Of a stretch of 64,000 nucleotides of DNA, positions 1 through 64,000 are shown one piece after another; within the stretch, counting starts at the first letter, position 1; each line of letters begins with the position of its first letter. The DNA comes from Rickettsiales bacterium. Its GTDB lineage: Bacteria; Pseudomonadota; Alphaproteobacteria; G027485855. Both the position numbers and the translations under genes were made by a program. Under the pieces are notes generated by a model, which did no database searches, was not told where the DNA came from, and saw nothing but the letters and a program-made list of their open reading frames with translations. Location: the NCBI GenBank assembly GCA_027485855.1, contig JAIXQD010000021.1:186001-250000 (forward strand). Reading direction: 5' to 3'.

Positions 1-3000
1 TATCAGCGTTGTGGCGTCCATATCATATGGGCCAATATCATCAATGGTAAAGCCATCATCATCGCGGAAGCGCAAGGTAACAACATTGGCGGCAAGAGTG
101 TTGGTGTTATTATTTTGTGTGTGCAGGCTGAATGTGCCAGCACCACCCAAAGCATAAAGGGCAAGGCTATTGGCAACCACCGCTTGGCTTTGCGTTACCG
201 TACCGCTTGCACCAAAAGCGATAGCACCTGTTACTGTAACGCCGCTCACCCCATCAACCGTGCCAATCTCTGTTGCGCCAAGGTTTAAATTCTCAATTGT
301 GAAAGCAGCAGTATCGGCCGCCAAAGTGTTGAATTCTAGATTGGTGAGGTTAAACGCACCGCCCGCGCCGCCCAGCACCAAGCCATCGGTGGTAAGGGGT
401 TGGGTTTGCGTGACCGTACCCGCAGTCTCAAGACGGGTGATGCCGCTTGTGGTGATGCCCGCAAAGCCATCGGCCGTGCTCACTTCATAATTATTATCGC
501 GGCGGAAGCGCACGGTGCCGGTACTGGCAGCAATAAAATCTACGCTATTACTCACACTATTTAAGCTGAATACGCCATCCGTGCCAAGCATCGCCAATTC
601 AGGCGTAATGATGGATTGAGTTTGCGTAACAGTGCCGCTGCTGAGCAAACGCACAACGGTAGTAGCGGTAATACCATTAACTGTGTCAACTGTGCCAATA
701 TCAAAGCCCGTATCATCGCGGAAACGCAGGTAATCAGCTGATGCAGCAAGGGTGCCAACATTATTATCGCTTGTATTTAAATTATAGATACCCGTGGCGC
801 CCGTGAGCAACAGGTTGCCCGCATTAATCGCCGCATCCTGCATCACCAGAGACGTTGTATCAAATGCAGCAACGCTGCTTGCGGTTACGCCTTCAACGCC
901 ATCGACCGTTGTCACCATAAAACCGTCATCATCGCGCAAACGCACCGTGCCGGTATTGGCGGCGAGATTAGTGATTGTAACGCTGCTGTCAGCAAAGTTA
1001 TAGATGCCGTCTACACCAGCCAGCACCAGGCTCGGCGTATTGACCGCACCGAAAGTTCGCGTGACTGTGCCACTAGTGATGAGATGCGCCAGCACTGCGG
1101 CATCGATCCCCTCGGCCGCGCCTAAATCATCGAGCGCAAAGCCATTATCATCGCGGAAGCGCACTGTCGCAACATCGGTGGCAAATTGATTAACATCGTT
1201 ATTTTGTGTGTGGAGGTTAAATGTGCCCTCGCCTGTAGCCAAGCCAGCCAGCAATAAGCGACTGGATATAATAGCCTGGCTTTGCGTGACTGTGTCAGAC
1301 GAAATAAGATTGGTTCTGCTCACCGTGGTAATGCCACTCACCCCATCAACCGTGCCAATATCTAAGACAGAAGCCGCGGTTTTTCTAATGCGGATGATAT
1401 CGGTATCTGCAGCCAAGGTCGCAACATCGACATTGGCAACATTAAGGTTAAACGTGCCGCCTGCACCGGTCAGCAGCAGCCCATTCGTGGTGATGTCATC
1501 AACTTGCGTGACAATAGCCGTGCTGTGCAGCCGCAGCAAAGAGGTCGTGGTCATGCCAACCACACCATCGGCAGTGCCAAGGCTGTAATTATCATCATTG
1601 CGGAAACGCACGGTGGCTGTATCGGCCGCGAGCACAGCCACGTCATTATTCTGGCTATTGAGGCTAAAGATGCCATCCGTGCCCAGCAGCGCCAATTCGG
1701 GCGCAGTAATAATCCGGCTTTGCGTGACTGTGCCGGCGCTGACCAAGCGCGCAACGCCCGTAACCTTGATGCCATCAACACCATCAACCGACCCAATAGC
1801 AAAGCCGCTATCATCGCGGAAGCGCACGGTGCCGGCATCGGCCGCCAGCGTGCTGATGGCATTGTTCGAACTATTCAGATTAAAGACGCCGCCCACGCCA
1901 ACCAGCGCCAATTCAGGCGCACTAACAATCTGGGTTTGTGTGACAGTGCCGATGCTGACCAAGCCCAAAGCGGTGGAAGCGGTGATGCCATTCGTACCAC
2001 TGACCGAGCCAACGTCAAATCCGTCATTGGCTCTAAAATACAAGGTACCGGTATTAGCCGCCACTGTGCCAACAGAATTATTGGAATAGGTTAGAATGAA
2101 AACACCGTTCGCGCCGGTGAGCAGCAAACCGGGTGCGGTGATACCAAAATTATTTGTCACAATCCCCGAGCTAACCAGATGTGTCAGCGCTGTGGTGATA
2201 ATGCCATCGGTGGAACCTACCGTGCCAACGTCAAAGCCGTTATCATCACGGAATTGCAGTGTCTCAACCGTCGCGGCCAGCGAGTTGATGTCGTTATTTT
2301 GTGTATTGAGGTTGAAGGTGCCATCGTTAGCAAAGGTGCCCATGCCGCCCAATTCCAGCCCTTGCGCAATAATGGGCTGGCTTTGCGAAATGGTGCCAGA
2401 GGTAAACAGCGCAACATTGCCCGTAGCGGTGACACCATCGACACCATCGACCGTGCCGATTGCAGCAGGGATGGCAATCGGGTTAGCTATATCAACCGTG
2501 CGGGCATTAGCCGCAAGAGTGACAAAGGCAGCGGACAGAATAAAATCGCCATCCGTGCCGGTGAGCAGCAATTCTGGCGCTAAAATACCAAAGCCGACGC
2601 CCGTCGTGACAGCGCCGTCACTTTGCAGACGCAAGAGTTGTGAAACATCGATATCGTTGAGACCATCGGCGCTGTTGATCTGGTAGCCATTATCATCGCG
2701 GAAGCGCACTGTGCCGGCGCTGGCAGCCAAAAGGTCGATAGCATTATTGTTGCTGTTGAGATTAAATATACCGCCAACACCGAGCAGTGCCAATTCAGGG
2801 GCGGTAATAACGCGATTTTGCGAAACTGTGCCCGTGCTGACCAAACGCGTAGCACCCGTTGTAGTAATGCCAACCACACCATCAAGCGCACCAATGGTGT
2901 AACCACCATCATCGCGGAAACGCACTATGCCGGTATCGGCCGCTAGCGTGGTGATAACATTGTTTTGTGTATTAAGGTCGAAGACGCCGCCCACACCGCT

Positions 3001-3130
3001 CAGCACCAAACTCGGCGCGATAACTCTAGCCGATTGTGTAATCGTGCCAGTGGTGTCGATACGCAGCAGGCTGGCAGTAATGCCGTTTGTGCCATCCACC
3101 GTGTTAATATCAAATACGCCATTCAGGCGC
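1..3130 (-). repeat. Coding tandem repeats of about 210-237 bp in the adhesin gene
   Basis: The plus-strand text tcgcggaagcgcac and close variants (complement of the codons for VRFRDD) recurs near 62, 508, 717, 932, 1152, 1600, 1816, 2248, 2698 and 2914. Weaker versions lie near 290, 1384, 2028, 2485 and 3124. The spacing is about 209-237 bp, always a whole number of codons. About 15 units are visible and the array may continue past base 1. Confidence 0.85.
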
Positions 3131-6100
3131 ACCGTGCCCGTGCTGCTGGCAGCAAGGTTGGTGGTAGAGATACTGAGATTACTGAGGTCGATGCTGCGGC
3201 CACGCACCGCAAAATTGGTGATGCCCGAAAGTGAACTGCTGGCCACCGAAGTAATATCTGCGCCGGTATCCGTGCCGGTGAATACCGAGAGCGTAGCAAT
3301 ACCCGTGGGCGCAAGAGTGCCGCTGAATTGAATGGGGTTGCTGTAGCTGATGCTGCCAATGCGCAATGTGCCCGTGGTGGTAAAGCCAGCCAACTCTGCC
3401 GCACTAATTTCAAGTGAATTAGCGGTGGTGTCCGCCGCGCTACCAATACGGATGGTGTGTGTATTTTCCGTGGTAATGGGCGCCAAAGTAAACACGGCGC
3501 TTCGATAGCTGCCATCATTCAGTGCCATACTATCGGCATTAATCCTGGCGCTGCCGCCACCCGAAGGCGTGCGCACTGTGCCGCAATTGGTGGTGTAGCA
3601 CAAAAAGCCCACATTGCCCGTGCCGCCCGGCAACTCCACTGTGCCAGTCACACCACCGCTGCCCGCAATGCCGTTAATGTTAATGGTGCCGTTACCGGTG
3701 GCCTCAATAAGCGCGTTGTTTTGTAAACGCACCCCCGCCTGCAAGTCGGTGTTATTGTTATTACCATTACCGTTGATACCACCCGTGCCCTCCAGGGCAA
3801 TTGTGCCGGTGGTGGTGGTTAAGCTCGTGCCGGACAGCCAAATACCCGTAGCTTCAGCAGCACTGGTTGTGCCAGTACCACCCACGCCCGTCATAAAAAT
3901 ATTGCTATTGGTGCTAAAACTACTGTCTTGCAGATAAATACCACTCAGCGCAAATGCGCCCGATTGTGCGCCACGCCCACGCAAGGAAATAGCCCCCGTG
4001 TCGGTGATGACCGTGGTGTTGCGCATATAAATGCCAGCATTGCTCGCGTCACCCTCTGCCCAACCGGCGCTGAACAAGCTGCCTGTGCCACCACCCACCA
4101 CAAACGTGCCGGTGGAGGTATCAATCGTGGTCGGCGTCACGCTGCCGCCAATAACCACACCGCCACCACCCACGCCATCGCGGTCAGCACGCAAATTCAG
4201 GTTAAGTGCGCCACCTAAGCTGCTAACGGTAACACCTTGCGTGATGGTGATATAGCCTGCCGCTTCAAACGACACGGTTTGTGCGGTGCCGTCGCGCTTA
4301 GTGATGTTGCCCTGAAAGAGCAGCTCTTGGTTGGCGCCCCGCACTTGAATAGAGAGGTCATTACTCGCCGGCAGAAACACCGGGTTACCAAAGCTAAGAC
4401 TATTATTGACGATAAACTGCTCACCATCGATGCTGATGGTTGAGGCCGAGCCGAAATCAACACTATCAAGAATTTGCGTATTACCAACACTACGGCCGAA
4501 AAATGCTGTGCCCGTGGTGTCAAGGATAAGCGACGAAATATTTGAGCTGTCGGCCGAATTAAGCAGACCACCAAAGGTGATGTCGGACGCGCCAGAGGTC
4601 AGAGTAATGCCGCCAATATTACGCAACAGCACATCGTTGCTGAAAAATATCGAGCCAGACGTGCCCGTACGCGTGGTGTTTATATCAGCTTCTAAGGTGA
4701 TGTCTCCGATGGACTCAAAACTGCCGCCAAATGTGTTAAATGTGGTGCGAATGTTGCTTTGGCCACCGCCAGAGGAATCGCTATCGGCATCTAAAATAAT
4801 ATTCAGCCCATCGCCCGTGCCAGTATCGCTGTCAATAATGGCGCCATCAATGGTGATGTTATTATGCGCTCTCAGCTGCAATGTGCGGCTGCTCAGCGTG
4901 TCAATATCAAGGTTGGCCCCCGCCAACCAAGTGATATTTCCTGCGCCAGCGCCTGCCGCTGCGGTGCTGATACTGACATCACTGGTAATGAGCGCTGCAC
5001 GAATAGTGCCAACACTCACTTGCGCCGTGCCAGCCGATGTAGGAATTAAATCAGGGAAGTCGGGGCTGGGCGTGTAGCTGTCAGTGGCGGCGGTAATCTC
5101 GATATTGGTGGGGTCGAGCAGCCATTCGCCGACGCGGCCTAAGGGCGCTGCGGTGCTGATGCTGGCGGGGTTTATATCTATCCAACCACCCGATGTTTCA
5201 ATAAAGCCGCCATTGCCGCCCTGGGCGCCGCCCTGAGCGCTGGCTGAACCATAAAAACGCGTAGCATCGTCCGACCAAATAATAACATGGCCACCATTGC
5301 CGTTGTTGGTAGCATCACTGCGCAAGCTGGCCGTACTGCCGACAAACACCGCTTTGGCATTAGGTATATTTTCCTGTTGGCGTAGCCTTTGGGCAGGCGC
5401 ACGGCCACCCATGCGGTCGCCGCCTACAAAAATATCGCCGCCGCCCGTGGCACCGCTGGCATCCACAGCGCCGCCATTATAAATGGCAATTTGCTCACCC
5501 AATAAACGCGCTTCGCCGCCCTTATTGTTGGCGCCGCTCACAGCAATTTTGCCCGTATGGTCAATACGGCCCTCGGCTTGCAAGGTAACAGTGCCACCGC
5601 TGCCATTAGCGTTATTAGCGGCAATGGTGCCGCTGTTTTGAATATTTCTGCCGGTCAGCCACACTTCGCCCTGGCGCTGCTCAACGCCTGTGGCGCGCAC
5701 CACACCCTGCTGATTATTGCCCAAGGCAAACACATTGCCGCCCGCGGCGTTTAACTCGGCCCGCACGGCCTCAATGCTGCCGCTATTGCTCACACGGCCA
5801 TCGGCACGGGGCTCAACCTTAAGCCCGCCCACTTGTGTATCTTGCAGGGTAAAGCCATTGCCGGCGGCCAATGTAGCATCGCCCTTGGGTGCGCTGATAC
5901 GGCCGGTATTTTCAACCTCACGCGCCAACAAATATATGCTGCCATGCGCGGCTTCAATGGTGCCGCTATTGCGCACACTGGCTGCACTATTACCGCTCAG
6001 CTGAATGGCGCCGCCATTGAGAAAATCAGTGTCGGTGATATTTTTGGTGCTGGCAATAAAATCGCCGCCCGTATGTACACGCCCCTCAGCGCCAATCAAC

Positions 6101-6453
6101 ACACCCTGCGGATTGAGGAGATACAAACTACCTGTGGCACTTAAACGGCCATCAAGCCGCGAAGCATCGCCGCCCAATACGCGGTTAAGCGTGGCGCCAT
6201 TAGCATTATCAAAATGCACGCTGCCGCTTTGGCCAATGCTAAAACTATCCCAGTTGATAATGCCTGCGGCCGTGCTTTGCTGCACCAGCATGGCATTTGC
6301 GTCCACACTGATGCTGCCCGTGCCTGCCGCAAAACTTCCGCCGCTCGGCAATTCTGTCGCATCAGCTTGGCTGATAAATATGATACACGCACTGGCCAGT
6401 AACAACGAGCGCAGCGGCGAAGAATAGAAAGGTCGGAAGGCGGCAAGAGACAT
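1..6453 (-). CDS. Giant filamentous-haemagglutinin-like two-partner-secretion adhesin (TpsA), 3' end beyond the window
   Basis: An uninterrupted minus-strand frame of 2151 codons runs from the ATG at 6451-6453 to base 1 with no stop. Frame was checked at several points along its length. The N-terminus has a signal peptide (hydrophobic LRSLLLASACIIFIS, then QADA). A TPS/haemagglutinin N-terminal domain follows, with INWDSFSIG, the family motif LLNPQGVLIG, and GGDFIAST. Such proteins are secreted through a TpsB outer-membrane pore and fold as a long beta-helix; no TpsB gene is in the window. Residues from about 1100 onward (bases 1-3130) are built of roughly 70-79-residue repeats marked by GTVRFRDD and by ITAPELALLG-like segments. 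The middle is Gly/Ser/Thr/Asn-rich. A surface adhesin is the likely role. The C-terminal part cannot be seen. Open frames on either strand inside this interval are shadows. Confidence 0.9.
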   Translation of the reverse strand, partial: MSLAAFRPFYSSPLRSLLLASACIIFISQADATELPSGGSFAAGTGSISVDANAMLVQQSTAAGIINWDSFSIGQSGSVHFDNANGATLNRVLGGDASRLDGRLSATGSLYLLNPQGVLIGAEGRVHTGGDFIASTKNITDTDFLNGGAIQLSGNSAASVRNSGTIEAAHGSIYLLAREVENTGRISAPKGDATLAAGNGFTLQDTQVGGLKVEPRADGRVSNSGSIEAVRAELNAAGGNVFALGNNQQGVVRATGVEQRQGEVWLTGRNIQNSGTIAANNANGSGGTVTLQAEGRIDHTGKIAVSGANNKGGEARLLGEQIAIYNGGAVDASGATGGGDIFVGGDRMGGRAPAQRLRQQENIPNAKAVFVGSTASLRSDATNNGNGGHVIIWSDDATRFYGSASAQGGAQGGNGGFIETSGGWIDINPASISTAAPLGRVGEWLLDPTNIEITAATDSYTPSPDFPDLIPTSAGTAQVSVGTIRAALITSDVSISTAAAGAGAGNITWLAGANLDIDTLSSRTLQLRAHNNITIDGAIIDSDTGTGDGLNIILDADSDSSGGGQSNIRTTFNTFGGSFESIGDITLEADINTTRTGTSGSIFFSNDVLLRNIGGITLTSGASDITFGGLLNSADSSNISSLILDTTGTAFFGRSVGNTQILDSVDFGSASTISIDGEQFIVNNSLSFGNPVFLPASNDLSIQVRGANQELLFQGNITKRDGTAQTVSFEAAGYITITQGVTVSSLGGALNLNLRADRDGVGGGGVVIGGSVTPTTIDTSTGTFVVGGGTGSLFSAGWAEGDASNAGIYMRNTTVITDTGAISLRGRGAQSGAFALSGIYLQDSSFSTNSNIFMTGVGGTGTTSAAEATGIWLSGTSLTTTTGTIALEGTGGINGNGNNNNTDLQAGVRLQNNALIEATGNGTININGIAGSGGVTGTVELPGGTGNVGFLCYTTNCGTVRTPSGGGSARINADSMALNDGSYRSAVFTLAPITTENTHTIRIGSAADTTANSLEISAAELAGFTTTGTLRIGSISYSNPIQFSGTLAPTGIATLSVFTGTDTGADITSVASSSLSGITNFAVRGRSIDLSNLSISTTNLAASSTGTVRLNGVFDINTVDGTNGITASLLRIDTTGTITQSARVIAPSLVLSGVGGVFDLNTQNNVITTLAADTGIVRFRDDGGYTIGALDGVVGITTTGATRLVSTGTVSQNRVITAPELALLGVGGIFNLNSNNNAIDLLAASAGTVRFRDDNGYQINSADGLNDIDVSQLLRLQSDGAVTTGVGFGILAPELLLTGTDGDFILSAAFVTLAANARTVDIANPIAIPAAIGTVDGVDGVTATGNVALFTSGTISQSQPIIAQGLELGGMGTFANDGTFNLNTQNNDINSLAATVETLQFRDDNGFDVGTVGSTDGIITTALTHLVSSGIVTNNFGITAPGLLLTGANGVFILTYSNNSVGTVAANTGTLYFRANDGFDVGSVSGTNGITASTALGLVSIGTVTQTQIVSAPELALVGVGGVFNLNSSNNAISTLAADAGTVRFRDDSGFAIGSVDGVDGIKVTGVARLVSAGTVTQSRIITAPELALLGTDGIFSLNSQNNDVAVLAADTATVRFRNDDNYSLGTADGVVGMTTTSLLRLHSTAIVTQVDDITTNGLLLTGAGGTFNLNVANVDVATLAADTDIIRIRKTAASVLDIGTVDGVSGITTVSRTNLISSDTVTQSQAIISSRLLLAGLATGEGTFNLHTQNNDVNQFATDVATVRFRDDNGFALDDLGAAEGIDAAVLAHLITSGTVTRTFGAVNTPSLVLAGVDGIYNFADSSVTITNLAANTGTVRLRDDDGFMVTTVDGVEGVTASSVAAFDTTSLVMQDAAINAGNLLLTGATGIYNLNTSDNNVGTLAASADYLRFRDDTGFDIGTVDTVNGITATTVVRLLSSGTVTQTQSIITPELAMLGTDGVFSLNSVSNSVDFIAASTGTVRFRRDNNYEVSTADGFAGITTSGITRLETAGTVTQTQPLTTDGLVLGGAGGAFNLTNLEFNTLAADTAAFTIENLNLGATEIGTVDGVSGVTVTGAIAFGASGTVTQSQAVVANSLALYALGGAGTFSLHTQNNNTNTLAANVVTLRFRDDDGFTIDDIGPYDMDATTLI

Positions 6454-6832
6454 TTGTCACCAAGGCGAGATATGTAAAATTTTGTCGATTAAACGAGACA
6501 AACCGCTAAAAAACAAGGCTAATAAACCTATATAATTAATCGGGTTATTATCTTCGGCATAAATGACACAGACATGTGCCTTAACTCATTATTAATAATG
6601 TCTTTATCGCGCCCGCATGCCTATTTATGCCCATTTTATAATGTTAAACAGAGTCTGCGTCACGCGCCCCACTATATGCCCCACATCGCTCACGCTGCAG
6701 GAATTATTTCGTAACCGCCGCCTTTATGCAGCTCTTACATGCTTGCTCACAGCCGATATCGCATTCTTACCCCTTGCTCTCTAAATCTGGAGACGCTGTG
6801 AAAGTCAGCACCAACAACCAAGGGAGACTTTT
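6454..6832. other. Intergenic region, no gene seen (379 bp)
   Basis: This lies between the divergently transcribed adhesin and csbD-like genes and should hold both promoters. It is AT-rich near the adhesin start. A 6-bp inverted repeat, AAAGTC (6801-6806) and GACTTT (6826-6831), brackets the Shine-Dalgarno AGGGAG of the next gene. I could not identify a convincing promoter. Confidence 0.5.
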
Positions 6833-7054
6833 ATGAACAAAGAACAAGTACAAGGCAAAGCCGAACAAATGACCGGTAAACTTAAAGAAAAATGGGGCAA
6901 GCTGACCGGTGATGATATTGCACTCTACAACGGTAAGCGCGAACATTTCTTGGGCAAGCTCAAAGAGCATTACGGGCTGGCCAAAGAAGAAGCTGAAAAG
7001 CAGCTCAATCTGATTGAAGTCAGTTGCGGCTGTGGCACAACCAAAGCGGCGTAA
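6833..7054 (+). CDS. CsbD/YjbJ family stress protein
   Basis: A 73-residue, highly charged, helical protein starting MNKEQVQGKAEQMTGKLKEK, which is the CsbD-like signature, with the repeated GKLKEKWGKLTGDD and GKLKEHYGLAKEEAEKQ segments of the family. CsbD-type proteins are small cytosolic proteins induced by general stress; their molecular function is not known. The start is an ATG behind AGGGAG. The C-terminus adds SCGCGTTKAA with two cysteines, which is not part of the usual domain. A strong terminator follows at 7091, so the gene is probably monocistronic. It opens a run of stress-type genes that reaches 15.8 kb. Confidence 0.9.
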   Translation: MNKEQVQGKAEQMTGKLKEKWGKLTGDDIALYNGKREHFLGKLKEHYGLAKEEAEKQLNLIEVSCGCGTTKAA

Positions 7055-7090
7055 ACCGTCTTTGTAAAACAATGCCGTAAACGAATAGCT

Positions 7091-7126
7091 ATCGCCCGGT
7101 AATATTCCTGAGGCCGGGCGATTTTT
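7091..7126 (+). terminator. Rho-independent terminator after the CsbD-like gene
   Basis: ATCGCCCGG (7091-7099) pairs with CCGGGCGAT (7113-7121) and is followed directly by a run of T. It is a strong GC stem 36 bases after the stop codon. Confidence 0.85.
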
Positions 7127-7265
7127 CTCTCTTACTTTCCACCAAGGTCACCGACGCTGAGTTTTATGCTCACTCAACCAGAGCAGATAAAACAAGCAGC
7201 GCTTCGGCAAGAACAGCAGCCAGAAAAAAAGGCGCAACACATAACGCGCTAAACAGGAAAACTTC

Positions 7266-8258
7266 ATGCGGCATATCGCCCTACCTGCACTCTTTTTGCT
7301 CATGATATATACGCCAGCCATGGCCGCAGAAGATAGGCGCGCAAAAGACGACAAAGGCATTTTTAATGTAGTGCTCGAAAATGATAAGTTTGCCGGAGAA
7401 GACCGCGATTACACCAACGGCATTCGCTTTTCGTGGCTATCATCTGAAGAAAATATGCCCGCTTGGACGCGCAGCATAGCAAGCGTGCTGCCGCTGGCCA
7501 GCGACGGGCATAAGCGCATCAGTGTGGCCGCAGGGCAAAGCATGTTTGCGCCACAAGATTTATCGCGCCGCGATTTGGTGGTGGGCGATCATCCCTATGC
7601 CGGCTGGCTATATGGCTCGGTGGGCATTGTGTCGGATACAGGCAAGACGCTGGATAATGTCATGCTTACGCTGGGCGTGGTTGGCCCCTACTCGCTGGCC
7701 GAGCCAACACAAAAATTTGTTCACCGCATCATGAATAGCCCGCAGCCGAAGGGCTGGAATAATCAGCTTAAAAACGAGCTTGGTGTGGTGCTGACCTATG
7801 AGCGCAAATGGCGAAGTATTTTTGCGATTTCGCCCTTAGGCCTCAGTGCAGATATCACCCCACATGCCGGCGTGAACCTTGGCAATGTCAACACCGATGC
7901 AACATTGGGCGCTACTTTTCGTTTGGGCTATGATTTACCGGTTGATTATGGCCCACCGCGCATTCGCCCCAGTTTGGCAGGGTCGGATTTTTTTATACCG
8001 ACACAAGAACTTGGTGGATATTTATTCACCACCCTTGGTGCGCGTGCTGTGGCCCGCAACATCTTCCTTGATGGCAACACATTCCGCGATAGCGCCAGCG
8101 TGGATAAGAAAAATTTTGTGGGCGCTTTGCAAGTTGGTGCCGTCGTGACGTATGGCGAAACGCGCCTCTCTTACACACAGATATTTATGACTAAAGAATA
8201 TAAAACACAAAAAAACGCAGCGGTGTTTGGTGCCATAACACTATCACACCGCTTCTAA
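7266..8258 (+). CDS. lpxR: LpxR-family outer-membrane lipid A deacylase (DUF2219)
   Basis: A 330-residue protein with a signal peptide (ALPALFLLMIYTPAMAA). The LpxR-type motif ENDKFAGEDRDYTNGIRFSW follows near residues 38-57, carrying the Asn/Asp residues the family uses, and DHPYAGWLYGS near 110-120 carries the catalytic His and Ser. The rest alternates short aromatic strands and ends in SHRF, as expected for an outer-membrane beta-barrel. LpxR removes the 3'-acyloxyacyl group of lipid A and so remodels the outer leaflet. The gene stands alone between terminators and promoters. Start: first ATG before the signal peptide. Family assignment is firm; substrate specificity is inferred. Confidence 0.85.
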   Translation: MRHIALPALFLLMIYTPAMAAEDRRAKDDKGIFNVVLENDKFAGEDRDYTNGIRFSWLSSEENMPAWTRSIASVLPLASDGHKRISVAAGQSMFAPQDLSRRDLVVGDHPYAGWLYGSVGIVSDTGKTLDNVMLTLGVVGPYSLAEPTQKFVHRIMNSPQPKGWNNQLKNELGVVLTYERKWRSIFAISPLGLSADITPHAGVNLGNVNTDATLGATFRLGYDLPVDYGPPRIRPSLAGSDFFIPTQELGGYLFTTLGARAVARNIFLDGNTFRDSASVDKKNFVGALQVGAVVTYGETRLSYTQIFMTKEYKTQKNAAVFGAITLSHRF

Positions 8259-8364
8259 TCCTTACGCAAACTTTATACCCATTCTGCTTTGTCGTATCGC
8301 CCGCTTACCGCCTTGTGGCTAGGGTCGATTTTAATAACGGCCAAATTTCTTAGAGGAGAAACCC

Positions 8365-8913
8365 ATGAAAAAACTACGCACACTCTTGCTGGCGCTTATA
8401 GTAACTGCGCTGGTAACCTTATCCAGCGGCGCCTTTGCGGCAACACCGGATAATTTGCATAAGGATGCAAATCAAGCGCTGGCCATGCTTATAAAAGCAA
8501 ACCCTGTGGCCGCCGATATTGCTAAAAAAGCGAAGGCCGTGCTGATTTTTCCGAATATCGTTAAGGCTGGCCTCATCTTTGGTGGCGCTTACGGCGAAGG
8601 CTTGTTGCAACAAAATGGAAAAGTGTCTGGGTATTATAATTCGGTCACTGCATCCTTTGGCTGGCAGGCGGGCGCACAATCTTATGGCTATGCGGTGTTT
8701 CTGATGAGCGACAAAGCCATCACATATCTTAACGAAACACATGGTTGGGAAATTGGCATTGGCCCAACGGTGGTGCTGGTGGATGCGGGTGTGGCTAAAA
8801 ACCTTAGCTCCAGCACACTCCAAGATGATGCCTATGCCTTCATCTTCGACCAACAGGGCTTGATGGCATCCTTAAGCATTGAAGGCACCAAAATTTCACA
8901 GATTAAAAAATAG
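8365..8913 (+). CDS. Secreted lipid-binding SYLF-domain (Ysc84-like) protein
   Basis: A 182-residue protein with a cleavable signal peptide (LLLALIVTALVTLSSGAFA) and then a SYLF/Ysc84 domain. Recognisable features are KAKAVLIFPNIVKAGLIFGG, the GEGLLQQNGKVSGYYN segment, and SFGWQAGAQSYGYAVFLMSD. The family binds acidic phospholipids; in bacteria it is periplasmic and of unknown role. Start ATG behind AGAGGAG. The next gene begins 12 bases after the stop, so the two are probably co-transcribed. Confidence 0.85.
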   Translation: MKKLRTLLLALIVTALVTLSSGAFAATPDNLHKDANQALAMLIKANPVAADIAKKAKAVLIFPNIVKAGLIFGGAYGEGLLQQNGKVSGYYNSVTASFGWQAGAQSYGYAVFLMSDKAITYLNETHGWEIGIGPTVVLVDAGVAKNLSSSTLQDDAYAFIFDQQGLMASLSIEGTKISQIKK

Positions 8914-8924
8914 GAATAACCGAT

Positions 8925-9194
8925 ATGCAAACCTCCACCACCACAACGCAATCAATCGGAAAATATATTTTGATACTTTGTCTGGCTGCAGTGGTTGGCT
9001 TGGTGGGCTATAGCCTGCTCAACGCGCCCGATCGGCGCAGTGCCGGCGATAAAATTGGCGATGCTATCAATGCGCTGCCCAATGGTATCGATAAAGCAGC
9101 ACAACAATTAGAAAGCCGCACCCCCGCCGACAAAATCAATGACGCCGCTAAAGATGCCGGCGATGATTTGAAAAAAGCCACGAACCAACAATAG
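8925..9194 (+). CDS. Small membrane-anchored protein of unknown function
   Basis: An 89-residue protein with one transmembrane segment at about 12-30 (YILILCLAAVVGLVGYSLL). A hydrophilic, helix-forming tail follows with repeated DKI-aA-sa patterns (GDKIGDAINAL, DKINDAAKDAGDDLKKA). It follows the SYLF gene by 12 bases and is preceded by AGGAATAACCG. The topology suggests an inner-membrane anchor with a periplasmic amphipathic tail. I do not recognise a named family. Confidence 0.7.
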   Translation: MQTSTTTTQSIGKYILILCLAAVVGLVGYSLLNAPDRRSAGDKIGDAINALPNGIDKAAQQLESRTPADKINDAAKDAGDDLKKATNQQ

Positions 9195-9210
9195 CCCGCT
9201 AAACCCTTAA

Positions 9211-9276
9211 CCCCGAACCCCGAACCCCGAACCCAACACCACAAACCCCAAGACCACAAACCCCAAGACCACAAAC
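9211..9276 (+). repeat. Two short tandem arrays in the leader of the YfdX gene
   Basis: CCCCGAA is repeated three times (9211-9233). A 15-base unit, CCCCAAGACCACAAA, then follows twice with partial copies either side (to 9276). The arrays sit just upstream of the start codon at 9291, so changes in copy number would alter the leader length. Confidence 0.75.
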
Positions 9277-9290
9277 CAAAGGATTGCCCC

Positions 9291-10178
9291 ATGAAGACCT
9301 GGACCCTACTCTTAACAAGCATACTCGGTACAAATCTGGCCCTTGGCATAAGCACGACTTACGCCAATAGCATCACCACCGACACAATAAAAACAGCCAC
9401 AAGCCCAGTGAGCAATGCAGAAATGGGCGATCCGCGCGTGGCGGCCGCTAGTTTTGTTGAACATGTGAATTTTGCGCGGGTGGCACTGGCGATGAAAAAT
9501 ACCGATCTGGCCAAAAAGCACATCACTCAGGCCCGCAATATGGTGACCATTATTAAAAGCGCAACAGTCGAGCAGCGGGTCATAAGAGAGGTGGAATCGG
9601 GCCGCATCATTTACCAATATGACACGCAGTATAAATACCATTATTTTCCCATTCAAACTGGCCCCGTGCAGGTCAAAACCATGGATAGTGGCCCATTATG
9701 GGCGACCAATGATTTAGCCGTGACCGATGCAGATATTGTTTATCTGACGCTCGACCTCACTGGCGACAAAGTCGAGAGCTATATCAATGAAGCCGAAAAT
9801 GCCATCACTGCGGGCGACCTCAAACGGGCCGACGAGCAGCTCGCGCAATTAACAGAGGCCGTGGTAACGGTCGATAGCAAAGTATCAATGCCGAGCGTGA
9901 AAGCCTATGACAACATTGCACTGGCGCGTAACTTCATTGCTGGCAAAAATTATGAGGGTGCCAGCTATGCCTTGAAACACGCCGATAGCGCGCTCGATGA
10001 AATGACCAAAAACGAAACAGACAAAACACGATTAACCGAAATTGCGGTGATGCGTAAAGATGTAACCAATCTGCAAGACTATATCACCAAAAAAGACCCC
10101 AACATGATTGAGCAAGCAAATGCCAAAATGGAAAAATGGTGGAAAGAGTTAAATAACTGGGGCAAAAGCGCTAAGTAA
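9291..10178 (+). CDS. yfdX: YfdX family protein, exported
   Basis: A 295-residue protein with a signal peptide (LLLTSILGTNLALGISTTYA). The YfdX domain comprises ARVALAMKNTDLAKKHITQA, the conserved YQYDTQYKYHYFPIQTGP segment, and a second helical repeat AENAITAGDLKRADEQL. YfdX is an acid-stress-linked protein in enterobacteria, proposed to act as a periplasmic chaperone-like helical protein. The start is the ATG after AAAGGATTGCCCC. A strong terminator lies 24 bases downstream. Its setting among other envelope-stress genes fits. Confidence 0.85.
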   Translation: MKTWTLLLTSILGTNLALGISTTYANSITTDTIKTATSPVSNAEMGDPRVAAASFVEHVNFARVALAMKNTDLAKKHITQARNMVTIIKSATVEQRVIREVESGRIIYQYDTQYKYHYFPIQTGPVQVKTMDSGPLWATNDLAVTDADIVYLTLDLTGDKVESYINEAENAITAGDLKRADEQLAQLTEAVVTVDSKVSMPSVKAYDNIALARNFIAGKNYEGASYALKHADSALDEMTKNETDKTRLTEIAVMRKDVTNLQDYITKKDPNMIEQANAKMEKWWKELNNWGKSAK

Positions 10179-10201
10179 CCCCTTATACTAAGCACACCAT
10201 G

Positions 10202-10235
10202 CGCCACCTCCCAACGGAGGTGGCGTATTTGTTTT
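10202..10235 (+). terminator. Rho-independent terminator after yfdX
   Basis: A perfect 10-bp stem, CGCCACCTCC (10202-10211) with GGAGGTGGCG (10216-10225), loop CAAC, then TATTTGTTTT. Confidence 0.9.
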
Positions 10236-10270
10236 CTGGTTATTCCGCGCAATGAAGCCCATAATGCAAG

Positions 10271-10516
10271 ATGCACAAAAAGCCCGCAGACCTTGAACAA
10301 AAGCACGAAGCGTTGCAGGCAAAAATATTTTCGTCTGTTGCACACGATATAAGAACACCGCTGGCCTGCATCATTGGCTCGCTGCAAACACTCGACCAAA
10401 TGAACAGCAAGCTATCGCCAACGCAGCGTGACATGCTGATAAAAATAGCGTTGGCCGAAGCACAGCGGCTAGATGGCTTGCTCACAGAGCGGCTGGATGA
10501 AGCCAAACCAGAATAA
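10271..10516 (+). CDS. Isolated histidine-kinase dimerisation/phosphoacceptor (HisKA) domain protein, KdpD-like
   Basis: An 81-residue protein consisting only of a HisKA helix pair: FSSVAHDIRTPLACIIGSLQ contains the H-box with the phosphoacceptor His (about residue 24), followed by the second helix EAQRLDGLLTERL. No catalytic ATPase domain follows before the stop, and none is readable in the next 100 bases. The H-box most resembles KdpD (SHDLRTPL). It could be a remnant of a kinase or a functional stand-alone phosphotransfer/dimerisation domain. The nearest partners are the hybrid kinase at 11.7 kb and the KdpE-like regulator at 15.0 kb. Confidence 0.65.
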   Translation: MHKKPADLEQKHEALQAKIFSSVAHDIRTPLACIIGSLQTLDQMNSKLSPTQRDMLIKIALAEAQRLDGLLTERLDEAKPE

Positions 10517-10562
10517 TCGGGCCATTTACGCGCCGCTTACGCAGCAGCCAAAGCATCGCATC

Positions 10563-10615
10563 GTATCCTTGTGGCCACTTCGTTATATCTGATGGCACAT
10601 AGCGCACAAGGATAC
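10563..10615 (+). promoter_or_regulatory. Inverted repeat that can hide the ribosome binding site of the DUF3309 gene
   Basis: GTATCCTTGTG (10563-10573) and CACAAGGATAC (10605-10615) are exact 11-bp complements separated by 31 bases. The right arm contains the Shine-Dalgarno AAGGA, and the ATG is at 10618. In the mRNA this hairpin would occlude the ribosome binding site. That suggests translational control (thermometer-like, or by a trans factor). The control itself is inference. Confidence 0.6.
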
Positions 10616-10617
10616 TT

Positions 10618-10776
10618 ATGACTCTCTCATCCATTCTACTTATTATTCTTGTCCTGATGCTGGTGGGCTCATTGCCCACTTGGCCACATAGCAAAAACTG
10701 GGGCTATTACCCCAGCGGCGGCACAGGGCTTATCGTTATCATTCTTCTTATTCTACTCGTCACGGGTCGGATCTAA
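10618..10776 (+). CDS. DUF3309 family small membrane protein
   Basis: A 52-residue protein read directly from the sequence: MTLSSILLIILVLMLVGSLP, then TWPHSKNWGYYPSGGTG, then LIVIILLILLVTGRI. Two transmembrane helices flank the invariant PTWPHS-x-WGY-x-PSGG loop that defines DUF3309. Function is unknown; these proteins are common in Proteobacteria near other stress genes. Ribosome binding site AAGGA is at 10608-10612, inside a potential hairpin. The gene is short and easily missed. Confidence 0.9.
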   Translation: MTLSSILLIILVLMLVGSLPTWPHSKNWGYYPSGGTGLIVIILLILLVTGRI

Positions 10777-10799
10777 CCCCTTAAACAAAGGAATATCTT

Positions 10800-11087
10800 A
10801 TGAGCAAAACTCTATCAACAATAATCGCCGCATCGGTCTTGGCCTTAGGACTGGGCGCCTGCACAGCAGAACAAAAAATGCACTATAAAAACCCAGGCTC
10901 TTACGAGAGCACCGAAACCAACACGGATGCAAAAGGCACAACGACCGTCAAAACATCGACAACAGAAGTGACCATTGATGAAAATGGACACCGCCAAGAA
11001 ACCATTACCTCAAAAACCAGCAGAGACCCTGTCGGTTTGGGCAACAAAACCACCACAAATACTAAGAAAACCACTGTAGAAAAATAG
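10800..11087 (+). CDS. Small Thr/Lys-rich lipoprotein
   Basis: A 95-residue protein with a type II signal peptide: lipobox LGAC with Cys at about residue 21 (LALGLGACTAEQ). The mature part is hydrophilic, with repeated Thr-rich stretches (TTTVKTSTTEVTIDENGHRQ, TTTNTKKTTVEK). The Ser/Asp after Cys is replaced by Thr, so no inner-membrane retention signal is apparent. Start ATG behind AAAGGAATATCTT. I recognise no family. It lies between DUF3309 and a DUF883-like gene at short spacings and may be in the same unit. Confidence 0.75.
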   Translation: MSKTLSTIIAASVLALGLGACTAEQKMHYKNPGSYESTETNTDAKGTTTVKTSTTEVTIDENGHRQETITSKTSRDPVGLGNKTTTNTKKTTVEK

Positions 11088-11121
11088 TCAGCCTCACCCA
11101 TACAACCAAAGGAACATCATC

Positions 11122-11370
11122 ATGTTTAACGCACCCGTTAAAGAAGACAATACCACCACCTTAAAAGATGGTGTCTATAATATGGAAAAAAACATAAACG
11201 AAGCCGCACATGATGCTGGGCGCAAAGCGCGGAGCATGATGCATACAGCCAACAACGAGCTATCGCATGTACGCGAATATCTTGGTACGGAAATACGCGG
11301 CAACCCCGTGCGTTCAAGTGTCATCGCATTGGGCGTTGGCATGTTCCTTGGCGCACTATTTCGCCGCTAA
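11122..11370 (+). CDS. ElaB/YqjD (DUF883)-like membrane-anchored protein
   Basis: An 82-residue protein with an amphipathic charged N-terminal half (EKNINEAAHDAGRKARSMMH). A C-terminal hydrophobic anchor (SSVIALGVGMFLGALFRR) with a preceding EIRGNPVRS turn gives the layout of ElaB/YqjD/YgaM. Those proteins associate with ribosomes at the inner membrane in stationary phase. Start ATG behind AAAGGAACATCATC. The next gene begins 5 bases after the stop, which mirrors the usual yqjD-yqjE order. Confidence 0.75.
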   Translation: MFNAPVKEDNTTTLKDGVYNMEKNINEAAHDAGRKARSMMHTANNELSHVREYLGTEIRGNPVRSSVIALGVGMFLGALFRR

Positions 11371-11375
11371 TAGAT

Positions 11376-11738
11376 ATGGAAATGTTGCTTGCCATCATGA
11401 CTTTCATGCGCCGCGCGGGTGGCAAGCAACAGCTCCAAAGGCTGCTCGCCCACTTTTTGCTCTTACTTTTGTTGGTTATCATCACCGCCATAATGGTGAG
11501 CGCAGTATTAATTGGCGGTTTAATCAACGCCCACATTACTTTGCTGAATAGCGGCATGACAGCGACAAACGCATTGCTTATGATTGGTGCCGCCGCGCTA
11601 TTTATTATTGCGATACTGATTGCTGTGCTCGTGTCGCAAATAAAGCTGTTGCAGCGTCAGCCGATGAAATCACCACTAACGGGTATGCTGGACGCCTTCA
11701 CCGCTGGGCTTATGGCAGAGCAGGAACAACCGCGATAA
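11376..11738 (+). CDS. Small two-helix membrane protein (YqjE/holin-X-like position)
   Basis: A 120-residue protein with transmembrane helices at about 26-52 (FLLLLLLVIITAIMVSAVLI) and 62-88, and a short hydrophilic tail. The position directly behind the DUF883-like gene, the size and the topology fit the YqjE/DUF1469 class, but I see no decisive motif. There is no clear Shine-Dalgarno, so translation is probably coupled to the gene before it. Its stop overlaps the start of the histidine kinase gene (TAATG). Confidence 0.65.
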   Translation: MEMLLAIMTFMRRAGGKQQLQRLLAHFLLLLLLVIITAIMVSAVLIGGLINAHITLLNSGMTATNALLMIGAAALFIIAILIAVLVSQIKLLQRQPMKSPLTGMLDAFTAGLMAEQEQPR

Positions 11739-13267
11739 TGGACCCGCTCAAAAAACTGCTCCATGATTATACGCTGTATATTATTTTTGCGGTGAGTGTG
11801 CTGTGCTTTGCCATGATTTATAACCAACATCCCGCGGGCCATCTGCAAGATTTGCTCGCGAGCGGCCTTTGTGTTTTATTGGTTATTGTCTATATTTATC
11901 TTGAGCGGGATGCACAAAAAAATGCCGCCAAGCAAGCGCTCGAACTCGTGACGGCCAACCGTGTTATTGCTAAAGCTATAAAGCAAGTTTCAGACGAAAA
12001 ACAAAGCACAATAACCAACAACCTGAAACATGCTGAAAGCGCCATGCACTCTGCACGGGAAGAACGCGCCTCGGCAGAACATGCTGCGTTGATTGCGGCA
12101 AAAGCCAATCAAGCAAAATCTGCCTTCTTGACCAATGTCAGCCATGAAATTCGTACACCGATGAACGCCATTATCGGCCTTGCGCATACTTTGCAAACAA
12201 CAAAACTCGACACACAACAAAAGCAATATGTGGATGTGCTGCATGCCAGTGCCGCGGCTTTGATGCGCCTCATCAATAACCTGCTCGATATTGATAAAAT
12301 GGAAACAGAAGAAATAGCCCTTGACGAGGCGCCTTTTTCCATGACGGCCCTGCTCAACCAAGTTATCAGTGCCATGTCGGTGCAGGCGAAGCAAAAAACT
12401 GTGAGCTTGCTCATGCATTATGAGCCTGGCCTTGATAAAACTTATATTGGCGATAGCGGCCGCATTCGTCAGATATTGCTTAATCTGGTGGGTAATGCGG
12501 TGAAGTTTACCGATGCCGGCGGCAAAGTTACGCTGCTGTTTGCCAATGGCGGCACGGTTGGCGGCAAAAAAATGATTACCATCACGGTGACAGATACAGG
12601 CATTGGCATTCCGGCCAATAAAATCGGTCTCATTTTTGGCAAATTCATTCAGGCAGATTTATCTATTACCTGTAAATATGGCGGCATTGGGCTGGGCCTT
12701 GCTATCTCGCAGGCGCTGGCTCAACGCATGGGTGGAAAAATCACTGTCACCAGTGTGGTTGAGCAAGGCTCATCCTTTGTGCTACATTTAAGCCTAGCGG
12801 TGCAGGCCACTGAAAGCGAGGCCGACATACACCATGAGGAAAACATCATCTATCTCGATATCCAAGCCAACAGCAAGCGGCTGCCCATTCTCTTAGTTGA
12901 GGACCACGAACCTAATGTGCTGGTGGCCAGCATTATGTTTAATAATTTTGGCTATCACTACGAGGTTGCGCGCAACGGGCAAGAGGCCATTGAGCGCTTT
13001 GCCCAAGACAAATACTCTATTGTGCTGATGGATTTAGAAATGCCCATAATGAATGGCTTTGATGCAACCAAACATATTCGCGACTATGAAACAATAAAAG
13101 GTTGTGCCGCTGTGCCGATTATCGCCATGACCGCACACGCCATGAAGGGCGACCGCGAAAAATGCCTGAATGCGGGTATGAGCGACTATATCGCTAAGCC
13201 CTTTACCCCCCACCAGTTGCAGGCCATCTTAGATAAATATGTCAAGCGTCTGCCACAAGTTGCATAA
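11738..13267 (+). CDS. Membrane-bound hybrid sensor histidine kinase
   Basis: A 509-residue protein. Two N-terminal transmembrane helices (about 11-30 and 36-54) with almost no periplasmic loop precede a coiled coil (60-125). The HisKA domain has the H-box SHEIRTPMNAIIG (His about 138). The HATPase domain has LLNLVGNAVKFT, DTGIGIP and GGIGLGLAIS. A C-terminal receiver (about 378-505) has the phosphoacceptor Asp in VLMDLEMPIMNG and the conserved Lys in YIAKPF. It resembles BarA/ArcB-class hybrids but lacks a histidine phosphotransfer domain, so a separate HPt must relay. The lack of a sensor domain suggests sensing through the membrane or coiled coil. It is translationally coupled to the membrane protein before it. 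Confidence 0.9.
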   Translation: MDPLKKLLHDYTLYIIFAVSVLCFAMIYNQHPAGHLQDLLASGLCVLLVIVYIYLERDAQKNAAKQALELVTANRVIAKAIKQVSDEKQSTITNNLKHAESAMHSAREERASAEHAALIAAKANQAKSAFLTNVSHEIRTPMNAIIGLAHTLQTTKLDTQQKQYVDVLHASAAALMRLINNLLDIDKMETEEIALDEAPFSMTALLNQVISAMSVQAKQKTVSLLMHYEPGLDKTYIGDSGRIRQILLNLVGNAVKFTDAGGKVTLLFANGGTVGGKKMITITVTDTGIGIPANKIGLIFGKFIQADLSITCKYGGIGLGLAISQALAQRMGGKITVTSVVEQGSSFVLHLSLAVQATESEADIHHEENIIYLDIQANSKRLPILLVEDHEPNVLVASIMFNNFGYHYEVARNGQEAIERFAQDKYSIVLMDLEMPIMNGFDATKHIRDYETIKGCAAVPIIAMTAHAMKGDREKCLNAGMSDYIAKPFTPHQLQAILDKYVKRLPQVA

Positions 13268-13278
13268 AGGAAAAACCG

Positions 13279-13932
13279 ATGAGGAAAAAACACATGTTAT
13301 GGATTGTCGCAGGAGTTATTATTATCGGCGCTGCCGCATGGGGACCAATGATGAGCAATGTTGAGCAAGCAAAATATCAGGTCGTGGAAACTGATAATGC
13401 CATTGAAATACGCGATTACGCAGCGCACATCGTGGCCGAGGTTACCGTATCGGGTGAGCGCCGCGATGCCATTAACAAAGGCTTCCGCCTGATTGCCGAT
13501 TATATTTTTGGCAATAACAGCACCGCAAACAAAGTGGCTATGACAGCGCCCGTCATACAACAACCTAGCCAACAACCCAGCCAACAACCCAGCGAAAAAA
13601 TTGCCATGACCGCGCCCGTGCTGCAGCAAGGCAGTGGCGATGAGTGGAAGGTGCGCTTTGTTATGCCGGCCAACTATACGCTGACAACTCTGCCAAGCCC
13701 TAAAAACAACGCCGTGTCATTGCATCAGATCCCTGCCAAACGCTATGCTGTCATTCGCTTTTCGGGCATGGCCGGCCAAGACAGCCTCAATAAGCATACG
13801 GATATTTTGCAGGCTTTCATTGCGGCAAAAAAACTGAACGCGCTCTCTACCCCCAGCTTTGCGTTCTATAACCCACCTTGGACTTTACCACCCCTCCGCC
13901 GCAATGAAGTGATGATAGAAATTGCCAAATAG
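13279..13932 (+). CDS. SOUL-family haem-binding-like protein, membrane-anchored
   Basis: A 217-residue protein with an N-terminal anchor/signal (WIVAGVIIIGAAAW). The SOUL domain has YQVVETDNAIEIRDYAAHIV, the characteristic FRLIADYIFGNN and KVAMTAPV, and a second MTAPV. The loop between the two MTAPV motifs carries a QQPS tandem repeat (bases about 13558-13590), a likely slippage product. SOUL proteins bind haem or other hydrophobic ligands; the bacterial role is unclear. It follows the kinase gene by 11 bases with its own GGAAAAACCG. Confidence 0.85.
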   Translation: MRKKHMLWIVAGVIIIGAAAWGPMMSNVEQAKYQVVETDNAIEIRDYAAHIVAEVTVSGERRDAINKGFRLIADYIFGNNSTANKVAMTAPVIQQPSQQPSQQPSEKIAMTAPVLQQGSGDEWKVRFVMPANYTLTTLPSPKNNAVSLHQIPAKRYAVIRFSGMAGQDSLNKHTDILQAFIAAKKLNALSTPSFAFYNPPWTLPPLRRNEVMIEIAK

Positions 13933-14010
13933 GCACTTAAAGTTTTTATCATTGGACATTTTTATCATTCAAAGCTCTATCATGGGCCAACACCATGGCA
14001 TTTTTAAATG

Positions 14011-14046
14011 ATGCTTTATGCGCTGTTTATACATAAAGCATTTTTA
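14011..14046 (+). terminator. Hairpin with T run between the SOUL and lipoprotein genes
   Basis: ATGCTTTATG (14011-14020) is exactly complementary to CATAAAGCAT (14032-14041) and is followed by TTTTA. The AT-rich stem makes it a moderate terminator for the kinase-SOUL unit. Confidence 0.6.
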
Positions 14047-14110
14047 CCTGCAACAACTTCACAACATTCCCCCTATGGTATGGAAACTATCTTTAACCAA
14101 GGGGAATTCT

Positions 14111-14356
14111 ATGAAAGATCTCAAAAAAACTATTGTGGTGCTTGTGGCGCTCGCATCACTTGCGGCTTGCGGCGGCACAACGGGTGATCGTGCGCTCAGT
14201 GGTGGCGCAATTGGCGCTGGTGTTGGCGCAGTGACCGGCGCTGTTGTGGGTGGCAGCCCTGTTACGGGCGCTGTCGTTGGTGGTGCTGTTGGTGCTGCAA
14301 CAGGCGCCATGACCAAGAAAAAAGATGTTGATCTCGGTGAACCCGTATGGCGCTAA
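14111..14356 (+). CDS. Glycine-zipper lipoprotein
   Basis: An 81-residue protein starting MKDLKKTIVVLVALASLAAC, with lipobox LAAC. The body is a glycine zipper (GGAIGAGVGAVTGAVVGG, then a second GAVVGGAVGAATGA), the pattern seen in SlyB/Rick_17kDa-type outer-membrane lipoproteins. I place the start at 14111, behind AAGGGGAATTCT; an in-frame extension to 14018 has no ribosome binding site. Its last codons overlap the next gene. Confidence 0.8.
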   Translation: MKDLKKTIVVLVALASLAACGGTTGDRALSGGAIGAGVGAVTGAVVGGSPVTGAVVGGAVGAATGAMTKKKDVDLGEPVWR

Positions 14357-14784
14357 ACCCTTTTGCCACATTGGCTGTGGTGAGCATCTTCGCGCTGTCA
14401 CTGCATAGCGCACAGGCACAAGATAATGTGCTAAGCGAGCAGCAACAAAATAATATTGTCTATGTCACTGGTGGCATCGGCAAAGACGAAAGCGATGCCC
14501 TCAGAGCCACGCAAGCCAATTATAATTTACGGGTGATGAATGCCGACAAGGTTGGGCATTTCTCTAGTGATACTCGTATCATTATTCGTGACTTGCAAAA
14601 TAATATCTTGCTTGATGCCACAAGTGGGCCACTGTTTTACGCGAACCTGCCCAAAGGCCGCTATATTATACAAGGCTTTGTGGGCCTGCAAAGCAAGATG
14701 CAACCCATCACCATAGCTGCCGGAAAAACCGCCAATGTGCGCTTTGTGTGGCGACAAGATGCAACTGACATCCCCAACGAATAA
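14347..14784 (+). CDS. Exported small protein with a carboxypeptidase-regulatory-like beta domain
   Basis: A 145-residue protein with a signal peptide (LAVVSIFALSLHSAQAQ). A compact beta-rich domain follows: IIIRDLQNNILLDATSGPLF, LPKGRYIIQGFVGLQ, then QPITIAAGKTANVRFVW. That outline (a transthyretin-like or carboxypeptidase-regulatory fold) often mediates binding at the cell surface. The start overlaps the end of the glycine-zipper gene by 10 bases, implying translational coupling. I do not recognise a named family. Confidence 0.75.
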   Translation: MALNPFATLAVVSIFALSLHSAQAQDNVLSEQQQNNIVYVTGGIGKDESDALRATQANYNLRVMNADKVGHFSSDTRIIIRDLQNNILLDATSGPLFYANLPKGRYIIQGFVGLQSKMQPITIAAGKTANVRFVWRQDATDIPNE

Positions 14785-14795
14785 GAGGAAATATT

Positions 14796-14978
14796 ATGCT
14801 AAACTTTGTCATTACATTTTTTATTCTGGCTGTGCTTGCCGCCATTTTCGGATTTGGTGGCCTGGCTGCTGATTTTGCCAACATTGCAAAATTCCTGGCT
14901 GGCATTTTTGTGGTGCTGTTTGTGGTAAGCCTGATTTACAGCATCATCACTGGCCGCAAGGCTACGCCGCCGCTATAA
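14796..14978 (+). CDS. DUF1328 (YtjA) family small membrane protein
   Basis: A 60-residue protein of two transmembrane helices: MLNFVITFFILAVLAAIFGF, the conserved GGLAADFANIAKFLAGIF centre, and FVVLFVVSLIYSIITG. This is the DUF1328/YtjA pattern, a common stress-associated membrane protein of unknown function. Start ATG behind AAGAGGAAATATT, 11 bases after the previous gene. Confidence 0.9.
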   Translation: MLNFVITFFILAVLAAIFGFGGLAADFANIAKFLAGIFVVLFVVSLIYSIITGRKATPPL

Positions 14979-15018
14979 AATAATCTCGGCGGCCGCACCT
15001 GTTTGACAAAATGTGGTT

Positions 15019-15759
15019 TCATGCGCCGAGGCTAATATTAGAGACAGCGGCGCTGGAGTGTTGCTGCAATTGCACTTCCATGCGGTAGCCGATGCCGGCC
15101 TCGGTGACAATAAGCCTAGGGCGGGCAGTGTCTGCCTCAATTTTCTCGCGTATCTGGCCAATATAAACGCGCAGATAAGTGGTATCTTCCGCATGCGCAG
15201 CCCCCCACACTGCTTTAAGAATTTCTTTGTGCGTCAGCATTTTGCCGCGATTGACCATAAAATATCGCAGCAGATCATATTCCTTTGGCGTGAAGGGGGT
15301 TAGCGCGTCATCTACAAATACTTCATGCCGCACAAGGTCCATACGAATTATGCCATTCGACAATTCAGCGCAGCCCGTTTCGCGCACGGCACTGCTGCGT
15401 AAGCTTACATTCATGCGTGCCAGCAGCACATCAACATTAAAGGGCTTGGTCACATAATCATTGGCGCCCATGTTGAGTGCGCTAACAATTTCATCATCGA
15501 GCGCGCAAGCCGAAAGCACCACAATAGGCGCTTGCGACCACTCGCGTATGGCGCTAATGACATCCTTGCCGTCCATATCTGGCAGGCCAAGATCAAGCAG
15601 TATCAGGTCAGGCCGCACCGATGCGGTCATGCGAATGGCCTGTTTACCCGTTAAACATTCAACAATTTTGTAATTTTGCACATCGAGCAGAATGCCCAAC
15701 ATTTTCTGTATTTGTGGCTCATCATCCACCACTAGGATGGTATTCTTTTTTTCATGCAT
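15019..15759 (-). CDS. OmpR/KdpE-type response regulator
   Basis: A 246-residue protein. The receiver domain (about 6-120) has acidic pair DDE, phosphoacceptor Asp in LILLDLGLPDMDG, and Lys in YVTKPF. The C-terminal winged-helix DNA-binding domain (about 140-232) has LTPFTPKEYDLLRYFMVNRG and a Tyr-Ile-Arg-like recognition segment YLRVYIGQIREKIE. The linker and wing match KdpE best. A 15-residue tail extends past the usual end. It is convergent to the stress genes and transcribed alone. No KdpD with an ATPase domain is in the window, only the HisKA-only protein at 10.3 kb. Whether it controls kdp genes or the stress cluster cannot be told. Confidence 0.85.
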   Translation of the reverse strand: MHEKKNTILVVDDEPQIQKMLGILLDVQNYKIVECLTGKQAIRMTASVRPDLILLDLGLPDMDGKDVISAIREWSQAPIVVLSACALDDEIVSALNMGANDYVTKPFNVDVLLARMNVSLRSSAVRETGCAELSNGIIRMDLVRHEVFVDDALTPFTPKEYDLLRYFMVNRGKMLTHKEILKAVWGAAHAEDTTYLRVYIGQIREKIEADTARPRLIVTEAGIGYRMEVQLQQHSSAAVSNISLGA

Positions 15760-16033
15760 GGGGGAAATCCTGATCTGCGAAGCGCGCTGTTTATATTTTT
15801 AAAACGCCTTGCATTTGGTCAACCTACCACGAACACAGCTTTTTAGATATACATATAAATATGAGGCTTTTTAGCTAGGCATGCCCCTATTGAGCGCTTG
15901 TCTAACAGCGATTGTAAGCGCTCACTTGCAGGCGTTGAAGCCATTGAGATCATTTCGCGACATTATAGATGCTGATGGCGCTATCTGGGATGGAAACAGT
16001 GACTTTAGCGACGAAAAGAAAATCGATCATCCA

Positions 16034-16972
16034 TCAAGAAAATGGTATTTTTGAAAGCTTGATTTCAACGCTGTTCCAATTATTTTCCAACAATATTTTT
16101 TTCAGCCAGGCTTGCATGGTAACGGGTGCTAGCGGGCCAAGCCATATGGCCTTCAAATCTTTTTCTTGCAGTGGCAGCACTAAAGGCACTTTCGCTTCAC
16201 CCCCAATTTTCTTAGTAGGAAGATAACGGGGGGTGCGATCGGCGCGAATAATTCTTAAGAAACGAGTTTCTTTTTCTTTTGAAAACTTTTCCGGCTTATA
16301 CTCCGTACAGTGCGGCAAGCAGTTAGAGGCTAGTAGAGTTGACATCTCGCGCAGAAATAACCAACCCTCATCTTTATTTGGGTTTGCTGCCTCCAAGCCC
16401 CGATTGACGCAGTCCATACATTTTTCAATGATAGGCCTCAAGACACATCGCAACACTTCATCATCGTAAAAAACTTCAAACACTGGCGAAGTACCATTGG
16501 AAAAACAACCATCATCATTCTCTAGTGTATCAGTAAAATTTTCTGAAAACCCTGAAGCAAATTCAAGACAAACGCCCTCTCCATTATCTGCAAACTCCAT
16601 CCACAGGTGCGGATCATCCTGTAGGCCGCTGGCGCAGAATAAAAAGAACTGGCCGGATTGCTCTATATTGACCTGCAAAATTTTTTTAAATTTTTCTATG
16701 AAAAATTTTGCACCGGGGTGCATAACTTTAGACGAATGTTCGTCTAATAGTTGGTAACAAATGTCCACCCCAGATCGGATTTCGAAAGGATCGCTTTTTT
16801 GCGTAAAAATATTTGTGAACCATAAAACACGACTAGAGAGAATCCCTTTCAACGCGCTTACTTTGGTATAATGAAAGAGGAGGTGACTTACTTTAGAATA
16901 TGTGGCTGCACCATTCTTTTCTAGAAAATCAAAGAACTCTTTGTATGCAGGCGCGGTTATCGTTAGAAGCAT
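16034..16972 (-). CDS. DUF2971 family protein
   Basis: A 312-residue cytosolic protein. The N-terminal motif LLFHYTKVSALKGILSSRVL followed by WFTNIFTQKSDPFE is the DUF2971 signature, a domain with resemblance to ADP-ribosyltransferase folds. Other family segments are FFLFCASGLQDDPHLWMEFAD and GEGVCLEF. The function is unproven; members often sit in mobile or defence-like regions. An upstream TTG at 16993 is possible, but the ATG at 16972 is preferred. Lower GC and different codon use than the flanking genes suggest transfer. Confidence 0.75.
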   Translation of the reverse strand: MLLTITAPAYKEFFDFLEKNGAATYSKVSHLLFHYTKVSALKGILSSRVLWFTNIFTQKSDPFEIRSGVDICYQLLDEHSSKVMHPGAKFFIEKFKKILQVNIEQSGQFFLFCASGLQDDPHLWMEFADNGEGVCLEFASGFSENFTDTLENDDGCFSNGTSPVFEVFYDDEVLRCVLRPIIEKCMDCVNRGLEAANPNKDEGWLFLREMSTLLASNCLPHCTEYKPEKFSKEKETRFLRIIRADRTPRYLPTKKIGGEAKVPLVLPLQEKDLKAIWLGPLAPVTMQAWLKKILLENNWNSVEIKLSKIPFS

Positions 16973-17442
16973 AGTAAGCCATAATATGTACAATGCCCAT
17001 CAGCCATCATATTCAAGCATTGCAGATTTGTTTGCGCTTGTTGAGAATATACACCAGTACAGGCGGTCAGCAAAAGACGGGGGCAGATTATGACCGTGAT
17101 ATTTATCATTTCTATACTTTAATATTTTAAAACGACTTTGTAAATTTACAAATTCTGTGTAACTGAGAATCGGATTTGGATTTTTAATTAAGCTGTCTCT
17201 GATGGGATGGTCTGCCTGAAAGCGCCAAGACAAGCGCGCTACCAAGCTTACTGATTAAAAAGCTCCGTACCAACAAGATCACAAAATAGGTTTCTGTAGG
17301 TCTTGGCTATACATTTCCTGTCCCACAGCATTATCAATAACATATCTTTTGAGCAATCATTTTATTGAGATTATCTCATGCTAAAATGGATGTTGATGGT
17401 TTGCCTTAAGGGGAAAAGATATTTTTCTTGTTAAAAAGGGCA
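16973..17442. other. Intergenic region without a supported gene (470 bp)
   Basis: The region is AT-rich. An 81-codon minus-strand frame (17000-17245) opens only with TTG and has no ribosome binding site, so I do not call it. Parts such as FVNLQSRFKILKYRNDKYHG look protein-like and may be a gene remnant. Confidence 0.4.
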
Positions 17443-18738
17443 CTACCTTTGCCAACCATCAATTTTAAAAACACGTTCTAGGAGCTTGCGTTCTGGCCCG
17501 CCAGAAGCAGGGGCAAACCAAACCTCAAACCGAGCGGCATAATATTGCTCCCAGTCGCCTTCGTAAATCATAATATGAGAGTTCGATAGAAACTGCTCTT
17601 GGTTATTATCCGACCAGCCTATCCATTCACTGGAGTCTTGCTTTAAATCATCTTCAGAAAGAGGTGTGTTTTTTGTAACTTCAAAAGCCTTAAGATAAAC
17701 CATGCCTCGTTCCCCAGGATTAGCGCGGATATAGACATCATATATCCCATTTGACCCGGAAATATCTAACGAGGGGGGCCCCATGCTGATGCTGCTTGCA
17801 GGAAGCATGCTTTTTATTTGCTCCCAATCACTGAGAGTTAAAAAGCGTTTAAATTCTTGGTTGAGGTATGACAGGGATGCTTCGGTAATGCGGCGCTGTT
17901 TGGCAGAAGACTGCTCCATAATCTCAACTAATAAATTATTTTCCTTTATACTCACATAACTCCCATACTGCGCAAATTGTCTACGCTCTTGCCTCAAAAT
18001 AACATCTTGTTTCTGACCACAACGCAACAAGGTGACACCTACATTACCAAAAGAAGAATCGGCTGAAAAACTTATAGTTGTTCTGGTCTGAAACTGCTTG
18101 TCTGGCCCACTCTGCCATCGTTTGAGGCCAGAACTTGTGTAATTAGCATGAAGTGTCGTTTGCCAGATGCCATCCACAACCCACCGCCGCGTAGCGAAAA
18201 GCGTGCCGTGCCGCGTATATAAACGCCAGGCAGGATGAGCGGCAAGATATCGCAGCAGATTTTCACTATTATTTAGGTAGGCTGTAACAAGGCTGGACAT
18301 ATCGCATGATATGGTCGCGTTATCGCTGCCAGAATTATTCAGGCTATTTAAAACTGTTTGTTGAAAAGGGTCGTCAGTAACGGCGGAGATTGTTCCTTTA
18401 ATATTCCGCGTGTTTACGACTTCGATATCTGTGGGTATGGTAAGATTCTTTGCAAAATCATCACCACTTGGGCCGAATAACCACATAAAAGTAAAAACCA
18501 CGGATAACACTTTGAGTAAAATAAGAAATGAAAAAAGATTAATTGCAGATTTTAGCCATCTTTTTTTAAAAAGATTAACGATTGAAACCACAAATACGCC
18601 TGCAAGAGCAATATTCACCAGTAATAAAATGCCTGAATTCATAGGCCCTATAAATAGATAAGCAATAGCCAGTGAAACTGTGATGACTGATGGTATCCAA
18701 AAACTTGAATTATAGGCCTTCCAAAATCTTTTAATCAT
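17443..18738 (-). CDS. Unknown membrane protein with large extracytoplasmic or cytosolic domain
   Basis: A 431-residue protein. Three transmembrane helices lie at about 13-31, 35-54 and 63-87, followed by about 340 soluble residues rich in Ser, Asn and aromatic residues, with no motif I recognise. The soluble part looks all-beta toward the end (GIYDVYIRANPGERGMVYLK, YYAARFEVWFAP). The start has a good ribosome binding site (TAGGAGCCGAAT before the ATG). It lies in the AT-richer patch next to tRNA-Ser, so it is probably accessory. Confidence 0.7.
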   Translation of the reverse strand: MIKRFWKAYNSSFWIPSVITVSLAIAYLFIGPMNSGILLLVNIALAGVFVVSIVNLFKKRWLKSAINLFSFLILLKVLSVVFTFMWLFGPSGDDFAKNLTIPTDIEVVNTRNIKGTISAVTDDPFQQTVLNSLNNSGSDNATISCDMSSLVTAYLNNSENLLRYLAAHPAWRLYTRHGTLFATRRWVVDGIWQTTLHANYTSSGLKRWQSGPDKQFQTRTTISFSADSSFGNVGVTLLRCGQKQDVILRQERRQFAQYGSYVSIKENNLLVEIMEQSSAKQRRITEASLSYLNQEFKRFLTLSDWEQIKSMLPASSISMGPPSLDISGSNGIYDVYIRANPGERGMVYLKAFEVTKNTPLSEDDLKQDSSEWIGWSDNNQEQFLSNSHIMIYEGDWEQYYAARFEVWFAPASGGPERKLLERVFKIDGWQR

Positions 18739-19029
18739 ATTCGGCTCCTACATCTTAAGTCTTCAAAATTCCATTCGCAGTTTTTTTTCAGACTTTGAAT
18801 AGGGGGTTCATTGCACAAGCTGTTAGCTAGAAAACTCCGTAGCAGTACTGAGCCCGCATATATTTCTTCGAGTTTTAGCTTATGTTCTCTGCAAGCCGCT
18901 TTGTTCATCAATATATAAGTAAGGCGGTGGTTTTGAAAGATATTGAAGTTATGTTGCGCCTCCGACGTCCAAAATGCTTATGCGCATTTTGTCGAACCCG
19001 CGACGCTTCTTTCCTATCCAATCCCAGTC
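18739..19029. other. Intergenic region between accessory patch and tRNA-Ser (291 bp)
   Basis: I see no gene. It holds the leader of the membrane-protein gene and a short imperfect palindrome, CAAAATGCTTATGCGCATTTTG, near 18970-18992. No direct repeat of the tRNA 3' end was found by eye. Confidence 0.4.
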
Positions 19030-19065
19030 ATAAATAAAGGGGCCAAAAAGGCCCCTTTATTTATG
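19030..19065 (-). terminator. Terminator downstream of tRNA-Ser(GCT)
   Basis: ATAAATAAAGGGGCC and GGCCCCTTTATTTAT form a 15-bp perfect inverted repeat around AAAAA. On the minus strand it follows the tRNA 3' end directly. The symmetric A/T arms mean it can work in both directions. Confidence 0.85.
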
Positions 19066-19157
19066 GCGGAGACGGAGGGATTCGAACCCTCGATACAAGT
19101 TTAAGCTCGTATAACGGTTTAGCAAACCGCCGCCTTCAGCCACTCGGCCACGTCTCC
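19064..19157 (-). tRNA. tRNA-Ser(GCT)
   Basis: The minus strand reads GGAGACGTGGCCGAGTGGC at the 5' end. Anticodon GCT sits in the loop of GGTTTGCTAAACC, a long class II variable arm follows, then GGTTCGAATCC, and the acceptor CGTCTCC with G and an encoded CCA. The 7-bp acceptor pairs fully. It reads AGC/AGT codons. Confidence 0.95.
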
Positions 19158-19234
19158 GCATTGTTGCATTTGGGGCAAGCCCAAACAGCAACAGGCTTTC
19201 TTTATACCATTATCGTCTTATCTGGCTAGGGGTA

Positions 19235-20173
19235 TTATTTGCTTTGTTGCTGGCGGTTTTTGGGCGCATTTTTAGCATCACTTTTAACAGGCACACGACT
19301 GGTTAAAGCATGGCATAAAATAGCGGCTGTGGCGGCAACATTAAGCGATTGCACCTGCCCGCTACCTGGTAAATAGAGCCATTTTTCGCAGGCTTTGCGG
19401 GTGGCTGCGGTAAGGCCGGTTTCTTCTTGCCCCAGTACTAAAATAATTGGCCTTGTTGGCAAATCGGCCGGGTTGGTTATAAAGCGCGCATCGGCGTTAT
19501 TTTTCTCAGTTTTATTTGCTTTACTATTGTTTACATCGGGCAAAGTTGTGCCAACGATGCAAAAGCTATTTGATAATTGCCGCAGCAACACTGGCAAATC
19601 GGCCGTGGCGCTTAAGCGCACCGCCTCTAGCCCGCCCTCGGCAATACGATAAGCCGCATCAGGCAGGCTGGTGGGCAGCTCTTTTACACCCAGCAAAATA
19701 TCGCTGACGCCGAAAAATGCAGCCGTGCGCGCAATTGCGCCAATATTATGCGGGTTGCCCAATTGCTCGAGCGCCAAAATAAGCCGTGGCGGCTGTCTTT
19801 GCCACTCACCCACCGGTGCGGGCGATATTGCCGAGGCCAGCACCACCGCAACAAGCCCACCATGATGCGGCGTTGCGGTGATTTTTGCTAATTCATCGGC
19901 CGACATTTGCCGGTAAGCGCATTTTTGCTCGGCCAAATATTTGCAAATAGGCCCCGCTTTTTGTTTTTGCTCGGGGGTGTAGTAAAGCCGAATAATATCG
20001 CTTTTGCGGCTGGCAAATAATGCCGTTACTGCCGATACACCGCACACATGCCGCCATTTAGGCGCCGCTGCAGGCTTTGCTTCGGGCATATTTTGGGCCG
20101 TGTTTTGAGCTTGCGGCGCAGGCAGTGGGCGCTGGGGACGCTGGGGGGTAAAACGCGAAGAATGGTTAGCCAT
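19235..20173 (-). CDS. rlmB: SpoU/TrmH-family RNA 2'-O-methyltransferase (RlmB-like)
   Basis: A 312-residue protein. A basic, Pro/Gln-rich N-terminus (about 1-40) precedes the substrate-binding domain ([19 protein letters not shown]). The SPOUT catalytic domain has [20 protein letters not shown] (motif 1), [10 protein letters not shown] (motif 2) and [20 protein letters not shown] (motif 3). These are the knot motifs of enzymes that methylate G2251 of 23S rRNA (RlmB) or related sites. I start it at MANHSSRF (20173); the in-frame extension to 20263 runs into the divergent promoter region. It could also be another TrmH paralogue such as RlmB-like YjfH. Confidence 0.85.
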
Positions 20174-20320
20174 GGGCTGGTTATAACTTATTCTTGGCGC
20201 CACAGCATAGAGAATTGCACAAAACCCCATCTTTCGATATGTTTCGTCGCCAGGCGCCCGCATATTTGCAGCGTCTCGGCTTTGCCCTATAATTTACCTA
20301 ATATATCACCAGAGGCCGCT

Positions 20321-21355
20321 ATGCGTATTTTAGAAGATGTAAAACTTGATTTTGACGATGTGCTGCTTTTGCCCAAGCGCAGCCGCTTGGCCTCGCGTTC
20401 AGAGGTGGCCCTCAATCGTAGCTTTACCTTTATGTATAGTGGCGAAGTGATTGATAGCGTGCCGGTTATGGCCGCAAATATGGATACCGTCGGCACGCTT
20501 GAAATGGCTACAGCCTTGGCCGAGCATAAAATGCACACAGCGCTGCATAAGTTTTATTCAATTGAAACACTGACAGAATTTTTTGCGTTACCCGCCGCCA
20601 GCTATAGCTGGTACAGCATGGGCATCACTGAAAATGATTTTGAAAAATTTAACGCCACACTCAAAGCGGGTGCTGCTATTAAGCGCGTGGTTATGGATGT
20701 GGCCAATGGCTATCAGGAAGTATTTGTCGATGCGGTGCGGCGCGTGCGCAAAGCCCACCCCAGCCTTACCATTATGGCCGGCAATGTTGTCAGTGGCGAG
20801 ATGACCGAAGCACTTATTTTAGCCGGCGCCGATTGTGTAAAAGTTGGCATAGGCCCTGGCAGTGTTTGCACCACACGCAAAGTAACCGGCGTTGGTTACC
20901 CGCAGCTATCGGCGATAATTGAATGTGCTGATGCAGCGCATGGTTTAGGCGGGCAAGTGTGCGGCGATGGCGGCTGCAAAGTGCCCGGCGATGTCGCCAA
21001 AGCATTTTGTGCAGGCGCCGATTTTGTCATGCTGGGCGGCATGCTGGCAGGCCATGATGAATCGGCCGGCGAGCTGATTGAACGCAACGGCAAAAAACTT
21101 AAGCTTTACTATGGCATGTCGTCTGAAGTAGCGATGACCCGCCATCATGGTGGGGTGGCTAAATATCGCGCCCCCGAGGGGAAGGCCGTAGAAGTGCCCT
21201 ATCGCGGGCCGGTGCTTAACACGGTGCAAGAGATATTGGGCGGCATTCGCTCGGCAGGCACATATATTGGCGCAAGACGGCTGAAAGAATATAGTAAACG
21301 CGCAACTTTTGTGCGCGTTTCCCGTCAGCTTAATACGGTTTTTGGCGATAGCTGA
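20321..21355 (+). CDS. guaC: GMP reductase
   Basis: A 344-residue protein of the IMPDH/GMPR family without CBS domains. The GMPR-type N-terminus is [16 protein letters not shown]. Other landmarks are [12 protein letters not shown], the K+/substrate loop [20 protein letters not shown] with catalytic Cys at about 183, and [16 protein letters not shown]. Its size matches GuaC (about 347 residues) rather than IMPDH (about 490). It deaminates GMP to IMP with NADPH in purine salvage. I start it at ATG 20321 behind AGAGG. An in-frame extension back to 20048 lies over the divergent methyltransferase gene and is rejected. Confidence 0.95.
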
Positions 21356-21500
21356 AAATAAAAAGCCATAAATCCGGCTTGCAACTATTAAAATACTAGA
21401 GAGCATGCACTGCAATACGTTATGGTATTTGCATAGAGGTCATATGACCAAAATTATTTAATAAAAAGACATATTTGCAATCTAAATCAGGGATATAGAG

Positions 21501-24500
21501 ATGAATCAGGATCAAGATAAACTGAACATCACTCTTAACTATCGCAAAGGCGGCGTCATTGAAGCCCAAAAATTTGCGGCCACTAACCCGCTTTTAGTCA
21601 GCTATAACGCTGGCATAGAGCAGGATAATAATAGCAAGCGCACATTTATCTCGCTGGCCTCGCTTTTGGCCAACAGCATCAGCGCTGATAGCAGCTATAT
21701 TACCCGCAGCATTGAAACGGCAGGTGGCGATATTGCCATCTTGCGCCGCACACTTGAAGCCATCAATGCCAACATTCCGCCTGCCAAAAGCGGGCAAGCC
21801 CTTGATGAGGGCTGTCACGCACCAATTTTTTTAGCCGCACAAGCCGCCGCCGAAAAAATGGGCGATGAGTTTGTCAATACCGACCATCTTATTCTGGCAC
21901 TGCTCAATGGCGTTGAGGCCGAGCACCCAACTGCTGTTAATCACGCGGCACAGCTGAGTGCGGCTTTAAGCAATGCCGGCCTTACTGCTCAATCCTACAA
22001 AAAAAGCGTGCTTGATTTACGTCGCGGGGCGCGCATTAAAACACAATTTGACGGCGAAAATTTTGGCACGCTTGGCCTTTATACCAAGCTGATTGCCGCA
22101 GCAGGTCAAGAGCGCACGCCCTTTATGAACCGCAGCGAAGAAATGCGCCGCATTGAAAAGCAAATTGCTAAAACTGAGGGTAATTCGGTTTGGCTGACGG
22201 GCGAGTTTGGCGTTGGCAAAACTGCACTGGTTGAAGCTTTTGCCGCACGCTTAGCCGATGGCCAAACCCCGCGCCAACTGGCAGGGCGCAAGCTGCTTAA
22301 GCTTGACCTCAGCCGCTTTATTGCCGGCGCTGGCAATGAGCTAGATACACGCTTTAAGGCGCTGTGCGATGAAGCCGAAGCCGATGGCGATAAAATTCTT
22401 TATATCGACGAAATTGAGCGCCTGTTGCTTGATAATGGTTCGGTGCGCGCCAGCTTAGCCATTATTTTAAACGATGTGGTCAGCCGTGGGCAGTTACCCA
22501 TTATTGCCACCTCAGACGGTGGTCGCGCCGAAGTTTTAAGCACGGCTGACCAAAGCCTGTTCAAAAAATTTGAGCGTATTCGTTTGCAAGAGCCAAGCGA
22601 CGATTTAGCCCGCGAGATGCTTTATGCTCACCGCGACAGCATTGCTGCACGTCACGGCGTTGAGATTGAAGACGAGGCTATTGCCCGCGTTATCAAACAA
22701 ACCAAGCGCTATCAGTCGGATGAAAAATTCCCCAAAAAAGCCATTGATGCGCTTGATGAGGCCGCGAGCCTTGTGGCCATCCGTGCCGAGCGCCCCGAAG
22801 TGCTGACCAGCAAAGATGAGCAGCTCATTCTTATGGTGGCCGAGCTCGACAGCTTGAAAAACAAAAGCGATGATGCCAGTGCGCAGCGTCAAAAAATACT
22901 GCAAGAGCAATTTGATAAGCTGGAAGATGAGCTCACTGCGCTCGAACAGCAGTGGGAAAATGAGCAAAGCCTGCGCATGGCTGTCGAAACCGCTCGCAGC
23001 AGCTTGCAGCAATCAGAAAATAAATTGCAGCAACTGAAGCAAGAGCGCGAGCAGCTTGGCCAAGGCCAGCAAGTGCTGCAAGCGGCAAATGCCAATGGCG
23101 ACAATCATCAAGTGGCCGCGCCCGTCAGCAAAGACATTGTGGAAAAGCGCCAGCGCATCGAAGCCGACATCAAGCGCGCTGAAATGCGTGATTTACCCGC
23201 CCAACGCACTGCGCTGAGCGAAGCTGAAAAAAATCTGGCCGCACTTGGCGATAATCGCTTGGCGCAATTAGTGGTAACGCCAAAAGATATTGACCAGGCC
23301 TTAACGGTAGCAACCGGTATCCCCATTGGTCAGGGCGATGATGAAGCCAAATATGCGCCAGGCGCTATTGAAGCCGCACTTGAAAAACGCGTGGTGGGCC
23401 AAAAGAAAGCTGTCAGCATTGTGGCCGAAGGTATTCGTCGTGCTAAAAAGGGCCTTAATGATGCAGGCAAGCCGCTGCTGGTGGTGTTTTTTGCCGGCCC
23501 CTCGGGCGTTGGTAAAACCGAATTAGCCAAAGCCACCGCCGAGTTTGAATTTGGCGGCGAAGATCGGGTTATTCGTTATGATATGGGCGAATATACCGAG
23601 CCACACACAGTCTCGACCTTGTTGGGCGCCCCTCCTGGCTATCAAGGCAGCGAGCAAGGCGGCAAGCTGGTCAATGACATCAATAATGCGCCCTACTCGG
23701 TGCTGTTATTCGATGAAATTGAAAAAGCGCACCCCAGTCTGTTTCCTATTTTGCTCAAGCTGCTCGATGAAGGCAAAGTCACTGACCGTCAGCACAACAC
23801 CGCTGATGCGCGTAACTGCATTATCGTCATGACCTCGAATGTGGGTAAGGAATATTTCGAGCAATTTAAAAATGGCAGTATTAAAACGCCGGAAGAGCTT
23901 AATCGTTTGGTCAAAGAAGCCTATAATGAGCGCTTCCCCGTTGAATTGCGTGGCCGTATTAGCTCGGGCTTCACCATCTTTAATTCGCTCGACCCCAAAG
24001 TGACGCGGATGATTATCCCCATTCAAACACGCAAGCTGAATAAGCTGATGGATGAGCGCCAAGTGAAAGTGGCCCTCACCCCCAGCGCCGAAGATTGGTT
24101 GGCCAAATATGGCTACGACCCCAATTTGGGCGCCCGTCCGCTGAATAATTTGTATCGGGATATTATTGTCAATGGCGTAGCCAAGCTGGTCACCGATGGC
24201 ATGCTGCTGCCCGGTCAAGATGTGAGCGTGGATGTGCAACCACAAAAAGTGACAGTGCAAAGCCACATCACCTCGGCCGAGGAGATCATGAAAATTGTTG
24301 ATGGTCTGGACGAGTTCAAACCCACCATTCAAGAGCTGCAAGAGCAATTACAAAAACTTTGCAGCAAATTAAGCTATGCTGAATTGACACAAGATAACCC
24401 GCCCGTAGAAGAGATGCACGAAATTGAAGTGCCATGGCCTACGCTTAAAGTGAGTGACCGCTTGCGTCCGGCGCCCGCAATTAACATTGCCAACGCTAAA

Positions 24501-24584
24501 GCCGATATTACCGGCCAAGGCAACAAAGGGCCAGAACGCCCCACAACGGCGCCCATCACAAGCAACGCCGCCACTTTAGGCTAA
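21501..24584 (+). CDS. Divergent ClpB-like double AAA+ ATPase (first of a tandem pair)
   Basis: A 1027-residue protein. The N-terminal Clp-type helical domain (about 40-180) includes FVNTDHLILALL. D1 has Walker A GEFGVGKTAL (about 233-242) and Walker B ILYIDEIERLLLD. A long coiled-coil middle region spans about 440-600. D2 has Walker A GPSGVGKTEL (about 665), Walker B LLFDEIEKAHP, sensor MTSNVG and GARPLNN. A C-terminal extension of about 100 residues is unlike ClpB. D2 keeps the aromatic pore loop (GYQG) and an Arg in the finger position (LRGRIS). In D1 the ClpB KYRG pore loop is replaced by AGAGNELDTRF, and the Arg-finger pair by KKF. It is probably an ATP-driven remodelling machine with an altered D1. 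It is not canonical ClpB and not obviously TssH. Twelve bases separate it from its paralogue. Confidence 0.85.
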   Translation: MNQDQDKLNITLNYRKGGVIEAQKFAATNPLLVSYNAGIEQDNNSKRTFISLASLLANSISADSSYITRSIETAGGDIAILRRTLEAINANIPPAKSGQALDEGCHAPIFLAAQAAAEKMGDEFVNTDHLILALLNGVEAEHPTAVNHAAQLSAALSNAGLTAQSYKKSVLDLRRGARIKTQFDGENFGTLGLYTKLIAAAGQERTPFMNRSEEMRRIEKQIAKTEGNSVWLTGEFGVGKTALVEAFAARLADGQTPRQLAGRKLLKLDLSRFIAGAGNELDTRFKALCDEAEADGDKILYIDEIERLLLDNGSVRASLAIILNDVVSRGQLPIIATSDGGRAEVLSTADQSLFKKFERIRLQEPSDDLAREMLYAHRDSIAARHGVEIEDEAIARVIKQTKRYQSDEKFPKKAIDALDEAASLVAIRAERPEVLTSKDEQLILMVAELDSLKNKSDDASAQRQKILQEQFDKLEDELTALEQQWENEQSLRMAVETARSSLQQSENKLQQLKQEREQLGQGQQVLQAANANGDNHQVAAPVSKDIVEKRQRIEADIKRAEMRDLPAQRTALSEAEKNLAALGDNRLAQLVVTPKDIDQALTVATGIPIGQGDDEAKYAPGAIEAALEKRVVGQKKAVSIVAEGIRRAKKGLNDAGKPLLVVFFAGPSGVGKTELAKATAEFEFGGEDRVIRYDMGEYTEPHTVSTLLGAPPGYQGSEQGGKLVNDINNAPYSVLLFDEIEKAHPSLFPILLKLLDEGKVTDRQHNTADARNCIIVMTSNVGKEYFEQFKNGSIKTPEELNRLVKEAYNERFPVELRGRISSGFTIFNSLDPKVTRMIIPIQTRKLNKLMDERQVKVALTPSAEDWLAKYGYDPNLGARPLNNLYRDIIVNGVAKLVTDGMLLPGQDVSVDVQPQKVTVQSHITSAEEIMKIVDGLDEFKPTIQELQEQLQKLCSKLSYAELTQDNPPVEEMHEIEVPWPTLKVSDRLRPAPAINIANAKADITGQGNKGPERPTTAPITSNAATLG

Positions 24585-24596
24585 GGGAGCGACAAA

Positions 24597-27500
24597 ATGA
24601 ACCAAGGTCAAGAACCAACTTTTGATGTGCTGCTCAACGACCGCAGCACTAATGTGCCCAGCAAATATGGGGTGAATATGACGAGCGCTTTGCAGCGCTA
24701 TTATAACAGCGGTCTTGAGCAAGATGCTCAATCTGCACCAGGCACACAAGGCAAAGATTATAGCAACCTTGCTTCTATTTTATTGGCCGCGCTCGCCAGC
24801 GAAGAATCTTATATCTCGCGCGCAATCAGCAAAGCGGGCGGTGACCGCACCGTGCTTGTACGTGGCCTGCAGCAAGTTTGGCAAGATATCCCCAAGAGCG
24901 CCGATGGTATCGTCAAGGATTTAGGCTATCTTGCGCCAATTTTTGCTGGTGCAGATAATGTACGCTTAACCATGGGTGATAAATTTCATAATACCGATCA
25001 TCTGGTAGCTGCCCTGCTGCAAGGCGAATATCAGCCAAGCTCAACGGCAATGACTGCGCATTATACCAAGCTGCAAGAGGCTTTTGCCAATGCCGGTATT
25101 GATGCCGATATTTGGCAAAAAACTATCGAAGAAATGCGCCATGGTGCACGCATTGGCAGCCGCATGGATGGTGAGCTATTTGATAGTCTTGGTCTTTATA
25201 CCAATGACATGGCCATACTGGCCGTCGAAAAGCCAGAGCCGGTATTTTTAGGCCGCCGCGCCGAGATTGACCGTATCGAAGCACAATTAGCCAAAGCGCA
25301 AGGCAACTCGGCTTGGCTGACGGGTGATTTTGGGGTGGGCAAAACCGCCATTGCCGAAGCCGTGGCCGATCGGATCAGCCTTGAAGAATCTCGCGCCGAA
25401 TTGCGCGGTCGCGTGGTGCTGCGTCTTAATATGAGCAAGCTGATTACCGGACAAGCCGGTGACCCTGCCGACAGATTGCGCGCCATTTGTGACGAAGCTG
25501 CGCGCGATGGCAATAAAATCCTGCTGATTGATGAAGTAGAGCGCCTGCTGCTTGATAATGGCGCTATTCGTGCCAATGTGGCCGTGGTGCTCAATGATGT
25601 GCTCAGTGCGGGCCGCTTGCCCATGCTGCTCACCTCGGATGGCGGGCGGGCTGATGCGCTTTACAGCAATGATGCCAGCCTCTTTGATAAACTAGCGCGC
25701 ATTGATGTGCGCGAACCCAGCGCTGAACTTGCCACCGAAATGCTTTATGCCCACCGTGAGCGCATTGAGCAGCTTTATGGCGTAACCATCACCGACGAAG
25801 CCCTGCAACGGGCCGTGGCGCAAACACAAAAATACCAAGCCGATAAGCGCCTACCCAAAAAAGCCGTTGATGCGCTAGAAGCCGCAGCCAGCCAAGTGGC
25901 GCTTGAAAAAGAGCGCCCCGCGCAATTAGTCAAGCTCGCACAAACCCAAGAGAACATCGAAGCCGAGCTGCGTCGTTTAAATGTGCGGCAAGATGCCGCG
26001 GCTCTACAGCGCAAAGCCGAGCTCACCCAGCAACAAGCCGAAGCCGTGAACAGCGAAGCCGAGCTAGAAGCCAAATGGGAGCAAGAGCTTGAAATTTATA
26101 AAGCCGTGCAGCGCGCCCAAGAAAATATTGTGGCAGCAGAAGACAAGCAATATGAGCTGCGCACGCAAATAGAGCAGTTGGCCGGCGCACAACAACAAAT
26201 GCAGCTGGTAACGGATGGCAGCGAAAGCAAAACTATCAGCACCGCTGCGCCCAGCCTTGCAACCCAGCAGCGCGAATTAAAAACCCAGCTCAAAACGCTT
26301 GAGCGCAAATTGCCGCAATTGCAGCAGCAGCTCGAACAGGCGCAAAAAGCCGCCGCCGACTATGCCCCACATCGCTTGGTTGATGGCACAGTCAATGCGG
26401 TGGATATTGATGAAGCTATCGAGCGCAGCACCGGCATTCGTATTAAACCCGAAGAGACCGATAAATTTGCCAAAGGCAAAATTGAAGCGGCCTTGCGCCA
26501 GCGTGTTGTGGGCCAAGATAAAGCCATTGCCATTGTGGCGGGCGCGGTGCGTCGTGCCGCCATGGGCTTACGCAAAAATGGCAAAACCTTAGGCGTGTTC
26601 TTTTTTGCGGGCCCGTCGGGCGTTGGCAAAACCGAGCTGAGCTTGGCTTTGGCCGAGTTTCTTGGTTACAACATGCTGCGCTATAATATGAATAACTTCA
26701 CCCAAGCGCACACGGTGGCAACCTTGCTGGGCTCGCCCCACGGCTATGAAGGCGGCGGTGGCCCCTTGGTGCGCGACATTAAACAGAACCCTAATTCGGT
26801 TATTCTGCTGGATGAATATGAAAAAGCGCATGCTGATTTCAGCAAAATATTGATGGACCTGTTTGATACCGGCCGCACCACCGATAACCGCAACAACAGC
26901 GCTGACGCCAGCAACTGCTATATCGTCATGACTTCAAACATTGGCGAAGATTACTTCCGCGACTATCGCGATGGCGTGATTAAAACCGAAGCCGAATTGC
27001 TTGATGAAGTCAAACGCGCCTATGAAGAAAAATTCCCAGCGTCGTTCCAAGGGCGCGTTGAGAATTTTATTATCTTTAATAATCTTGACCCTGCGGTCAC
27101 GCGCGAAGTTGTGCCGCTGCAGCTGCGCAAACTCAACGAGCAGTTCAAAGATAATAAGCTCGACATCACCATGGACGCCGCAACCTCGGCCTGGCTGGCC
27201 GAACATGGCTATGACCCACATAAAGGCGTGCGCCCCTTACAAAACTTGTTTGATAAAGTGGTGGCCAATGGCGTGAATGATTTATTCATGGATGGCGATT
27301 TATTGCCCGGCCAGCAAGTGAGCATTACGCTGCAACCGCAGACAGTGCAAATTCAAACACACGCCAGCGCCGAAGATGTTGATGCACGCATTTTCAGCCA
27401 TAAGATTTTTTACCCAACGCTGGCGCAAGCCGAAGCTGAGTTGCAAAAACACTTCAGCAATTTAAGCGATGCCGATAAGAGCCGTGGTGCTGCGCCAGAG

Positions 27501-27659
27501 GCGATGCATAGCGTAGAAGTCATGTGGCCAAGCTTTACAATTACCGACAAATTAGCCGCAGTGCCCGCTATTGAGCTTGGCACACAAGAAGAAGGGCCCG
27601 TACGTCGGCCCAAAGCTGCGGCTGCTGGTGGCAAGCCCGCACCACTAGCCAATAGCTAA
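24597..27659 (+). CDS. Divergent ClpB-like double AAA+ ATPase (second of a tandem pair)
   Basis: A 1020-residue paralogue of the preceding gene with the same order of parts. The Clp-type N domain has FHNTDHLVAALL. D1 Walker A GDFGVGKTAI is near residue 241, with Walker B ILLIDEVERLLLD. A coiled-coil middle region is followed by D2 Walker A GPSGVGKTEL near 670, Walker B ILLDEYEKAHA, and GVRPLQN. The same C-terminal extension is present (EVMWPSF here, EVPWPTL in the first gene). D1 lacks KYRG (ITGQAGDPADRL) and the Arg-finger pair (DKL). D2 keeps GYEG and a finger Arg (FQGRVE). The ATG follows GGGAGCGACAAA. The shared tail and tight operon suggest the two act together, perhaps as a mixed ring. 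Confidence 0.85.
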   Translation: MNQGQEPTFDVLLNDRSTNVPSKYGVNMTSALQRYYNSGLEQDAQSAPGTQGKDYSNLASILLAALASEESYISRAISKAGGDRTVLVRGLQQVWQDIPKSADGIVKDLGYLAPIFAGADNVRLTMGDKFHNTDHLVAALLQGEYQPSSTAMTAHYTKLQEAFANAGIDADIWQKTIEEMRHGARIGSRMDGELFDSLGLYTNDMAILAVEKPEPVFLGRRAEIDRIEAQLAKAQGNSAWLTGDFGVGKTAIAEAVADRISLEESRAELRGRVVLRLNMSKLITGQAGDPADRLRAICDEAARDGNKILLIDEVERLLLDNGAIRANVAVVLNDVLSAGRLPMLLTSDGGRADALYSNDASLFDKLARIDVREPSAELATEMLYAHRERIEQLYGVTITDEALQRAVAQTQKYQADKRLPKKAVDALEAAASQVALEKERPAQLVKLAQTQENIEAELRRLNVRQDAAALQRKAELTQQQAEAVNSEAELEAKWEQELEIYKAVQRAQENIVAAEDKQYELRTQIEQLAGAQQQMQLVTDGSESKTISTAAPSLATQQRELKTQLKTLERKLPQLQQQLEQAQKAAADYAPHRLVDGTVNAVDIDEAIERSTGIRIKPEETDKFAKGKIEAALRQRVVGQDKAIAIVAGAVRRAAMGLRKNGKTLGVFFFAGPSGVGKTELSLALAEFLGYNMLRYNMNNFTQAHTVATLLGSPHGYEGGGGPLVRDIKQNPNSVILLDEYEKAHADFSKILMDLFDTGRTTDNRNNSADASNCYIVMTSNIGEDYFRDYRDGVIKTEAELLDEVKRAYEEKFPASFQGRVENFIIFNNLDPAVTREVVPLQLRKLNEQFKDNKLDITMDAATSAWLAEHGYDPHKGVRPLQNLFDKVVANGVNDLFMDGDLLPGQQVSITLQPQTVQIQTHASAEDVDARIFSHKIFYPTLAQAEAELQKHFSNLSDADKSRGAAPEAMHSVEVMWPSFTITDKLAAVPAIELGTQEEGPVRRPKAAAAGGKPAPLANS

Positions 27660-28013
27660 GGCCACGCGTTACAGCCAATGATTAATATTTTTTGGTAATA
27701 TAATTACCAAATTAATAGGTATTAATAGCGCGTGCAGACCAACGAATAAATTTATTTATAAATACATTGTAAAAGCCAAAAAATTATTTTCAACCTGTGG
27801 CAAGGCCGCAATACACACTAAGCCATTGATAAAAAACAACAACAAAACAATATTGGGCTAAATACACCTATCTTTTGCTGTGTAATATTGGCAACATCGG
27901 CCAAAATTCGCCATAAAATTACCTAAAAACACCATTTCGCTTAGCAATAGATTTACCATTATGACCGCATTATGACCTTACCGAGCCACCCATTTTAACG
28001 AAGGTTTACGCCC
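27660..28013. other. AT-rich intergenic region with a palindrome (354 bp)
   Basis: No gene is seen. TTTGGTAAT-ATA-ATTACCAAA (27691-27711) is a perfect 9-bp inverted repeat about 30 bases after the ATPase stop. It has no following T run and could be an operator or a weak terminator. The remainder is AT-rich and is the probable promoter region of the small gene at 28014. Confidence 0.5.
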
Positions 28014-28271
28014 ATGCTCTCCAAACCCTGCGTTACTGCCCTTGTCGACCTTATCGATAACAAGCTTTCTTCAATGGCCGTCACCGACCGTGACGATCTG
28101 CGCGAGTTTAATGTTTTGCAGCGCGCGCTCAACGAGCTGCAAGGCCTGCAACATAGCAGCAGCAGCGAAGCCGAATTTGGTAATATTCCGCGCCGTGGCC
28201 GTCGCCGCAAAGTTGCTGACTATCTTGCCCGTAGTTTTTCAGGCGAACATGGTCATATTGCCCGCGCCTGA
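28014..28271 (+). CDS. Small hypothetical protein
   Basis: An 85-residue protein of unknown function. The helical N-terminal half is ALVDLIDNKLSSMAVTDRDD then LREFNVLQRALNELQGLQ. A basic patch, RRGRRRKVADYLARSF, follows. There is no signal peptide. The ATG follows AAGGTTTACGCCC, and a terminator-like hairpin stands 38 bases after the stop. The composition looks like a genuine small protein, and the basic patch could contact nucleic acid, but I do not recognise it. Confidence 0.55.
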   Translation: MLSKPCVTALVDLIDNKLSSMAVTDRDDLREFNVLQRALNELQGLQHSSSSEAEFGNIPRRGRRRKVADYLARSFSGEHGHIARA

Positions 28272-28308
28272 ACCTAGGCTTTAATAAGTAACTTTTACAA
28301 GAAATGCT

Positions 28309-28342
28309 CGACTGGTCGGGGGGTCAGTCGGGTATTTTTTTT
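28309..28342 (+). terminator. Likely terminator after the small gene
   Basis: CGACTG (28309-28314) and CAGTCG (28325-28330) form a stem around GTCGGGGGGT, followed by GGTATTTTTTTT. Confidence 0.6.
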
Positions 28343-28735
28343 GGGCATTTTTTTGCGCTTATATATATTGCTTGCAATCCTGTATGCAAAAGCACTATAA
28401 CAAGCGCGAGTTTAGATGAACTCTTGCATTGTGCATGCACTGCTTCTGCCTCCGGCCTTTGGCCCTAAGCACATAATTGCAGTGACGGGCTTTAATAACG
28501 CCCATAAAACTGGCCGTCCTGCAGACAATTTTATGGCAGCCATTTTTCTTCCACGCTGAGAGTTTACCGTCTGGTTTGTGGGTACAGCCTTATGCTGTCC
28601 GCAAATAATCTGACGTGGCTCAATGATGCGCTTGGCATAAGCCAAGCACGCATTGCGCTCGGCTACGCTCAAGCGGTGGCGGCATTGTGCTGCAACCTAA
28701 CGCGCGCCTTGTGCGCAACTTAAAGGACTTAATCA
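28343..28735 (+). promoter_or_regulatory. Long leader region upstream of the DEAD-box helicase gene
   Basis: About 390 bases without a supported gene. Several complementary stretches are readable (CCATAAAA with TTTTATGG near 28501-28538, and GCATAAGCC near 28634). RNA-helicase genes of the DeaD/RhlE class often have long structured leaders that respond to cold, so a leader of this kind is plausible. I cannot place the promoter. Confidence 0.35.
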
Positions 28736-30475
28736 ATGAATACCCCAGCAGATATGCAGATGAATGCAACCATAAGCCACATGCCAGAAACAAATGCGCC
28801 CGTAGTAAACGCAGCTGTCGCAAATGCCCCAAGCTTTGCCGATTTTGGCCTGCCTGAGAGCATGCAGAAAACCTTGCAAAAATTAAACTATACCATGCCC
28901 ACCCCTATTCAGGTGGCTGCACTCCCCTTGGCATTATCGGGCCGCGATATTTTAGGCTCGGCCCAAACCGGCACCGGCAAAACCGCGGCTTTTGGCATTC
29001 CGCTTTTGGTGCATCTGATGCAAAATCCACAAGCGCAGGCCTTGGTGATGACCCCCACGCGCGAATTGGCCGTGCAGGTTGCCAAAGCGCTGCAACAGCT
29101 TATTCCCTTTAACGACAAGCAAATGAGCGACATTAAATGCGCCGTGCTCATTGGCGGCGAAGCCATGCCCATTCAGATGCGTCAGCTGAAAATGCGCCCG
29201 CGTCTTATTGTTGGCACACCGGGCCGCATCAATGACCATCTGGCCCGTGGCACATTACGCTTATCGAACACCACCTATCTTGTGCTGGACGAAACCGACC
29301 GCATGCTTGATATGGGTTTTGGCCCACAGATTGATAAAATCCTGGAGCATGTGCCCGCCGTGCGCCAAACCTTGCTGTTTTCAGCAACTTTACCGGGCAA
29401 TATTGTCAAGCTCTCGTCGCGCTATATGCGTGAGCCAGTGCGTGTGGCTGTGGGTTCAACCTCGGCGCCGATTGCCAAAATCAAACAAGAGCTGGTACGC
29501 ACCAGCGAAGGCGAAAAATATCACGAACTTTTATCGCAGCTTGAAAATCGTGATGGCTCGATTATCATTTTTGTTAAAACCAAACATGGCACCGAGCGTC
29601 TGGCTGAAAAACTCTGCCGCGCGAATATTCCGGCCGATGCCATTCATGGCGATTTGCAGCAGCGTCAACGGCAGCGCGTCATCGAGGCGTTCCGTCGGCA
29701 AGATTATCGTATTTTGGTGGCAACCGATGTGGCAGCCCGCGGCCTTGATATTCCGCATATTGCCCATGTCATCAATTATGATTTGCCGCAAGTGGCCGAA
29801 GATTATATTCACCGCATTGGCCGCACCGCCCGCGCTGGTGCAGAAGGCTCGGCCGTTAATTTGCTGACCCCTGCCGATAACGGCAAATGGCGCGCTATTC
29901 AGCAGCTGCTGGGCGAAAAACCAAGCAACAGCAATGGCGGCGAGTCTATGCGCCAAGCCCCCAATGGTAAGAATGGCTCGCGCAAATTTTCGGGTGCCAG
30001 AAAATCGGGCGACCGGTCTTTTGGTGACAGGTCTTTTGGTGACAGGTCTTTTGGTGACAGAAAATTTGGCGCCAGAAATACCGATGAGCGGAAATTTTCT
30101 GACCGCAATGTCGGCGAAAGAAGCTTTGAAGAAAAACGTTTCGGCGATAAAAAGCCAGCCAGCAGAAAGTTTGACCAGAATAGCGGCCCAGAAAACAAAT
30201 ATAGCGAGCGCAAATATAGTGAGCGCAAATATGGTGAAGGCAATTTTGCCGAACCCAGCTTTGGCGAGCAAAAACCTTTTTATAAAAAAGCTGCCGGTAA
30301 AAGCTTTGGCAAAAAAGATTTTGGTCAGGGCCGACCAACTTCGGGCAAACCCACACAAGGCAAGCCCACAGGTGGCAAATTTGGTGGTAAAAACAAAGCC
30401 GGCTCAAATAATACCAGCCAAGATGCGAGCCGCCAGCAACGGAGCTGGTCGCCAACAAATCGGGCTGTTGCGTAA
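28736..30475 (+). CDS. DEAD-box ATP-dependent RNA helicase (RhlE/DeaD class)
   Basis: A 579-residue protein. The core (about 35-395) has Q motif FADFGLPESMQ...PTPIQ, motif I AQTGTGKT (about 76-83), PTRELA, GTPGR, motif II DETD in VLDETDRMLDMGF, SAT, VATDVAARGLDIP and HRIGRTAR. Motif II is DETD, not DEAD. The C-terminal tail of about 180 residues is low complexity and basic. It is built of DRSFG and ERKYS-like repeats, with DNA-level direct repeats at 30010-30060 and 30200-30232. Such tails tether RhlE/DeaD-type helicases to structured RNA. Role: ribosome assembly or mRNA remodelling, perhaps in the cold. A terminator follows. Confidence 0.9.
   Translation: MNTPADMQMNATISHMPETNAPVVNAAVANAPSFADFGLPESMQKTLQKLNYTMPTPIQVAALPLALSGRDILGSAQTGTGKTAAFGIPLLVHLMQNPQAQALVMTPTRELAVQVAKALQQLIPFNDKQMSDIKCAVLIGGEAMPIQMRQLKMRPRLIVGTPGRINDHLARGTLRLSNTTYLVLDETDRMLDMGFGPQIDKILEHVPAVRQTLLFSATLPGNIVKLSSRYMREPVRVAVGSTSAPIAKIKQELVRTSEGEKYHELLSQLENRDGSIIIFVKTKHGTERLAEKLCRANIPADAIHGDLQQRQRQRVIEAFRRQDYRILVATDVAARGLDIPHIAHVINYDLPQVAEDYIHRIGRTARAGAEGSAVNLLTPADNGKWRAIQQLLGEKPSNSNGGESMRQAPNGKNGSRKFSGARKSGDRSFGDRSFGDRSFGDRKFGARNTDERKFSDRNVGERSFEEKRFGDKKPASRKFDQNSGPENKYSERKYSERKYGEGNFAEPSFGEQKPFYKKAAGKSFGKKDFGQGRPTSGKPTQGKPTGGKFGGKNKAGSNNTSQDASRQQRSWSPTNRAVA
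30010..30060 (+). repeat. Tandem 18-bp coding repeat in the helicase tail
   Basis: A unit of the type GGTCTTTTGGTGACA occurs three times in succession, encoding DRSFG-DRSFG-DRSFG. Copy number could vary by slippage without a frameshift because the unit is 18 bases. Confidence 0.8.
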
Positions 30476-30493
30476 ATTTTATTAAGTCAAACT

Positions 30494-30525
30494 AAGGCGG
30501 GGCTGGCAACAGTCCCGCCTTTTTT
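30494..30525 (+). terminator. Rho-independent terminator after the helicase gene
   Basis: AAGGCGGG pairs with CCCGCCTT around a 12-base loop and is followed by TTTTTT. Confidence 0.85.
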
Positions 30526-30673
30526 ATGCCCTATATTTGCGGCTTATCCTTCTCCCTGCAGCATAAAAAACGAATAGATAAAATACCCGATAAATCCGGC
30601 AAAAATGTCGGCATTTGTTCAAAAATCTTTAAAGCTATCTCGCTAATATATGAGCTCTGACGACGGAGCCCGA

Positions 30674-33103
30674 ATGAGCACAAACGACGCACTTTCAGCC
30701 TTTATGATTATCGATGAAAGCGCTGTGCCGCCCGACCATGCCAGCGCCGATAGCAATCAGCTTGATTATATAGCCTCCACTATTGCTATGCCAAGTTACA
30801 GCTATGCGGCGGTCAATGTAAGCGCAGCCTTTCCGCATAATTATAATTACAGCGCACAAATTCAAGCAGCAGCACCCATTATCAGCACGCATTATGATAG
30901 CAGCACGCCGCTATATAATGTCGCCAGCGCAAGCGCAACTACAGCTGATACCCCCGCGCTTTTTGCAACCTCGATGAATCTTGGCCCCGCACGCATCAGC
31001 TTCACTGATAATTTTTTTAGTCAGCAATATCATTTTTCAGCAAGCTCAGTTGCCGACACACGCGCGGCCGCCGCTTGGACACAATATACCGGCCGCAACA
31101 TACGCGTGGCTGTGGTTGATGATGGCTTTGATTATCAGCACCGTGATTTAAGTCTTAACTATAACCAAAACATCGACCGCGATTTTCGCGACAATGATAT
31201 GGATGCGCTTTATCGCACACAAACAGGTGATGCGCATGGCACCGCAGTGATGTCAGTCATCGGCGCTGATAATAACGGCACAGGCATGGTGGGCGTTGCG
31301 CCAGATGCAACATTGGTGGGTATTCGTGTTGGCTTTGGCAGTAGTGGGGTGACGACCTTTGGTGCTGCGCTGGCCTATGGCAGCAATTACGATGTGATCA
31401 ATAATAGCTGGGGTTATACATCAGCATTTATTGATAATTTTCAAATGAGCTATATGGCCTCACTGCGCGATGCCATGGTTAATGGCATGAATAATGGTCG
31501 CGGCGGGCTTGGCTCGATTTTTGTTTTTAGTGCGGGCAATAGCCGCAGCTCTGGTGATGCCACCACCTATCATGGCACCACAAATTTTATTGGCACTATT
31601 ACGGTTGGCGCCGTTGATAGCAATGGGCGGGTTGGTGTTTTTAGCACACCAGGCGAGTCTGTTCTGGTATCAGCCGCTGGTGTTGGTGTAATCGCCGCAG
31701 ATAACACCATAGGTGGCTATAACAGTGGTGAATATGGAACGATAAGTGGAACATCTTTTTCGGCACCCGTTGTGTCTGGCGTTGTGGCACTGATGCTGGA
31801 AGCCAATAGTCGTTTAGGCTTTCGTGATGTGCAGGAGATTTTAGCCCTGTCCTCGCGTCAAACCGATAGCAGCAATAGCAGCTGGCGATTTAATGGTGCC
31901 GATAATTGGAATGGTGGCGGCATGCATTTTAGCCGCGATTATGGCTTTGGCGTGGTCGATGCTCATGCTGCTGTGCGCCTGGCTGAAGGTTGGAACACCT
32001 CGCGCACTGCGGCAAACATGCAAATGGCCAGCGGCACGGCTAACCCTAATCTTTTTGCGCCTGACAATAATAGCACAGGCGTGAGCTCAAGCATCAACTT
32101 AACCGGCACAAATTTACAGCTCGATAAAGTTATGGTTGATGTACGCCTTGCTAGCAGCACGGGGCAGATGGGCGATGTACGACTAAACCTTATTTCGCCC
32201 GATGGCACAGTGAGCACACTTATCGACCGTGTTAATAATGGGAGCTTTATGTCAAGCTCGTTTAGCTTTAATCTGAGCAGCAATGCATTTTGGGGCGAAG
32301 ATAGCAACGGCACTTGGCGTTTACAGTTGGTGGATACTGCCACAAATGTTGGCCGCACTACTTTGCAAAGCTGGACGTTACGCGCCTATGGCGATGCCAT
32401 TGGCAATGACGATACTTACTATTACACCAATGAATTTACCACAGCCACGGGGGCGCGCAGAACTCTTATCGATACTGATGGCGGCCTCAATAGCATTAAT
32501 ACCGCTGCGGTTGATGGTACTGTTGTGCTGGCAATGGCCGCGGGCAGCACAGGCTCAAACATCGCTGGGCGCAGCCTTACTATTGGCGCCAGCACCAACA
32601 TTCATAATGCCGTGACTGGCTCGGGCAATGACTATATTTATGGCAACGGGCTGAACAATGCCATTCGTGGCGGCGCCGGCGATGATCTTATGCAAGGGCG
32701 CGGCGGCAATGATACGCTGGTTGGTGGTGCGGGTGGTGACACACTGAATGGCGGCGATGGTAATGACGTCTTGATTGGTGGCCTTGGCGCGGACATGATT
32801 ATTACCGGCATTGGCACAGATATTGTGACTTACAACAGCATGTCAGATGCAGGTGACACCATTACCGATTTTACCGTTGGCACTGACCGGCTAAATTTTG
32901 TTTCGCTGTTTACCAGCCTTGGCTACAGCGGCAGCAACCCCTTAGCTGATAGTCTGTTGCGGATAACTTATAATAGCTCGGCCAATACAACCATCTTGGC
33001 GATTGATAGCGACCGCACTGGCCCACAAGCCGCCGTAACATTGGCAACCTTGCAAAACACCAGCGCCACACTTGTAGCCACGCGCGATTATTATTGGGTT
33101 TAA
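30674..33103 (+). CDS. RTX-type secreted subtilisin-like serine protease with P domain
   Basis: An 809-residue protein with no Sec signal peptide. After about 130 N-terminal residues comes an S8 peptidase with the full triad: Asp in VAVVDDGFDY (about 149), His in DAHGTAVMSV (about 186), Ser in GTISGTSFSAPVVSG (about 360). NNSWG and SAGNS supply the oxyanion-hole Asn region. A proprotein-convertase P domain (about 475-580) includes GDVRLNLISPDGTVSTLI. C-terminal RTX nonapeptides (GGAGDDLMQGRGGNDTLVGG and following, about 655-710) and a hydrophobic ending DYYWV suit type I secretion. The ABC and fusion proteins follow directly. I prefer ATG 30674 (GGAG six bases before); an in-frame ATG at 30650 has no ribosome binding site. 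Calcium-dependent folding outside the cell is the family behaviour. Confidence 0.9.
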   Translation: MSTNDALSAFMIIDESAVPPDHASADSNQLDYIASTIAMPSYSYAAVNVSAAFPHNYNYSAQIQAAAPIISTHYDSSTPLYNVASASATTADTPALFATSMNLGPARISFTDNFFSQQYHFSASSVADTRAAAAWTQYTGRNIRVAVVDDGFDYQHRDLSLNYNQNIDRDFRDNDMDALYRTQTGDAHGTAVMSVIGADNNGTGMVGVAPDATLVGIRVGFGSSGVTTFGAALAYGSNYDVINNSWGYTSAFIDNFQMSYMASLRDAMVNGMNNGRGGLGSIFVFSAGNSRSSGDATTYHGTTNFIGTITVGAVDSNGRVGVFSTPGESVLVSAAGVGVIAADNTIGGYNSGEYGTISGTSFSAPVVSGVVALMLEANSRLGFRDVQEILALSSRQTDSSNSSWRFNGADNWNGGGMHFSRDYGFGVVDAHAAVRLAEGWNTSRTAANMQMASGTANPNLFAPDNNSTGVSSSINLTGTNLQLDKVMVDVRLASSTGQMGDVRLNLISPDGTVSTLIDRVNNGSFMSSSFSFNLSSNAFWGEDSNGTWRLQLVDTATNVGRTTLQSWTLRAYGDAIGNDDTYYYTNEFTTATGARRTLIDTDGGLNSINTAAVDGTVVLAMAAGSTGSNIAGRSLTIGASTNIHNAVTGSGNDYIYGNGLNNAIRGGAGDDLMQGRGGNDTLVGGAGGDTLNGGDGNDVLIGGLGADMIITGIGTDIVTYNSMSDAGDTITDFTVGTDRLNFVSLFTSLGYSGSNPLADSLLRITYNSSANTTILAIDSDRTGPQAAVTLATLQNTSATLVATRDYYWV

Positions 33104-33162
33104 GTTTGTTTCGCTCATGCAGCTATAATCTAATTTTAACAGGCTGCTGCTAAGTTTAATCG

Positions 33163-34863
33163 ATGTTAGTCACCCCCCTTGCCACAGCGCGACAAGCCGT
33201 GAAGCAACAGCTATGGCTGTTAGCGGCCTTTAGCTTTGGCATAAATATTTTGCTGTTTGTGCTGCCGCTTTATTCGCTACAGATTTATGACCGCGTGCTG
33301 ACAAGTGGCAGCCTGCCTACTTTAGCCACACTCACGGCGCTAGCCATATTCTTGCTCATCGTGATGTCGTGGCTTGATGGCTTGCGGCAAAATATGCTCA
33401 CCGCTTTAGGCAATTGGCTAGAGCTGACGCTGGGCGCTGCGGTGATGCGGGCAGCCATAAATGCGGCGCTGCTCACGCGCTCGACCACAACCGCACAAGC
33501 CACTTTCGATTTACGGGCTTTACGTAACTTCATCGCCAGCCCCGCAATGCCCGCTTTGTTTGATTATCCATTTGTGCCGATTTTTTTGATATTTTTATGG
33601 TGGGTGCATCCTTGGTGCGGCATTTTTGCGATTATTGTTGGTGCGGCGATGTTACTGCTGACCATACAAAGCGAAAACGCCGTACGCGATATGGTAGAAA
33701 AAAGCAATCTGGCCTCAGCCGAGCTGCAACTACAATCGGAAGTGATTTTGCGCAGTGCCGATGCCTTGCGCGGCATGGGCATGATTGGCAAAGCCGTCAG
33801 CCTTTGGCAAAAACGTAACGAGCATTTAGTGCATTTAAGCGGCACTATGGCCGACCGCAGCGCAACTTTGGCAGCGCTGAGTAAATTTATTCGTTTATTT
33901 GGCCAGCTGGGCATTATGGGCCTCACCGCATGGCTGGTGGTGCGGCAAGAGGTTACGCCCGGCGCCATTATTGCCGTGTCTATTTTATTTGGACGCATTT
34001 TATTGCCCGTTGAGCAAACCATTGGCGGCTGGCGGGCGCTTGTGGCCGCGCGCTTAGGTGCAAAACGACTAGAGCTGCTTTTACAAAAATTTCCATCCGC
34101 ACAAAAAGGCATGGCACTGCCAGCACCACAAGGCGCGCTTGAGGCAACGCAACTGGGCTTTCGCCTGCCGCATAGCCTTGAGCCAATAATTCAGAATGTA
34201 AATATCAAAATTGCTGCGGGCGAAACCTTGGCCATTATTGGCCCCACGGCGGCAGGCAAATCTACGTTAGCGCGCCTGCTTTTGGGTATTTGGCAACCCA
34301 CAACCGGCACAGTGCGTTTAGATGGCACCCCTGTTGAAAACTGGCACACTAATGAACAAGCGGCCGATTTTTTTGGCTATTTGCCGCAGGATATTCAGCT
34401 ACTCAGTGGCACAGTGCGCGACAATATTGCCCGCAGTGATGCACATACCGATGCCGATGTGCTGGCCGCCGCAAAGCTGGCCGGCATTCATGAAATGATA
34501 ATGCAGCTACCGCGTGCCTATGATACCGAAATTGGCGAGGGCGGGGCTAATTTATCGGGCGGGCAAAGGCAGCGCTTGGCATTGGCGCGGGCAATTATCG
34601 GCACGCCAAAGTTGGTAATTTTAGATGAGCCCAATGCCAATCTTGATGCCGAGGGCGAGGCCAGCTTGGCCCAAGCCATTGCGCATTTAAAAGCGCAAGG
34701 CGTGACAATTTTGCTGGTCATTCATCGCACGCAATTGCTGCACTATGCCGAGCGTATCGCCTTTATGCGGCAAGGGCGGTTAGAGCTGCTCGGCCCCCGA
34801 GAAGAAGTTTTGGCCCAACTACGTGGCACAAAAAAAATTGATACGCAGGGCGCGCCGCCATGA
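33163..34863 (+). CDS. Type I secretion ABC transporter, permease-ATPase (PrtD class)
   Basis: A 566-residue protein. An N-terminal six-helix membrane domain (about 15-290) has the YSLQIYDRVLTSGSLPTL signature of PrtD/HlyB-type exporters. The nucleotide-binding domain has Walker A GPTAAGKST, signature LSGGQRQRLALARAI, Walker B LVILDEP and a His switch (LLVIHR). There is no N-terminal C39 or C39-like domain, as in PrtD/AprD. It energises export of the adjacent RTX protease through the inner membrane. Its stop overlaps the fusion-protein start (ATGA). Confidence 0.9.
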   Translation: MLVTPLATARQAVKQQLWLLAAFSFGINILLFVLPLYSLQIYDRVLTSGSLPTLATLTALAIFLLIVMSWLDGLRQNMLTALGNWLELTLGAAVMRAAINAALLTRSTTTAQATFDLRALRNFIASPAMPALFDYPFVPIFLIFLWWVHPWCGIFAIIVGAAMLLLTIQSENAVRDMVEKSNLASAELQLQSEVILRSADALRGMGMIGKAVSLWQKRNEHLVHLSGTMADRSATLAALSKFIRLFGQLGIMGLTAWLVVRQEVTPGAIIAVSILFGRILLPVEQTIGGWRALVAARLGAKRLELLLQKFPSAQKGMALPAPQGALEATQLGFRLPHSLEPIIQNVNIKIAAGETLAIIGPTAAGKSTLARLLLGIWQPTTGTVRLDGTPVENWHTNEQAADFFGYLPQDIQLLSGTVRDNIARSDAHTDADVLAAAKLAGIHEMIMQLPRAYDTEIGEGGANLSGGQRQRLALARAIIGTPKLVILDEPNANLDAEGEASLAQAIAHLKAQGVTILLVIHRTQLLHYAERIAFMRQGRLELLGPREEVLAQLRGTKKIDTQGAPP

Positions 34864-36182
34864 ACTTGCCAGAAACTACGCCCAACCAAAGTGCCGCGCT
34901 GCAATTGCAAAAAATTCGGCGGCAGGCATTTTTAGGTTTAGTCATTGGGCTTTTTAGCTTGGTGATTTTTCTGCTATGGGCCGCTTTTATGCCACTAGCC
35001 AGCGCCATTGTGGCGCAGGGGCGGCTGATTGTTGAAAGTGGCGCGCAGCAAATTCAGCATTTAGAGGGCGGCATTGTGCGCGAAATATTGGTCACCCGTG
35101 GGCAACATGTTGATGCGGGTCAGGTGCTGCTGCGCCTCGACCAATTACAAGCGGGTGCGTCACTCAGCGCCATTCAAAGCCAGCTTGCCGCGAGCCTTGC
35201 CGAACAAACGCGGCTAGAGGCCGAGCGCAGGGCACAAAATGAGTTGGCCGAACCAAAAAATACCGAAGAGCTGCCGCAAGAAATATGGCAACAAGCATGG
35301 GCAGGACAAAAAGCCCTGTGGCAAAGCCGCCGCGATGTGCGCGAAGGGCGCCTGGCTGTTATGCAACAAAGACGCGCCCAGTTAGCACAAGAAGCCGAAG
35401 GGCTAAACATGCAATTGCAAGCGCTGCAACAACAACGCCAGCTGATTGGCGATGAGATTGTCGATGCCAAACAGCTTTATGAAAAGGGCTATGAGCGCTT
35501 GCCACGCGTGCGTGCGCTTGAGCGTGCTGCCGCCGATCTTGATGGGCGCATTGGCCAGCTTGTTGCCGAGCAAGCCAAAAATCAACACGCCCTCACCGAG
35601 TTAGAATTGCAGCAGCAAGGGCTAGAAAATGAATGGCAAAATGCCATTGCCACCGAGATGCGCACCACCGAGCAAAAATTGGCCGAGTTACGGCAAAGGC
35701 GCAAAAGCGCCAGCGACATTGTGGCGCGTGCCGAGCTGGTTGCACCCGTGGCTGGGGTGATTAGCGATATTATTCCCTATGGCGCGGGCGCTGTGATTGC
35801 TGCAGGCAGCCCGCTTATGACCCTCGTACCCGAGCAAGAAATAATGCTGATTGAAGTGATGGTGCGCCCCGATGATATTGAATCAGTTTCGCCGCAAATG
35901 CCGGCGCGCATCAGGCTATCGGCCTTCAACCAAAAGCGCGTGCCAGAAATTGATGGCACAGTAATGTTTGTAGCGTCCGACCTCAGCACCGACCCCATGA
36001 CCGGTCAAAAATATTTTAAAGCGCGAGTAGCCCCTGATAGCAAAGCATTAACCGCGTTACAGTTACGGCTGGTGCCGGGCATGCCTGCCGAAGCTTTGAT
36101 TATTACCGGTAGCCGCACGCTGCTAAATTATTTACTAAGCCCGCTTAGTGATGGGCTGCGTCACGCGCTACGCGAGGGCTAA
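34860..36182 (+). CDS. Type I secretion membrane fusion protein (HlyD/PrtE family)
   Basis: A 440-residue protein with one N-terminal transmembrane helix (about 27-47). A split biotinyl-lipoyl domain (AQGRLIVESGAQQIQHLEGG then IVREILVTRGQHVDAGQVLL) and a long alpha-helical hairpin (about 120-290, Gln/Ala/Leu-rich coiled coil) follow. The second lipoyl half and beta barrel come next (ELVAPVAGVISDIIPYGAGA), then VVPGMPAEALIITGSRTLL near the end. It links the ABC protein to an outer-membrane channel. No TolC-type channel gene is in the window, so it presumably uses one from elsewhere. Its 3' end overlaps the convergent epimerase gene by 38 bases. Confidence 0.9.
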   Translation: MNLPETTPNQSAALQLQKIRRQAFLGLVIGLFSLVIFLLWAAFMPLASAIVAQGRLIVESGAQQIQHLEGGIVREILVTRGQHVDAGQVLLRLDQLQAGASLSAIQSQLAASLAEQTRLEAERRAQNELAEPKNTEELPQEIWQQAWAGQKALWQSRRDVREGRLAVMQQRRAQLAQEAEGLNMQLQALQQQRQLIGDEIVDAKQLYEKGYERLPRVRALERAAADLDGRIGQLVAEQAKNQHALTELELQQQGLENEWQNAIATEMRTTEQKLAELRQRRKSASDIVARAELVAPVAGVISDIIPYGAGAVIAAGSPLMTLVPEQEIMLIEVMVRPDDIESVSPQMPARIRLSAFNQKRVPEIDGTVMFVASDLSTDPMTGQKYFKARVAPDSKALTALQLRLVPGMPAEALIITGSRTLLNYLLSPLSDGLRHALREG

Positions 36183-37209
36183 AACACTGCACATACCAGG
36201 CGGCCGCTTGCGCTAAGCCTTGTTGCGCATCATATTCAGGCTGGTAACCAAGGGCGGTCTTTATGGCGCTGATGTCGGCCAAGGAATGCGCCACATCGCC
36301 CGCACGAAAATCACGATAAACGGGCTGGCTTGCCGTAAGACCCGCATCATGCCGGCGCAACGCTTGTTGCAACATATCAAACAACTGATTAAGCGTCGTG
36401 CGCGCCCCGCAAGCGACATTATAAACAGCGTGCGGCGCATGGGCTGGCAACAAAGCGGCGCGCAAATTAGCTTGCACCGCATTGGCCACATAACAAAAAT
36501 CGCGGCTGGTTAAGCCATGGCCATTAATAAAAACTGGTTGGCCAGTAAGCAGCGCTTGCGCCCAAGCCGGTATCACTGCGGCATAAGGGCCAGAGGGGCT
36601 TTGCCTTGGGCCAAACACATTAAAATATCGCAGCCCCACAGCGGTCATACCATAAGCGCGGCAGAAAACATCGGCATAAACTTCATTGATGTATTTTGTG
36701 GCGGCATAGGGCGAAAGCGGCTTGCCTAGCTGCCCTTCTTGCTTGGGCAGCGCCGGATGATCACCATAAACCGAACTTGACGAGGCATAAACAAAACGTG
36801 GCGGCGCACCCTTTATACTGGCTTGTTTTGCTGCATCCAGCATATTGATAAAACCATTTACATTGGCATTATGACTGGCAAGCGGCTCAGCCAGCGAGCG
36901 TGGCACACTGCCAAGCGCGGCCTGATGCAAAATAAACTCAGCGCCCGCCACAGCCTTTTGGCAGGTGGCAAGGTTGGTAATATCGCCTTCTATAAAGGTA
37001 AAATTGCTAAAGGCTTTTTCACCCAGCAAAGATTGCACGGCGTGCAAATTATCGGCGCTGCCTGTCGCAAAATTATCTAGCCCAATAACTTTTTGCCCAT
37101 ATTGCAAAAGTGTTTGCACCAAATGACTGCCAATAAAGCCAGCAGCCCCTGTCACCAGCCACTGCCGTGGCGTTGCCGCCAAAAATTTATAAAAAGCTGC
37201 ATTATCCAT
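36145..37209 (-). CDS. tviC: NAD-dependent sugar-nucleotide 4-epimerase (TviC/WbpP-like)
   Basis: A 354-residue extended-SDR protein: glycine-rich NAD motif VTGAAGFIGSHLV near the start, GLDNFATGSADN, catalytic Ser region FVYASSSSVYGD, and YxxxK in SPYAATKYINEVY. The N-terminal extension before the NAD motif, and the pairing with a TviB-like dehydrogenase, fit the UDP-N-acetylhexosamine 4-epimerases WbpP/TviC rather than GalE. I start it at 37209, where the ATG overlaps the stop of the upstream gene (TAATG). The frame continues farther upstream only inside that gene. Likely role: a uronic-acid sugar nucleotide for surface polysaccharide. Confidence 0.85.
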   Translation of the reverse strand: MDNAAFYKFLAATPRQWLVTGAAGFIGSHLVQTLLQYGQKVIGLDNFATGSADNLHAVQSLLGEKAFSNFTFIEGDITNLATCQKAVAGAEFILHQAALGSVPRSLAEPLASHNANVNGFINMLDAAKQASIKGAPPRFVYASSSSVYGDHPALPKQEGQLGKPLSPYAATKYINEVYADVFCRAYGMTAVGLRYFNVFGPRQSPSGPYAAVIPAWAQALLTGQPVFINGHGLTSRDFCYVANAVQANLRAALLPAHAPHAVYNVACGARTTLNQLFDMLQQALRRHDAGLTASQPVYRDFRAGDVAHSLADISAIKTALGYQPEYDAQQGLAQAAAWYVQCFSPRVARDAAHH

Positions 37210-38537
37210 TAAAGGCGCCACAAGCCATAGCCGTTGCTGCGAATGACGCTGGCATCGTAAACCGATTTTACATCGACAAACAAACCACCTGTTTTTAGTC
37301 GCTGCAATAATTCTGGCAAAGGCTTGGCAAGATATTCTTGATGCGCCACAGCCGCTACAATGGCTACAGCTTTTTGCGGCAATTCGGCCCATGGCGTTAG
37401 TTTTATGCCATATTCATGCTGGGCCATGGCCGCATCGGCCAAGGGGTCGTGCACACTAACGGCACAGCCATAGTCTTGCAGTTCGCGCACCAGATCGGCC
37501 ACTTTGGAGTTACGAATGTCAGGACAATTTTCCTTAAAGGTCAGGCCCAGCACAATAACGGGGGCATCTTTGGGGTTGGCGCCACTACGCACAATGCCTT
37601 TTACTGTTTGCTGGGCAATATAGGCGGCAATGCTATCATTGATACGCCGCCCCGCTAAAATAACCTCGCTATGATAGCCAATTTTCTCGGCTTTATAGGT
37701 GAGATAATAGGGGTCAACGCCAATACAATGCCCGCCCACCAAACCCGGGCGAAAGGGCAGAAAATTCCACTTCGTGCCGGCGGCTTGCAACACCTCGGCC
37801 GTATCAAGGCCGATGCGGTCAAAAATAAGCGCCAGCTCATTCATAAGCGCGATGTTCAGATCACGCTGCGTGTTCTCAATGACTTTGGCCGCCTCGGCCA
37901 CCGCAATTGAGCTGGTGCGAAAAACCCCCGCCGGAATGACCGAGCCATAAACCTGCGCCACATGTTCAAGCGTGGCCGCGCTATCACCCGCCACAACTTT
38001 AACAATTTTTGTCAGCGTGTGCTCTTTATCACCGGGATTAACACGCTCGGGCGAGTAGCCCACAAAAAAATCTTTTTGCCAAACAAGCCCAGAATATTGC
38101 GCCAAAAGTGGCACGCAGACTTCTTCGGTGGCACCCGGATAGACGGTTGATTCAAACACCACCACAGCGCCACGCTTAAGATTTTTGCCAACACTCATCG
38201 AGGCCGCCCTCAGCGGCGTAAAATCCGGATTATGGGCATCATCAACCGGTGTGGGCACAGCCACTATAATAAAATCGGCGTTTTTGAGCTGCTCGGGATT
38301 ATTGGTAAAGCTTAAATGCTGCGCGCTTTTTAATTCATCGGCGCTGAGGTCGCCATTGGCATCGTGCCCTACGGTGAGTTGTGCCAATTTATCGGCCGAA
38401 ATATCAAAGCCAATGGTTGGGTATTTTTTGCCAAACTCAACCGCCAGCGGCAAGCCAACATAACCCAAACCCACCACAGCAATAATTTTTGGGGCGGTCA
38501 TGGCTGCTGTTGTTGAAGCGTTTGCGGGCACGGTCAT
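37209..38537 (-). CDS. tviB: UDP-sugar 6-dehydrogenase (TviB/WbpO-like)
   Basis: A 442-residue member of the UDP-glucose/GDP-mannose dehydrogenase family. NAD motif VVGLGYVGLPLAVEFGK, the FIIVAVPTPVD segment, VVFESTVYPGATEEVC, catalytic Cys in GGHCIGVDPYYLTYKAE, and the C-terminal UDP-binding domain with LGLTFKENCPDIRNSK. The sequence type matches Vi-antigen TviB and WbpO, which make UDP-N-acetylgalactosaminuronic acid, more than plain UDP-glucose dehydrogenase. It is translationally coupled to the epimerase downstream. No glycosyltransferase or polymerase genes adjoin. Confidence 0.9.
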   Translation of the reverse strand: MTVPANASTTAAMTAPKIIAVVGLGYVGLPLAVEFGKKYPTIGFDISADKLAQLTVGHDANGDLSADELKSAQHLSFTNNPEQLKNADFIIVAVPTPVDDAHNPDFTPLRAASMSVGKNLKRGAVVVFESTVYPGATEEVCVPLLAQYSGLVWQKDFFVGYSPERVNPGDKEHTLTKIVKVVAGDSAATLEHVAQVYGSVIPAGVFRTSSIAVAEAAKVIENTQRDLNIALMNELALIFDRIGLDTAEVLQAAGTKWNFLPFRPGLVGGHCIGVDPYYLTYKAEKIGYHSEVILAGRRINDSIAAYIAQQTVKGIVRSGANPKDAPVIVLGLTFKENCPDIRNSKVADLVRELQDYGCAVSVHDPLADAAMAQHEYGIKLTPWAELPQKAVAIVAAVAHQEYLAKPLPELLQRLKTGGLFVDVKSVYDASVIRSNGYGLWRL

Positions 38538-38713
38538 TTTTATCTCCTAAATCGCCGTGACTATAGCAATCTTATTTCAAAAATGCAGCCGTTAACGCAT
38601 CTTGGTAATTATTGTTGCAAAATCGGCACAATCGTTATTTTCCAATATGTTTCAACTTGTTATCGCCTATAAAGCGCGCTATGTAAGAGGGGCATTTTAT
38701 GGAGGTGCCGCAT

Positions 38714-39580
38714 ATGACCGAGCATAAACCAACCCCGGATGTGGAAGCCCGTCACCGCAGTGCAACCACATTATCTGACGGCATTGCTTTAGGCCTTACC
38801 CGCGCACTACGCTTTTTTGCCGATACATTTTTTGCGCAGCGCTATGGGCACCGCGCTGTTGTGCTTGAAACTGTCGCCGCCGTGCCCGGTATGGTGGGTG
38901 GCATGTTGGCGCATCTGCGCTCTTTGCGGCGCATGGAAGATGATAAGGGCTGGATTAAAACCATGCTCGACGAAGCCGAAAATGAGCGCATGCACCTGAT
39001 GACTTTTGTCGCCATTGCCAAACCCTCTATTTTAGAGCGCGGCCTCATTTTAGTCGCTCAGGGCGCTTTTTTTAACGCCTATTTCTTGTTGTATTTGCTT
39101 GCCCCGCGCACAGCGCATCGGCTGGTTGGCTATTTTGAAGAAGAAGCCGTTAAAAGCTACACACAATATCTTGAAGCTATTGATAGCGGCAAAATTGCCA
39201 ATGTGCCCGCGCCACAAATTGCTATCGACTACTGGAAATTACCCGAAGACGCCACGCTGCGCGATGTGGTGCTGGTTGTCCGCGCCGATGAGGCCGGCCA
39301 TCGGGATGTAAACCATGCTTTTGCCGATGAGCTTTGCGCCAAAACTGCGCGCCAACGCCACAAGGAAGACCAAGCCAAGCTGCTTAAAATGGGCAAAGCT
39401 AAAATCGCGGCTGCCGTTGCGGCTGCCAACACTGCTGGTAACAATGCGCCCAACGCAGCACCCATTGCCGTGCCGGTGCTCACGCCTGCCAACCAAAGCG
39501 TGGAACCAACCATTGCAGCGCGGCCAACATCGCCCGCAACACCAGTTTCTGTCGCAAAGCCGCAATCGCCATCGCTTTAA
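38714..39580 (+). CDS. aox: Alternative oxidase (cyanide-insensitive ubiquinol oxidase)
   Basis: A 288-residue di-iron protein. Iron ligands are present in the four expected helices: Glu in [13 protein letters not shown], Glu and His in [10 protein letters not shown], Glu in [10 protein letters not shown], and Glu/His in [12 protein letters not shown]. The tail is Ala/Pro/Thr-rich. AOX takes electrons from ubiquinol to oxygen without pumping protons; it is an interfacial inner-membrane protein. Start at ATG 38714 behind GGAGGTGCCGCAT; an in-frame ATG at 38699 would place that Shine-Dalgarno inside the gene. It is monocistronic and divergent from the tviB gene. AOX bypass could protect from nitric oxide, cyanide or over-reduction. 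Confidence 0.95.
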
Positions 39581-39635
39581 TTTTTTAAACACAACTAACT
39601 TATCAGCATAACATTTATGATGATGGAGCAGAGAC

Positions 39636-40343
39636 ATGGACATTAACAAGCTTGTGAACCAATTCTTGGGCGAAGGCAGCACATTGCCACAACAGGCTAA
39701 AAATATGGCACAAAAGGCCACCAGCGGTAGTTTTGGCGGATTTGCCGGCGGCGCTGCAGCAGGCGGCGTTTTGGGCCTATTACTGGGCAATAAAAAAGCG
39801 CGTAAAATGGCCGGCAACCTCGCGGGTGGTGTGGTGGGCTATGGTGGCGCCGCTGTATTGGGCGCCATGGCGTTTAAAGCCTATCAAAACTGGCAGGGCA
39901 AAAAAGCGGCCACACCGCTGACTGAACAAGATATTCAGCAAACACAGCAAAGCGGGCAAAAATTTCTGCCTGATTATAGCCAAACAAACGATGGTCAGCC
40001 TTTCGGCTTATTGCTGGTTAAAGCGATGATTGCCGCCGCCAATGCTGATGGCCATATGGATGCAACCGAACAGCAGCGCATTTTTGCAGAAGTTGAAAAG
40101 CTTGAGCTGCCCCCTGCAAGCAAAGCCACGATTTTTGAGGCGATGGCCAAACCACCCAGTTTTGTCAGCCTTGCCTCGGCCGTGAATGGCCAAGAGCAAG
40201 CAGCCGAGCTTTATTTAGCCTCGCGCCTTGCCATTGACCCAGACCAACCGGCCGAACAAGCCTATCTGCGCGCTCTGGCCACGCAATTACAATTGCCGCC
40301 TGAGTTGGTGCAACATTTAGAGCAGCAAATAAACGCCGCGTGA
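39636..40343 (+). CDS. DUF533 (YebE-like, TerB-fold) membrane protein
   Basis: A 235-residue protein. The N-terminal Gly/Ala-rich hydrophobic stretch (FGGFAGGAAAGGVLGLLLGN, then AGGVVGYGGAAVLGAMAFKA) inserts in the membrane. The C-terminal TerB-like helical domain has LLLVKAMIAAANADGHMDAT with acidic residues that may bind metal. This is the DUF533/YebE pattern. Function is unknown; yebE is induced by envelope stress in E. coli. Start ATG behind GGAGCAGAGAC. Confidence 0.85.
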   Translation: MDINKLVNQFLGEGSTLPQQAKNMAQKATSGSFGGFAGGAAAGGVLGLLLGNKKARKMAGNLAGGVVGYGGAAVLGAMAFKAYQNWQGKKAATPLTEQDIQQTQQSGQKFLPDYSQTNDGQPFGLLLVKAMIAAANADGHMDATEQQRIFAEVEKLELPPASKATIFEAMAKPPSFVSLASAVNGQEQAAELYLASRLAIDPDQPAEQAYLRALATQLQLPPELVQHLEQQINAA

Positions 40344-40490
40344 TTTAGGTCGCCCGTTTTAGGCCGCACAACAGGCCCCTTATCATCTCTATGGCGCTAA
40401 ATGCCGTGAAGCTGCGCCCCGCAGCGCGCCCCAACCATGCGTAAAACAATAGCAGCAGCGTCCGCATACCTGCATACCCCAGATTAACTA

Positions 40491-40565
40491 GCCTAAATGC
40501 CAGGCCCTAAATGCTAGCCCCTAAATACACTGGCCCTAAATGCCAGGTCCTTAAATACACTCGCC
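40491..40565 (+). repeat. Tandem imperfect repeats upstream of the arsR-like gene
   Basis: Five imperfect copies of a 13-19 base unit of the form CCCTAAATGCCAGG / CCCTAAATACACTGG lie end to end. They could be regulator sites or a small satellite. Confidence 0.65.
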
Positions 40566-40580
40566 CAAACTTATTACTTG

Positions 40581-40606
40581 CATATATAAACATATACACA
40601 TATAAT
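40581..40606 (+). promoter_or_regulatory. Candidate operator/promoter of the arsR-like gene
   Basis: CATATATAAACATATACACATATAA is an alternating, partly symmetric AT block that ends five bases before the arsR ATG, which lacks a Shine-Dalgarno. ArsR/SmtB repressors bind AT-rich imperfect dyads at their own promoters, so this is a plausible autoregulatory site. Confidence 0.4.
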
Positions 40607-40611
40607 TACTT

Positions 40612-40962
40612 ATGCCTAAAAAAACCCAGCGTCGCCTTGCAGCACAACCGCACAGCCACAAAACAACGCTCCCCAGCGCAGAGCAGCTTTACCCCTTGGC
40701 GGAGATTTTTAAACTTCTGGGTGAGCCGGCAAGATTAAAATTACTGCTCGCCTGCCAAAGCGGGCAGCAAAATGTTGGCATGCTGGCCGCACGCGCCGAG
40801 CTGTCACAACCGCTGGCCAGTCATCATCTGCGTTTGTTAAAAGCCGCAAGATTGCTACGCAGCAGTCGCGATGGGCAGCAAATTTTTTATCATTTACACG
40901 ATCAGCATGTGGCTGACATGCTGAGCGGCATGTTAGCGCATATTACCGAAGAAGGAGCATAA
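40612..40962 (+). CDS. ArsR/SmtB-family transcriptional regulator
   Basis: A 116-residue winged-helix protein: LAEIFKLLGEPARLKLLLAC (helices 1-2), the recognition helix region LAARAELSQPLASHHLRLLK, and the wing ARLLRSSRDGQQIFYHLHDQ. The ELCVGD-type metal box is absent from the recognition helix area (NVGMLAARAEL), so the sensor site is elsewhere, possibly the C-terminal His residues (LHDQHVADML...HITEEGA). It is two bases from a cation diffusion facilitator gene, so it is probably a metal-responsive repressor of that pair. Confidence 0.9.
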   Translation: MPKKTQRRLAAQPHSHKTTLPSAEQLYPLAEIFKLLGEPARLKLLLACQSGQQNVGMLAARAELSQPLASHHLRLLKAARLLRSSRDGQQIFYHLHDQHVADMLSGMLAHITEEGA

Positions 40963-40964
40963 TC

Positions 40965-41594
40965 ATGCCGGGCTGCACACATTGTCATCATGATGATACC
41001 GCCGCACCAACCGCTGCTTTTCGGAAAGTGTTGTGGCTGGCCTTGTTTTTAAATGCCGCGATGTTTGCGCTTGAGTGGGGCGCGGGCGCTTTGGCCAACT
41101 CCGTTTCGCTATGGGCCGACGCGCTCGACTTTTTGGGTGACAGTGCGGCCTTTGCCATAACTTTAATGGTGCTGCATTTATCGCCGCTGGCCCGCACCAG
41201 AGCCGCACAATTAAAAGCCGTGGTTATGGGCGGCTTTGGGCTTTGGGTGTTGTGGGCCGCCTTGCAGCAGGCTTTGGGGCAGGCAATGCCACAGCCACCC
41301 ATTATGCTGGGTGTGGCCTTGGCCGCCTTAGGCACTAATTTGCTTTGCGCCATTATGCTTTATAAATACCGTATGGGTGATGCAAACAGCCAATCGATTT
41401 GGCTTTGCAGCCGCAATGATGCCTTAGGCAATATGGCTGTGTTGCTGGCGGCTTTTGGCGTGGCCCAAACAGCCCAAGTTTGGCCCGATATTGTGGTGGC
41501 GGTCATTCTTGCTGCTCTTAATATCAGCGCTGCGGCTAAAGTGTTGCACCTATCGCGCGCTGAGCTACGGCAACAAATCAGCCATCAGCATTAA
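40965..41594 (+). CDS. Cation diffusion facilitator family transporter, short form
   Basis: A 209-residue protein. A His/Cys-rich N-terminus (MPGCTHCHHDD) precedes six hydrophobic segments. The metal-site motifs in helices 2 and 5 are SLWADALDFLGDS and CSRNDALGNMAVLLAA. The usual C-terminal cytosolic domain is missing; the protein ends soon after helix 6 (LSRAELRQQISHQH). CDF proteins export Zn, Co, Cd or other divalent ions. It forms an operon with the ArsR-type gene and is convergent to dotB. Confidence 0.85.
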   Translation: MPGCTHCHHDDTAAPTAAFRKVLWLALFLNAAMFALEWGAGALANSVSLWADALDFLGDSAAFAITLMVLHLSPLARTRAAQLKAVVMGGFGLWVLWAALQQALGQAMPQPPIMLGVALAALGTNLLCAIMLYKYRMGDANSQSIWLCSRNDALGNMAVLLAAFGVAQTAQVWPDIVVAVILAALNISAAAKVLHLSRAELRQQISHQH

Positions 41595-41603
41595 AGCCAC
41601 CTA

Positions 41604-42605
41604 TTAACGCAGCCTTTTATGCGTCGCCAAAAGTGGCCCGCCATTAAGCAGGCGTGCATGTTGCTGATCAATATAGGTGGCCAGCTGCCCTATGCGGCGC
41701 TCACGGATGGTATTGCGAAACGCATCGCCAAGGTTATTGGGCTCGGTAATAAAAGATTTTGCCATAAGCTGTTCTTCAAGCAAATTTTGGTGAATAACCG
41801 CCGTTAGCCCCATGGCTAAGGCCGCCGACGCGCGACTGCCAACCGCCTGCTCTGACAAATGCAGCATGCCCTCAAGCGATTCTTCAATCGAGCCGCCATG
41901 AACCGTGGTTATAACCAAATGCCCCGTTGTGGCCGCACGCAAAACTTGCGCTGCGGCATCTGGCGTGCGGATTTCGCCCACAAAAATATAGCGCGGGCTC
42001 CAACGCAAGCTACGCTTCAGCATCGTCGCCCATTCATGATCTTCGCTAATCTCAACTTGGTAGCAAAAACCATTGCTGGCATGCCGCCCTTCAAGATTAA
42101 ACTCAACCGGATCTTCAACCGTAAAAGCCACATTGCCATAACGCTGCAAATAATCGCAAAGTAAGGCACAAGCCGTGGTGGTTTTGCCGTGACCCGTTGG
42201 CCCCGCAATAATAATCAGCCCATCGCGCACACCAAGCTGCTGCAAATGTGGCAACAAGGCGGGGTCAAAACCCAAATCTTCTAGGGCGGGGGGGCGCTCT
42301 GGGATGCGCCGCAGCACCACCCACTCTTTGCCGCTGGCCATGATAATGCGTGAGCAACGCATGCGCATCGTGTCGTATTCTAAGGTCGACTCAGCCCCGC
42401 TATGCTCGGTTTGTAGGCGCAGGCGGATTTTTTCAACGTCTAATTGATATTCGCTCGGCACCTCTCTGTTGCCGCCTTCGCGGCGCTCACGCCCCCGTGG
42501 ACGGTAATGCGCGGCCTCTTCATCATCGAGGCGTATATATAAATCGGTAAAATTGAGCTCAGATAAAGGGGTATGCTGTGGGGTATGCTGTCGTTTTTCT
42601 GCCAT
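41604..42605 (-). CDS. dotB: DotB-like type IVB secretion ATPase
   Basis: A 333-residue PilT/VirB11-superfamily hexameric ATPase: N-terminal domain (about 15-110), Walker A GPTGHGKTTTA, Asp box VEDPVEFNLEGRH, Walker B YIFVGEIRTPDAAAQVLRA and His box LVITTVHGGS. The order and spacing match DotB of Dot/Icm systems (Legionella DotB is somewhat longer, about 377). DotB powers the type IVB channel from the cytoplasm. Neighbouring DotA-, IcmC-, IcmD- and IcmJ-like genes support that reading over a type IV pilus PilT. The 3' end is convergent with the CDF gene. Confidence 0.85.
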   Translation of the reverse strand: MAEKRQHTPQHTPLSELNFTDLYIRLDDEEAAHYRPRGRERREGGNREVPSEYQLDVEKIRLRLQTEHSGAESTLEYDTMRMRCSRIIMASGKEWVVLRRIPERPPALEDLGFDPALLPHLQQLGVRDGLIIIAGPTGHGKTTTACALLCDYLQRYGNVAFTVEDPVEFNLEGRHASNGFCYQVEISEDHEWATMLKRSLRWSPRYIFVGEIRTPDAAAQVLRAATTGHLVITTVHGGSIEESLEGMLHLSEQAVGSRASAALAMGLTAVIHQNLLEEQLMAKSFITEPNNLGDAFRNTIRERRIGQLATYIDQQHARLLNGGPLLATHKRLR

Positions 42606-42734
42606 AGTGCGATACCCTCTTTTGAAAAAATTCAGACTTTATCAACTAAAGCGGTTTAGCATAAAAGTGATAAATATTCCGTCAATGCTGGGCAAGGTCA
42701 ATTGACCCCGTCCGGCAAAATCCTCGAGGGGGGA

Positions 42735-42911
42735 ATGCTGATGGGTTTAAGCTTAACTACTGCCGGCTTTACCGCAACCCATATCGGGTCATCGGCCACG
42801 CCCGCGCGCAAAGCGGTTGAAACACCTGCAGCAGAAAACACCACGCCCGCCGCGCCACAACAACCTTCTGGCTATTGGCGGCGCACCGGCGGCTTAAACA
42901 TTAGTATCTAA
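42735..42911 (+). CDS. Small exported or membrane-attached protein, unknown
   Basis: A 58-residue protein: MLMGLSLTTAGFTATHIGSS, then an Ala/Pro/Thr-rich middle and YWRRTGGLNISI. The start is ATG 42735 behind GAGGGGGGA; a TTG at 42702 is in frame but weaker. It lies between dotB (divergent) and the 3' end of dotA (convergent, 6 bases apart). Function is unknown; the good ribosome binding site is the main argument that it is real. Confidence 0.45.
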   Translation: MLMGLSLTTAGFTATHIGSSATPARKAVETPAAENTTPAAPQQPSGYWRRTGGLNISI

Positions 42912-42917
42912 TTTATA

Positions 42918-45900
42918 TTATCTTTCACGTTCATCGCGACCGCGCCCGCCGATATCTGGCGGCACATGACGCTGATTAGAAAGATCGGCCGCTTGCTTTG
43001 CAGCATCACTGGCTCTATCTGCTTCACGGCCAGAGCGCTCAGCGCCACGCTCAGCTCTGCCGGCATCTTCACGCGTAGAGTCTGTCGATACATTGGGGTT
43101 GCTCGGAGTGCCCGCGCCCGCTGGCGAGGGCGTGCCCAAGCCACCCGTGCCGCCACCCGTGCCACCGCTGCCACCACCACCTGTGCCGCCCCCCATCAAA
43201 CCCATCGCAGCGCCGCCAGCGCCACCACCACCGGTGCCACCGCCACCGCCGCCAGTGGTGGGCATATCGGGGCTATCATTATTATTTGGGCCCCTGTTAT
43301 TTGGTCCGCCGCCAGAGCCAGGTGGGGCATTACCGCCGCCAAAGCCAAGCATGGCCGGCACCGAGCGCCCCAAGCTGCTGACATCATTAATGGCCCCAGG
43401 CAGAGCCTTGGTGACAGCACCCAACTGACCACCCAACGTATTGGCATACATAACGCCAGCAACGCTGTTGATATCATGCTGCGGGGCAATACTCTTGAGA
43501 CTTTCGCCGCCAATCCACTTCATCGCGGCATCGGGAATGACCTCAATCATATCAAGGCATTTCAACACCAGCCAGTAGCCGATAAATAAATAGAAGATCG
43601 AGTAAATAAAGCGCGTCAGCACATTGGTGTTAACGCCCGCTATGTGGCTATCCAAAACCACTGTTTCGTAAAACATGGTGAGAAAGCTCAGCACGGTATT
43701 GGCCGCTAAAATGGCTACCACCAAGCCCAAAATAGTCATGATGGGGCGCACAAAAGTCGAGAAAATCAGAAAATAGCCGCGCCGCGCATAATCACCCGGA
43801 ATGCCACCGCCTTTGGGGTTGATATGCGCCAAGGCCAATAATGGCAAGCACACAACCGCCTCCATCACATTGACCACCCAGCTTAAAATACCAAAAATAA
43901 ATTTGATAAAAGGCAGCAAGGGCAGCAAAAAGCCGACCAAGAGCGACGCGGTTAAACCGACAATAATGATAAACCACAAGATAGATTTAACGAGGTTTTT
44001 AATCCCATCTGGCATAGAGGCCAATGCCGTGCTGGCCAGCGCCAACCCAACACCCTGACGCACCGACACATCTTCAGACACTGCGCCAAGCCCAACAAAG
44101 CCCGCCCAGCGCGCCCAAAAATTAACGTCCGCACCCGCAGCAATGGCCATAAGGTTGATTGACCAATAAAATTTCTCCATGCCGATTTGCACAAATGAGC
44201 CAAACGCATCACCCGAGGAGAGCGTTAGCACATTGCTGTAAAAACTATTCTCTAGCCATGCGCCAATACCGCCCGCTGTTGCACCAGGGGCGCCGGGCGC
44301 TGTGGCATTAGCCAGCTCTTTTTGCCAAAGGCCGGTTTTCATATCGTTTGTCGAGAGCGCCGTCACCACCGCTTGCATAGGGTCGCTCGGTGTTTCAGTT
44401 TCGCCGCGATCGGCAGGGTTGATGCCACTTGGCGCATCAACATTGATAAAATTAAGACTGCTAATCACCGTTTTGGCAATGTCGGCCGCGGCATAACCAT
44501 CGCCGACGAGTTGTGCCGTATCAGCGGGCTGCGGCGCGATATTGACCACTTGCGTGAGCAAATTTTGCCGGCGCGATAAAATGTTAAAATAAGCACCTGC
44601 CTCAACCCAGCCTAGTTTTTTGTCACTATTCACCAACTGGTCTTCCGATACTGTGCCTTGTGCCGTGGCAAGCGGCTCAAAGTAAGTGCGGGCACGCAAA
44701 GCAATTTCGCGGTGATAGTCATCAATCAGCTGATAAAAATTAGTGGCCAAGCTTGCCGGCGGGCGCTGTCCGGCATTAGCAGAGTCGCTGGCAGGGTGGA
44801 AATAACTTGCCACAGTGGCACCGGCTTGAAACGCCTGCTGCAAATATTGACTGGATGAGGCTTGCTGTATCGCATTAAAGCCGCGCAGGGTTTGCGCCAG
44901 TGTGTCATTGCCTGCACCTGCTGTGCTGATGTTATTCATCATCACCCGACCACAAATTGGCTGCGCGCCCTGCTCACGCACAACATAGGGCATAATCAGT
45001 GGCACCTGACCGGTATTGTCGGAGGCCAGACCCGGCGGCAACTGACTTAAGCCCAGTTGATAAAGCTGCGGCGGCTCTATACCCGTCACTTGTGATTGAT
45101 AAATGTGTGATTGATAACAAACGCCAATACGATAGGCCGCCAAAAATGCCTCGCTCGAGCGCGGAATAGACGGCATGCTGATTTGTGTGGTTTGGTTACT
45201 GGCGGTGGTGAATTTATCCCAAGCATAGCTGGCAAAACCCGAGCCCCACTCGGCCACTTTTAAAATAACATACTGCCCCGAATTCAGCCCGCTGGTCATT
45301 GGCACTAAAAGGCCAATCGCCACAACCAGACGCAGCGGCCCCCAAATTTGATCGGCTTCGCCAAAGGGTTTGCCCTTATGGGCGGTTTCAGCAATCATCA
45401 CCACAAGATGATAAAGCAAAATAGCCGAGCCAATCACCAACATGCCAACGCTAAATGTGCGCAGCAATTCTTTGAGCGCTAACTGAATGGCATTACCAAA
45501 CATGCCCAAATCATCGATGCGGGCAAATTCTGGACTAAGCGCAAATAAATGTGACAACCAGCGCGAGCCACCATCTGTGGGGGCAGGCGTAAACATATCC
45601 GGTGAGGCGGGCGGGGTTTGCGCTTGCGCACTGCCTGCTAAAATAGAGGTTATCAATAAAACAAACACCAGCATAAAGCCCAAGCAAAGTGCGGTTAAAA
45701 TACCTAAAGCCAAAAGCGGAAAAATCTGCTCATGGGTTTTGGGCGTAAAGCGCCAACCATCGAGCAGCACACCGAATAAACGTAACTGCGCTGTAGGACG
45801 GCTTTCTAAATAATCTTTTGGCAAAGCCCGAAAAGAAATCAGCACCAAAGCTAAGTTCAGCACCAGCATTTGCCAGGCTTCAAGAAAGCTGCGCACCGAA

Positions 45901-45989
45901 CGGCCCAAGCCAAATTGTGGGATAAGGCCAAAAAATGACCGCTTGGGGCTTGGGGCTGAAGCGTTTGACTTGGGTGGTTCTGCGCTCAC
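42918..45989 (-). CDS. dotA: DotA/TraY-like polytopic inner-membrane protein of a type IVB secretion system
   Basis: A 1023-residue protein, close to Legionella DotA (1048). A first membrane block (about 30-150) precedes a periplasmic region of about 330 residues (about 255-590, starting GLNSGQYVILKVAEWGSGFA). Several helices follow at about 670-830 (IKNLVKSILWFIIIVGLTAS and onwards). The cytosolic tail starts around KSIAPQHDINSVAGVMYANT, then a very Gly-rich stretch (about 890-960) and a highly charged Arg/Glu end. The order and the GSGFASYAWDKF-like motif match the DotA/TraY family. GTG start behind AGGATATTGC. DotA is essential for Dot/Icm function. The Gly-rich tail is unusual. Confidence 0.85.
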   Translation of the reverse strand: MSAEPPKSNASAPSPKRSFFGLIPQFGLGRSVRSFLEAWQMLVLNLALVLISFRALPKDYLESRPTAQLRLFGVLLDGWRFTPKTHEQIFPLLALGILTALCLGFMLVFVLLITSILAGSAQAQTPPASPDMFTPAPTDGGSRWLSHLFALSPEFARIDDLGMFGNAIQLALKELLRTFSVGMLVIGSAILLYHLVVMIAETAHKGKPFGEADQIWGPLRLVVAIGLLVPMTSGLNSGQYVILKVAEWGSGFASYAWDKFTTASNQTTQISMPSIPRSSEAFLAAYRIGVCYQSHIYQSQVTGIEPPQLYQLGLSQLPPGLASDNTGQVPLIMPYVVREQGAQPICGRVMMNNISTAGAGNDTLAQTLRGFNAIQQASSSQYLQQAFQAGATVASYFHPASDSANAGQRPPASLATNFYQLIDDYHREIALRARTYFEPLATAQGTVSEDQLVNSDKKLGWVEAGAYFNILSRRQNLLTQVVNIAPQPADTAQLVGDGYAAADIAKTVISSLNFINVDAPSGINPADRGETETPSDPMQAVVTALSTNDMKTGLWQKELANATAPGAPGATAGGIGAWLENSFYSNVLTLSSGDAFGSFVQIGMEKFYWSINLMAIAAGADVNFWARWAGFVGLGAVSEDVSVRQGVGLALASTALASMPDGIKNLVKSILWFIIIVGLTASLLVGFLLPLLPFIKFIFGILSWVVNVMEAVVCLPLLALAHINPKGGGIPGDYARRGYFLIFSTFVRPIMTILGLVVAILAANTVLSFLTMFYETVVLDSHIAGVNTNVLTRFIYSIFYLFIGYWLVLKCLDMIEVIPDAAMKWIGGESLKSIAPQHDINSVAGVMYANTLGGQLGAVTKALPGAINDVSSLGRSVPAMLGFGGGNAPPGSGGGPNNRGPNNNDSPDMPTTGGGGGGTGGGGAGGAAMGLMGGGTGGGGSGGTGGGTGGLGTPSPAGAGTPSNPNVSTDSTREDAGRAERGAERSGREADRASDAAKQAADLSNQRHVPPDIGGRGRDERER

Positions 45990-46079
45990 GCAATATCCTA
46001 ATCTTTGTGCAAATGGCTATACATCAAAGGACGAATGTTAACAAAACGGTATTAGTTGCACAATACTACTGTCATTTAA

Positions 46080-46865
46080 ATGGCAGATGGTCAAACAAGC
46101 AAAGATGAATTAAGTTTTGTTGTGTCCAACGCAAATACCACAAAACTCGGCTTAACCCAGCATGATTGGCTGAAAACTTTGGCATTATTGCTAATGTTGG
46201 TCGATCATTTGGGCTTTTTTGTGTTTATGCAAGAGCCGTGGCTACGCGTTATTGGCCGTGGAGCCGCCCCCATATGGCTCTTTTTGCTGGGCTATTCATT
46301 GAGCCGTAAACTCGATGCTTGGCTGTGGATTTATGGCCTCGCACTTATAGCCGTGTGGGGTAGTTTGGGCCTGCCTTTTGGGGCGCTAAATATTCTTTGG
46401 ACGATTATTATAACAAGGCTGTTTATGCAGCTTTGGCTGAAATATGACGGCCAGCTAAATTGGCGAATAGGCTTGTGGTTACTGGGTTTGGCCACCCTCA
46501 TACAGCCCACCAATGATATTTTTGAATATGGCACGCTAGGCCCCATTTTTGCCCTTAGTGGCTATTATGTGCGACAAAAACCACAGCAAATTAGCGGTGC
46601 GCTCATTTTGGCTTTTGCTTTATCGGCGCATTTTTGGCTGGCCGAACAGGTTTTTGCCTTCAAAGATGCTCATCTTTATGGATTATTGCTGTTTTTAGGC
46701 ATAATCGGGCTTGTGCTTTATAATTTTAAGGCGGGCGAGTGGCAGGTTAAAATGACTCAATCGCTTTATGGGCTGTTTAAAATGGGTGGGCGATATAGCG
46801 TGCATTTTTACTTCTGGCACCAGATGCCCTTGCTTTTATTGCTATTTTACACATTTAAATTATAG
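46080..46865 (+). CDS. TraX-family membrane protein
   Basis: A 261-residue protein with about eight hydrophobic helices, beginning with the TraX signature LKTLALLLMLVDHLGFFVF and GRGAAPIWLFLLGYSLSRK. It ends with FYFWHQMPLLLLLFYTFKL. TraX N-acetylates F pilin; homologues are acyltransferase-3-like integral proteins of wider distribution. Position inside the type IVB gene block suggests modification of a secretion-system component, but that is inference. The start at 46080 lacks a strong Shine-Dalgarno. Confidence 0.8.
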   Translation: MADGQTSKDELSFVVSNANTTKLGLTQHDWLKTLALLLMLVDHLGFFVFMQEPWLRVIGRGAAPIWLFLLGYSLSRKLDAWLWIYGLALIAVWGSLGLPFGALNILWTIIITRLFMQLWLKYDGQLNWRIGLWLLGLATLIQPTNDIFEYGTLGPIFALSGYYVRQKPQQISGALILAFALSAHFWLAEQVFAFKDAHLYGLLLFLGIIGLVLYNFKAGEWQVKMTQSLYGLFKMGGRYSVHFYFWHQMPLLLLLFYTFKL

Positions 46866-47000
46866 GATTTTAAATCGCGGCTTGTTTGCTGCAAATTGTT
46901 GTGCATAATTAATAAACTATTCAGCACCACATGTTGAAATGGATAAAGGGCAACATATAATTGCCCCAAATATCCGATAGATTTTATTTATAGACAATGA

Positions 47001-47987
47001 ATGGATTGCATGCCGCTTAAAAAGTCGCCTTTGCTTTATAACAATAGCCACAAGTCAAAATGTGGCCTTGAAGATGTGTGGCTGCTCACCTTAAGCTTTT
47101 TAGCGCTTTTTGCTTTTCCTGACATTGCCTTTGCGCAAAGCGATAATATCGGTAAGGCCGTAAAGCTGAGCGCCGATCAGATTGGCACCTTGGTCAATAT
47201 CGTCAATATTATGGCTTATACGGCGGGCGCCATGATGTGTGCCGGCGCGCTCATGAAGCTAAAAAAACATGCTGAATCGCCGCAAAACTACCCGATGTCG
47301 GCGGCCTTATGGCGCCTTGGTGGCGCGGCATGCTTAATGGCGCTGCCTTGGGCGACAAGCTTTGTTGTGGAAACAGTTTTGGGTGGCAATGCCAGCAAAG
47401 GCGGCGTTACCGGCACACCAGGTAAAGTCACTGCCGCTGTTGCGGGCGAGGTGCCTGGGCTTGATGTTTTGCTGCAAAACTTTGTTGGCAATATACAGCA
47501 GCCTATTTTATGGCTGTTAGGCGTTGTTTGCTATTTGCTGGGCGCCATCATGCTGATGCAGGGCATTTTGGCCATGTCAAAATTTGGCCAAGACCAAAAA
47601 GCCACTACCAACGCCATCATGACCAAAATGGTTTTTGCGGCGGTGCTTTTAGCGGCGCCACAAGCTTTTACCGCTATTACCGGCAGTATTTTTGGCGGCG
47701 GCAATTTGCCAACTAACCTAGTTTTATCTTATATGCCCAATAGCGGCGATGGGTCGAGCCAGTTTAATGCGGCGCTTGGGGCTGCACTTAATTTTATTCA
47801 GATTATTGGCTATATCGCCTTTGTGCGTGGTTGGTTTGTGCTGCGCAAAGCCATTGAGGGCGACGGGCAGGCCAGTAAAGCCGGCGGCATTACTCATATT
47901 GTGGGCGGCGCTTTGGCGGTTAATATTCATGCCACCTTAAATGCTGTGCAAAATACTTTGGGTGTTAATCTGGTGACTGTGACCTAG
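47001..47987 (+). CDS. IcmC/DotE-like protein with an additional IcmD-like N-terminal domain
   Basis: A 328-residue inner-membrane protein with a signal-type N-terminus (LLTLSFLALFAFPDIAFAQ). Residues about 55-135 (LVNIVNIMAYTAGAMM, KLKKHAESPQNYP, LPWATSFVVETVLGG) align with the IcmD-like proteins encoded just downstream. Residues about 165-328 (QPILWLLGVVCYLLGAIML, QIIGYIAFVRGWFVLRKAI, GGITHIVGGALAVNIHATLN) match Legionella IcmC/DotE. Helices in both halves are two-fold related. Legionella encodes IcmC and IcmD separately. It is in line with the icmD copies and icmJ, with 97 bases before the next gene. Confidence 0.8.
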   Translation: MDCMPLKKSPLLYNNSHKSKCGLEDVWLLTLSFLALFAFPDIAFAQSDNIGKAVKLSADQIGTLVNIVNIMAYTAGAMMCAGALMKLKKHAESPQNYPMSAALWRLGGAACLMALPWATSFVVETVLGGNASKGGVTGTPGKVTAAVAGEVPGLDVLLQNFVGNIQQPILWLLGVVCYLLGAIMLMQGILAMSKFGQDQKATTNAIMTKMVFAAVLLAAPQAFTAITGSIFGGGNLPTNLVLSYMPNSGDGSSQFNAALGAALNFIQIIGYIAFVRGWFVLRKAIEGDGQASKAGGITHIVGGALAVNIHATLNAVQNTLGVNLVTVT

Positions 47988-48084
47988 CTTATAAGTGTAA
48001 ATTCTGTGGACGAAAATAAAGATTCTATTTATCATTGTGTTTTAGTATAAGTTTCTGAAATAAGCTTTTGGACGGAGGGATCCT

Positions 48085-48468
48085 ATGAATATGTCAAAAA
48101 CGACAGCACAAAATTACCTATTCGGCGCACTCGCAGCGGCTGTCGTATTTGCCGCCATGCCGTCTGATGCTTTTGCCACTGTGACAAACCTTGCTGGCAT
48201 GCAAAATCAGGTTAAAACTCAAGCTGGTGGTCTGACCAATATCGTTAGCATGGTTTGCTACACTGTTGGCACCATGCTTTCTGGCCTTGGCGTTTATAAG
48301 CTTAAAAAACACGCCGAGAATGCCGCGCAAGTGCCGCTTAACCAGCCACTCACTGCCCTTGGCGTTGGCGCTGGCTTGCTGAGCCTGCCATGGATTACCA
48401 GCTTTGCCACAAGCACTGTTGGTACAGGCACACAGAAAGCGGCCTTTACTAACTTCAACGCGTTCTAA
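48085..48468 (+). CDS. icmD: IcmD/DotP-like membrane protein, copy 1
   Basis: A 127-residue protein with a signal peptide (LFGALAAAVVFAAMPSDAFA). Two hydrophobic segments flank a basic loop YKLKKHAENAAQVPLNQPLT, the layout of Legionella IcmD (loop YRIHRQNPKLVPLTTP). IcmD is a small inner-membrane component of the Dot/Icm apparatus. ATG behind GGAGGGATCCT. It is almost identical to copy 2, which begins 51 bases after its stop. The last 90 residues differ at very few positions. Confidence 0.85.
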   Translation: MNMSKTTAQNYLFGALAAAVVFAAMPSDAFATVTNLAGMQNQVKTQAGGLTNIVSMVCYTVGTMLSGLGVYKLKKHAENAAQVPLNQPLTALGVGAGLLSLPWITSFATSTVGTGTQKAAFTNFNAF

Positions 48469-48519
48469 AGCTTAAAAAAAACCATCATCCATTTATTATA
48501 ACCATAGGGAGACATACCA

Positions 48520-48894
48520 ATGAAACAACAAACGACTAACTACCTTTTCGGCGCACTTGCAGCGGCTGTCGTATTTGCCGCCATGCCGTCTGACGCTTTT
48601 GCTACTGTGGCAAACCTTGCTGGCATGGAAAATCAGGTTAAAAGCCAAGCCGGTGGTTTGACCAATATCGTCAGCATGGTATGCTACACTGTTGGCACCA
48701 TGCTTTCGGGCCTTGGTGTTTATAAGCTTAAAAAACACGCAGAGAACGCCGCGCAAGTGCCGCTTAACCAGCCGCTCACCGCCCTTGGCGTTGGCGCTGG
48801 CTTGCTGAGCCTGCCTTGGATTACCAGCTTTGCCACAAGCACTGTTGGTACAGGCACACAAAAAGCGGCCTTTACTAACTTCAACGCGTTCTAA
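48520..48894 (+). CDS. icmD: IcmD/DotP-like membrane protein, copy 2
   Basis: A 124-residue near-duplicate of the preceding protein. Differences are concentrated in the first ten residues and in MQNQVKTQAGG versus MENQVKSQAGG. The DNA differs at scattered third positions, so the duplication is not brand new yet the protein sequence is held constant. The start follows AGGGAGACATACC. Its stop lies 30 bases before the icmJ GTG. Confidence 0.85.
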   Translation: MKQQTTNYLFGALAAAVVFAAMPSDAFATVANLAGMENQVKSQAGGLTNIVSMVCYTVGTMLSGLGVYKLKKHAENAAQVPLNQPLTALGVGAGLLSLPWITSFATSTVGTGTQKAAFTNFNAF

Positions 48895-48926
48895 ATTTTA
48901 ATGCCTAAACCAAGCAGATTTTAGCT

Positions 48927-49670
48927 GTGAAGGCATTTTTAGATATTGCTCTCGCCGTCAACCGTCCCGTTGACGGCGAGACTGTTTCTGGCGGGCCCTC
49001 AGGTCTTTTGGGGGCTGGCCTTTTGGGCGGCAATAAAGGCGCCAAGCGCAGCGAATGGCCCAAAATCAGGGCCGAGGTTTTGCGCCGCGATGATTTTAGT
49101 TGCCAGTTTTGTGGCTTCCGCTCGGAGCGCTATCAAAAAGTTATCCCGCTACCCGGCAGCAAAGCTATTTTACGCGCCGATAAATTAGTAACGGCCTGTA
49201 TTTTTTGTGAGCAATGCTTTGATATTGAAAGCGTTGGCCAACATAATGCGGGCGTTTTGCTATGGCTGCCTGAAATAACCCAAGCACAACTGCATCATAT
49301 TGCGCGGGCTATTTATGTTGCCCGCATTGCCGATGAAACTGCACAAAGCAAAGCTGTGCGCGATGCGGCCACCACGGCCTTCGACCAGCTATTATCACGC
49401 CGCAGCGAGTGCAAACGCCGCCTGGGCACCGATGACCCGCTGGTGCTGGCCAGTGTGTTGCAAGAGGGGCTTGATGACAGCCAATATGTTGAGCGCAAAG
49501 CCAAGCTAGAAGGTGTGCGCTTGATGCCGCTGCCCAAACGCATGGTACGCAGCAAAGAGGGCGAGAGCGACCAGTTCCCTGAAATTATCAGCTATTATGC
49601 CAGCCTTGAGGGCGCCTATGCCGCCTACCCCTTCGATAGCTGGGCCGAAGCCTTAAACACGGCCGCTTAA
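48927..49670 (+). CDS. icmJ: IcmJ/DotN-like zinc protein of the type IVB coupling complex
   Basis: A 247-residue protein. HNH-like metal centre: FSCQFCGFRSERYQKVIPLP and the second Cys cluster CIFCEQCF. The family motif LLWLPEITQAQLHHIARAIY also occurs. These align with Legionella IcmJ/DotN (DGFTCQFCGF, CFCAQCFF, IYLPEITQAEL). DotN is a non-nuclease HNH-fold subunit of the DotL coupling complex. The N-terminus (LAVNRPVDGETVSGGPSGLL) and C-terminus are longer than in Legionella. GTG start at 48927 with a weak Shine-Dalgarno. It ends six bases from the convergent ptsH stop. Confidence 0.85.
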   Translation: MKAFLDIALAVNRPVDGETVSGGPSGLLGAGLLGGNKGAKRSEWPKIRAEVLRRDDFSCQFCGFRSERYQKVIPLPGSKAILRADKLVTACIFCEQCFDIESVGQHNAGVLLWLPEITQAQLHHIARAIYVARIADETAQSKAVRDAATTAFDQLLSRRSECKRRLGTDDPLVLASVLQEGLDDSQYVERKAKLEGVRLMPLPKRMVRSKEGESDQFPEIISYYASLEGAYAAYPFDSWAEALNTAA

Positions 49671-49676
49671 AAAGTG

Positions 49677-49946
49677 CTATTCTGTTTCATCAAATTTATT
49701 GGCCACAAGATTATCGATAGCCACAAGTGCGGCCTCGGCATCAGGCCCTGTTGCTGAAAAGACCAGCTCGCTGCCAAAGGGCGCGGCTAAAGTAAGCACA
49801 TCTAAAATTGACTGGGCTTCTACTTTTTGTCCGCCAAAACTAAGCCAGAGCTGCACGTTAAACTGCGCCACGCATTGCACCAATTTGCTGGCCGCGCGCG
49901 CATGTAAGCCGCGCTGATTAATAAGCCGCAAGCGCCGCTCTTGCAC
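49677..49946 (-). CDS. ptsH: HPr phosphocarrier protein
   Basis: An 89-residue protein with the active-site His in RGLHARAASK (about residue 16) and the regulatory Ser in AQSILDVLTLAAPFG (about 47). HPr carries phosphate between EI and EIIA in the phosphotransferase system. In alphaproteobacteria it is part of the regulatory PTS and is normally also phosphorylated on Ser by HPrK. GTG start immediately after the EIIA stop (TAAGTG). Confidence 0.95.
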   Translation of the reverse strand: MQERRLRLINQRGLHARAASKLVQCVAQFNVQLWLSFGGQKVEAQSILDVLTLAAPFGSELVFSATGPDAEAALVAIDNLVANKFDETE

Positions 49947-50348
49947 TTAACTGCCTGTTTGCAGCAATTGCGAAGCAACATTCATGAAGCGCCGACCGGC
50001 ATCACGCGCTTCTTCAACCGCCTCTGACAAAGGTTTTTGGCGCAATTGCACCAGCTTAATCAGCATCGGCAAATTAACGCCAGCCACAACTTCAATGGCA
50101 CCCGGCTGCATCAGTGAAATGGCTAAATTGCTGGGCGTGCCGCCAAATAAATCGGTAATCAAGGCCACGCCCTGCCCGCCATCGCAGGCTTTAATGGCGT
50201 CCTCTACTTCATTGCGTTTTTGCTGCATGTCATCGCCCAATTGCATACTAACGGCATGCATTTGTGCTTGCGCACCCATAATTTGCGTGAGTGCGGCTAA
50301 AAATTCGCGCCCCAATTGACCATGTGTCACCAGAACAATACCAATCAT
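49947..50348 (-). CDS. manX: PTS EIIA component, mannose/sorbose family
   Basis: A 133-residue single-domain EIIA-Man: active His in VLVTHGQLGREFL (about residue 9), VALITDLFGGTPSNLA and VAGVNLPMLIKLVQLR. No EIIB/C/D genes adjoin, so it is regulatory rather than transport, as in other alphaproteobacteria where it sits between hprK and ptsH. It follows the mini rod-like gene by about 100 bases and is coupled to ptsH. Confidence 0.9.
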   Translation of the reverse strand: MIGIVLVTHGQLGREFLAALTQIMGAQAQMHAVSMQLGDDMQQKRNEVEDAIKACDGGQGVALITDLFGGTPSNLAISLMQPGAIEVVAGVNLPMLIKLVQLRQKPLSEAVEEARDAGRRFMNVASQLLQTGS

Positions 50349-50449
50349 TTTTGCTCTCCCCTACTTCATTCTACTGTTGGCATAACGGAAAGCAAGGACA
50401 CTGGCAAGAGCAGCGCCCCAAAGCCGATAAGAATTATGCGATCATGGCC

Positions 50450-50686
50450 CTAAACTAAAATATCGAGCAAGCGCTGCTGCATATCTTTGGCCACTTCAGC
50501 CACTTTGATATTAGCCGAGAAACCGATTTGCGCTTGCTTAAGATCGACCACATCTTGCACAAGATTGGCGGTTGAATTACCGGCACCCGCGGCCCCTGTT
50601 TGCGCAATATTGCCAGCGGCTTTCTCGGCGAGAGCCGTATTGATTGAAAGGCCGCGAAGGGCTGAAGAAAGTGCGCTATCAAGCAT
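50450..50686 (-). CDS. Mini flagellar rod/hook-like protein (Flg_bbr-type ends only)
   Basis: A 78-residue protein. The N-terminal helix ALRGLSINTALAEKAAGNIA recalls the flagellar rod/hook N-terminal motif (SAL-GL--A---L--AA-NIAN). The C-terminal helix DLKQAQIGFSANIKVAEVAK then DMQQRLLDIL recalls the rod C-terminal motif. The two are joined by a short Gly/Ala linker with no hook body. I start it at ATG 50686; a GTG at 50704 is also in frame. It occupies the place where hprK normally lies between chvG and the EIIA gene. Function is unknown. The resemblance is by eye and moderate. Confidence 0.6.
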   Translation of the reverse strand: MLDSALSSALRGLSINTALAEKAAGNIAQTGAAGAGNSTANLVQDVVDLKQAQIGFSANIKVAEVAKDMQQRLLDILV

Positions 50687-50719
50687 AGCTACACTATAAA
50701 GCACAAAGCTTAACGGACG

Positions 50720-52354
50720 TTAAACATTTTCAGCTAAGGGCAGCTCAACCGTAAATATGGCGCCGATAATTTGCCCGTCAGCATCTAAATTATTGGCCGC
50801 ATAAATGCGCCCGCCATGCGCCTCGATAATTTGCCGCGCAATAGAAAGGCCAAGACCCGAATGCTGGCCAAATTTTTCGGTTTTAGGGCGCTCTGAGTAA
50901 AACCGGTCAAACACGGCCTCAAGCTTTTGTGGCGGGATACCCGGGCCAGAATCTATCACTTTTATTATCGCCCGATTTTCGCTGGCAGTTAAAATCATTT
51001 GCACGGGCGCCGTTGCCGGCGAAAAAGACAAAGCATTATCGAGCAGATTTTGCAGCACCTGACTAAAGCGCCCCGTTACCAAGCGGGCATAAACAGGCTC
51101 GCTGGGCAGTTGCAATTGCACCGATGCCTCGCCACGCTCGGCACGCACTGTGTAATGGTCGGCGATGCTGCTTAAAAGGGGGCCCAAGGCTTGTGCGGTC
51201 AGCGCAGCGCGACTGAGCTCAGCATCGAGGCGTGAGGCGCTGGCAATATCGGTGATGAGGCGATCGAGCCTTTGGCAATCATCAAGAATAATCGCCACAA
51301 GTTTTTTTTGTTTTTCAGGATTGTTGACTTTCTCAAGCGTTTCGACCGCACTGCGCATTGAGGTGAGTGGGTTTTTCAGCTCATGCGCCACGTCTGCAGC
51401 AAAGCGCTCGATGGCGTCTAGCTTTTGTGCCAAAGCATCGGTCATATCACGCAGTGCTTGCGATAAATCGCCAATTTCGTCACCACGATGCCCGAGATTG
51501 GGTATTTCGGTGACGCGCTGTTTGCTAAAGCGCACCCTATCGGCCGCAATCGAGAGTAAATGAATAGGCCGCGCAATGGCGCGCGCTAAGTAATAAGACA
51601 TCAGCAAGGTGAGGCTGAGCGTAAAAATAAAAATGCGCAGAATATCCATGCGCACACTGCGAATGGTTTTCTCAACTTCGTCCCCTGCCCGCACCACTTG
51701 CACCACGCCCAAAACCTGCTTGTAGCGGGTTACGGGCACAGCCACAGTCATAACCATACCCTGGTCTTGCGTATTCCATAATTGTCGGCCAACCTCGCCC
51801 GAAAGTGCGGCGACAACATCGGGGAAGTTTTTGCCCCGCACACGCCGTTTTTCAACATAATCTGGCCAGTAGCCGCGCCCTGGCAGCCAATCTATCAGGC
51901 GATACCATTGCCGACTAAGATTGCGCACCCATTGCGGATAGGCATTGGGCTCTGGCAGGGTTTCAATTTCAATAAGGCCGCCAGGGCCCATTAATTTACG
52001 GCTATCGGCCACAACGCGACCATCGAGCGCAAAGAGACGCGTGCGCGTATCGGTGGCCTCCACCAAGCGGCGCACAATGATGCGCGCTTCGGCATTTTGC
52101 AGCTTGGCTACTTCATTATCATCAAGCTCGACCGCGCCCTCACCGAGCGATGCCGCAAAAATAAGCGCCTCGGTTTCAAGCTTGTCTAATTCGGTGCGGA
52201 TAAAACTGGCCTCATAACGCGATAAATAAAGCACCGCCAGCAACAGCAGCAACAAAGCCAAGCTGTTTATCGCCATAATGCGGCGCGTTAAAGGGGAGAG
52301 GCGCCGCTTATGTCGCGGATTATCACGCTTCGCGGAAACGGTAGCCAACGCCAT
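50720..52354 (-). CDS. chvG: ChvG/ExoS-like sensor histidine kinase
   Basis: A 544-residue protein. Transmembrane helix about 27-45, periplasmic sensor domain about 46-225, second transmembrane helix about 236-254, HAMP, HisKA with H-box [19 protein letters not shown] (His about 320), and HATPase with [17 protein letters not shown] and [16 protein letters not shown]. The layout and location match ChvG/ExoS/BvrS, the envelope and acid sensor of alphaproteobacteria. Its start overlaps the 3' end of chvI by 32 bases, so the two are coupled. Confidence 0.9.
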
Positions 52355-53024
52355 AAAGAGTTTCTATATGATTGAAATCATCATCGACCACTTTAAACTT
52401 TTTGCGAATGCGCTTAACGTGACTATCAATGGTGCGGTCATCAACATAAATCGCTTCGCCATAAGCTAAATCCATCAGCTGATCGCGGTTTTTAACATGC
52501 CCTGGGCGCTGCGCTAACGCTTTAACCAGCAAAAACTCGGTCACCGTTAAATCGACCGGCTTATCTTGCCATAAGCACAAATGACGGTCGGTATCGAGCG
52601 TGAGCGGCCCACGAACCATCACGCTTTCGGGGTTGCTCTTGGCGTTTTTATTTTGTCGTTGCGCATCGCGCCGCAATAAAGTGCGGATACGCTCGATAAG
52701 CAGCCGCTGCGAAAACGGCTTGGTGATGTAGTCATCGGCACCCATGCGCAGACCCATCAGCTCGTCCAGCTCTTCGTCTTTTGAGGTCAGGAAAATAACC
52801 GGCATCTGGCTGTGGTTACGCAATTTTGCCAATAGCTCTAAGCCATTAAGGCGCGGCATTTTAATATCGAGCACGGCACAATCGGCTGGCTGCGCCAGCA
52901 ACGAGCGCAACGCCTCTTCGCTGTCATTATAGCTGCGAATGGTGAAGCCCTCTGCTTCCAGCGCCATGGCCACAGATGTTAAAATATTCTGGTCGTCGTC
53001 AACCAATGCGATTGTTTGTGCCAT
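52323..53024 (-). CDS. chvI: ChvI-like response regulator
   Basis: A 233-residue OmpR-family protein: receiver with acidic DDD, phosphoacceptor in [17 protein letters not shown] (about 54), Lys in YITKPFSQ. The winged-helix effector domain (about 135-230) ends [20 protein letters not shown] then [11 protein letters not shown]. ChvI with ChvG regulates acid, host-contact and envelope genes. The gene is divergent from pckA, the conserved alphaproteobacterial arrangement. Confidence 0.92.
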
Positions 53025-53127
53025 GCGGCCCCCTTAATTGTTGGCTCTTAAAAATACGCGACGAGTATGGCATAATTTCGGCAATTGCCTATCGTCGATT
53101 CTCGCCTTTTATGAGGGAGCCCCCTTA

Positions 53128-54702
53128 ATGAATAAAATTGCCAATTTAGGCCTTAAGGGCCTTGCCGCGCTGCATGTTAACCTTGGCACGGCCGCACTTT
53201 ATGAACAGGCCTTGCGCCGCAACGAAGCGCAGCTATCGGCCCATGGCGCACTCATTGCCTATACCGGCCAGCACACCGGACGTTCGCCCAACGATAAATT
53301 TATTGTCGAAGATGCGCAAACCAGCCGCGATATCTGGTGGGGCAAGGTCAATCGGCCAATCAGTCAGGCGCATTATGCGGGCTTGCTGCAAAAAATGCGC
53401 GAATGGTGCGTTGGCCGTGAATTATTTGCCCAAGATTTATTTGCCGGCGCTGCGGCAAACTATCGGTTGCCCATCAGGGTTATTACGCAAAATGCGTGGC
53501 ATAGTTTATTTGCCCGCAATATGTTTATCAGACCACAGCCCGCCGAAATCGTCACGCATGAGCCGCAATTTACCGTGCTGCATCTGCCCGAATTTCTGGC
53601 CGACCCACGCATCGATGGCACACAAAGCAGCACCTTTATTATTATCAATTTTGCCGAGCGCATGGTGCTGATTGGTGGCACGGCCTATGCTGGCGAGATT
53701 AAAAAATCAATTTTCAGTGTGATGAATTATCTTTTGCCCGCCCAAGGTATTTTACCCATGCATGCCTCGGCCAATAGCGGCCCTGCGGGAGATGTGGCGG
53801 TTTTCTTTGGCCTATCGGGCACGGGTAAAACCACCTTGTCGGCCGACCCCGCCCGCACCCTGATTGGCGATGATGAGCATGGCTGGAGCCAAGACGGCGT
53901 GTTTAATTTTGAGGGCGGCTGTTATGCTAAGCTTATTCGGTTGAGCGCCAAAGCCGAGCCCGAAATTTATGCCACAACCCAGCGCTTTGGCACTATTGTT
54001 GAAAATGTGCCGTGCGATGCCCGCACCCGCCTTTTGGATTTAGACAGCACCGAATATACCGAAAATACGCGGGCCAGCTACCCTCTAGATTTTATTCCTA
54101 ATGCCAGCACCACGGGCATGGGCGGCTTACCGCAAAATATTATTATGCTCACCGCTGATGCTTTTGGTGTTTTGCCGCCGCTGGCCAAACTAAGCCCCGA
54201 GCAGGCGATGTATCACTTTTTGTCGGGCTATACGGCACGTGTGGCTGGCACCGAGCGCGGCGTTACCACACCACAAGCCGCATTTTCGGCCTGTTTTGGT
54301 GCGCCCTTCTTGCCGCGTCACCCGCAAGTTTATGCAAAAATGCTTGGCGAAAAGCTAAAGCAACACAAAGTCAATTGCTGGCTGGTCAATACCGGCTGGA
54401 CCGGCGGCGCTTATGGCACTGGTCAGCGCATGCCCATAGACTATACCCGCGCCTTGCTGCATAGCGCACTCGATGGCAGCTTAAGCCAAACTCAATTTGC
54501 GCCAGAGCCTTATTTTGGCCTGATGGTGCCGGAATCTTGCAAAAATGTGCCAAGCCAAATTCTGCGCCCCGAGAGCAGCTGGGCCGATGCCCAAGCCTAC
54601 CAGCAAGCCGCACGACAAGTGGCGCATAAATTTGCTATAAACTTTGCCGAATATGCCCCACATGTTGATGATGCGGTGCGTGCCATTGCGATTGCAGCTT
54701 AG
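53128..54702 (+). CDS. pckA: ATP-dependent phosphoenolpyruvate carboxykinase
   Basis: A 524-residue protein. Phosphate-binding kinase-1 loop [14 protein letters not shown] (about 230), metal-binding segment [19 protein letters not shown] with CYAK, and the substrate region [12 protein letters not shown] near the N-terminus. It converts oxaloacetate and ATP to phosphoenolpyruvate in gluconeogenesis. I start it at ATG 53128 behind GAGGGAGCCCCC; an in-frame extension to 53038 has no ribosome binding site and crosses the chvI promoter area. The next gene begins ten bases after the stop. Confidence 0.95.
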
Positions 54703-54712
54703 GAGAATAAAA

Positions 54713-55483
54713 ATGCGCCCTATATTATTACTCACAACAGCCTTGTGGCTTTATCCGCATATGGCATTTGCGCAAACAGCCCCGAGCCTTGTTGAGCAAA
54801 TAGCCGCACTGCGCACCATGGTGCAACAGCAGCAAGCACAAATTGATGCGCTTGAGCAAAAACTACAAAGCAACCCCGCAATGGTGGGTAGTGATTATAG
54901 CATGGCGCATGAGCTGGCCGAGCTACGCGCCGCCATTGGCCTACCCACACATACGGGTGCAAAAACCGAGGCTAAAATGGGTAATTTTGCCCCCATGCAA
55001 GAGCCTAAAGCGATAACACCGTCTGCGGCCCCTGCGATTGTGGGCGAGCCCATGCCACTTATTCCGGCAACTGCGAAACCGACAAGCACAGACAATAGCA
55101 GCAAAATTATTGGCCAAATCATCCAGCCTAAAACAGGCGATGACGTTAGCGCCAGTGCACGGCCCACAATAGCCGCACCCAAAGCGCCCACGCCGCCCAC
55201 AGCGCCCGTAAAAGATACGAAGGCCACCCCTGACACCATACAAAAAACCAGCATAGGGCGGCTGACTATGGGCGCTGCTGGGCGCTTTGAAATTAGTGGC
55301 CGCGTGTTGGGCGTGATGGATGGCAAAAACATAATTATTTCAGATGAGAGCGGCAGCCTTATGGCCTATGGCACCAGCACTATGATAGAAGACAAAAAAA
55401 TAGCGCCCGAGCAGCGGGTGGTGCTGCAAGGGCGCTTTGCTGATAAAAACCGCTTTATGATTGAGAGCCTCAGCACGCGCTAA
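54713..55483 (+). CDS. Exported protein with coiled coil and C-terminal beta domain, unknown
   Basis: A 256-residue protein: signal peptide (ILLLTTALWLYPHMAFAQ), a helix with heptads (LVEQIAALRTMVQQQQAQID, about 25-55), a long Pro/Thr/Ala-rich linker (about 80-180), and a compact domain FEISGRVLGVMDGKNIIISD ... GRFADKNRFMIESLSTR. That ending resembles an OB-like or RNA-independent beta barrel but I cannot name it. The start is ATG 54713 behind AGGAG at the pckA stop, so it is co-transcribed with pckA. A longer frame to 54644 lies inside pckA. Confidence 0.75.
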   Translation: MRPILLLTTALWLYPHMAFAQTAPSLVEQIAALRTMVQQQQAQIDALEQKLQSNPAMVGSDYSMAHELAELRAAIGLPTHTGAKTEAKMGNFAPMQEPKAITPSAAPAIVGEPMPLIPATAKPTSTDNSSKIIGQIIQPKTGDDVSASARPTIAAPKAPTPPTAPVKDTKATPDTIQKTSIGRLTMGAAGRFEISGRVLGVMDGKNIIISDESGSLMAYGTSTMIEDKKIAPEQRVVLQGRFADKNRFMIESLSTR

Positions 55484-55532
55484 AGGCACGCGCTAAGGTT
55501 CACACACCAAGGCCAAAGCTAGCAGTAAACGG

Positions 55533-56186
55533 CTATTTAGCCGCAACCACCATGACCATTTGTTTACCTTCCATTTTAGCGGGGTGCTCAATTTTACAGA
55601 GCGACTCAAGCTCAAGCCGGACGCGCTCCATCAGTTGCACGCCAATATCTTGGTGCGCCATTTCGCGGCCACGAAAACGCAAAGTGATTTTCACCTTATC
55701 GCCTTCTTCGAGGAATTTTTTCACAGCGCGCATTTTAACGCCGTAATCATTATCATCGATATTGGGACGCAGCTTAATTTCTTTGACATCGATGACTTTT
55801 TGCTTCTTGCGGGCTTCGGCCGCTTTTTTCTGCATCTCATATTTATATTTGCCGTAATCCTGAATTTTGCACACAGGCGGCTCAGCATTAGGCGAAATCT
55901 CGACCAGATCAAGGCCGACAGCCTCGGCGGCCTCTATGGCTTCGCGCACATTCATGACACCAAGCATCTCGCCCGCTGAATCAATGACGCGCACACTGCG
56001 TGCGGTTATTTCACGGTTGACGCGCGGGCCATCATTTTTTGGCGCGGCCTCACCTCTGAAGTCGCGGCGGTCGCCAGAAGGCGGGCTCGCTGAATTATTG
56101 CTGCGGTTAGGCGGACGTGGGCTGCTAAAAGAAGAGCCAGAACGAGGGGGGCCAGAAAATGGGCCCGAAGAAAATGGACGATTAAT
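55533..56186 (-). CDS. infC: Translation initiation factor IF-3, probable ATT start
   Basis: A 217-residue protein. A disordered Ser/Pro/Arg-rich N-terminal extension (about 1-45) precedes the IF-3 N domain ([52 protein letters not shown]) and the C domain ([33 protein letters not shown]). The frame opens upstream only at TTG 56201. An ATT at 56186-56184 has GGAG seven bases before it, exactly the rare-start arrangement by which IF-3 controls its own synthesis, so I place the start there. It follows thrS by 46 bases. rpmI and rplT, which usually come next, are absent. Confidence 0.88.
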
Positions 56187-56232
56187 GGTTTGTCTCCACA
56201 AGTTGTTGAACTAGGCTTTCATTATATCCGCT

Positions 56233-58176
56233 TTAGTACGGAATGTCGAGTAAAGCCATGCCATCGGGCGGTAAAGACTCTTTGGCAATGGCGCCAACAG
56301 CTTGCGCCAAAGGCAGCAGCTCTTGTGCATCGCCCCCCAGCCTGCGCAAGGCAATTGTTTGATTTTGCGCCTCTTTTTGGCCAACAACGGCAATGAGCGG
56401 GGCTTTTTTAAGCGACCATTCACGGATTTTGTAATTTATTTTCTCGGGGCGCAAATCTATCTCGGTGCGCAGACCCGCTTGCTCAAATTTTTGCATAACC
56501 TCTTTGGCATAGCCATCGGCCTCGTTGGTGATGGTAGTAACCACAACCTGCACGGGCGATAGCCACAGCGGCAATTTGCCGGCATAATGCTCGATGAGCA
56601 TGCCAATAAAGCGCTCAAGCGAGCCCAAAATTGCTCGGTGCATCATGACGGGCGCATGTTTTGCGCCATCTTCGGCAACATAGCTGGCGCCCAAACGCTC
56701 GGGCAAAATAAAATCGAGCTGTAAGGTGCCGCATTGCCATTGGCGGCCAATTGCATCGGTGAGGTGAAACTCAACCTTTGGCCCATAAAATGCGCCCTCG
56801 CCTGGCAGCTCTTCAAAGGACAATCCGGCGCTGCGCAAGGCATCACGCATGCCATCCTCGGCTTTGTCCCAAATCTCATCGCTGCCCAAGCGGTCTTGTG
56901 GGCGCAAAGCGAGTTTTACAGCAATTTTATCAAAGCCAAGATCTTGGTAAACACTAAGTTGCAGCTTGAAATAACTCAGTGCCTCTTCAGTGATTTGGGC
57001 AGCGGTGCAAAAAATATGCGCGTCATCTTGTGTAAAAGCGCGCACGCGCATAATGCCATGCAGCGCCCCTGAAGGCTCATTGCGGTGGCAGGCGCCAAAC
57101 TCGGCCATGCGCAAGGGTAAATCGCGATAGGACTTTATACCCTGCTTAAATATTTGCACATGCGCTGGGCAATTCATGGGCTTAAGGCCGAGCTTTTTCT
57201 CGCCGCCATCGGCCTCAAGCTTAAACATATTATCGCCATAAATATCCCAGTGGCCCGAGGCTTTAAACAGGCTGCTATCGTAAAGTTGCGGCGTGCGCAC
57301 CTCAACATAGCCCTCACGCTTAATGCGGCGGCGAATGTAATTTTCAAGCACCCGATAGAGTGTCCAGCCTTTGGGATGCCAAAACACGCTGCCAACCGCC
57401 TCTTCCTGCACATGGAAAAGGTCCAACTCACGGCCCAGCTTACGATGGTCGCGTTTTTCGGCCTCTTCCAGCTGGTGCAGATAATCTTTTAGCTCGGCCT
57501 CGGTGCGCCAGGCTGTGCCATAAATGCGCTGCAGCTGCGGGTTACGATGGTCGCCACGCCAATAAGCACCAGCCACTTTCATGAGTTTGAAAGCCGCGCC
57601 AATTTTACCGGTGCTGGGCATGTGCGGGCCACGGCATAAATCATACCATTGGCCTTGGCGATAAATGCTAATCACCTGATCTTCGGGCAAATCACGAATG
57701 AGCTCGGCCTTAAATTTTTCGCCCTTAGCATCGAAATGGCGAATAGCGTCATCGCGGGGCCATTCTTCGCGCACAAAACTGGCATCACGGGCAATAATGT
57801 CGCGCATTTTGGCTTCAATGATAATTAAATCATCGGGGGTGAAAGGCTGCTCGCGATAAAAATCGTAGTAAAAGCCATTTTCAATAGAGGGGCCGATAGT
57901 GACTTGCGTGCCTGGGTAAAGCTCTTGCACAGCTTCAGCCATCACATGCGCGCAATCATGGCGAATCATTTCTAAGGCTTCGGTTGCATCACGGGTAAGA
58001 ATTTGCACCTGCGCATCAGTGGTGAGATTATAGCTAAGGTCGCGCAGCTCGCCATTGACCTTGAGCGCAATGGCATTTTTGGCCAAGCTTTTGCTGATGC
58101 TGCTGGCCAACGCCGCACCCGTGAGCGGCTCTGGGAATTGGCGCACAGCGCCATCGGGCAAAGTGATATTAAGCAT
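56233..58176 (-). CDS. thrS: Threonyl-tRNA synthetase
   Basis: A 647-residue class II synthetase: TGS domain (1-60), editing domain with [11 protein letters not shown], catalytic core with [10 protein letters not shown] (zinc Cys), [12 protein letters not shown] (motif 2), and [16 protein letters not shown] (motif 3). The anticodon domain has [14 protein letters not shown]. Length and order are canonical. It charges tRNA-Thr and edits Ser mischarging. It starts the thrS-infC unit. No tRNA-like operator was recognised in the short upstream region. Confidence 0.97.
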
Positions 58177-58220
58177 GGTTTGTTTTAACGCTTAAGCACA
58201 ATTTACACAATGGCCGACGG

Positions 58221-59147
58221 CTATTTAAGCCGTAAAAAGGTGCGGCTTTGCAACACATCTGCCACAGCAACGCCGCCTTCGGCAAGACCTTGTAGCCCCT
58301 CACCCCGCTCACCCCTTAAGCCAGAGCGGGCAATATCAGAGTGTTTGGTTAGCAGCATCAATGTGGGTGCGCCAACAAGTGCCGATAAATGTGTGGGCCC
58401 CGTATCATTGCCAAAAACGGCCGCAGCACCGCTAAAAATACTGCCGAGCTGGGCTAAATTGGTGCGGTCGGTTAAATCAATCAGACCGCTGATTTTTTGG
58501 TTTATCGCTTCTACGGCTTCGGCATCGGCTTTGGTGCCCACCACCACCACATGCTGGTTTAATTGCTGCAAATGTTGGGCCAGCTCAGCAAAGCGCTCGG
58601 CTGGCCAGCGCTTATAGGGGCGGCTTGGCGCACAACCCGGAATTAACACACAATAAGGCGTGGGCAAATTAAGCGCGGCGATATCAGCCCGAAGCCAGCT
58701 AAAATCGGCATTTTCAGGCCAGGCGACATTTGCAGCGGCCAATGTATATTTAAAATAATCTTGGCCATGAATGGGTGGCGCTGGCAATTTGCGGCGAAAG
58801 CTAGAGAAAAATGCGCCGCCCACCCATTGCCGCCAACGCCCCAAAGACAGCAAGCCATAAAAATGGCTGCGGCCTTTACTTTGCAAATCATAAACACGCT
58901 GCCAGCGATAAAGCCGCATGTTTGACAAGGTTTTTAGCCACTGGCGCCCGTGCCACCATTTGGGCCGTGTGTCGGGCAAGATTTCGTCAAACCACGGCAT
59001 TAATTTACAGAAGTTGACATGCGCACGACCCGTCAGCAGCACCAGATGCGCTTGCGGGTGCGCGGCACGTATGGCCTGAAAGGCCGGTGCGGCAAGCAGT
59101 AAATCGCCCAATGCACCAAGGCGAATAACCAAAATTTTATCCTGCAT
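58221..59147 (-). CDS. Glycosyltransferase family 9 (heptosyltransferase-like)
   Basis: A 308-residue GT-B protein: N-terminal ILVIRLGALGDLLLAAPAFQ, then PHAQ-type AHLVLLTGRAH, and the C-terminal nucleotide-binding region VFGNDTGPTHLSALVGAPTL. These are the ADP-heptose transferase (RfaC/RfaF) motifs. It is likely to add heptose or a related sugar to lipopolysaccharide core. I start it at ATG 59147, overlapping the upstream gene's stop by 11 bases; the frame farther upstream lies inside that gene. Confidence 0.88.
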   Translation of the reverse strand: MQDKILVIRLGALGDLLLAAPAFQAIRAAHPQAHLVLLTGRAHVNFCKLMPWFDEILPDTRPKWWHGRQWLKTLSNMRLYRWQRVYDLQSKGRSHFYGLLSLGRWRQWVGGAFFSSFRRKLPAPPIHGQDYFKYTLAAANVAWPENADFSWLRADIAALNLPTPYCVLIPGCAPSRPYKRWPAERFAELAQHLQQLNQHVVVVGTKADAEAVEAINQKISGLIDLTDRTNLAQLGSIFSGAAAVFGNDTGPTHLSALVGAPTLMLLTKHSDIARSGLRGERGEGLQGLAEGGVAVADVLQSRTFLRLK

Positions 59148-60306
59148 CTGTTTTTGCTGCCGCCTGCTCGGACAGCACCTCTTGATAAAGTTGAATATTG
59201 CGGCTTTGCATTTCGGCCAAGGTAAAGCGCGCCTGCACCAGTGCGCGACCGGCCTGCCCCATTTGTACGCGCCTTGCACTATCTTGCGCAAAGGCTTGCG
59301 CGATATGATTTTGCCACAGCGCTTCGCTTTGGGCTGGCAGCGCCCAGCCAGTTTGCTCATGTTGTATGGTTTCAGCAACAGCCCCTAGGGCGCTGGCAAT
59401 GATGGGGCGCTGCATGGCCATGGCCTCGATGGGCACGCGGCCAAAACCTTCTGGCACTTGTGATGGCATCAGCACCAATTGCGCGCGCAAATAAGCAGCC
59501 GGCATGTCGCTGCAGCTGGCAACAAAGCGCACATTTTCGGCAACACCCAGTTGCTGGGCCAATTGCTGCAACTGTTGCGCGTAAGCCGTGCGCCCTTGAT
59601 CGGGGCCCAATAAAACTAAAACAGCATTGGCTGGTTTTTGTGCACCAGCAAAAGCCTTAATGGCCAGCGACTGCCCTTTTATGGGCGATAAACGCCCCGG
59701 ACAAAGCACCACCACCTGCTCGGGCGAAATGTGCCACGCGCTGTTTAAGGCTTGCACACGGGCAAAGCTAACACTGTCTGGGTTGAAATATTCTGGATCG
59801 AGGCCGCGATAAATAAGCCGCACGCGGCTTTCGGGCACTGCGTAATTTTGCTGAATATGCTGGGCAATAAATTGAGAAATAGCCACAACCCGCACGCCTT
59901 TGGCCATAACACTGTTATAGGCTTTTTTAATGGGCGTCTTAAACTTATAGGCCGCATGAAATGTGGTGACAAAAGGCACATGCGCAAGCTGTGCTGCTAA
60001 ATAGGCGCTCCAAGCGGGGGCGCGTGAGCGTGCATGAATAATGCTGACATTTTCAGTTTCAATAAGCTGCTTGAGCGCCAAAACATTGCGCCACATTTGT
60101 ACGGGGTTTTTGCTGGCCAAGGGCAGGGTGATATGTTGCGCACCGATTTTCTCAAGCCGTGGCACCATAGCGCCGCCACTGCTGGCAACCAGCGCGCGCC
60201 AGCCTTGACGCAACAAAGCTTGCGCCACATCGACACAGCCTTGCTCGGCCCCGCCCGCAACAAAGCTGGGGATTATCTGTAAAATAGTGGGCAAGTGACG
60301 AGCCAT
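59137..60306 (-). CDS. Glycosyltransferase family 4
   Basis: A 389-residue GT-B retaining transferase: donor-domain N-terminus ILQIIPSFVAGGAEQGCVDV, VSIIHARSRAPAWSAYLAA, VVLCPGRLSPIKGQSLAIKA, and the C-terminal E-x7-E region PEGFGRVPIEAMAMQRPIIA. It probably acts on lipopolysaccharide core or another surface glycan with the coupled GT9 gene. The start is only five bases from the start of the divergent hydrolase gene, so the promoters must overlap coding sequence. Confidence 0.88.
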   Translation of the reverse strand: MARHLPTILQIIPSFVAGGAEQGCVDVAQALLRQGWRALVASSGGAMVPRLEKIGAQHITLPLASKNPVQMWRNVLALKQLIETENVSIIHARSRAPAWSAYLAAQLAHVPFVTTFHAAYKFKTPIKKAYNSVMAKGVRVVAISQFIAQHIQQNYAVPESRVRLIYRGLDPEYFNPDSVSFARVQALNSAWHISPEQVVVLCPGRLSPIKGQSLAIKAFAGAQKPANAVLVLLGPDQGRTAYAQQLQQLAQQLGVAENVRFVASCSDMPAAYLRAQLVLMPSQVPEGFGRVPIEAMAMQRPIIASALGAVAETIQHEQTGWALPAQSEALWQNHIAQAFAQDSARRVQMGQAGRALVQARFTLAEMQSRNIQLYQEVLSEQAAAKTDAG

Positions 60307-60311
60307 TTGAT

Positions 60312-61109
60312 ATGCTTAGCACCATGAACGATAAGGCACAATCCACCCCACAAGAAACCGCCCAACCAACAGCGCCGCAATTTTTTGCAGGGCCGCATGG
60401 CGCTTTGGCCTATTTGCATGTGCCAGCAAAGGCCGGCAAAAGCAGCTTGTTGTTTTTGCATGGCCTGCGCTCGGATATGCGCGGCAGCAAGGCCGAGTTT
60501 TTGGCCGAGCGCTGCGCGGCCACGGGGTTGGGCTTATGGCGGCTTGATTTATCGGGCCATGGGCAATCGGATGGTGTGTTCACCGATGGCAACATCACAA
60601 GCTGGCAGCAAGACGTGCTGGCTTTTGTTGATGCATTTATAAATGAGCCAACAATTATTATTGGCTCAAGCCTTGGTGGCTGGCTGATGCTGCTGCTGGC
60701 GCTGGCGCGCCCACAAAAAATAAAGGCACTGATTGGTATTGCCGCCGCCCCAGATTTTACCGAGACGCTGATTTGGAACAAGCTCAGCCCCGCCCAGCAG
60801 GCTGAAATGACCAAAAACGGCTTTGTGTCGGAAGCATCGATTTATGGCGAGCCACTGATTTATAGCAAAACCCTAATTGAGAGTGGCCGGCAGCATTTAT
60901 TGCTTGATAAAGCCATAGCGCTGGATGTGCCGGTGCGGTTGCTGCAAGGCATGGCCGATGATGATGTGCCTTGGCAGCACGCCACCGAAATTGCCACAAA
61001 ACTAACCGGCCAAAATATGCGTTTGAACCTCATAAAAGATGGCGATCATCGCCTTTCACGGGCGCAAGATTTAAGCCTGCTTTGGCAGATTATTGAAGAA
61101 CTTGCCTAA
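60312..61109 (+). CDS. Alpha/beta-hydrolase
   Basis: A 265-residue protein. Oxyanion/strand 3 LLFLHGLRSDMRG, nucleophile elbow IIGSSLGGWLMLL (Ser about 117), acid region GMADDDVPWQHA, and His in LIKDGDHRLSRAQD. The type resembles acylpeptide/monoacylglycerol-lipase-like hydrolases; the substrate is unknown. ATG 60312 or ATG 60324 could be the start; neither has a strong ribosome binding site. Confidence 0.85.
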   Translation: MLSTMNDKAQSTPQETAQPTAPQFFAGPHGALAYLHVPAKAGKSSLLFLHGLRSDMRGSKAEFLAERCAATGLGLWRLDLSGHGQSDGVFTDGNITSWQQDVLAFVDAFINEPTIIIGSSLGGWLMLLLALARPQKIKALIGIAAAPDFTETLIWNKLSPAQQAEMTKNGFVSEASIYGEPLIYSKTLIESGRQHLLLDKAIALDVPVRLLQGMADDDVPWQHATEIATKLTGQNMRLNLIKDGDHRLSRAQDLSLLWQIIEELA

Positions 61110-61209
61110 ATATGTGACTGATAATCTAGTTTTTTGTTCTCAAGCCGTGCAAACACCTGCTAAAAGAAGTCTGTTTTTATAGATGCATAGTGTGGCGTGT
61201 AGTACTGGG

Positions 61210-61361
61210 TGGTGGCCGAGTGCCGCTGGCGACAGCCAGCACAAGCTATGGTTTAGCCACTCGGTTTACGTGTTGGTGTTTCTTAGTGCGCCGTGGAGTA
61301 TTGGGGGGGTGGCCGAGTGCCCGCTGGCGACAGCCAGCATAAGCTATGGCTTAACCACTCG
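61210..61361 (+). repeat. Two structured direct repeats carrying a tRNA-Ser-like segment
   Basis: Copy 1 (61211-61264) and copy 2 (61309-61361) share GGTGGCCGAGTG (the tRNA-Ser D-arm text), then GCTGGC-GACA-GCCAGC, a perfect hairpin (61225-61240 in copy 1), then AAGCTATGG, then CCACTCG. CCGAGTG at the start pairs with CACTCGG at the end, giving a closed two-level stem. The spacing from copy to copy is about 98 bases, and the linker between them (CGGTTT...GTGCG) also recurs before the real tRNA. Confidence 0.8.
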
Positions 61362-61385
61362 CAGTCGGTTTTTGGTTTGTGGTGC

Positions 61386-61478
61386 GGAGGGGTGGCCGAG
61401 TGGTTGAAGGCGCTCGCCTGGAAAGCGGGTAAACGGTGACGAATCGTTTCGCGAGTTCGAATCTCGTCCCCTCCGCCA
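61386..61478 (+). tRNA. tRNA-Ser(GGA)
   Basis: Acceptor GGAGGGG pairs with CCCCTCC. D-arm GTGGCCGAGTGG, anticodon GGA in loop CTGGAAA, class II variable arm, GTTCGAATC, and G with an encoded CCA (to 61478). It reads TCC/TCT codons. Confidence 0.95.
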
Positions 61479-61627
61479 TTGACTCAGACAAAGCATATTT
61501 TTAGGAAATGCGCTCTCGGCTTCGCGTTATTGCGATACCAATTGAGTTCCCACAACCGAAAAAAGCATGGCGTTCCAATTCCTAAATACCACCTACATAA
61601 TATCAATACATTAAGAGAAACTAGCGC

Positions 61628-62461
61628 ATGCAAGTGCAAGAACTAAAATATGAGATACTATTTGATGAGATACAAAAGATTTCTCTTTCCGGTATTGAGC
61701 GTGCGCTAACTTTTGTGAAATTTGCTGAAACTGGCTCCTATGATTTAGAGAAAGTTAACACCCCACCTCGAATTGAGAGACATAGTTTTTCAAACGATTT
61801 CATGCCGCCGATACATGCAGCCGAGTTCCAGAAGTGGAAAGACGATTTTGTGGCTTGGAACTTGAACAACGCTGTAAATGAAATTATTGAATCATTCTTC
61901 GTGTTTCTTGAAATGTCATATTTCGTTCTTCATGCGAACGGAGACAGAAGGCGTGTCAACTCCGGTGAAGTTTTGGGCGAAGTCATAAAGAATTGGCAAA
62001 ACGATGTACGTAATGATTTAAGAACAAAGAACAAGATACACGCATTGTCTGACAAAGGCCTGCAATTTTCGGATGATGAGAAGAAAATCATCGAGAGCTT
62101 CTGGGAGATCAGAAATCTTCTTTCGCACAACCTTGGAGTTGCTGATAATAGAAAAAGGCTGGTTGTTGATCAGGGGAAGATAACCCTTAGATGGTATCGT
62201 CGGGAAATATTTGCAAAATTAGAATCTGGGAGAGAAATCCAATTAACTGGAGACCCGCTGCCTGAAGCGGGAGATATATGCATGCGCACTAAAGTGGGGC
62301 AAACCAAGGAGATTGACCTTAACACACATATCTCTTTTACTCTAGATGAAGTGCAACAGATTGCATGGACGTTCTGGCTTCTTGTTTATGATGTTTCTGC
62401 CAAGATCAAAACAGTTTTGGATCAATCAGGTACAGAGAGTACCCACCCTGAAAAACGCTGA
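61628..62461 (+). CDS. Hypothetical protein, helical, possible HEPN-like
   Basis: A 277-residue all-helical cytosolic protein. A stretch IRNLLSHNLGVADNRKRL contains R-x4-H as in HEPN RNase motifs (RNxxxH class), between two long helices. Other parts (ALTFVKFAETGSYDLEKV, NEIIESFFVFLEMSYFVLHA) match nothing I know. It sits 150 bases after tRNA-Ser(GGA) in AT-richer DNA, so it is probably horizontally acquired. The HEPN reading is tentative, and no antitoxin-like partner is adjacent. Confidence 0.6.
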   Translation: MQVQELKYEILFDEIQKISLSGIERALTFVKFAETGSYDLEKVNTPPRIERHSFSNDFMPPIHAAEFQKWKDDFVAWNLNNAVNEIIESFFVFLEMSYFVLHANGDRRRVNSGEVLGEVIKNWQNDVRNDLRTKNKIHALSDKGLQFSDDEKKIIESFWEIRNLLSHNLGVADNRKRLVVDQGKITLRWYRREIFAKLESGREIQLTGDPLPEAGDICMRTKVGQTKEIDLNTHISFTLDEVQQIAWTFWLLVYDVSAKIKTVLDQSGTESTHPEKR

Positions 62462-62776
62462 TATTTGACAAACTCGTCACCCGCTTTGTCATAGGCGAAG
62501 GTAAGCGGGCGCGCCTACCCAAAATAACCCGTGCCGATAGACTTGCTTGCTGCCCCGTTTCAGTGCAAAAGTTGCAGCGCAGTATAAATGTTTGGCCATT
62601 AATTCTTTATGCTAAAGAGATTAGTTATTGTGAGCTGGCGAACGGCTCATTAGGATATTGGGCAGCGCTATCGGCGCTCAAAGCTGGGCTTTTTGTTTTA
62701 CGGCGTCTATGTTAGAGCGGAATCTGACAGAAAACGCAGACGTTTTAAACTGTGCATGTCTTAGGCGGGCAAAAAT
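62462..62776. other. Intergenic region, possible gene remnant (315 bp)
   Basis: A plus-strand frame from 62452 to the TAG near 62712 is open for over 80 codons and reads FDKLVTRFVIGEGKRARLPK then ITRADRLACC, but it has no ATG and no ribosome binding site. It may be a decayed gene. The rest should contain the promoter of the following hydrolase. Confidence 0.35.
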
Positions 62777-63805
62777 ATGATTACAAAAGAAATTGAGTTT
62801 ACATCCGAAGACGGCCTTGTTTTAAAAGGCACCTTGCATATTCCTAATGTAGAGGTATCTGGCGTCGCCGTCATTATTGCAGGCTCGGGGCCCACGGATC
62901 GGAATGGCAATAGCACGGCTGGCGGTGATAGTGTTTTTCAACAAATCAATCTTTATAAGGACATTGCCGAATTTTGCGCGAACAACGGCATGGCGGTTTT
63001 AACCTATGACAAAAGAAGCTGTTCTATATACGCGGCTCAATGGCAGAAAATACTTGGTGGAGATATAAAAAAGATTTCTAAGTTTTTTTCTTTTAAAAAT
63101 ACGGTCAAGGACGCGCAAAAGGCAATACAAGCCGCGCGTCAAAACCTGGGCATGCCCGCCACAAAACCTGTCACACTTATCGGACATAGCGAAGGCGGGT
63201 TGGTAGCCCTAAAAATTGCAAAAGAACAAAAAATCGACAACCTCGTACTATTAGCAACCGCAGGGCGCACCTTAGCCGATGTGTTAAAAGAGCAGATCTT
63301 TGAAAATGTTAAGCGTCAAACAAACGATGAATCTATTGCACAGCAATTCGTAGACCACACTACTGACGCTATGGATGCTTTTCGTTCTGGAAAGCCGCTG
63401 CCCTCAACCTTGCCACCAGGCTTAATTCCTTTATTCAATGATACAACAAGACAGTTTTTTAAAGAAATACTGGATATTGACCCGGTGCAGCTTGCAAGAA
63501 AAATCAACTCCAAAACTATAATCTTTAACGGCACAAACGATATGCAGGTGCATCATCAAAAAGATGCTGAGCTGCTGTTTAATGCCTTTAAGAGCAGAGG
63601 CGCTGCCGCTGACCAGCAACAGCTAATTAAAATTGATCAGGCAAGTCACTGCTTCAAAAAAGCAGATGACCCCAATGATTTACAAAAGGCTTTCGGGGGG
63701 CCTGTCGCCCCTGAATTATTGCACGAGCTGAAAACCTTTCTCGGTGCAAAAAAAGCGCCTTCCATTCAGCCCCGCAAGAAACCTAGCCCAAAGCCAGAGC
63801 CCTGA
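62777..63805 (+). CDS. Alpha/beta-hydrolase (dienelactone-hydrolase/esterase-like)
   Basis: A 342-residue protein: TSEDGLVLKGTLHIPN, oxyanion loop VIIAGSGPTDRNGNS, nucleophile elbow LIGHSEGGLVALKIA (Ser about 139), acid near FNGTNDMQVHHQKD, His in DQASHCFKKADD. GSGPTDRDGN is typical of the YqiK/BAAT-like peptidase S9-type esterases. No signal peptide is visible, and the end is Lys/Pro-rich. It is transcribed alone. Confidence 0.85.
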   Translation: MITKEIEFTSEDGLVLKGTLHIPNVEVSGVAVIIAGSGPTDRNGNSTAGGDSVFQQINLYKDIAEFCANNGMAVLTYDKRSCSIYAAQWQKILGGDIKKISKFFSFKNTVKDAQKAIQAARQNLGMPATKPVTLIGHSEGGLVALKIAKEQKIDNLVLLATAGRTLADVLKEQIFENVKRQTNDESIAQQFVDHTTDAMDAFRSGKPLPSTLPPGLIPLFNDTTRQFFKEILDIDPVQLARKINSKTIIFNGTNDMQVHHQKDAELLFNAFKSRGAAADQQQLIKIDQASHCFKKADDPNDLQKAFGGPVAPELLHELKTFLGAKKAPSIQPRKKPSPKPEP

Positions 63806-64000
63806 GGTTAGCACAACATCAAGAACAACCTGCATAACCATAAATTGCTGAGCTTTTCTCATTACTTGCACTTACTGATGCGTTACTGCGGCGCATTTAC
63901 CTCATAGACACTTGCCCCATATTTTCAGCAAAAACTCGTGGACAGAGTGTCTGAGTTTGCGCGATATTGACCGGTGTTACGATGGTGGTGTCGTCACAGC
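63806..64000. other. Right edge of window, nothing recognised
   Basis: These 195 bases after the last stop contain no supported gene or hairpin. A new gene may start beyond the edge. Confidence 0.5.

Follow-up and report, generated by a model that had tools for sequence, protein, structure and literature searches.

In the window, a stretch of 64,000 nucleotides from an alphaproteobacterial draft genome (2.37 Mb, 97.8% complete, 9.5% estimated contamination), two genes for large AAA+ ATPases lie in tandem on the forward strand. The first, P1 (21501..24584), encodes a ClpB-like double-AAA+ protein of 1027 aa with an altered first ring (D1), as judged from its Pfam matches and motif table; the second, P2 (24597..27659), encodes a paralogue of 1020 aa, as judged from the alignment and Pfam. 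The original prediction described them as tandem paralogues with a common tail, and this agrees with our data: both reading frames are intact, the spacer between them is only 12 nt, and the proteins are 44% identical over their length. A ribosome-site-like sequence, GGGAG, is present at the junction, and the GC content and third-position GC (GC3) of both genes are like those of the adjoining genes. About 50 bp upstream of P1, a perfect palindrome without strand assignment, GGTCATATGACC (21438..21449), occurs as the sole copy in the genome; it is a possible operator, and chance is also an option. Directly 3' of P2, a stable hairpin on the forward strand (27660..27741, z = -3.1) possibly marks the end of the transcript.

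The upstream neighbour of the pair is the GMP reductase gene (guaC). Downstream of P2, a 1-kb gap is followed by an RNA helicase gene and then by a type I secretion cluster that includes an S8 protease; the type I secretion system is located at 30.6-36.2 kb of the window and type IVB genes at 41.6-49.7 kb. The host genome also encodes ordinary ClpB and ClpA, together with ClpX-type and HslU-type proteins, so that housekeeping is provided for. A third unusual double-AAA protein is encoded in the genome beyond P1 and P2.

Both proteins match the Pfam families AAA, AAA_lid_9, AAA_2 and ClpB_D2-small, with a weak match to Clp_N, and the domain order is N-D1-M-D2 as in ClpB, plus a C-terminal extension. 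The nearest NCBIfam family by score is ClpB (TIGR03346), at 505 and 420 bits against an equivalog cut-off of 1232. The models of ClpV/TssH (TIGR03345; 402 and 350 bits against a cut-off of 885), ClpA, ClpK and ClpG give scores lower than that of ClpB, all below their cut-offs. The equivalog scores of P1 and P2 are less than half of the cut-offs. The closest PDB chains by sequence are those of ClpB and Hsp104, and the predicted fold of P1 resembles structures of ClpC, ClpB and Hsp104 (single-chain models of medium confidence, with pLDDT of 74 and 72 and pTM of 0.41 and 0.47 for P1 and P2, respectively). Models of defence systems hit the two proteins only in generic AAA regions. Between D1 and the second ring (D2) lies an M domain of about 150 aa, a long coiled coil that is helical in the models of both proteins. 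Its motif Trp is retained, and E432 and Y503 are replaced, for which reason the control exerted by the M domain may differ from that in ClpB. The pair had initially been called unlike ClpB, ClpA or TssH. For ClpB this was too strong: the pair resembles it in domain order, in D2 and in having a long M-type coiled coil, and ClpB is the closest relative by score.

The core of D1 comprises aa 196-365 in P1 (22086..22595, forward strand; Walker A GEFGVGKT, Walker B IDEIER) and approximately aa 204-376 in P2 (25206..25724, forward strand; Walker A GDFGVGKT, Walker B IDEVER). In the numbering of E. coli ClpB, used here for all D1 and D2 motifs, both proteins retain K212/T213 of Walker A and D278/E279 of Walker B. 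Y251-R252 of the KYRG pore loop have been removed from both by a two-residue deletion (AGAG--NELDTRF in P1 and TGQA--GDPADRL in P2), and the Arg pair R331/R332, RRF in the canonical form, has become K/K in P1 (KKF) and D/K in P2 (DKL). The motif alignment thereby bears out the original prediction that D1 has kept Walker A and B and lost the KYRG pore loop and the Arg pair. That observation was in fact slightly understated, as two further changes common to both proteins had been missed: the sensor-1 residue T315 is replaced by Asp in an ungapped part of the alignment, and Glu stands in place of H281, the His found invariably behind Walker B. Among the 32 further Hsp100 proteins in the alignment (ClpA, B, C, K, L, V and others), every one carries RRF and 31 have the D1 pore motif, the exception being a Clp from a Staphylococcus plasmid; such conservation argues that the D1 changes are not due to chance.

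D2 looks fully working, judging by its motifs. In P1, D2 with its small domain occupies aa 591-910 (23271..24230, forward strand), with intact sensor 1, Arg finger and sensor 2. K611, Y653, D677/E678, N719, R756 and R815 are retained in both proteins, and the Tyr pore loop reads GYQG in P1 and GYEG in P2, so that the Tyr pore loop and the finger Arg already assigned to D2 (Y653 and R756) are indeed present in both copies. The ClpP-binding loop [IL]G[FL] was not found in D2 of either protein; NGSI and DGVI occupy that site.

The C-terminal extension of about 115 aa carries a matching WP motif in P1 (aa 911-1027; 24231..24581, forward strand) and P2 (27324..27656, forward strand). The presence of a common tail with this motif had been predicted, and over residues 911-995 the two sequences proved to be 39% identical. 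The extension has no other copy in the host genome, no Pfam domain and no significant relative in the PDB (best E 0.23). In both models it contains a beta hairpin (907-922), helices at about 925-935 and 942-960, and a strand at about 970-975. Most of it has pLDDT below 60, and in P1 the predicted confidence is low past residue 929; the modelled fold is therefore only a hint.

The identities between the copies suggest the order in which these features arose. P1 and P2 are 51.2% identical in the D1 core and 53.5% in the D2 core, whereas their identity to the genome's own ClpB is 34.1% and 30.8% in D1 and about 40% in D2. D1 is normally the more conserved ring, and the genome's own ClpB shares 80.7% of its D1 core and 71.6% of its D2 core with E. 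coli ClpB. Since the D1 identity between P1 and P2 is close to that of D2, yet the identity to ClpB is far lower, these values point to rapid change of D1 ahead of the duplication, followed by constraint about as tight as that on D2. Every D1 loss is common to both copies and would thus most simply predate the duplication, except for the choice between K and D at R331. The most diverged parts are the M-domain coiled coils (26% identical) and the N-domains (40%). The prediction would have been undermined by decay of one copy; the search for such decay was negative, with intact frames and a D1 as conserved as D2.

The phylogenetic tree joins P1 and P2 as sisters in a fully supported clade of their own, whose stem measures about 4 substitutions per site. 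Without constraints, the pair is drawn beside ClpV, where the program flags meeting long branches. Constraining it with alphaproteobacterial ClpB costs 4 log-likelihood units (AU p 0.36), and none of ClpB, ClpA, ClpC, ClpK and ClpL was rejected by AU tests as the sister group, because the branch of the pair is too long. A ClpB-like ancestor is favoured on the basis of the domain layout and the scores. With scores below the NCBIfam cut-offs and a separate clade, the pair fits no named Clp subfamily, as had been proposed, and neither scores nor tree assigned it to such a subfamily that has undergone these D1 changes.

Searches of 96, 385 and 386 alphaproteobacterial genomes (overlapping sets) and of about 400 genomes of Pseudomonadota, with either the complete pair or an N-D1 profile as query, returned no orthologue; the host is the sole representative of its order among the genomes searched. 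The best outside matches to the N-D1 profile had E values of about 1e-58, compared to 1e-284 or better for the pair, and in length and coverage they resemble ordinary ClpB. Long-looking best matches in five relatives turned out to be normal ClpB, and the best match in another a ClpV-like protein, not an orthologue. A peptide-pattern scan of contigs from 85,000 species, IMG/VR, phages and plasmids returned nothing, or apparently ordinary ClpB, ClpV, ClpK, ClpL and ClpC. Relatives may exist elsewhere, as the pattern scan was narrow and metagenomes lay outside it.

Based on these results, we tentatively propose that P1 and P2 together make up a single dedicated Hsp100-type remodeller as its two subunits, with D1 as a nucleotide-holding collar and D2 as the motor, likely within a mixed hexamer. 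The sequences show a ClpB-like ancestor that lost the D1 pore loop, Arg fingers and sensor 1, retained Walker A and B and gained the C-terminal extension; tandem duplication followed, and both copies have been constrained since. D1 would bind ATP without firing and would form a rigid assembly collar and a platform for clients or adaptors, and D2 would hydrolyse ATP and pull the client by its Tyr pore loops. This division of labour appears most likely because, in the NBD1-M construct of Thermus ClpB, Ala at either D1 Arg lowers hydrolysis about 1000-fold and spares nucleotide binding (PMC4239642), and because threading by E. coli ClpB is driven mainly by its AAA2 ring (PMC6593972). Mutation of the D1 Arg pair in Thermus ClpB also weakens nucleotide-induced oligomerisation (PMC4239642). 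As this pair, which in ClpB couples ATP binding to oligomerisation, is gone from P1 and P2, ring assembly is probably carried by D2 and the new C-terminal extension; the latter is a candidate because the extension of Hsp104 is critical for hexamerisation (PMC3887210). The client would not be handed to ClpP and, given the absence of the ClpP loop, would probably be released rather than degraded. The two proteins probably co-assemble, and the ring would most likely be a hexamer of both subunits, functionally convergent with Pex1/Pex6. The adjacency, spacing, equal length and common novelties of the copies fit a hetero-oligomer without proving it. No charge complementarity was evident when P1 was compared with P2, and a search of the literature on Hsp100 hetero-oligomers and type IVB systems in Alphaproteobacteria found nothing directly relevant.

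It is possible, though we regard it as somewhat unlikely, that P1 and P2 are separate homo-oligomeric remodellers with a similarly altered D1 and different clients, the tandem reflecting duplication and co-expression. Nearly all of the common novelties are older than the duplication, so that a single gene must have sufficed for the ancestral oligomer, and the strongest divergence, in the M- and N-domains, is what different clients would predict. However, the copies have remained neighbours, match in length and have diverged to a similar degree in D1 and in D2, and there is no second genome showing one copy without the other.

An active D1, operating through a shifted Arg/Lys finger and altered pore contacts, would make the proteins ClpB variants with a retuned first ring, which we consider unlikely. 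The intact Walker A and B motifs of both proteins are compatible with such activity, and D1 might still hydrolyse ATP because the Lys at R332, found in both, and the conserved nearby R316, R342 and R359 (the last, three residues beyond this Lys, conserved in both) could act in trans. Against this, sensor 1 is Asp in both proteins, the pore loop is shortened, and in Thermus NBD1 the loss of either Arg is so costly for hydrolysis (PMC4239642).

The surroundings of the operon raise the question of whether the pair serves a nearby secretion machine of type I or type IVB. ClpV serves type VI secretion in this manner, the type I and type IVB genes are both found on this contig no further than about 22 kb away, and the unconstrained tree draws the pair beside ClpV. 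We nevertheless find a secretory role quite improbable: the pair forms a separate operon, with the 1-kb gap and the RNA helicase gene in between, its placement beside ClpV is possibly due to long-branch attraction, its D1 identity to ClpV is not above that to ClpB, and type VI genes were not seen in the parts inspected. The draft state and estimated contamination of the metagenome bin could suggest that the genes are duplicates in decay or products of misassembly; this is hardly credible and largely refuted by the intact frames, the equal conservation of D1 and D2 between the copies, the complete D2 and the match in GC and GC3 with the neighbours.

The role of the first ring, and the reason why unfoldases have two ATPase rings, is a long-running question that has usually been probed by point mutants. 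P1 and P2 appear to be a natural Hsp100 stripped of the D1 grip, fingers and sensor, in which the nucleotide site has been kept and the altered form conserved across a duplication. If P1 and P2 co-assemble, they would be a bacterial, Hsp100-based counterpart of Pex1/Pex6, a novelty among bacteria, and would open the way to direct tests of a nucleotide-holding collar atop a one-ring motor.

In the Pex1/Pex6 heterohexamer, the D1 ring holds nucleotide but is catalytically dead, and D2 is active (PMC5447069, PMC10518020). It resembles P1 and P2 as a paralogous double-AAA+ pair with a D1 nucleotide site lacking Arg fingers and with D2 as the motor, but it belongs to the classical AAA (Cdc48-type) proteins rather than to Hsp100, and the mixed hexamer is proven there and only inferred here. 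ClpV/TssH stands beside the pair in trees, and its D1 pore loop is likewise divergent (VRG/VKG); however, it retains the D1 Arg pair and sensor 1, the tree position likely reflects long-branch attraction, and P1 and P2 are found among guaC, RNA helicase, type I and type IVB genes rather than in a type VI locus. ClpK, ClpL, ClpC and ClpA are likewise Hsp100 double-ring proteins, although every sampled member retains the D1 Arg pair and sensor 1, and ClpA and ClpC differ further by the presence of ClpP loops and by an M domain that is short or missing. The Clp from the Staphylococcus epidermidis plasmid also lacks the D1 KYRG pore loop, but it retains the Arg pair and sensor 1, is encoded by a single gene and lies on an unrelated branch. 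With ClpB/Hsp104, the pair has in common the arrangement of N-domain, D1, long M-type coiled coil, D2 and small domain, as well as the D2 catalytic set and Tyr pore loop. It differs in lacking the D1 pore loop, Arg pair and sensor 1, in not keeping E432 and Y503, in the tail of about 115 aa, and in a D1 that is 31-34% identical to the genome's own ClpB, itself 81% identical to E. coli ClpB in this ring. The tested D1 features that define ClpB are missing from both proteins, and for this reason the pair should not be filed as ClpB and is better described as an Hsp100 variant that probably shares the D2 threading principle of ClpB.

The two genes encoding the tandem ClpB-like double-AAA+ paralogues P1 and P2 are flanked on both sides by distinct sequence features. 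A perfect palindrome, GGTCATATGACC (window 21438-21449), lies about 50 bp upstream of P1 and occurs as a single copy across the genome; it is a possible operator. Directly 3' of the P2 stop codon, a strong RNA hairpin was predicted (window 27660-27741; z -3.1).

Elsewhere in the window, genes for secretion were found at two places. At window 30650-36182, an S8 subtilase bearing a P-domain and RTX repeats is encoded beside a type I secretion ATPase and an HlyD adaptor of its own. Genes for type IVB secretion, of the Dot/Icm or IncI-like kind, occupy window 41604-49670 of this alphaproteobacterial host and include those for a PilT/TraJ/DotB-type ATPase, DotA/TraY, TraX-like and TraQ-like proteins and IcmJ/DotN; related ATPases are also encoded at other places in the host genome. 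Two neighbouring small proteins within the cluster, of 127 and 124 aa (window 48085-48468 and 48520-48894), are near-identical, both have signal-like starts, and they are the product of a recent tandem duplication. At a guess, they are possibly IcmD/DotP- or TraR-like. A very large ORF of at least 2151 aa, also with a signal-like start, is cut by the window edge (window 1-6453, minus strand).

The host genome encodes a third unusual double-AAA Clp protein of 1122 aa (L009, another stretch of this genome, 6901-10269; contig C9, 308900-312268), the gene for which is convergent with an HSP70-like gene (771 aa). Its D1 motifs are canonical, and its 440-aa N-terminal region had no match among the 288 other alphaproteobacteria searched. 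The Clp protein of a Staphylococcus epidermidis plasmid (L093, 142-2799) is, like P1 and P2, without the D1 KYRG pore loop but, unlike them, retains the Arg pair and sensor 1.
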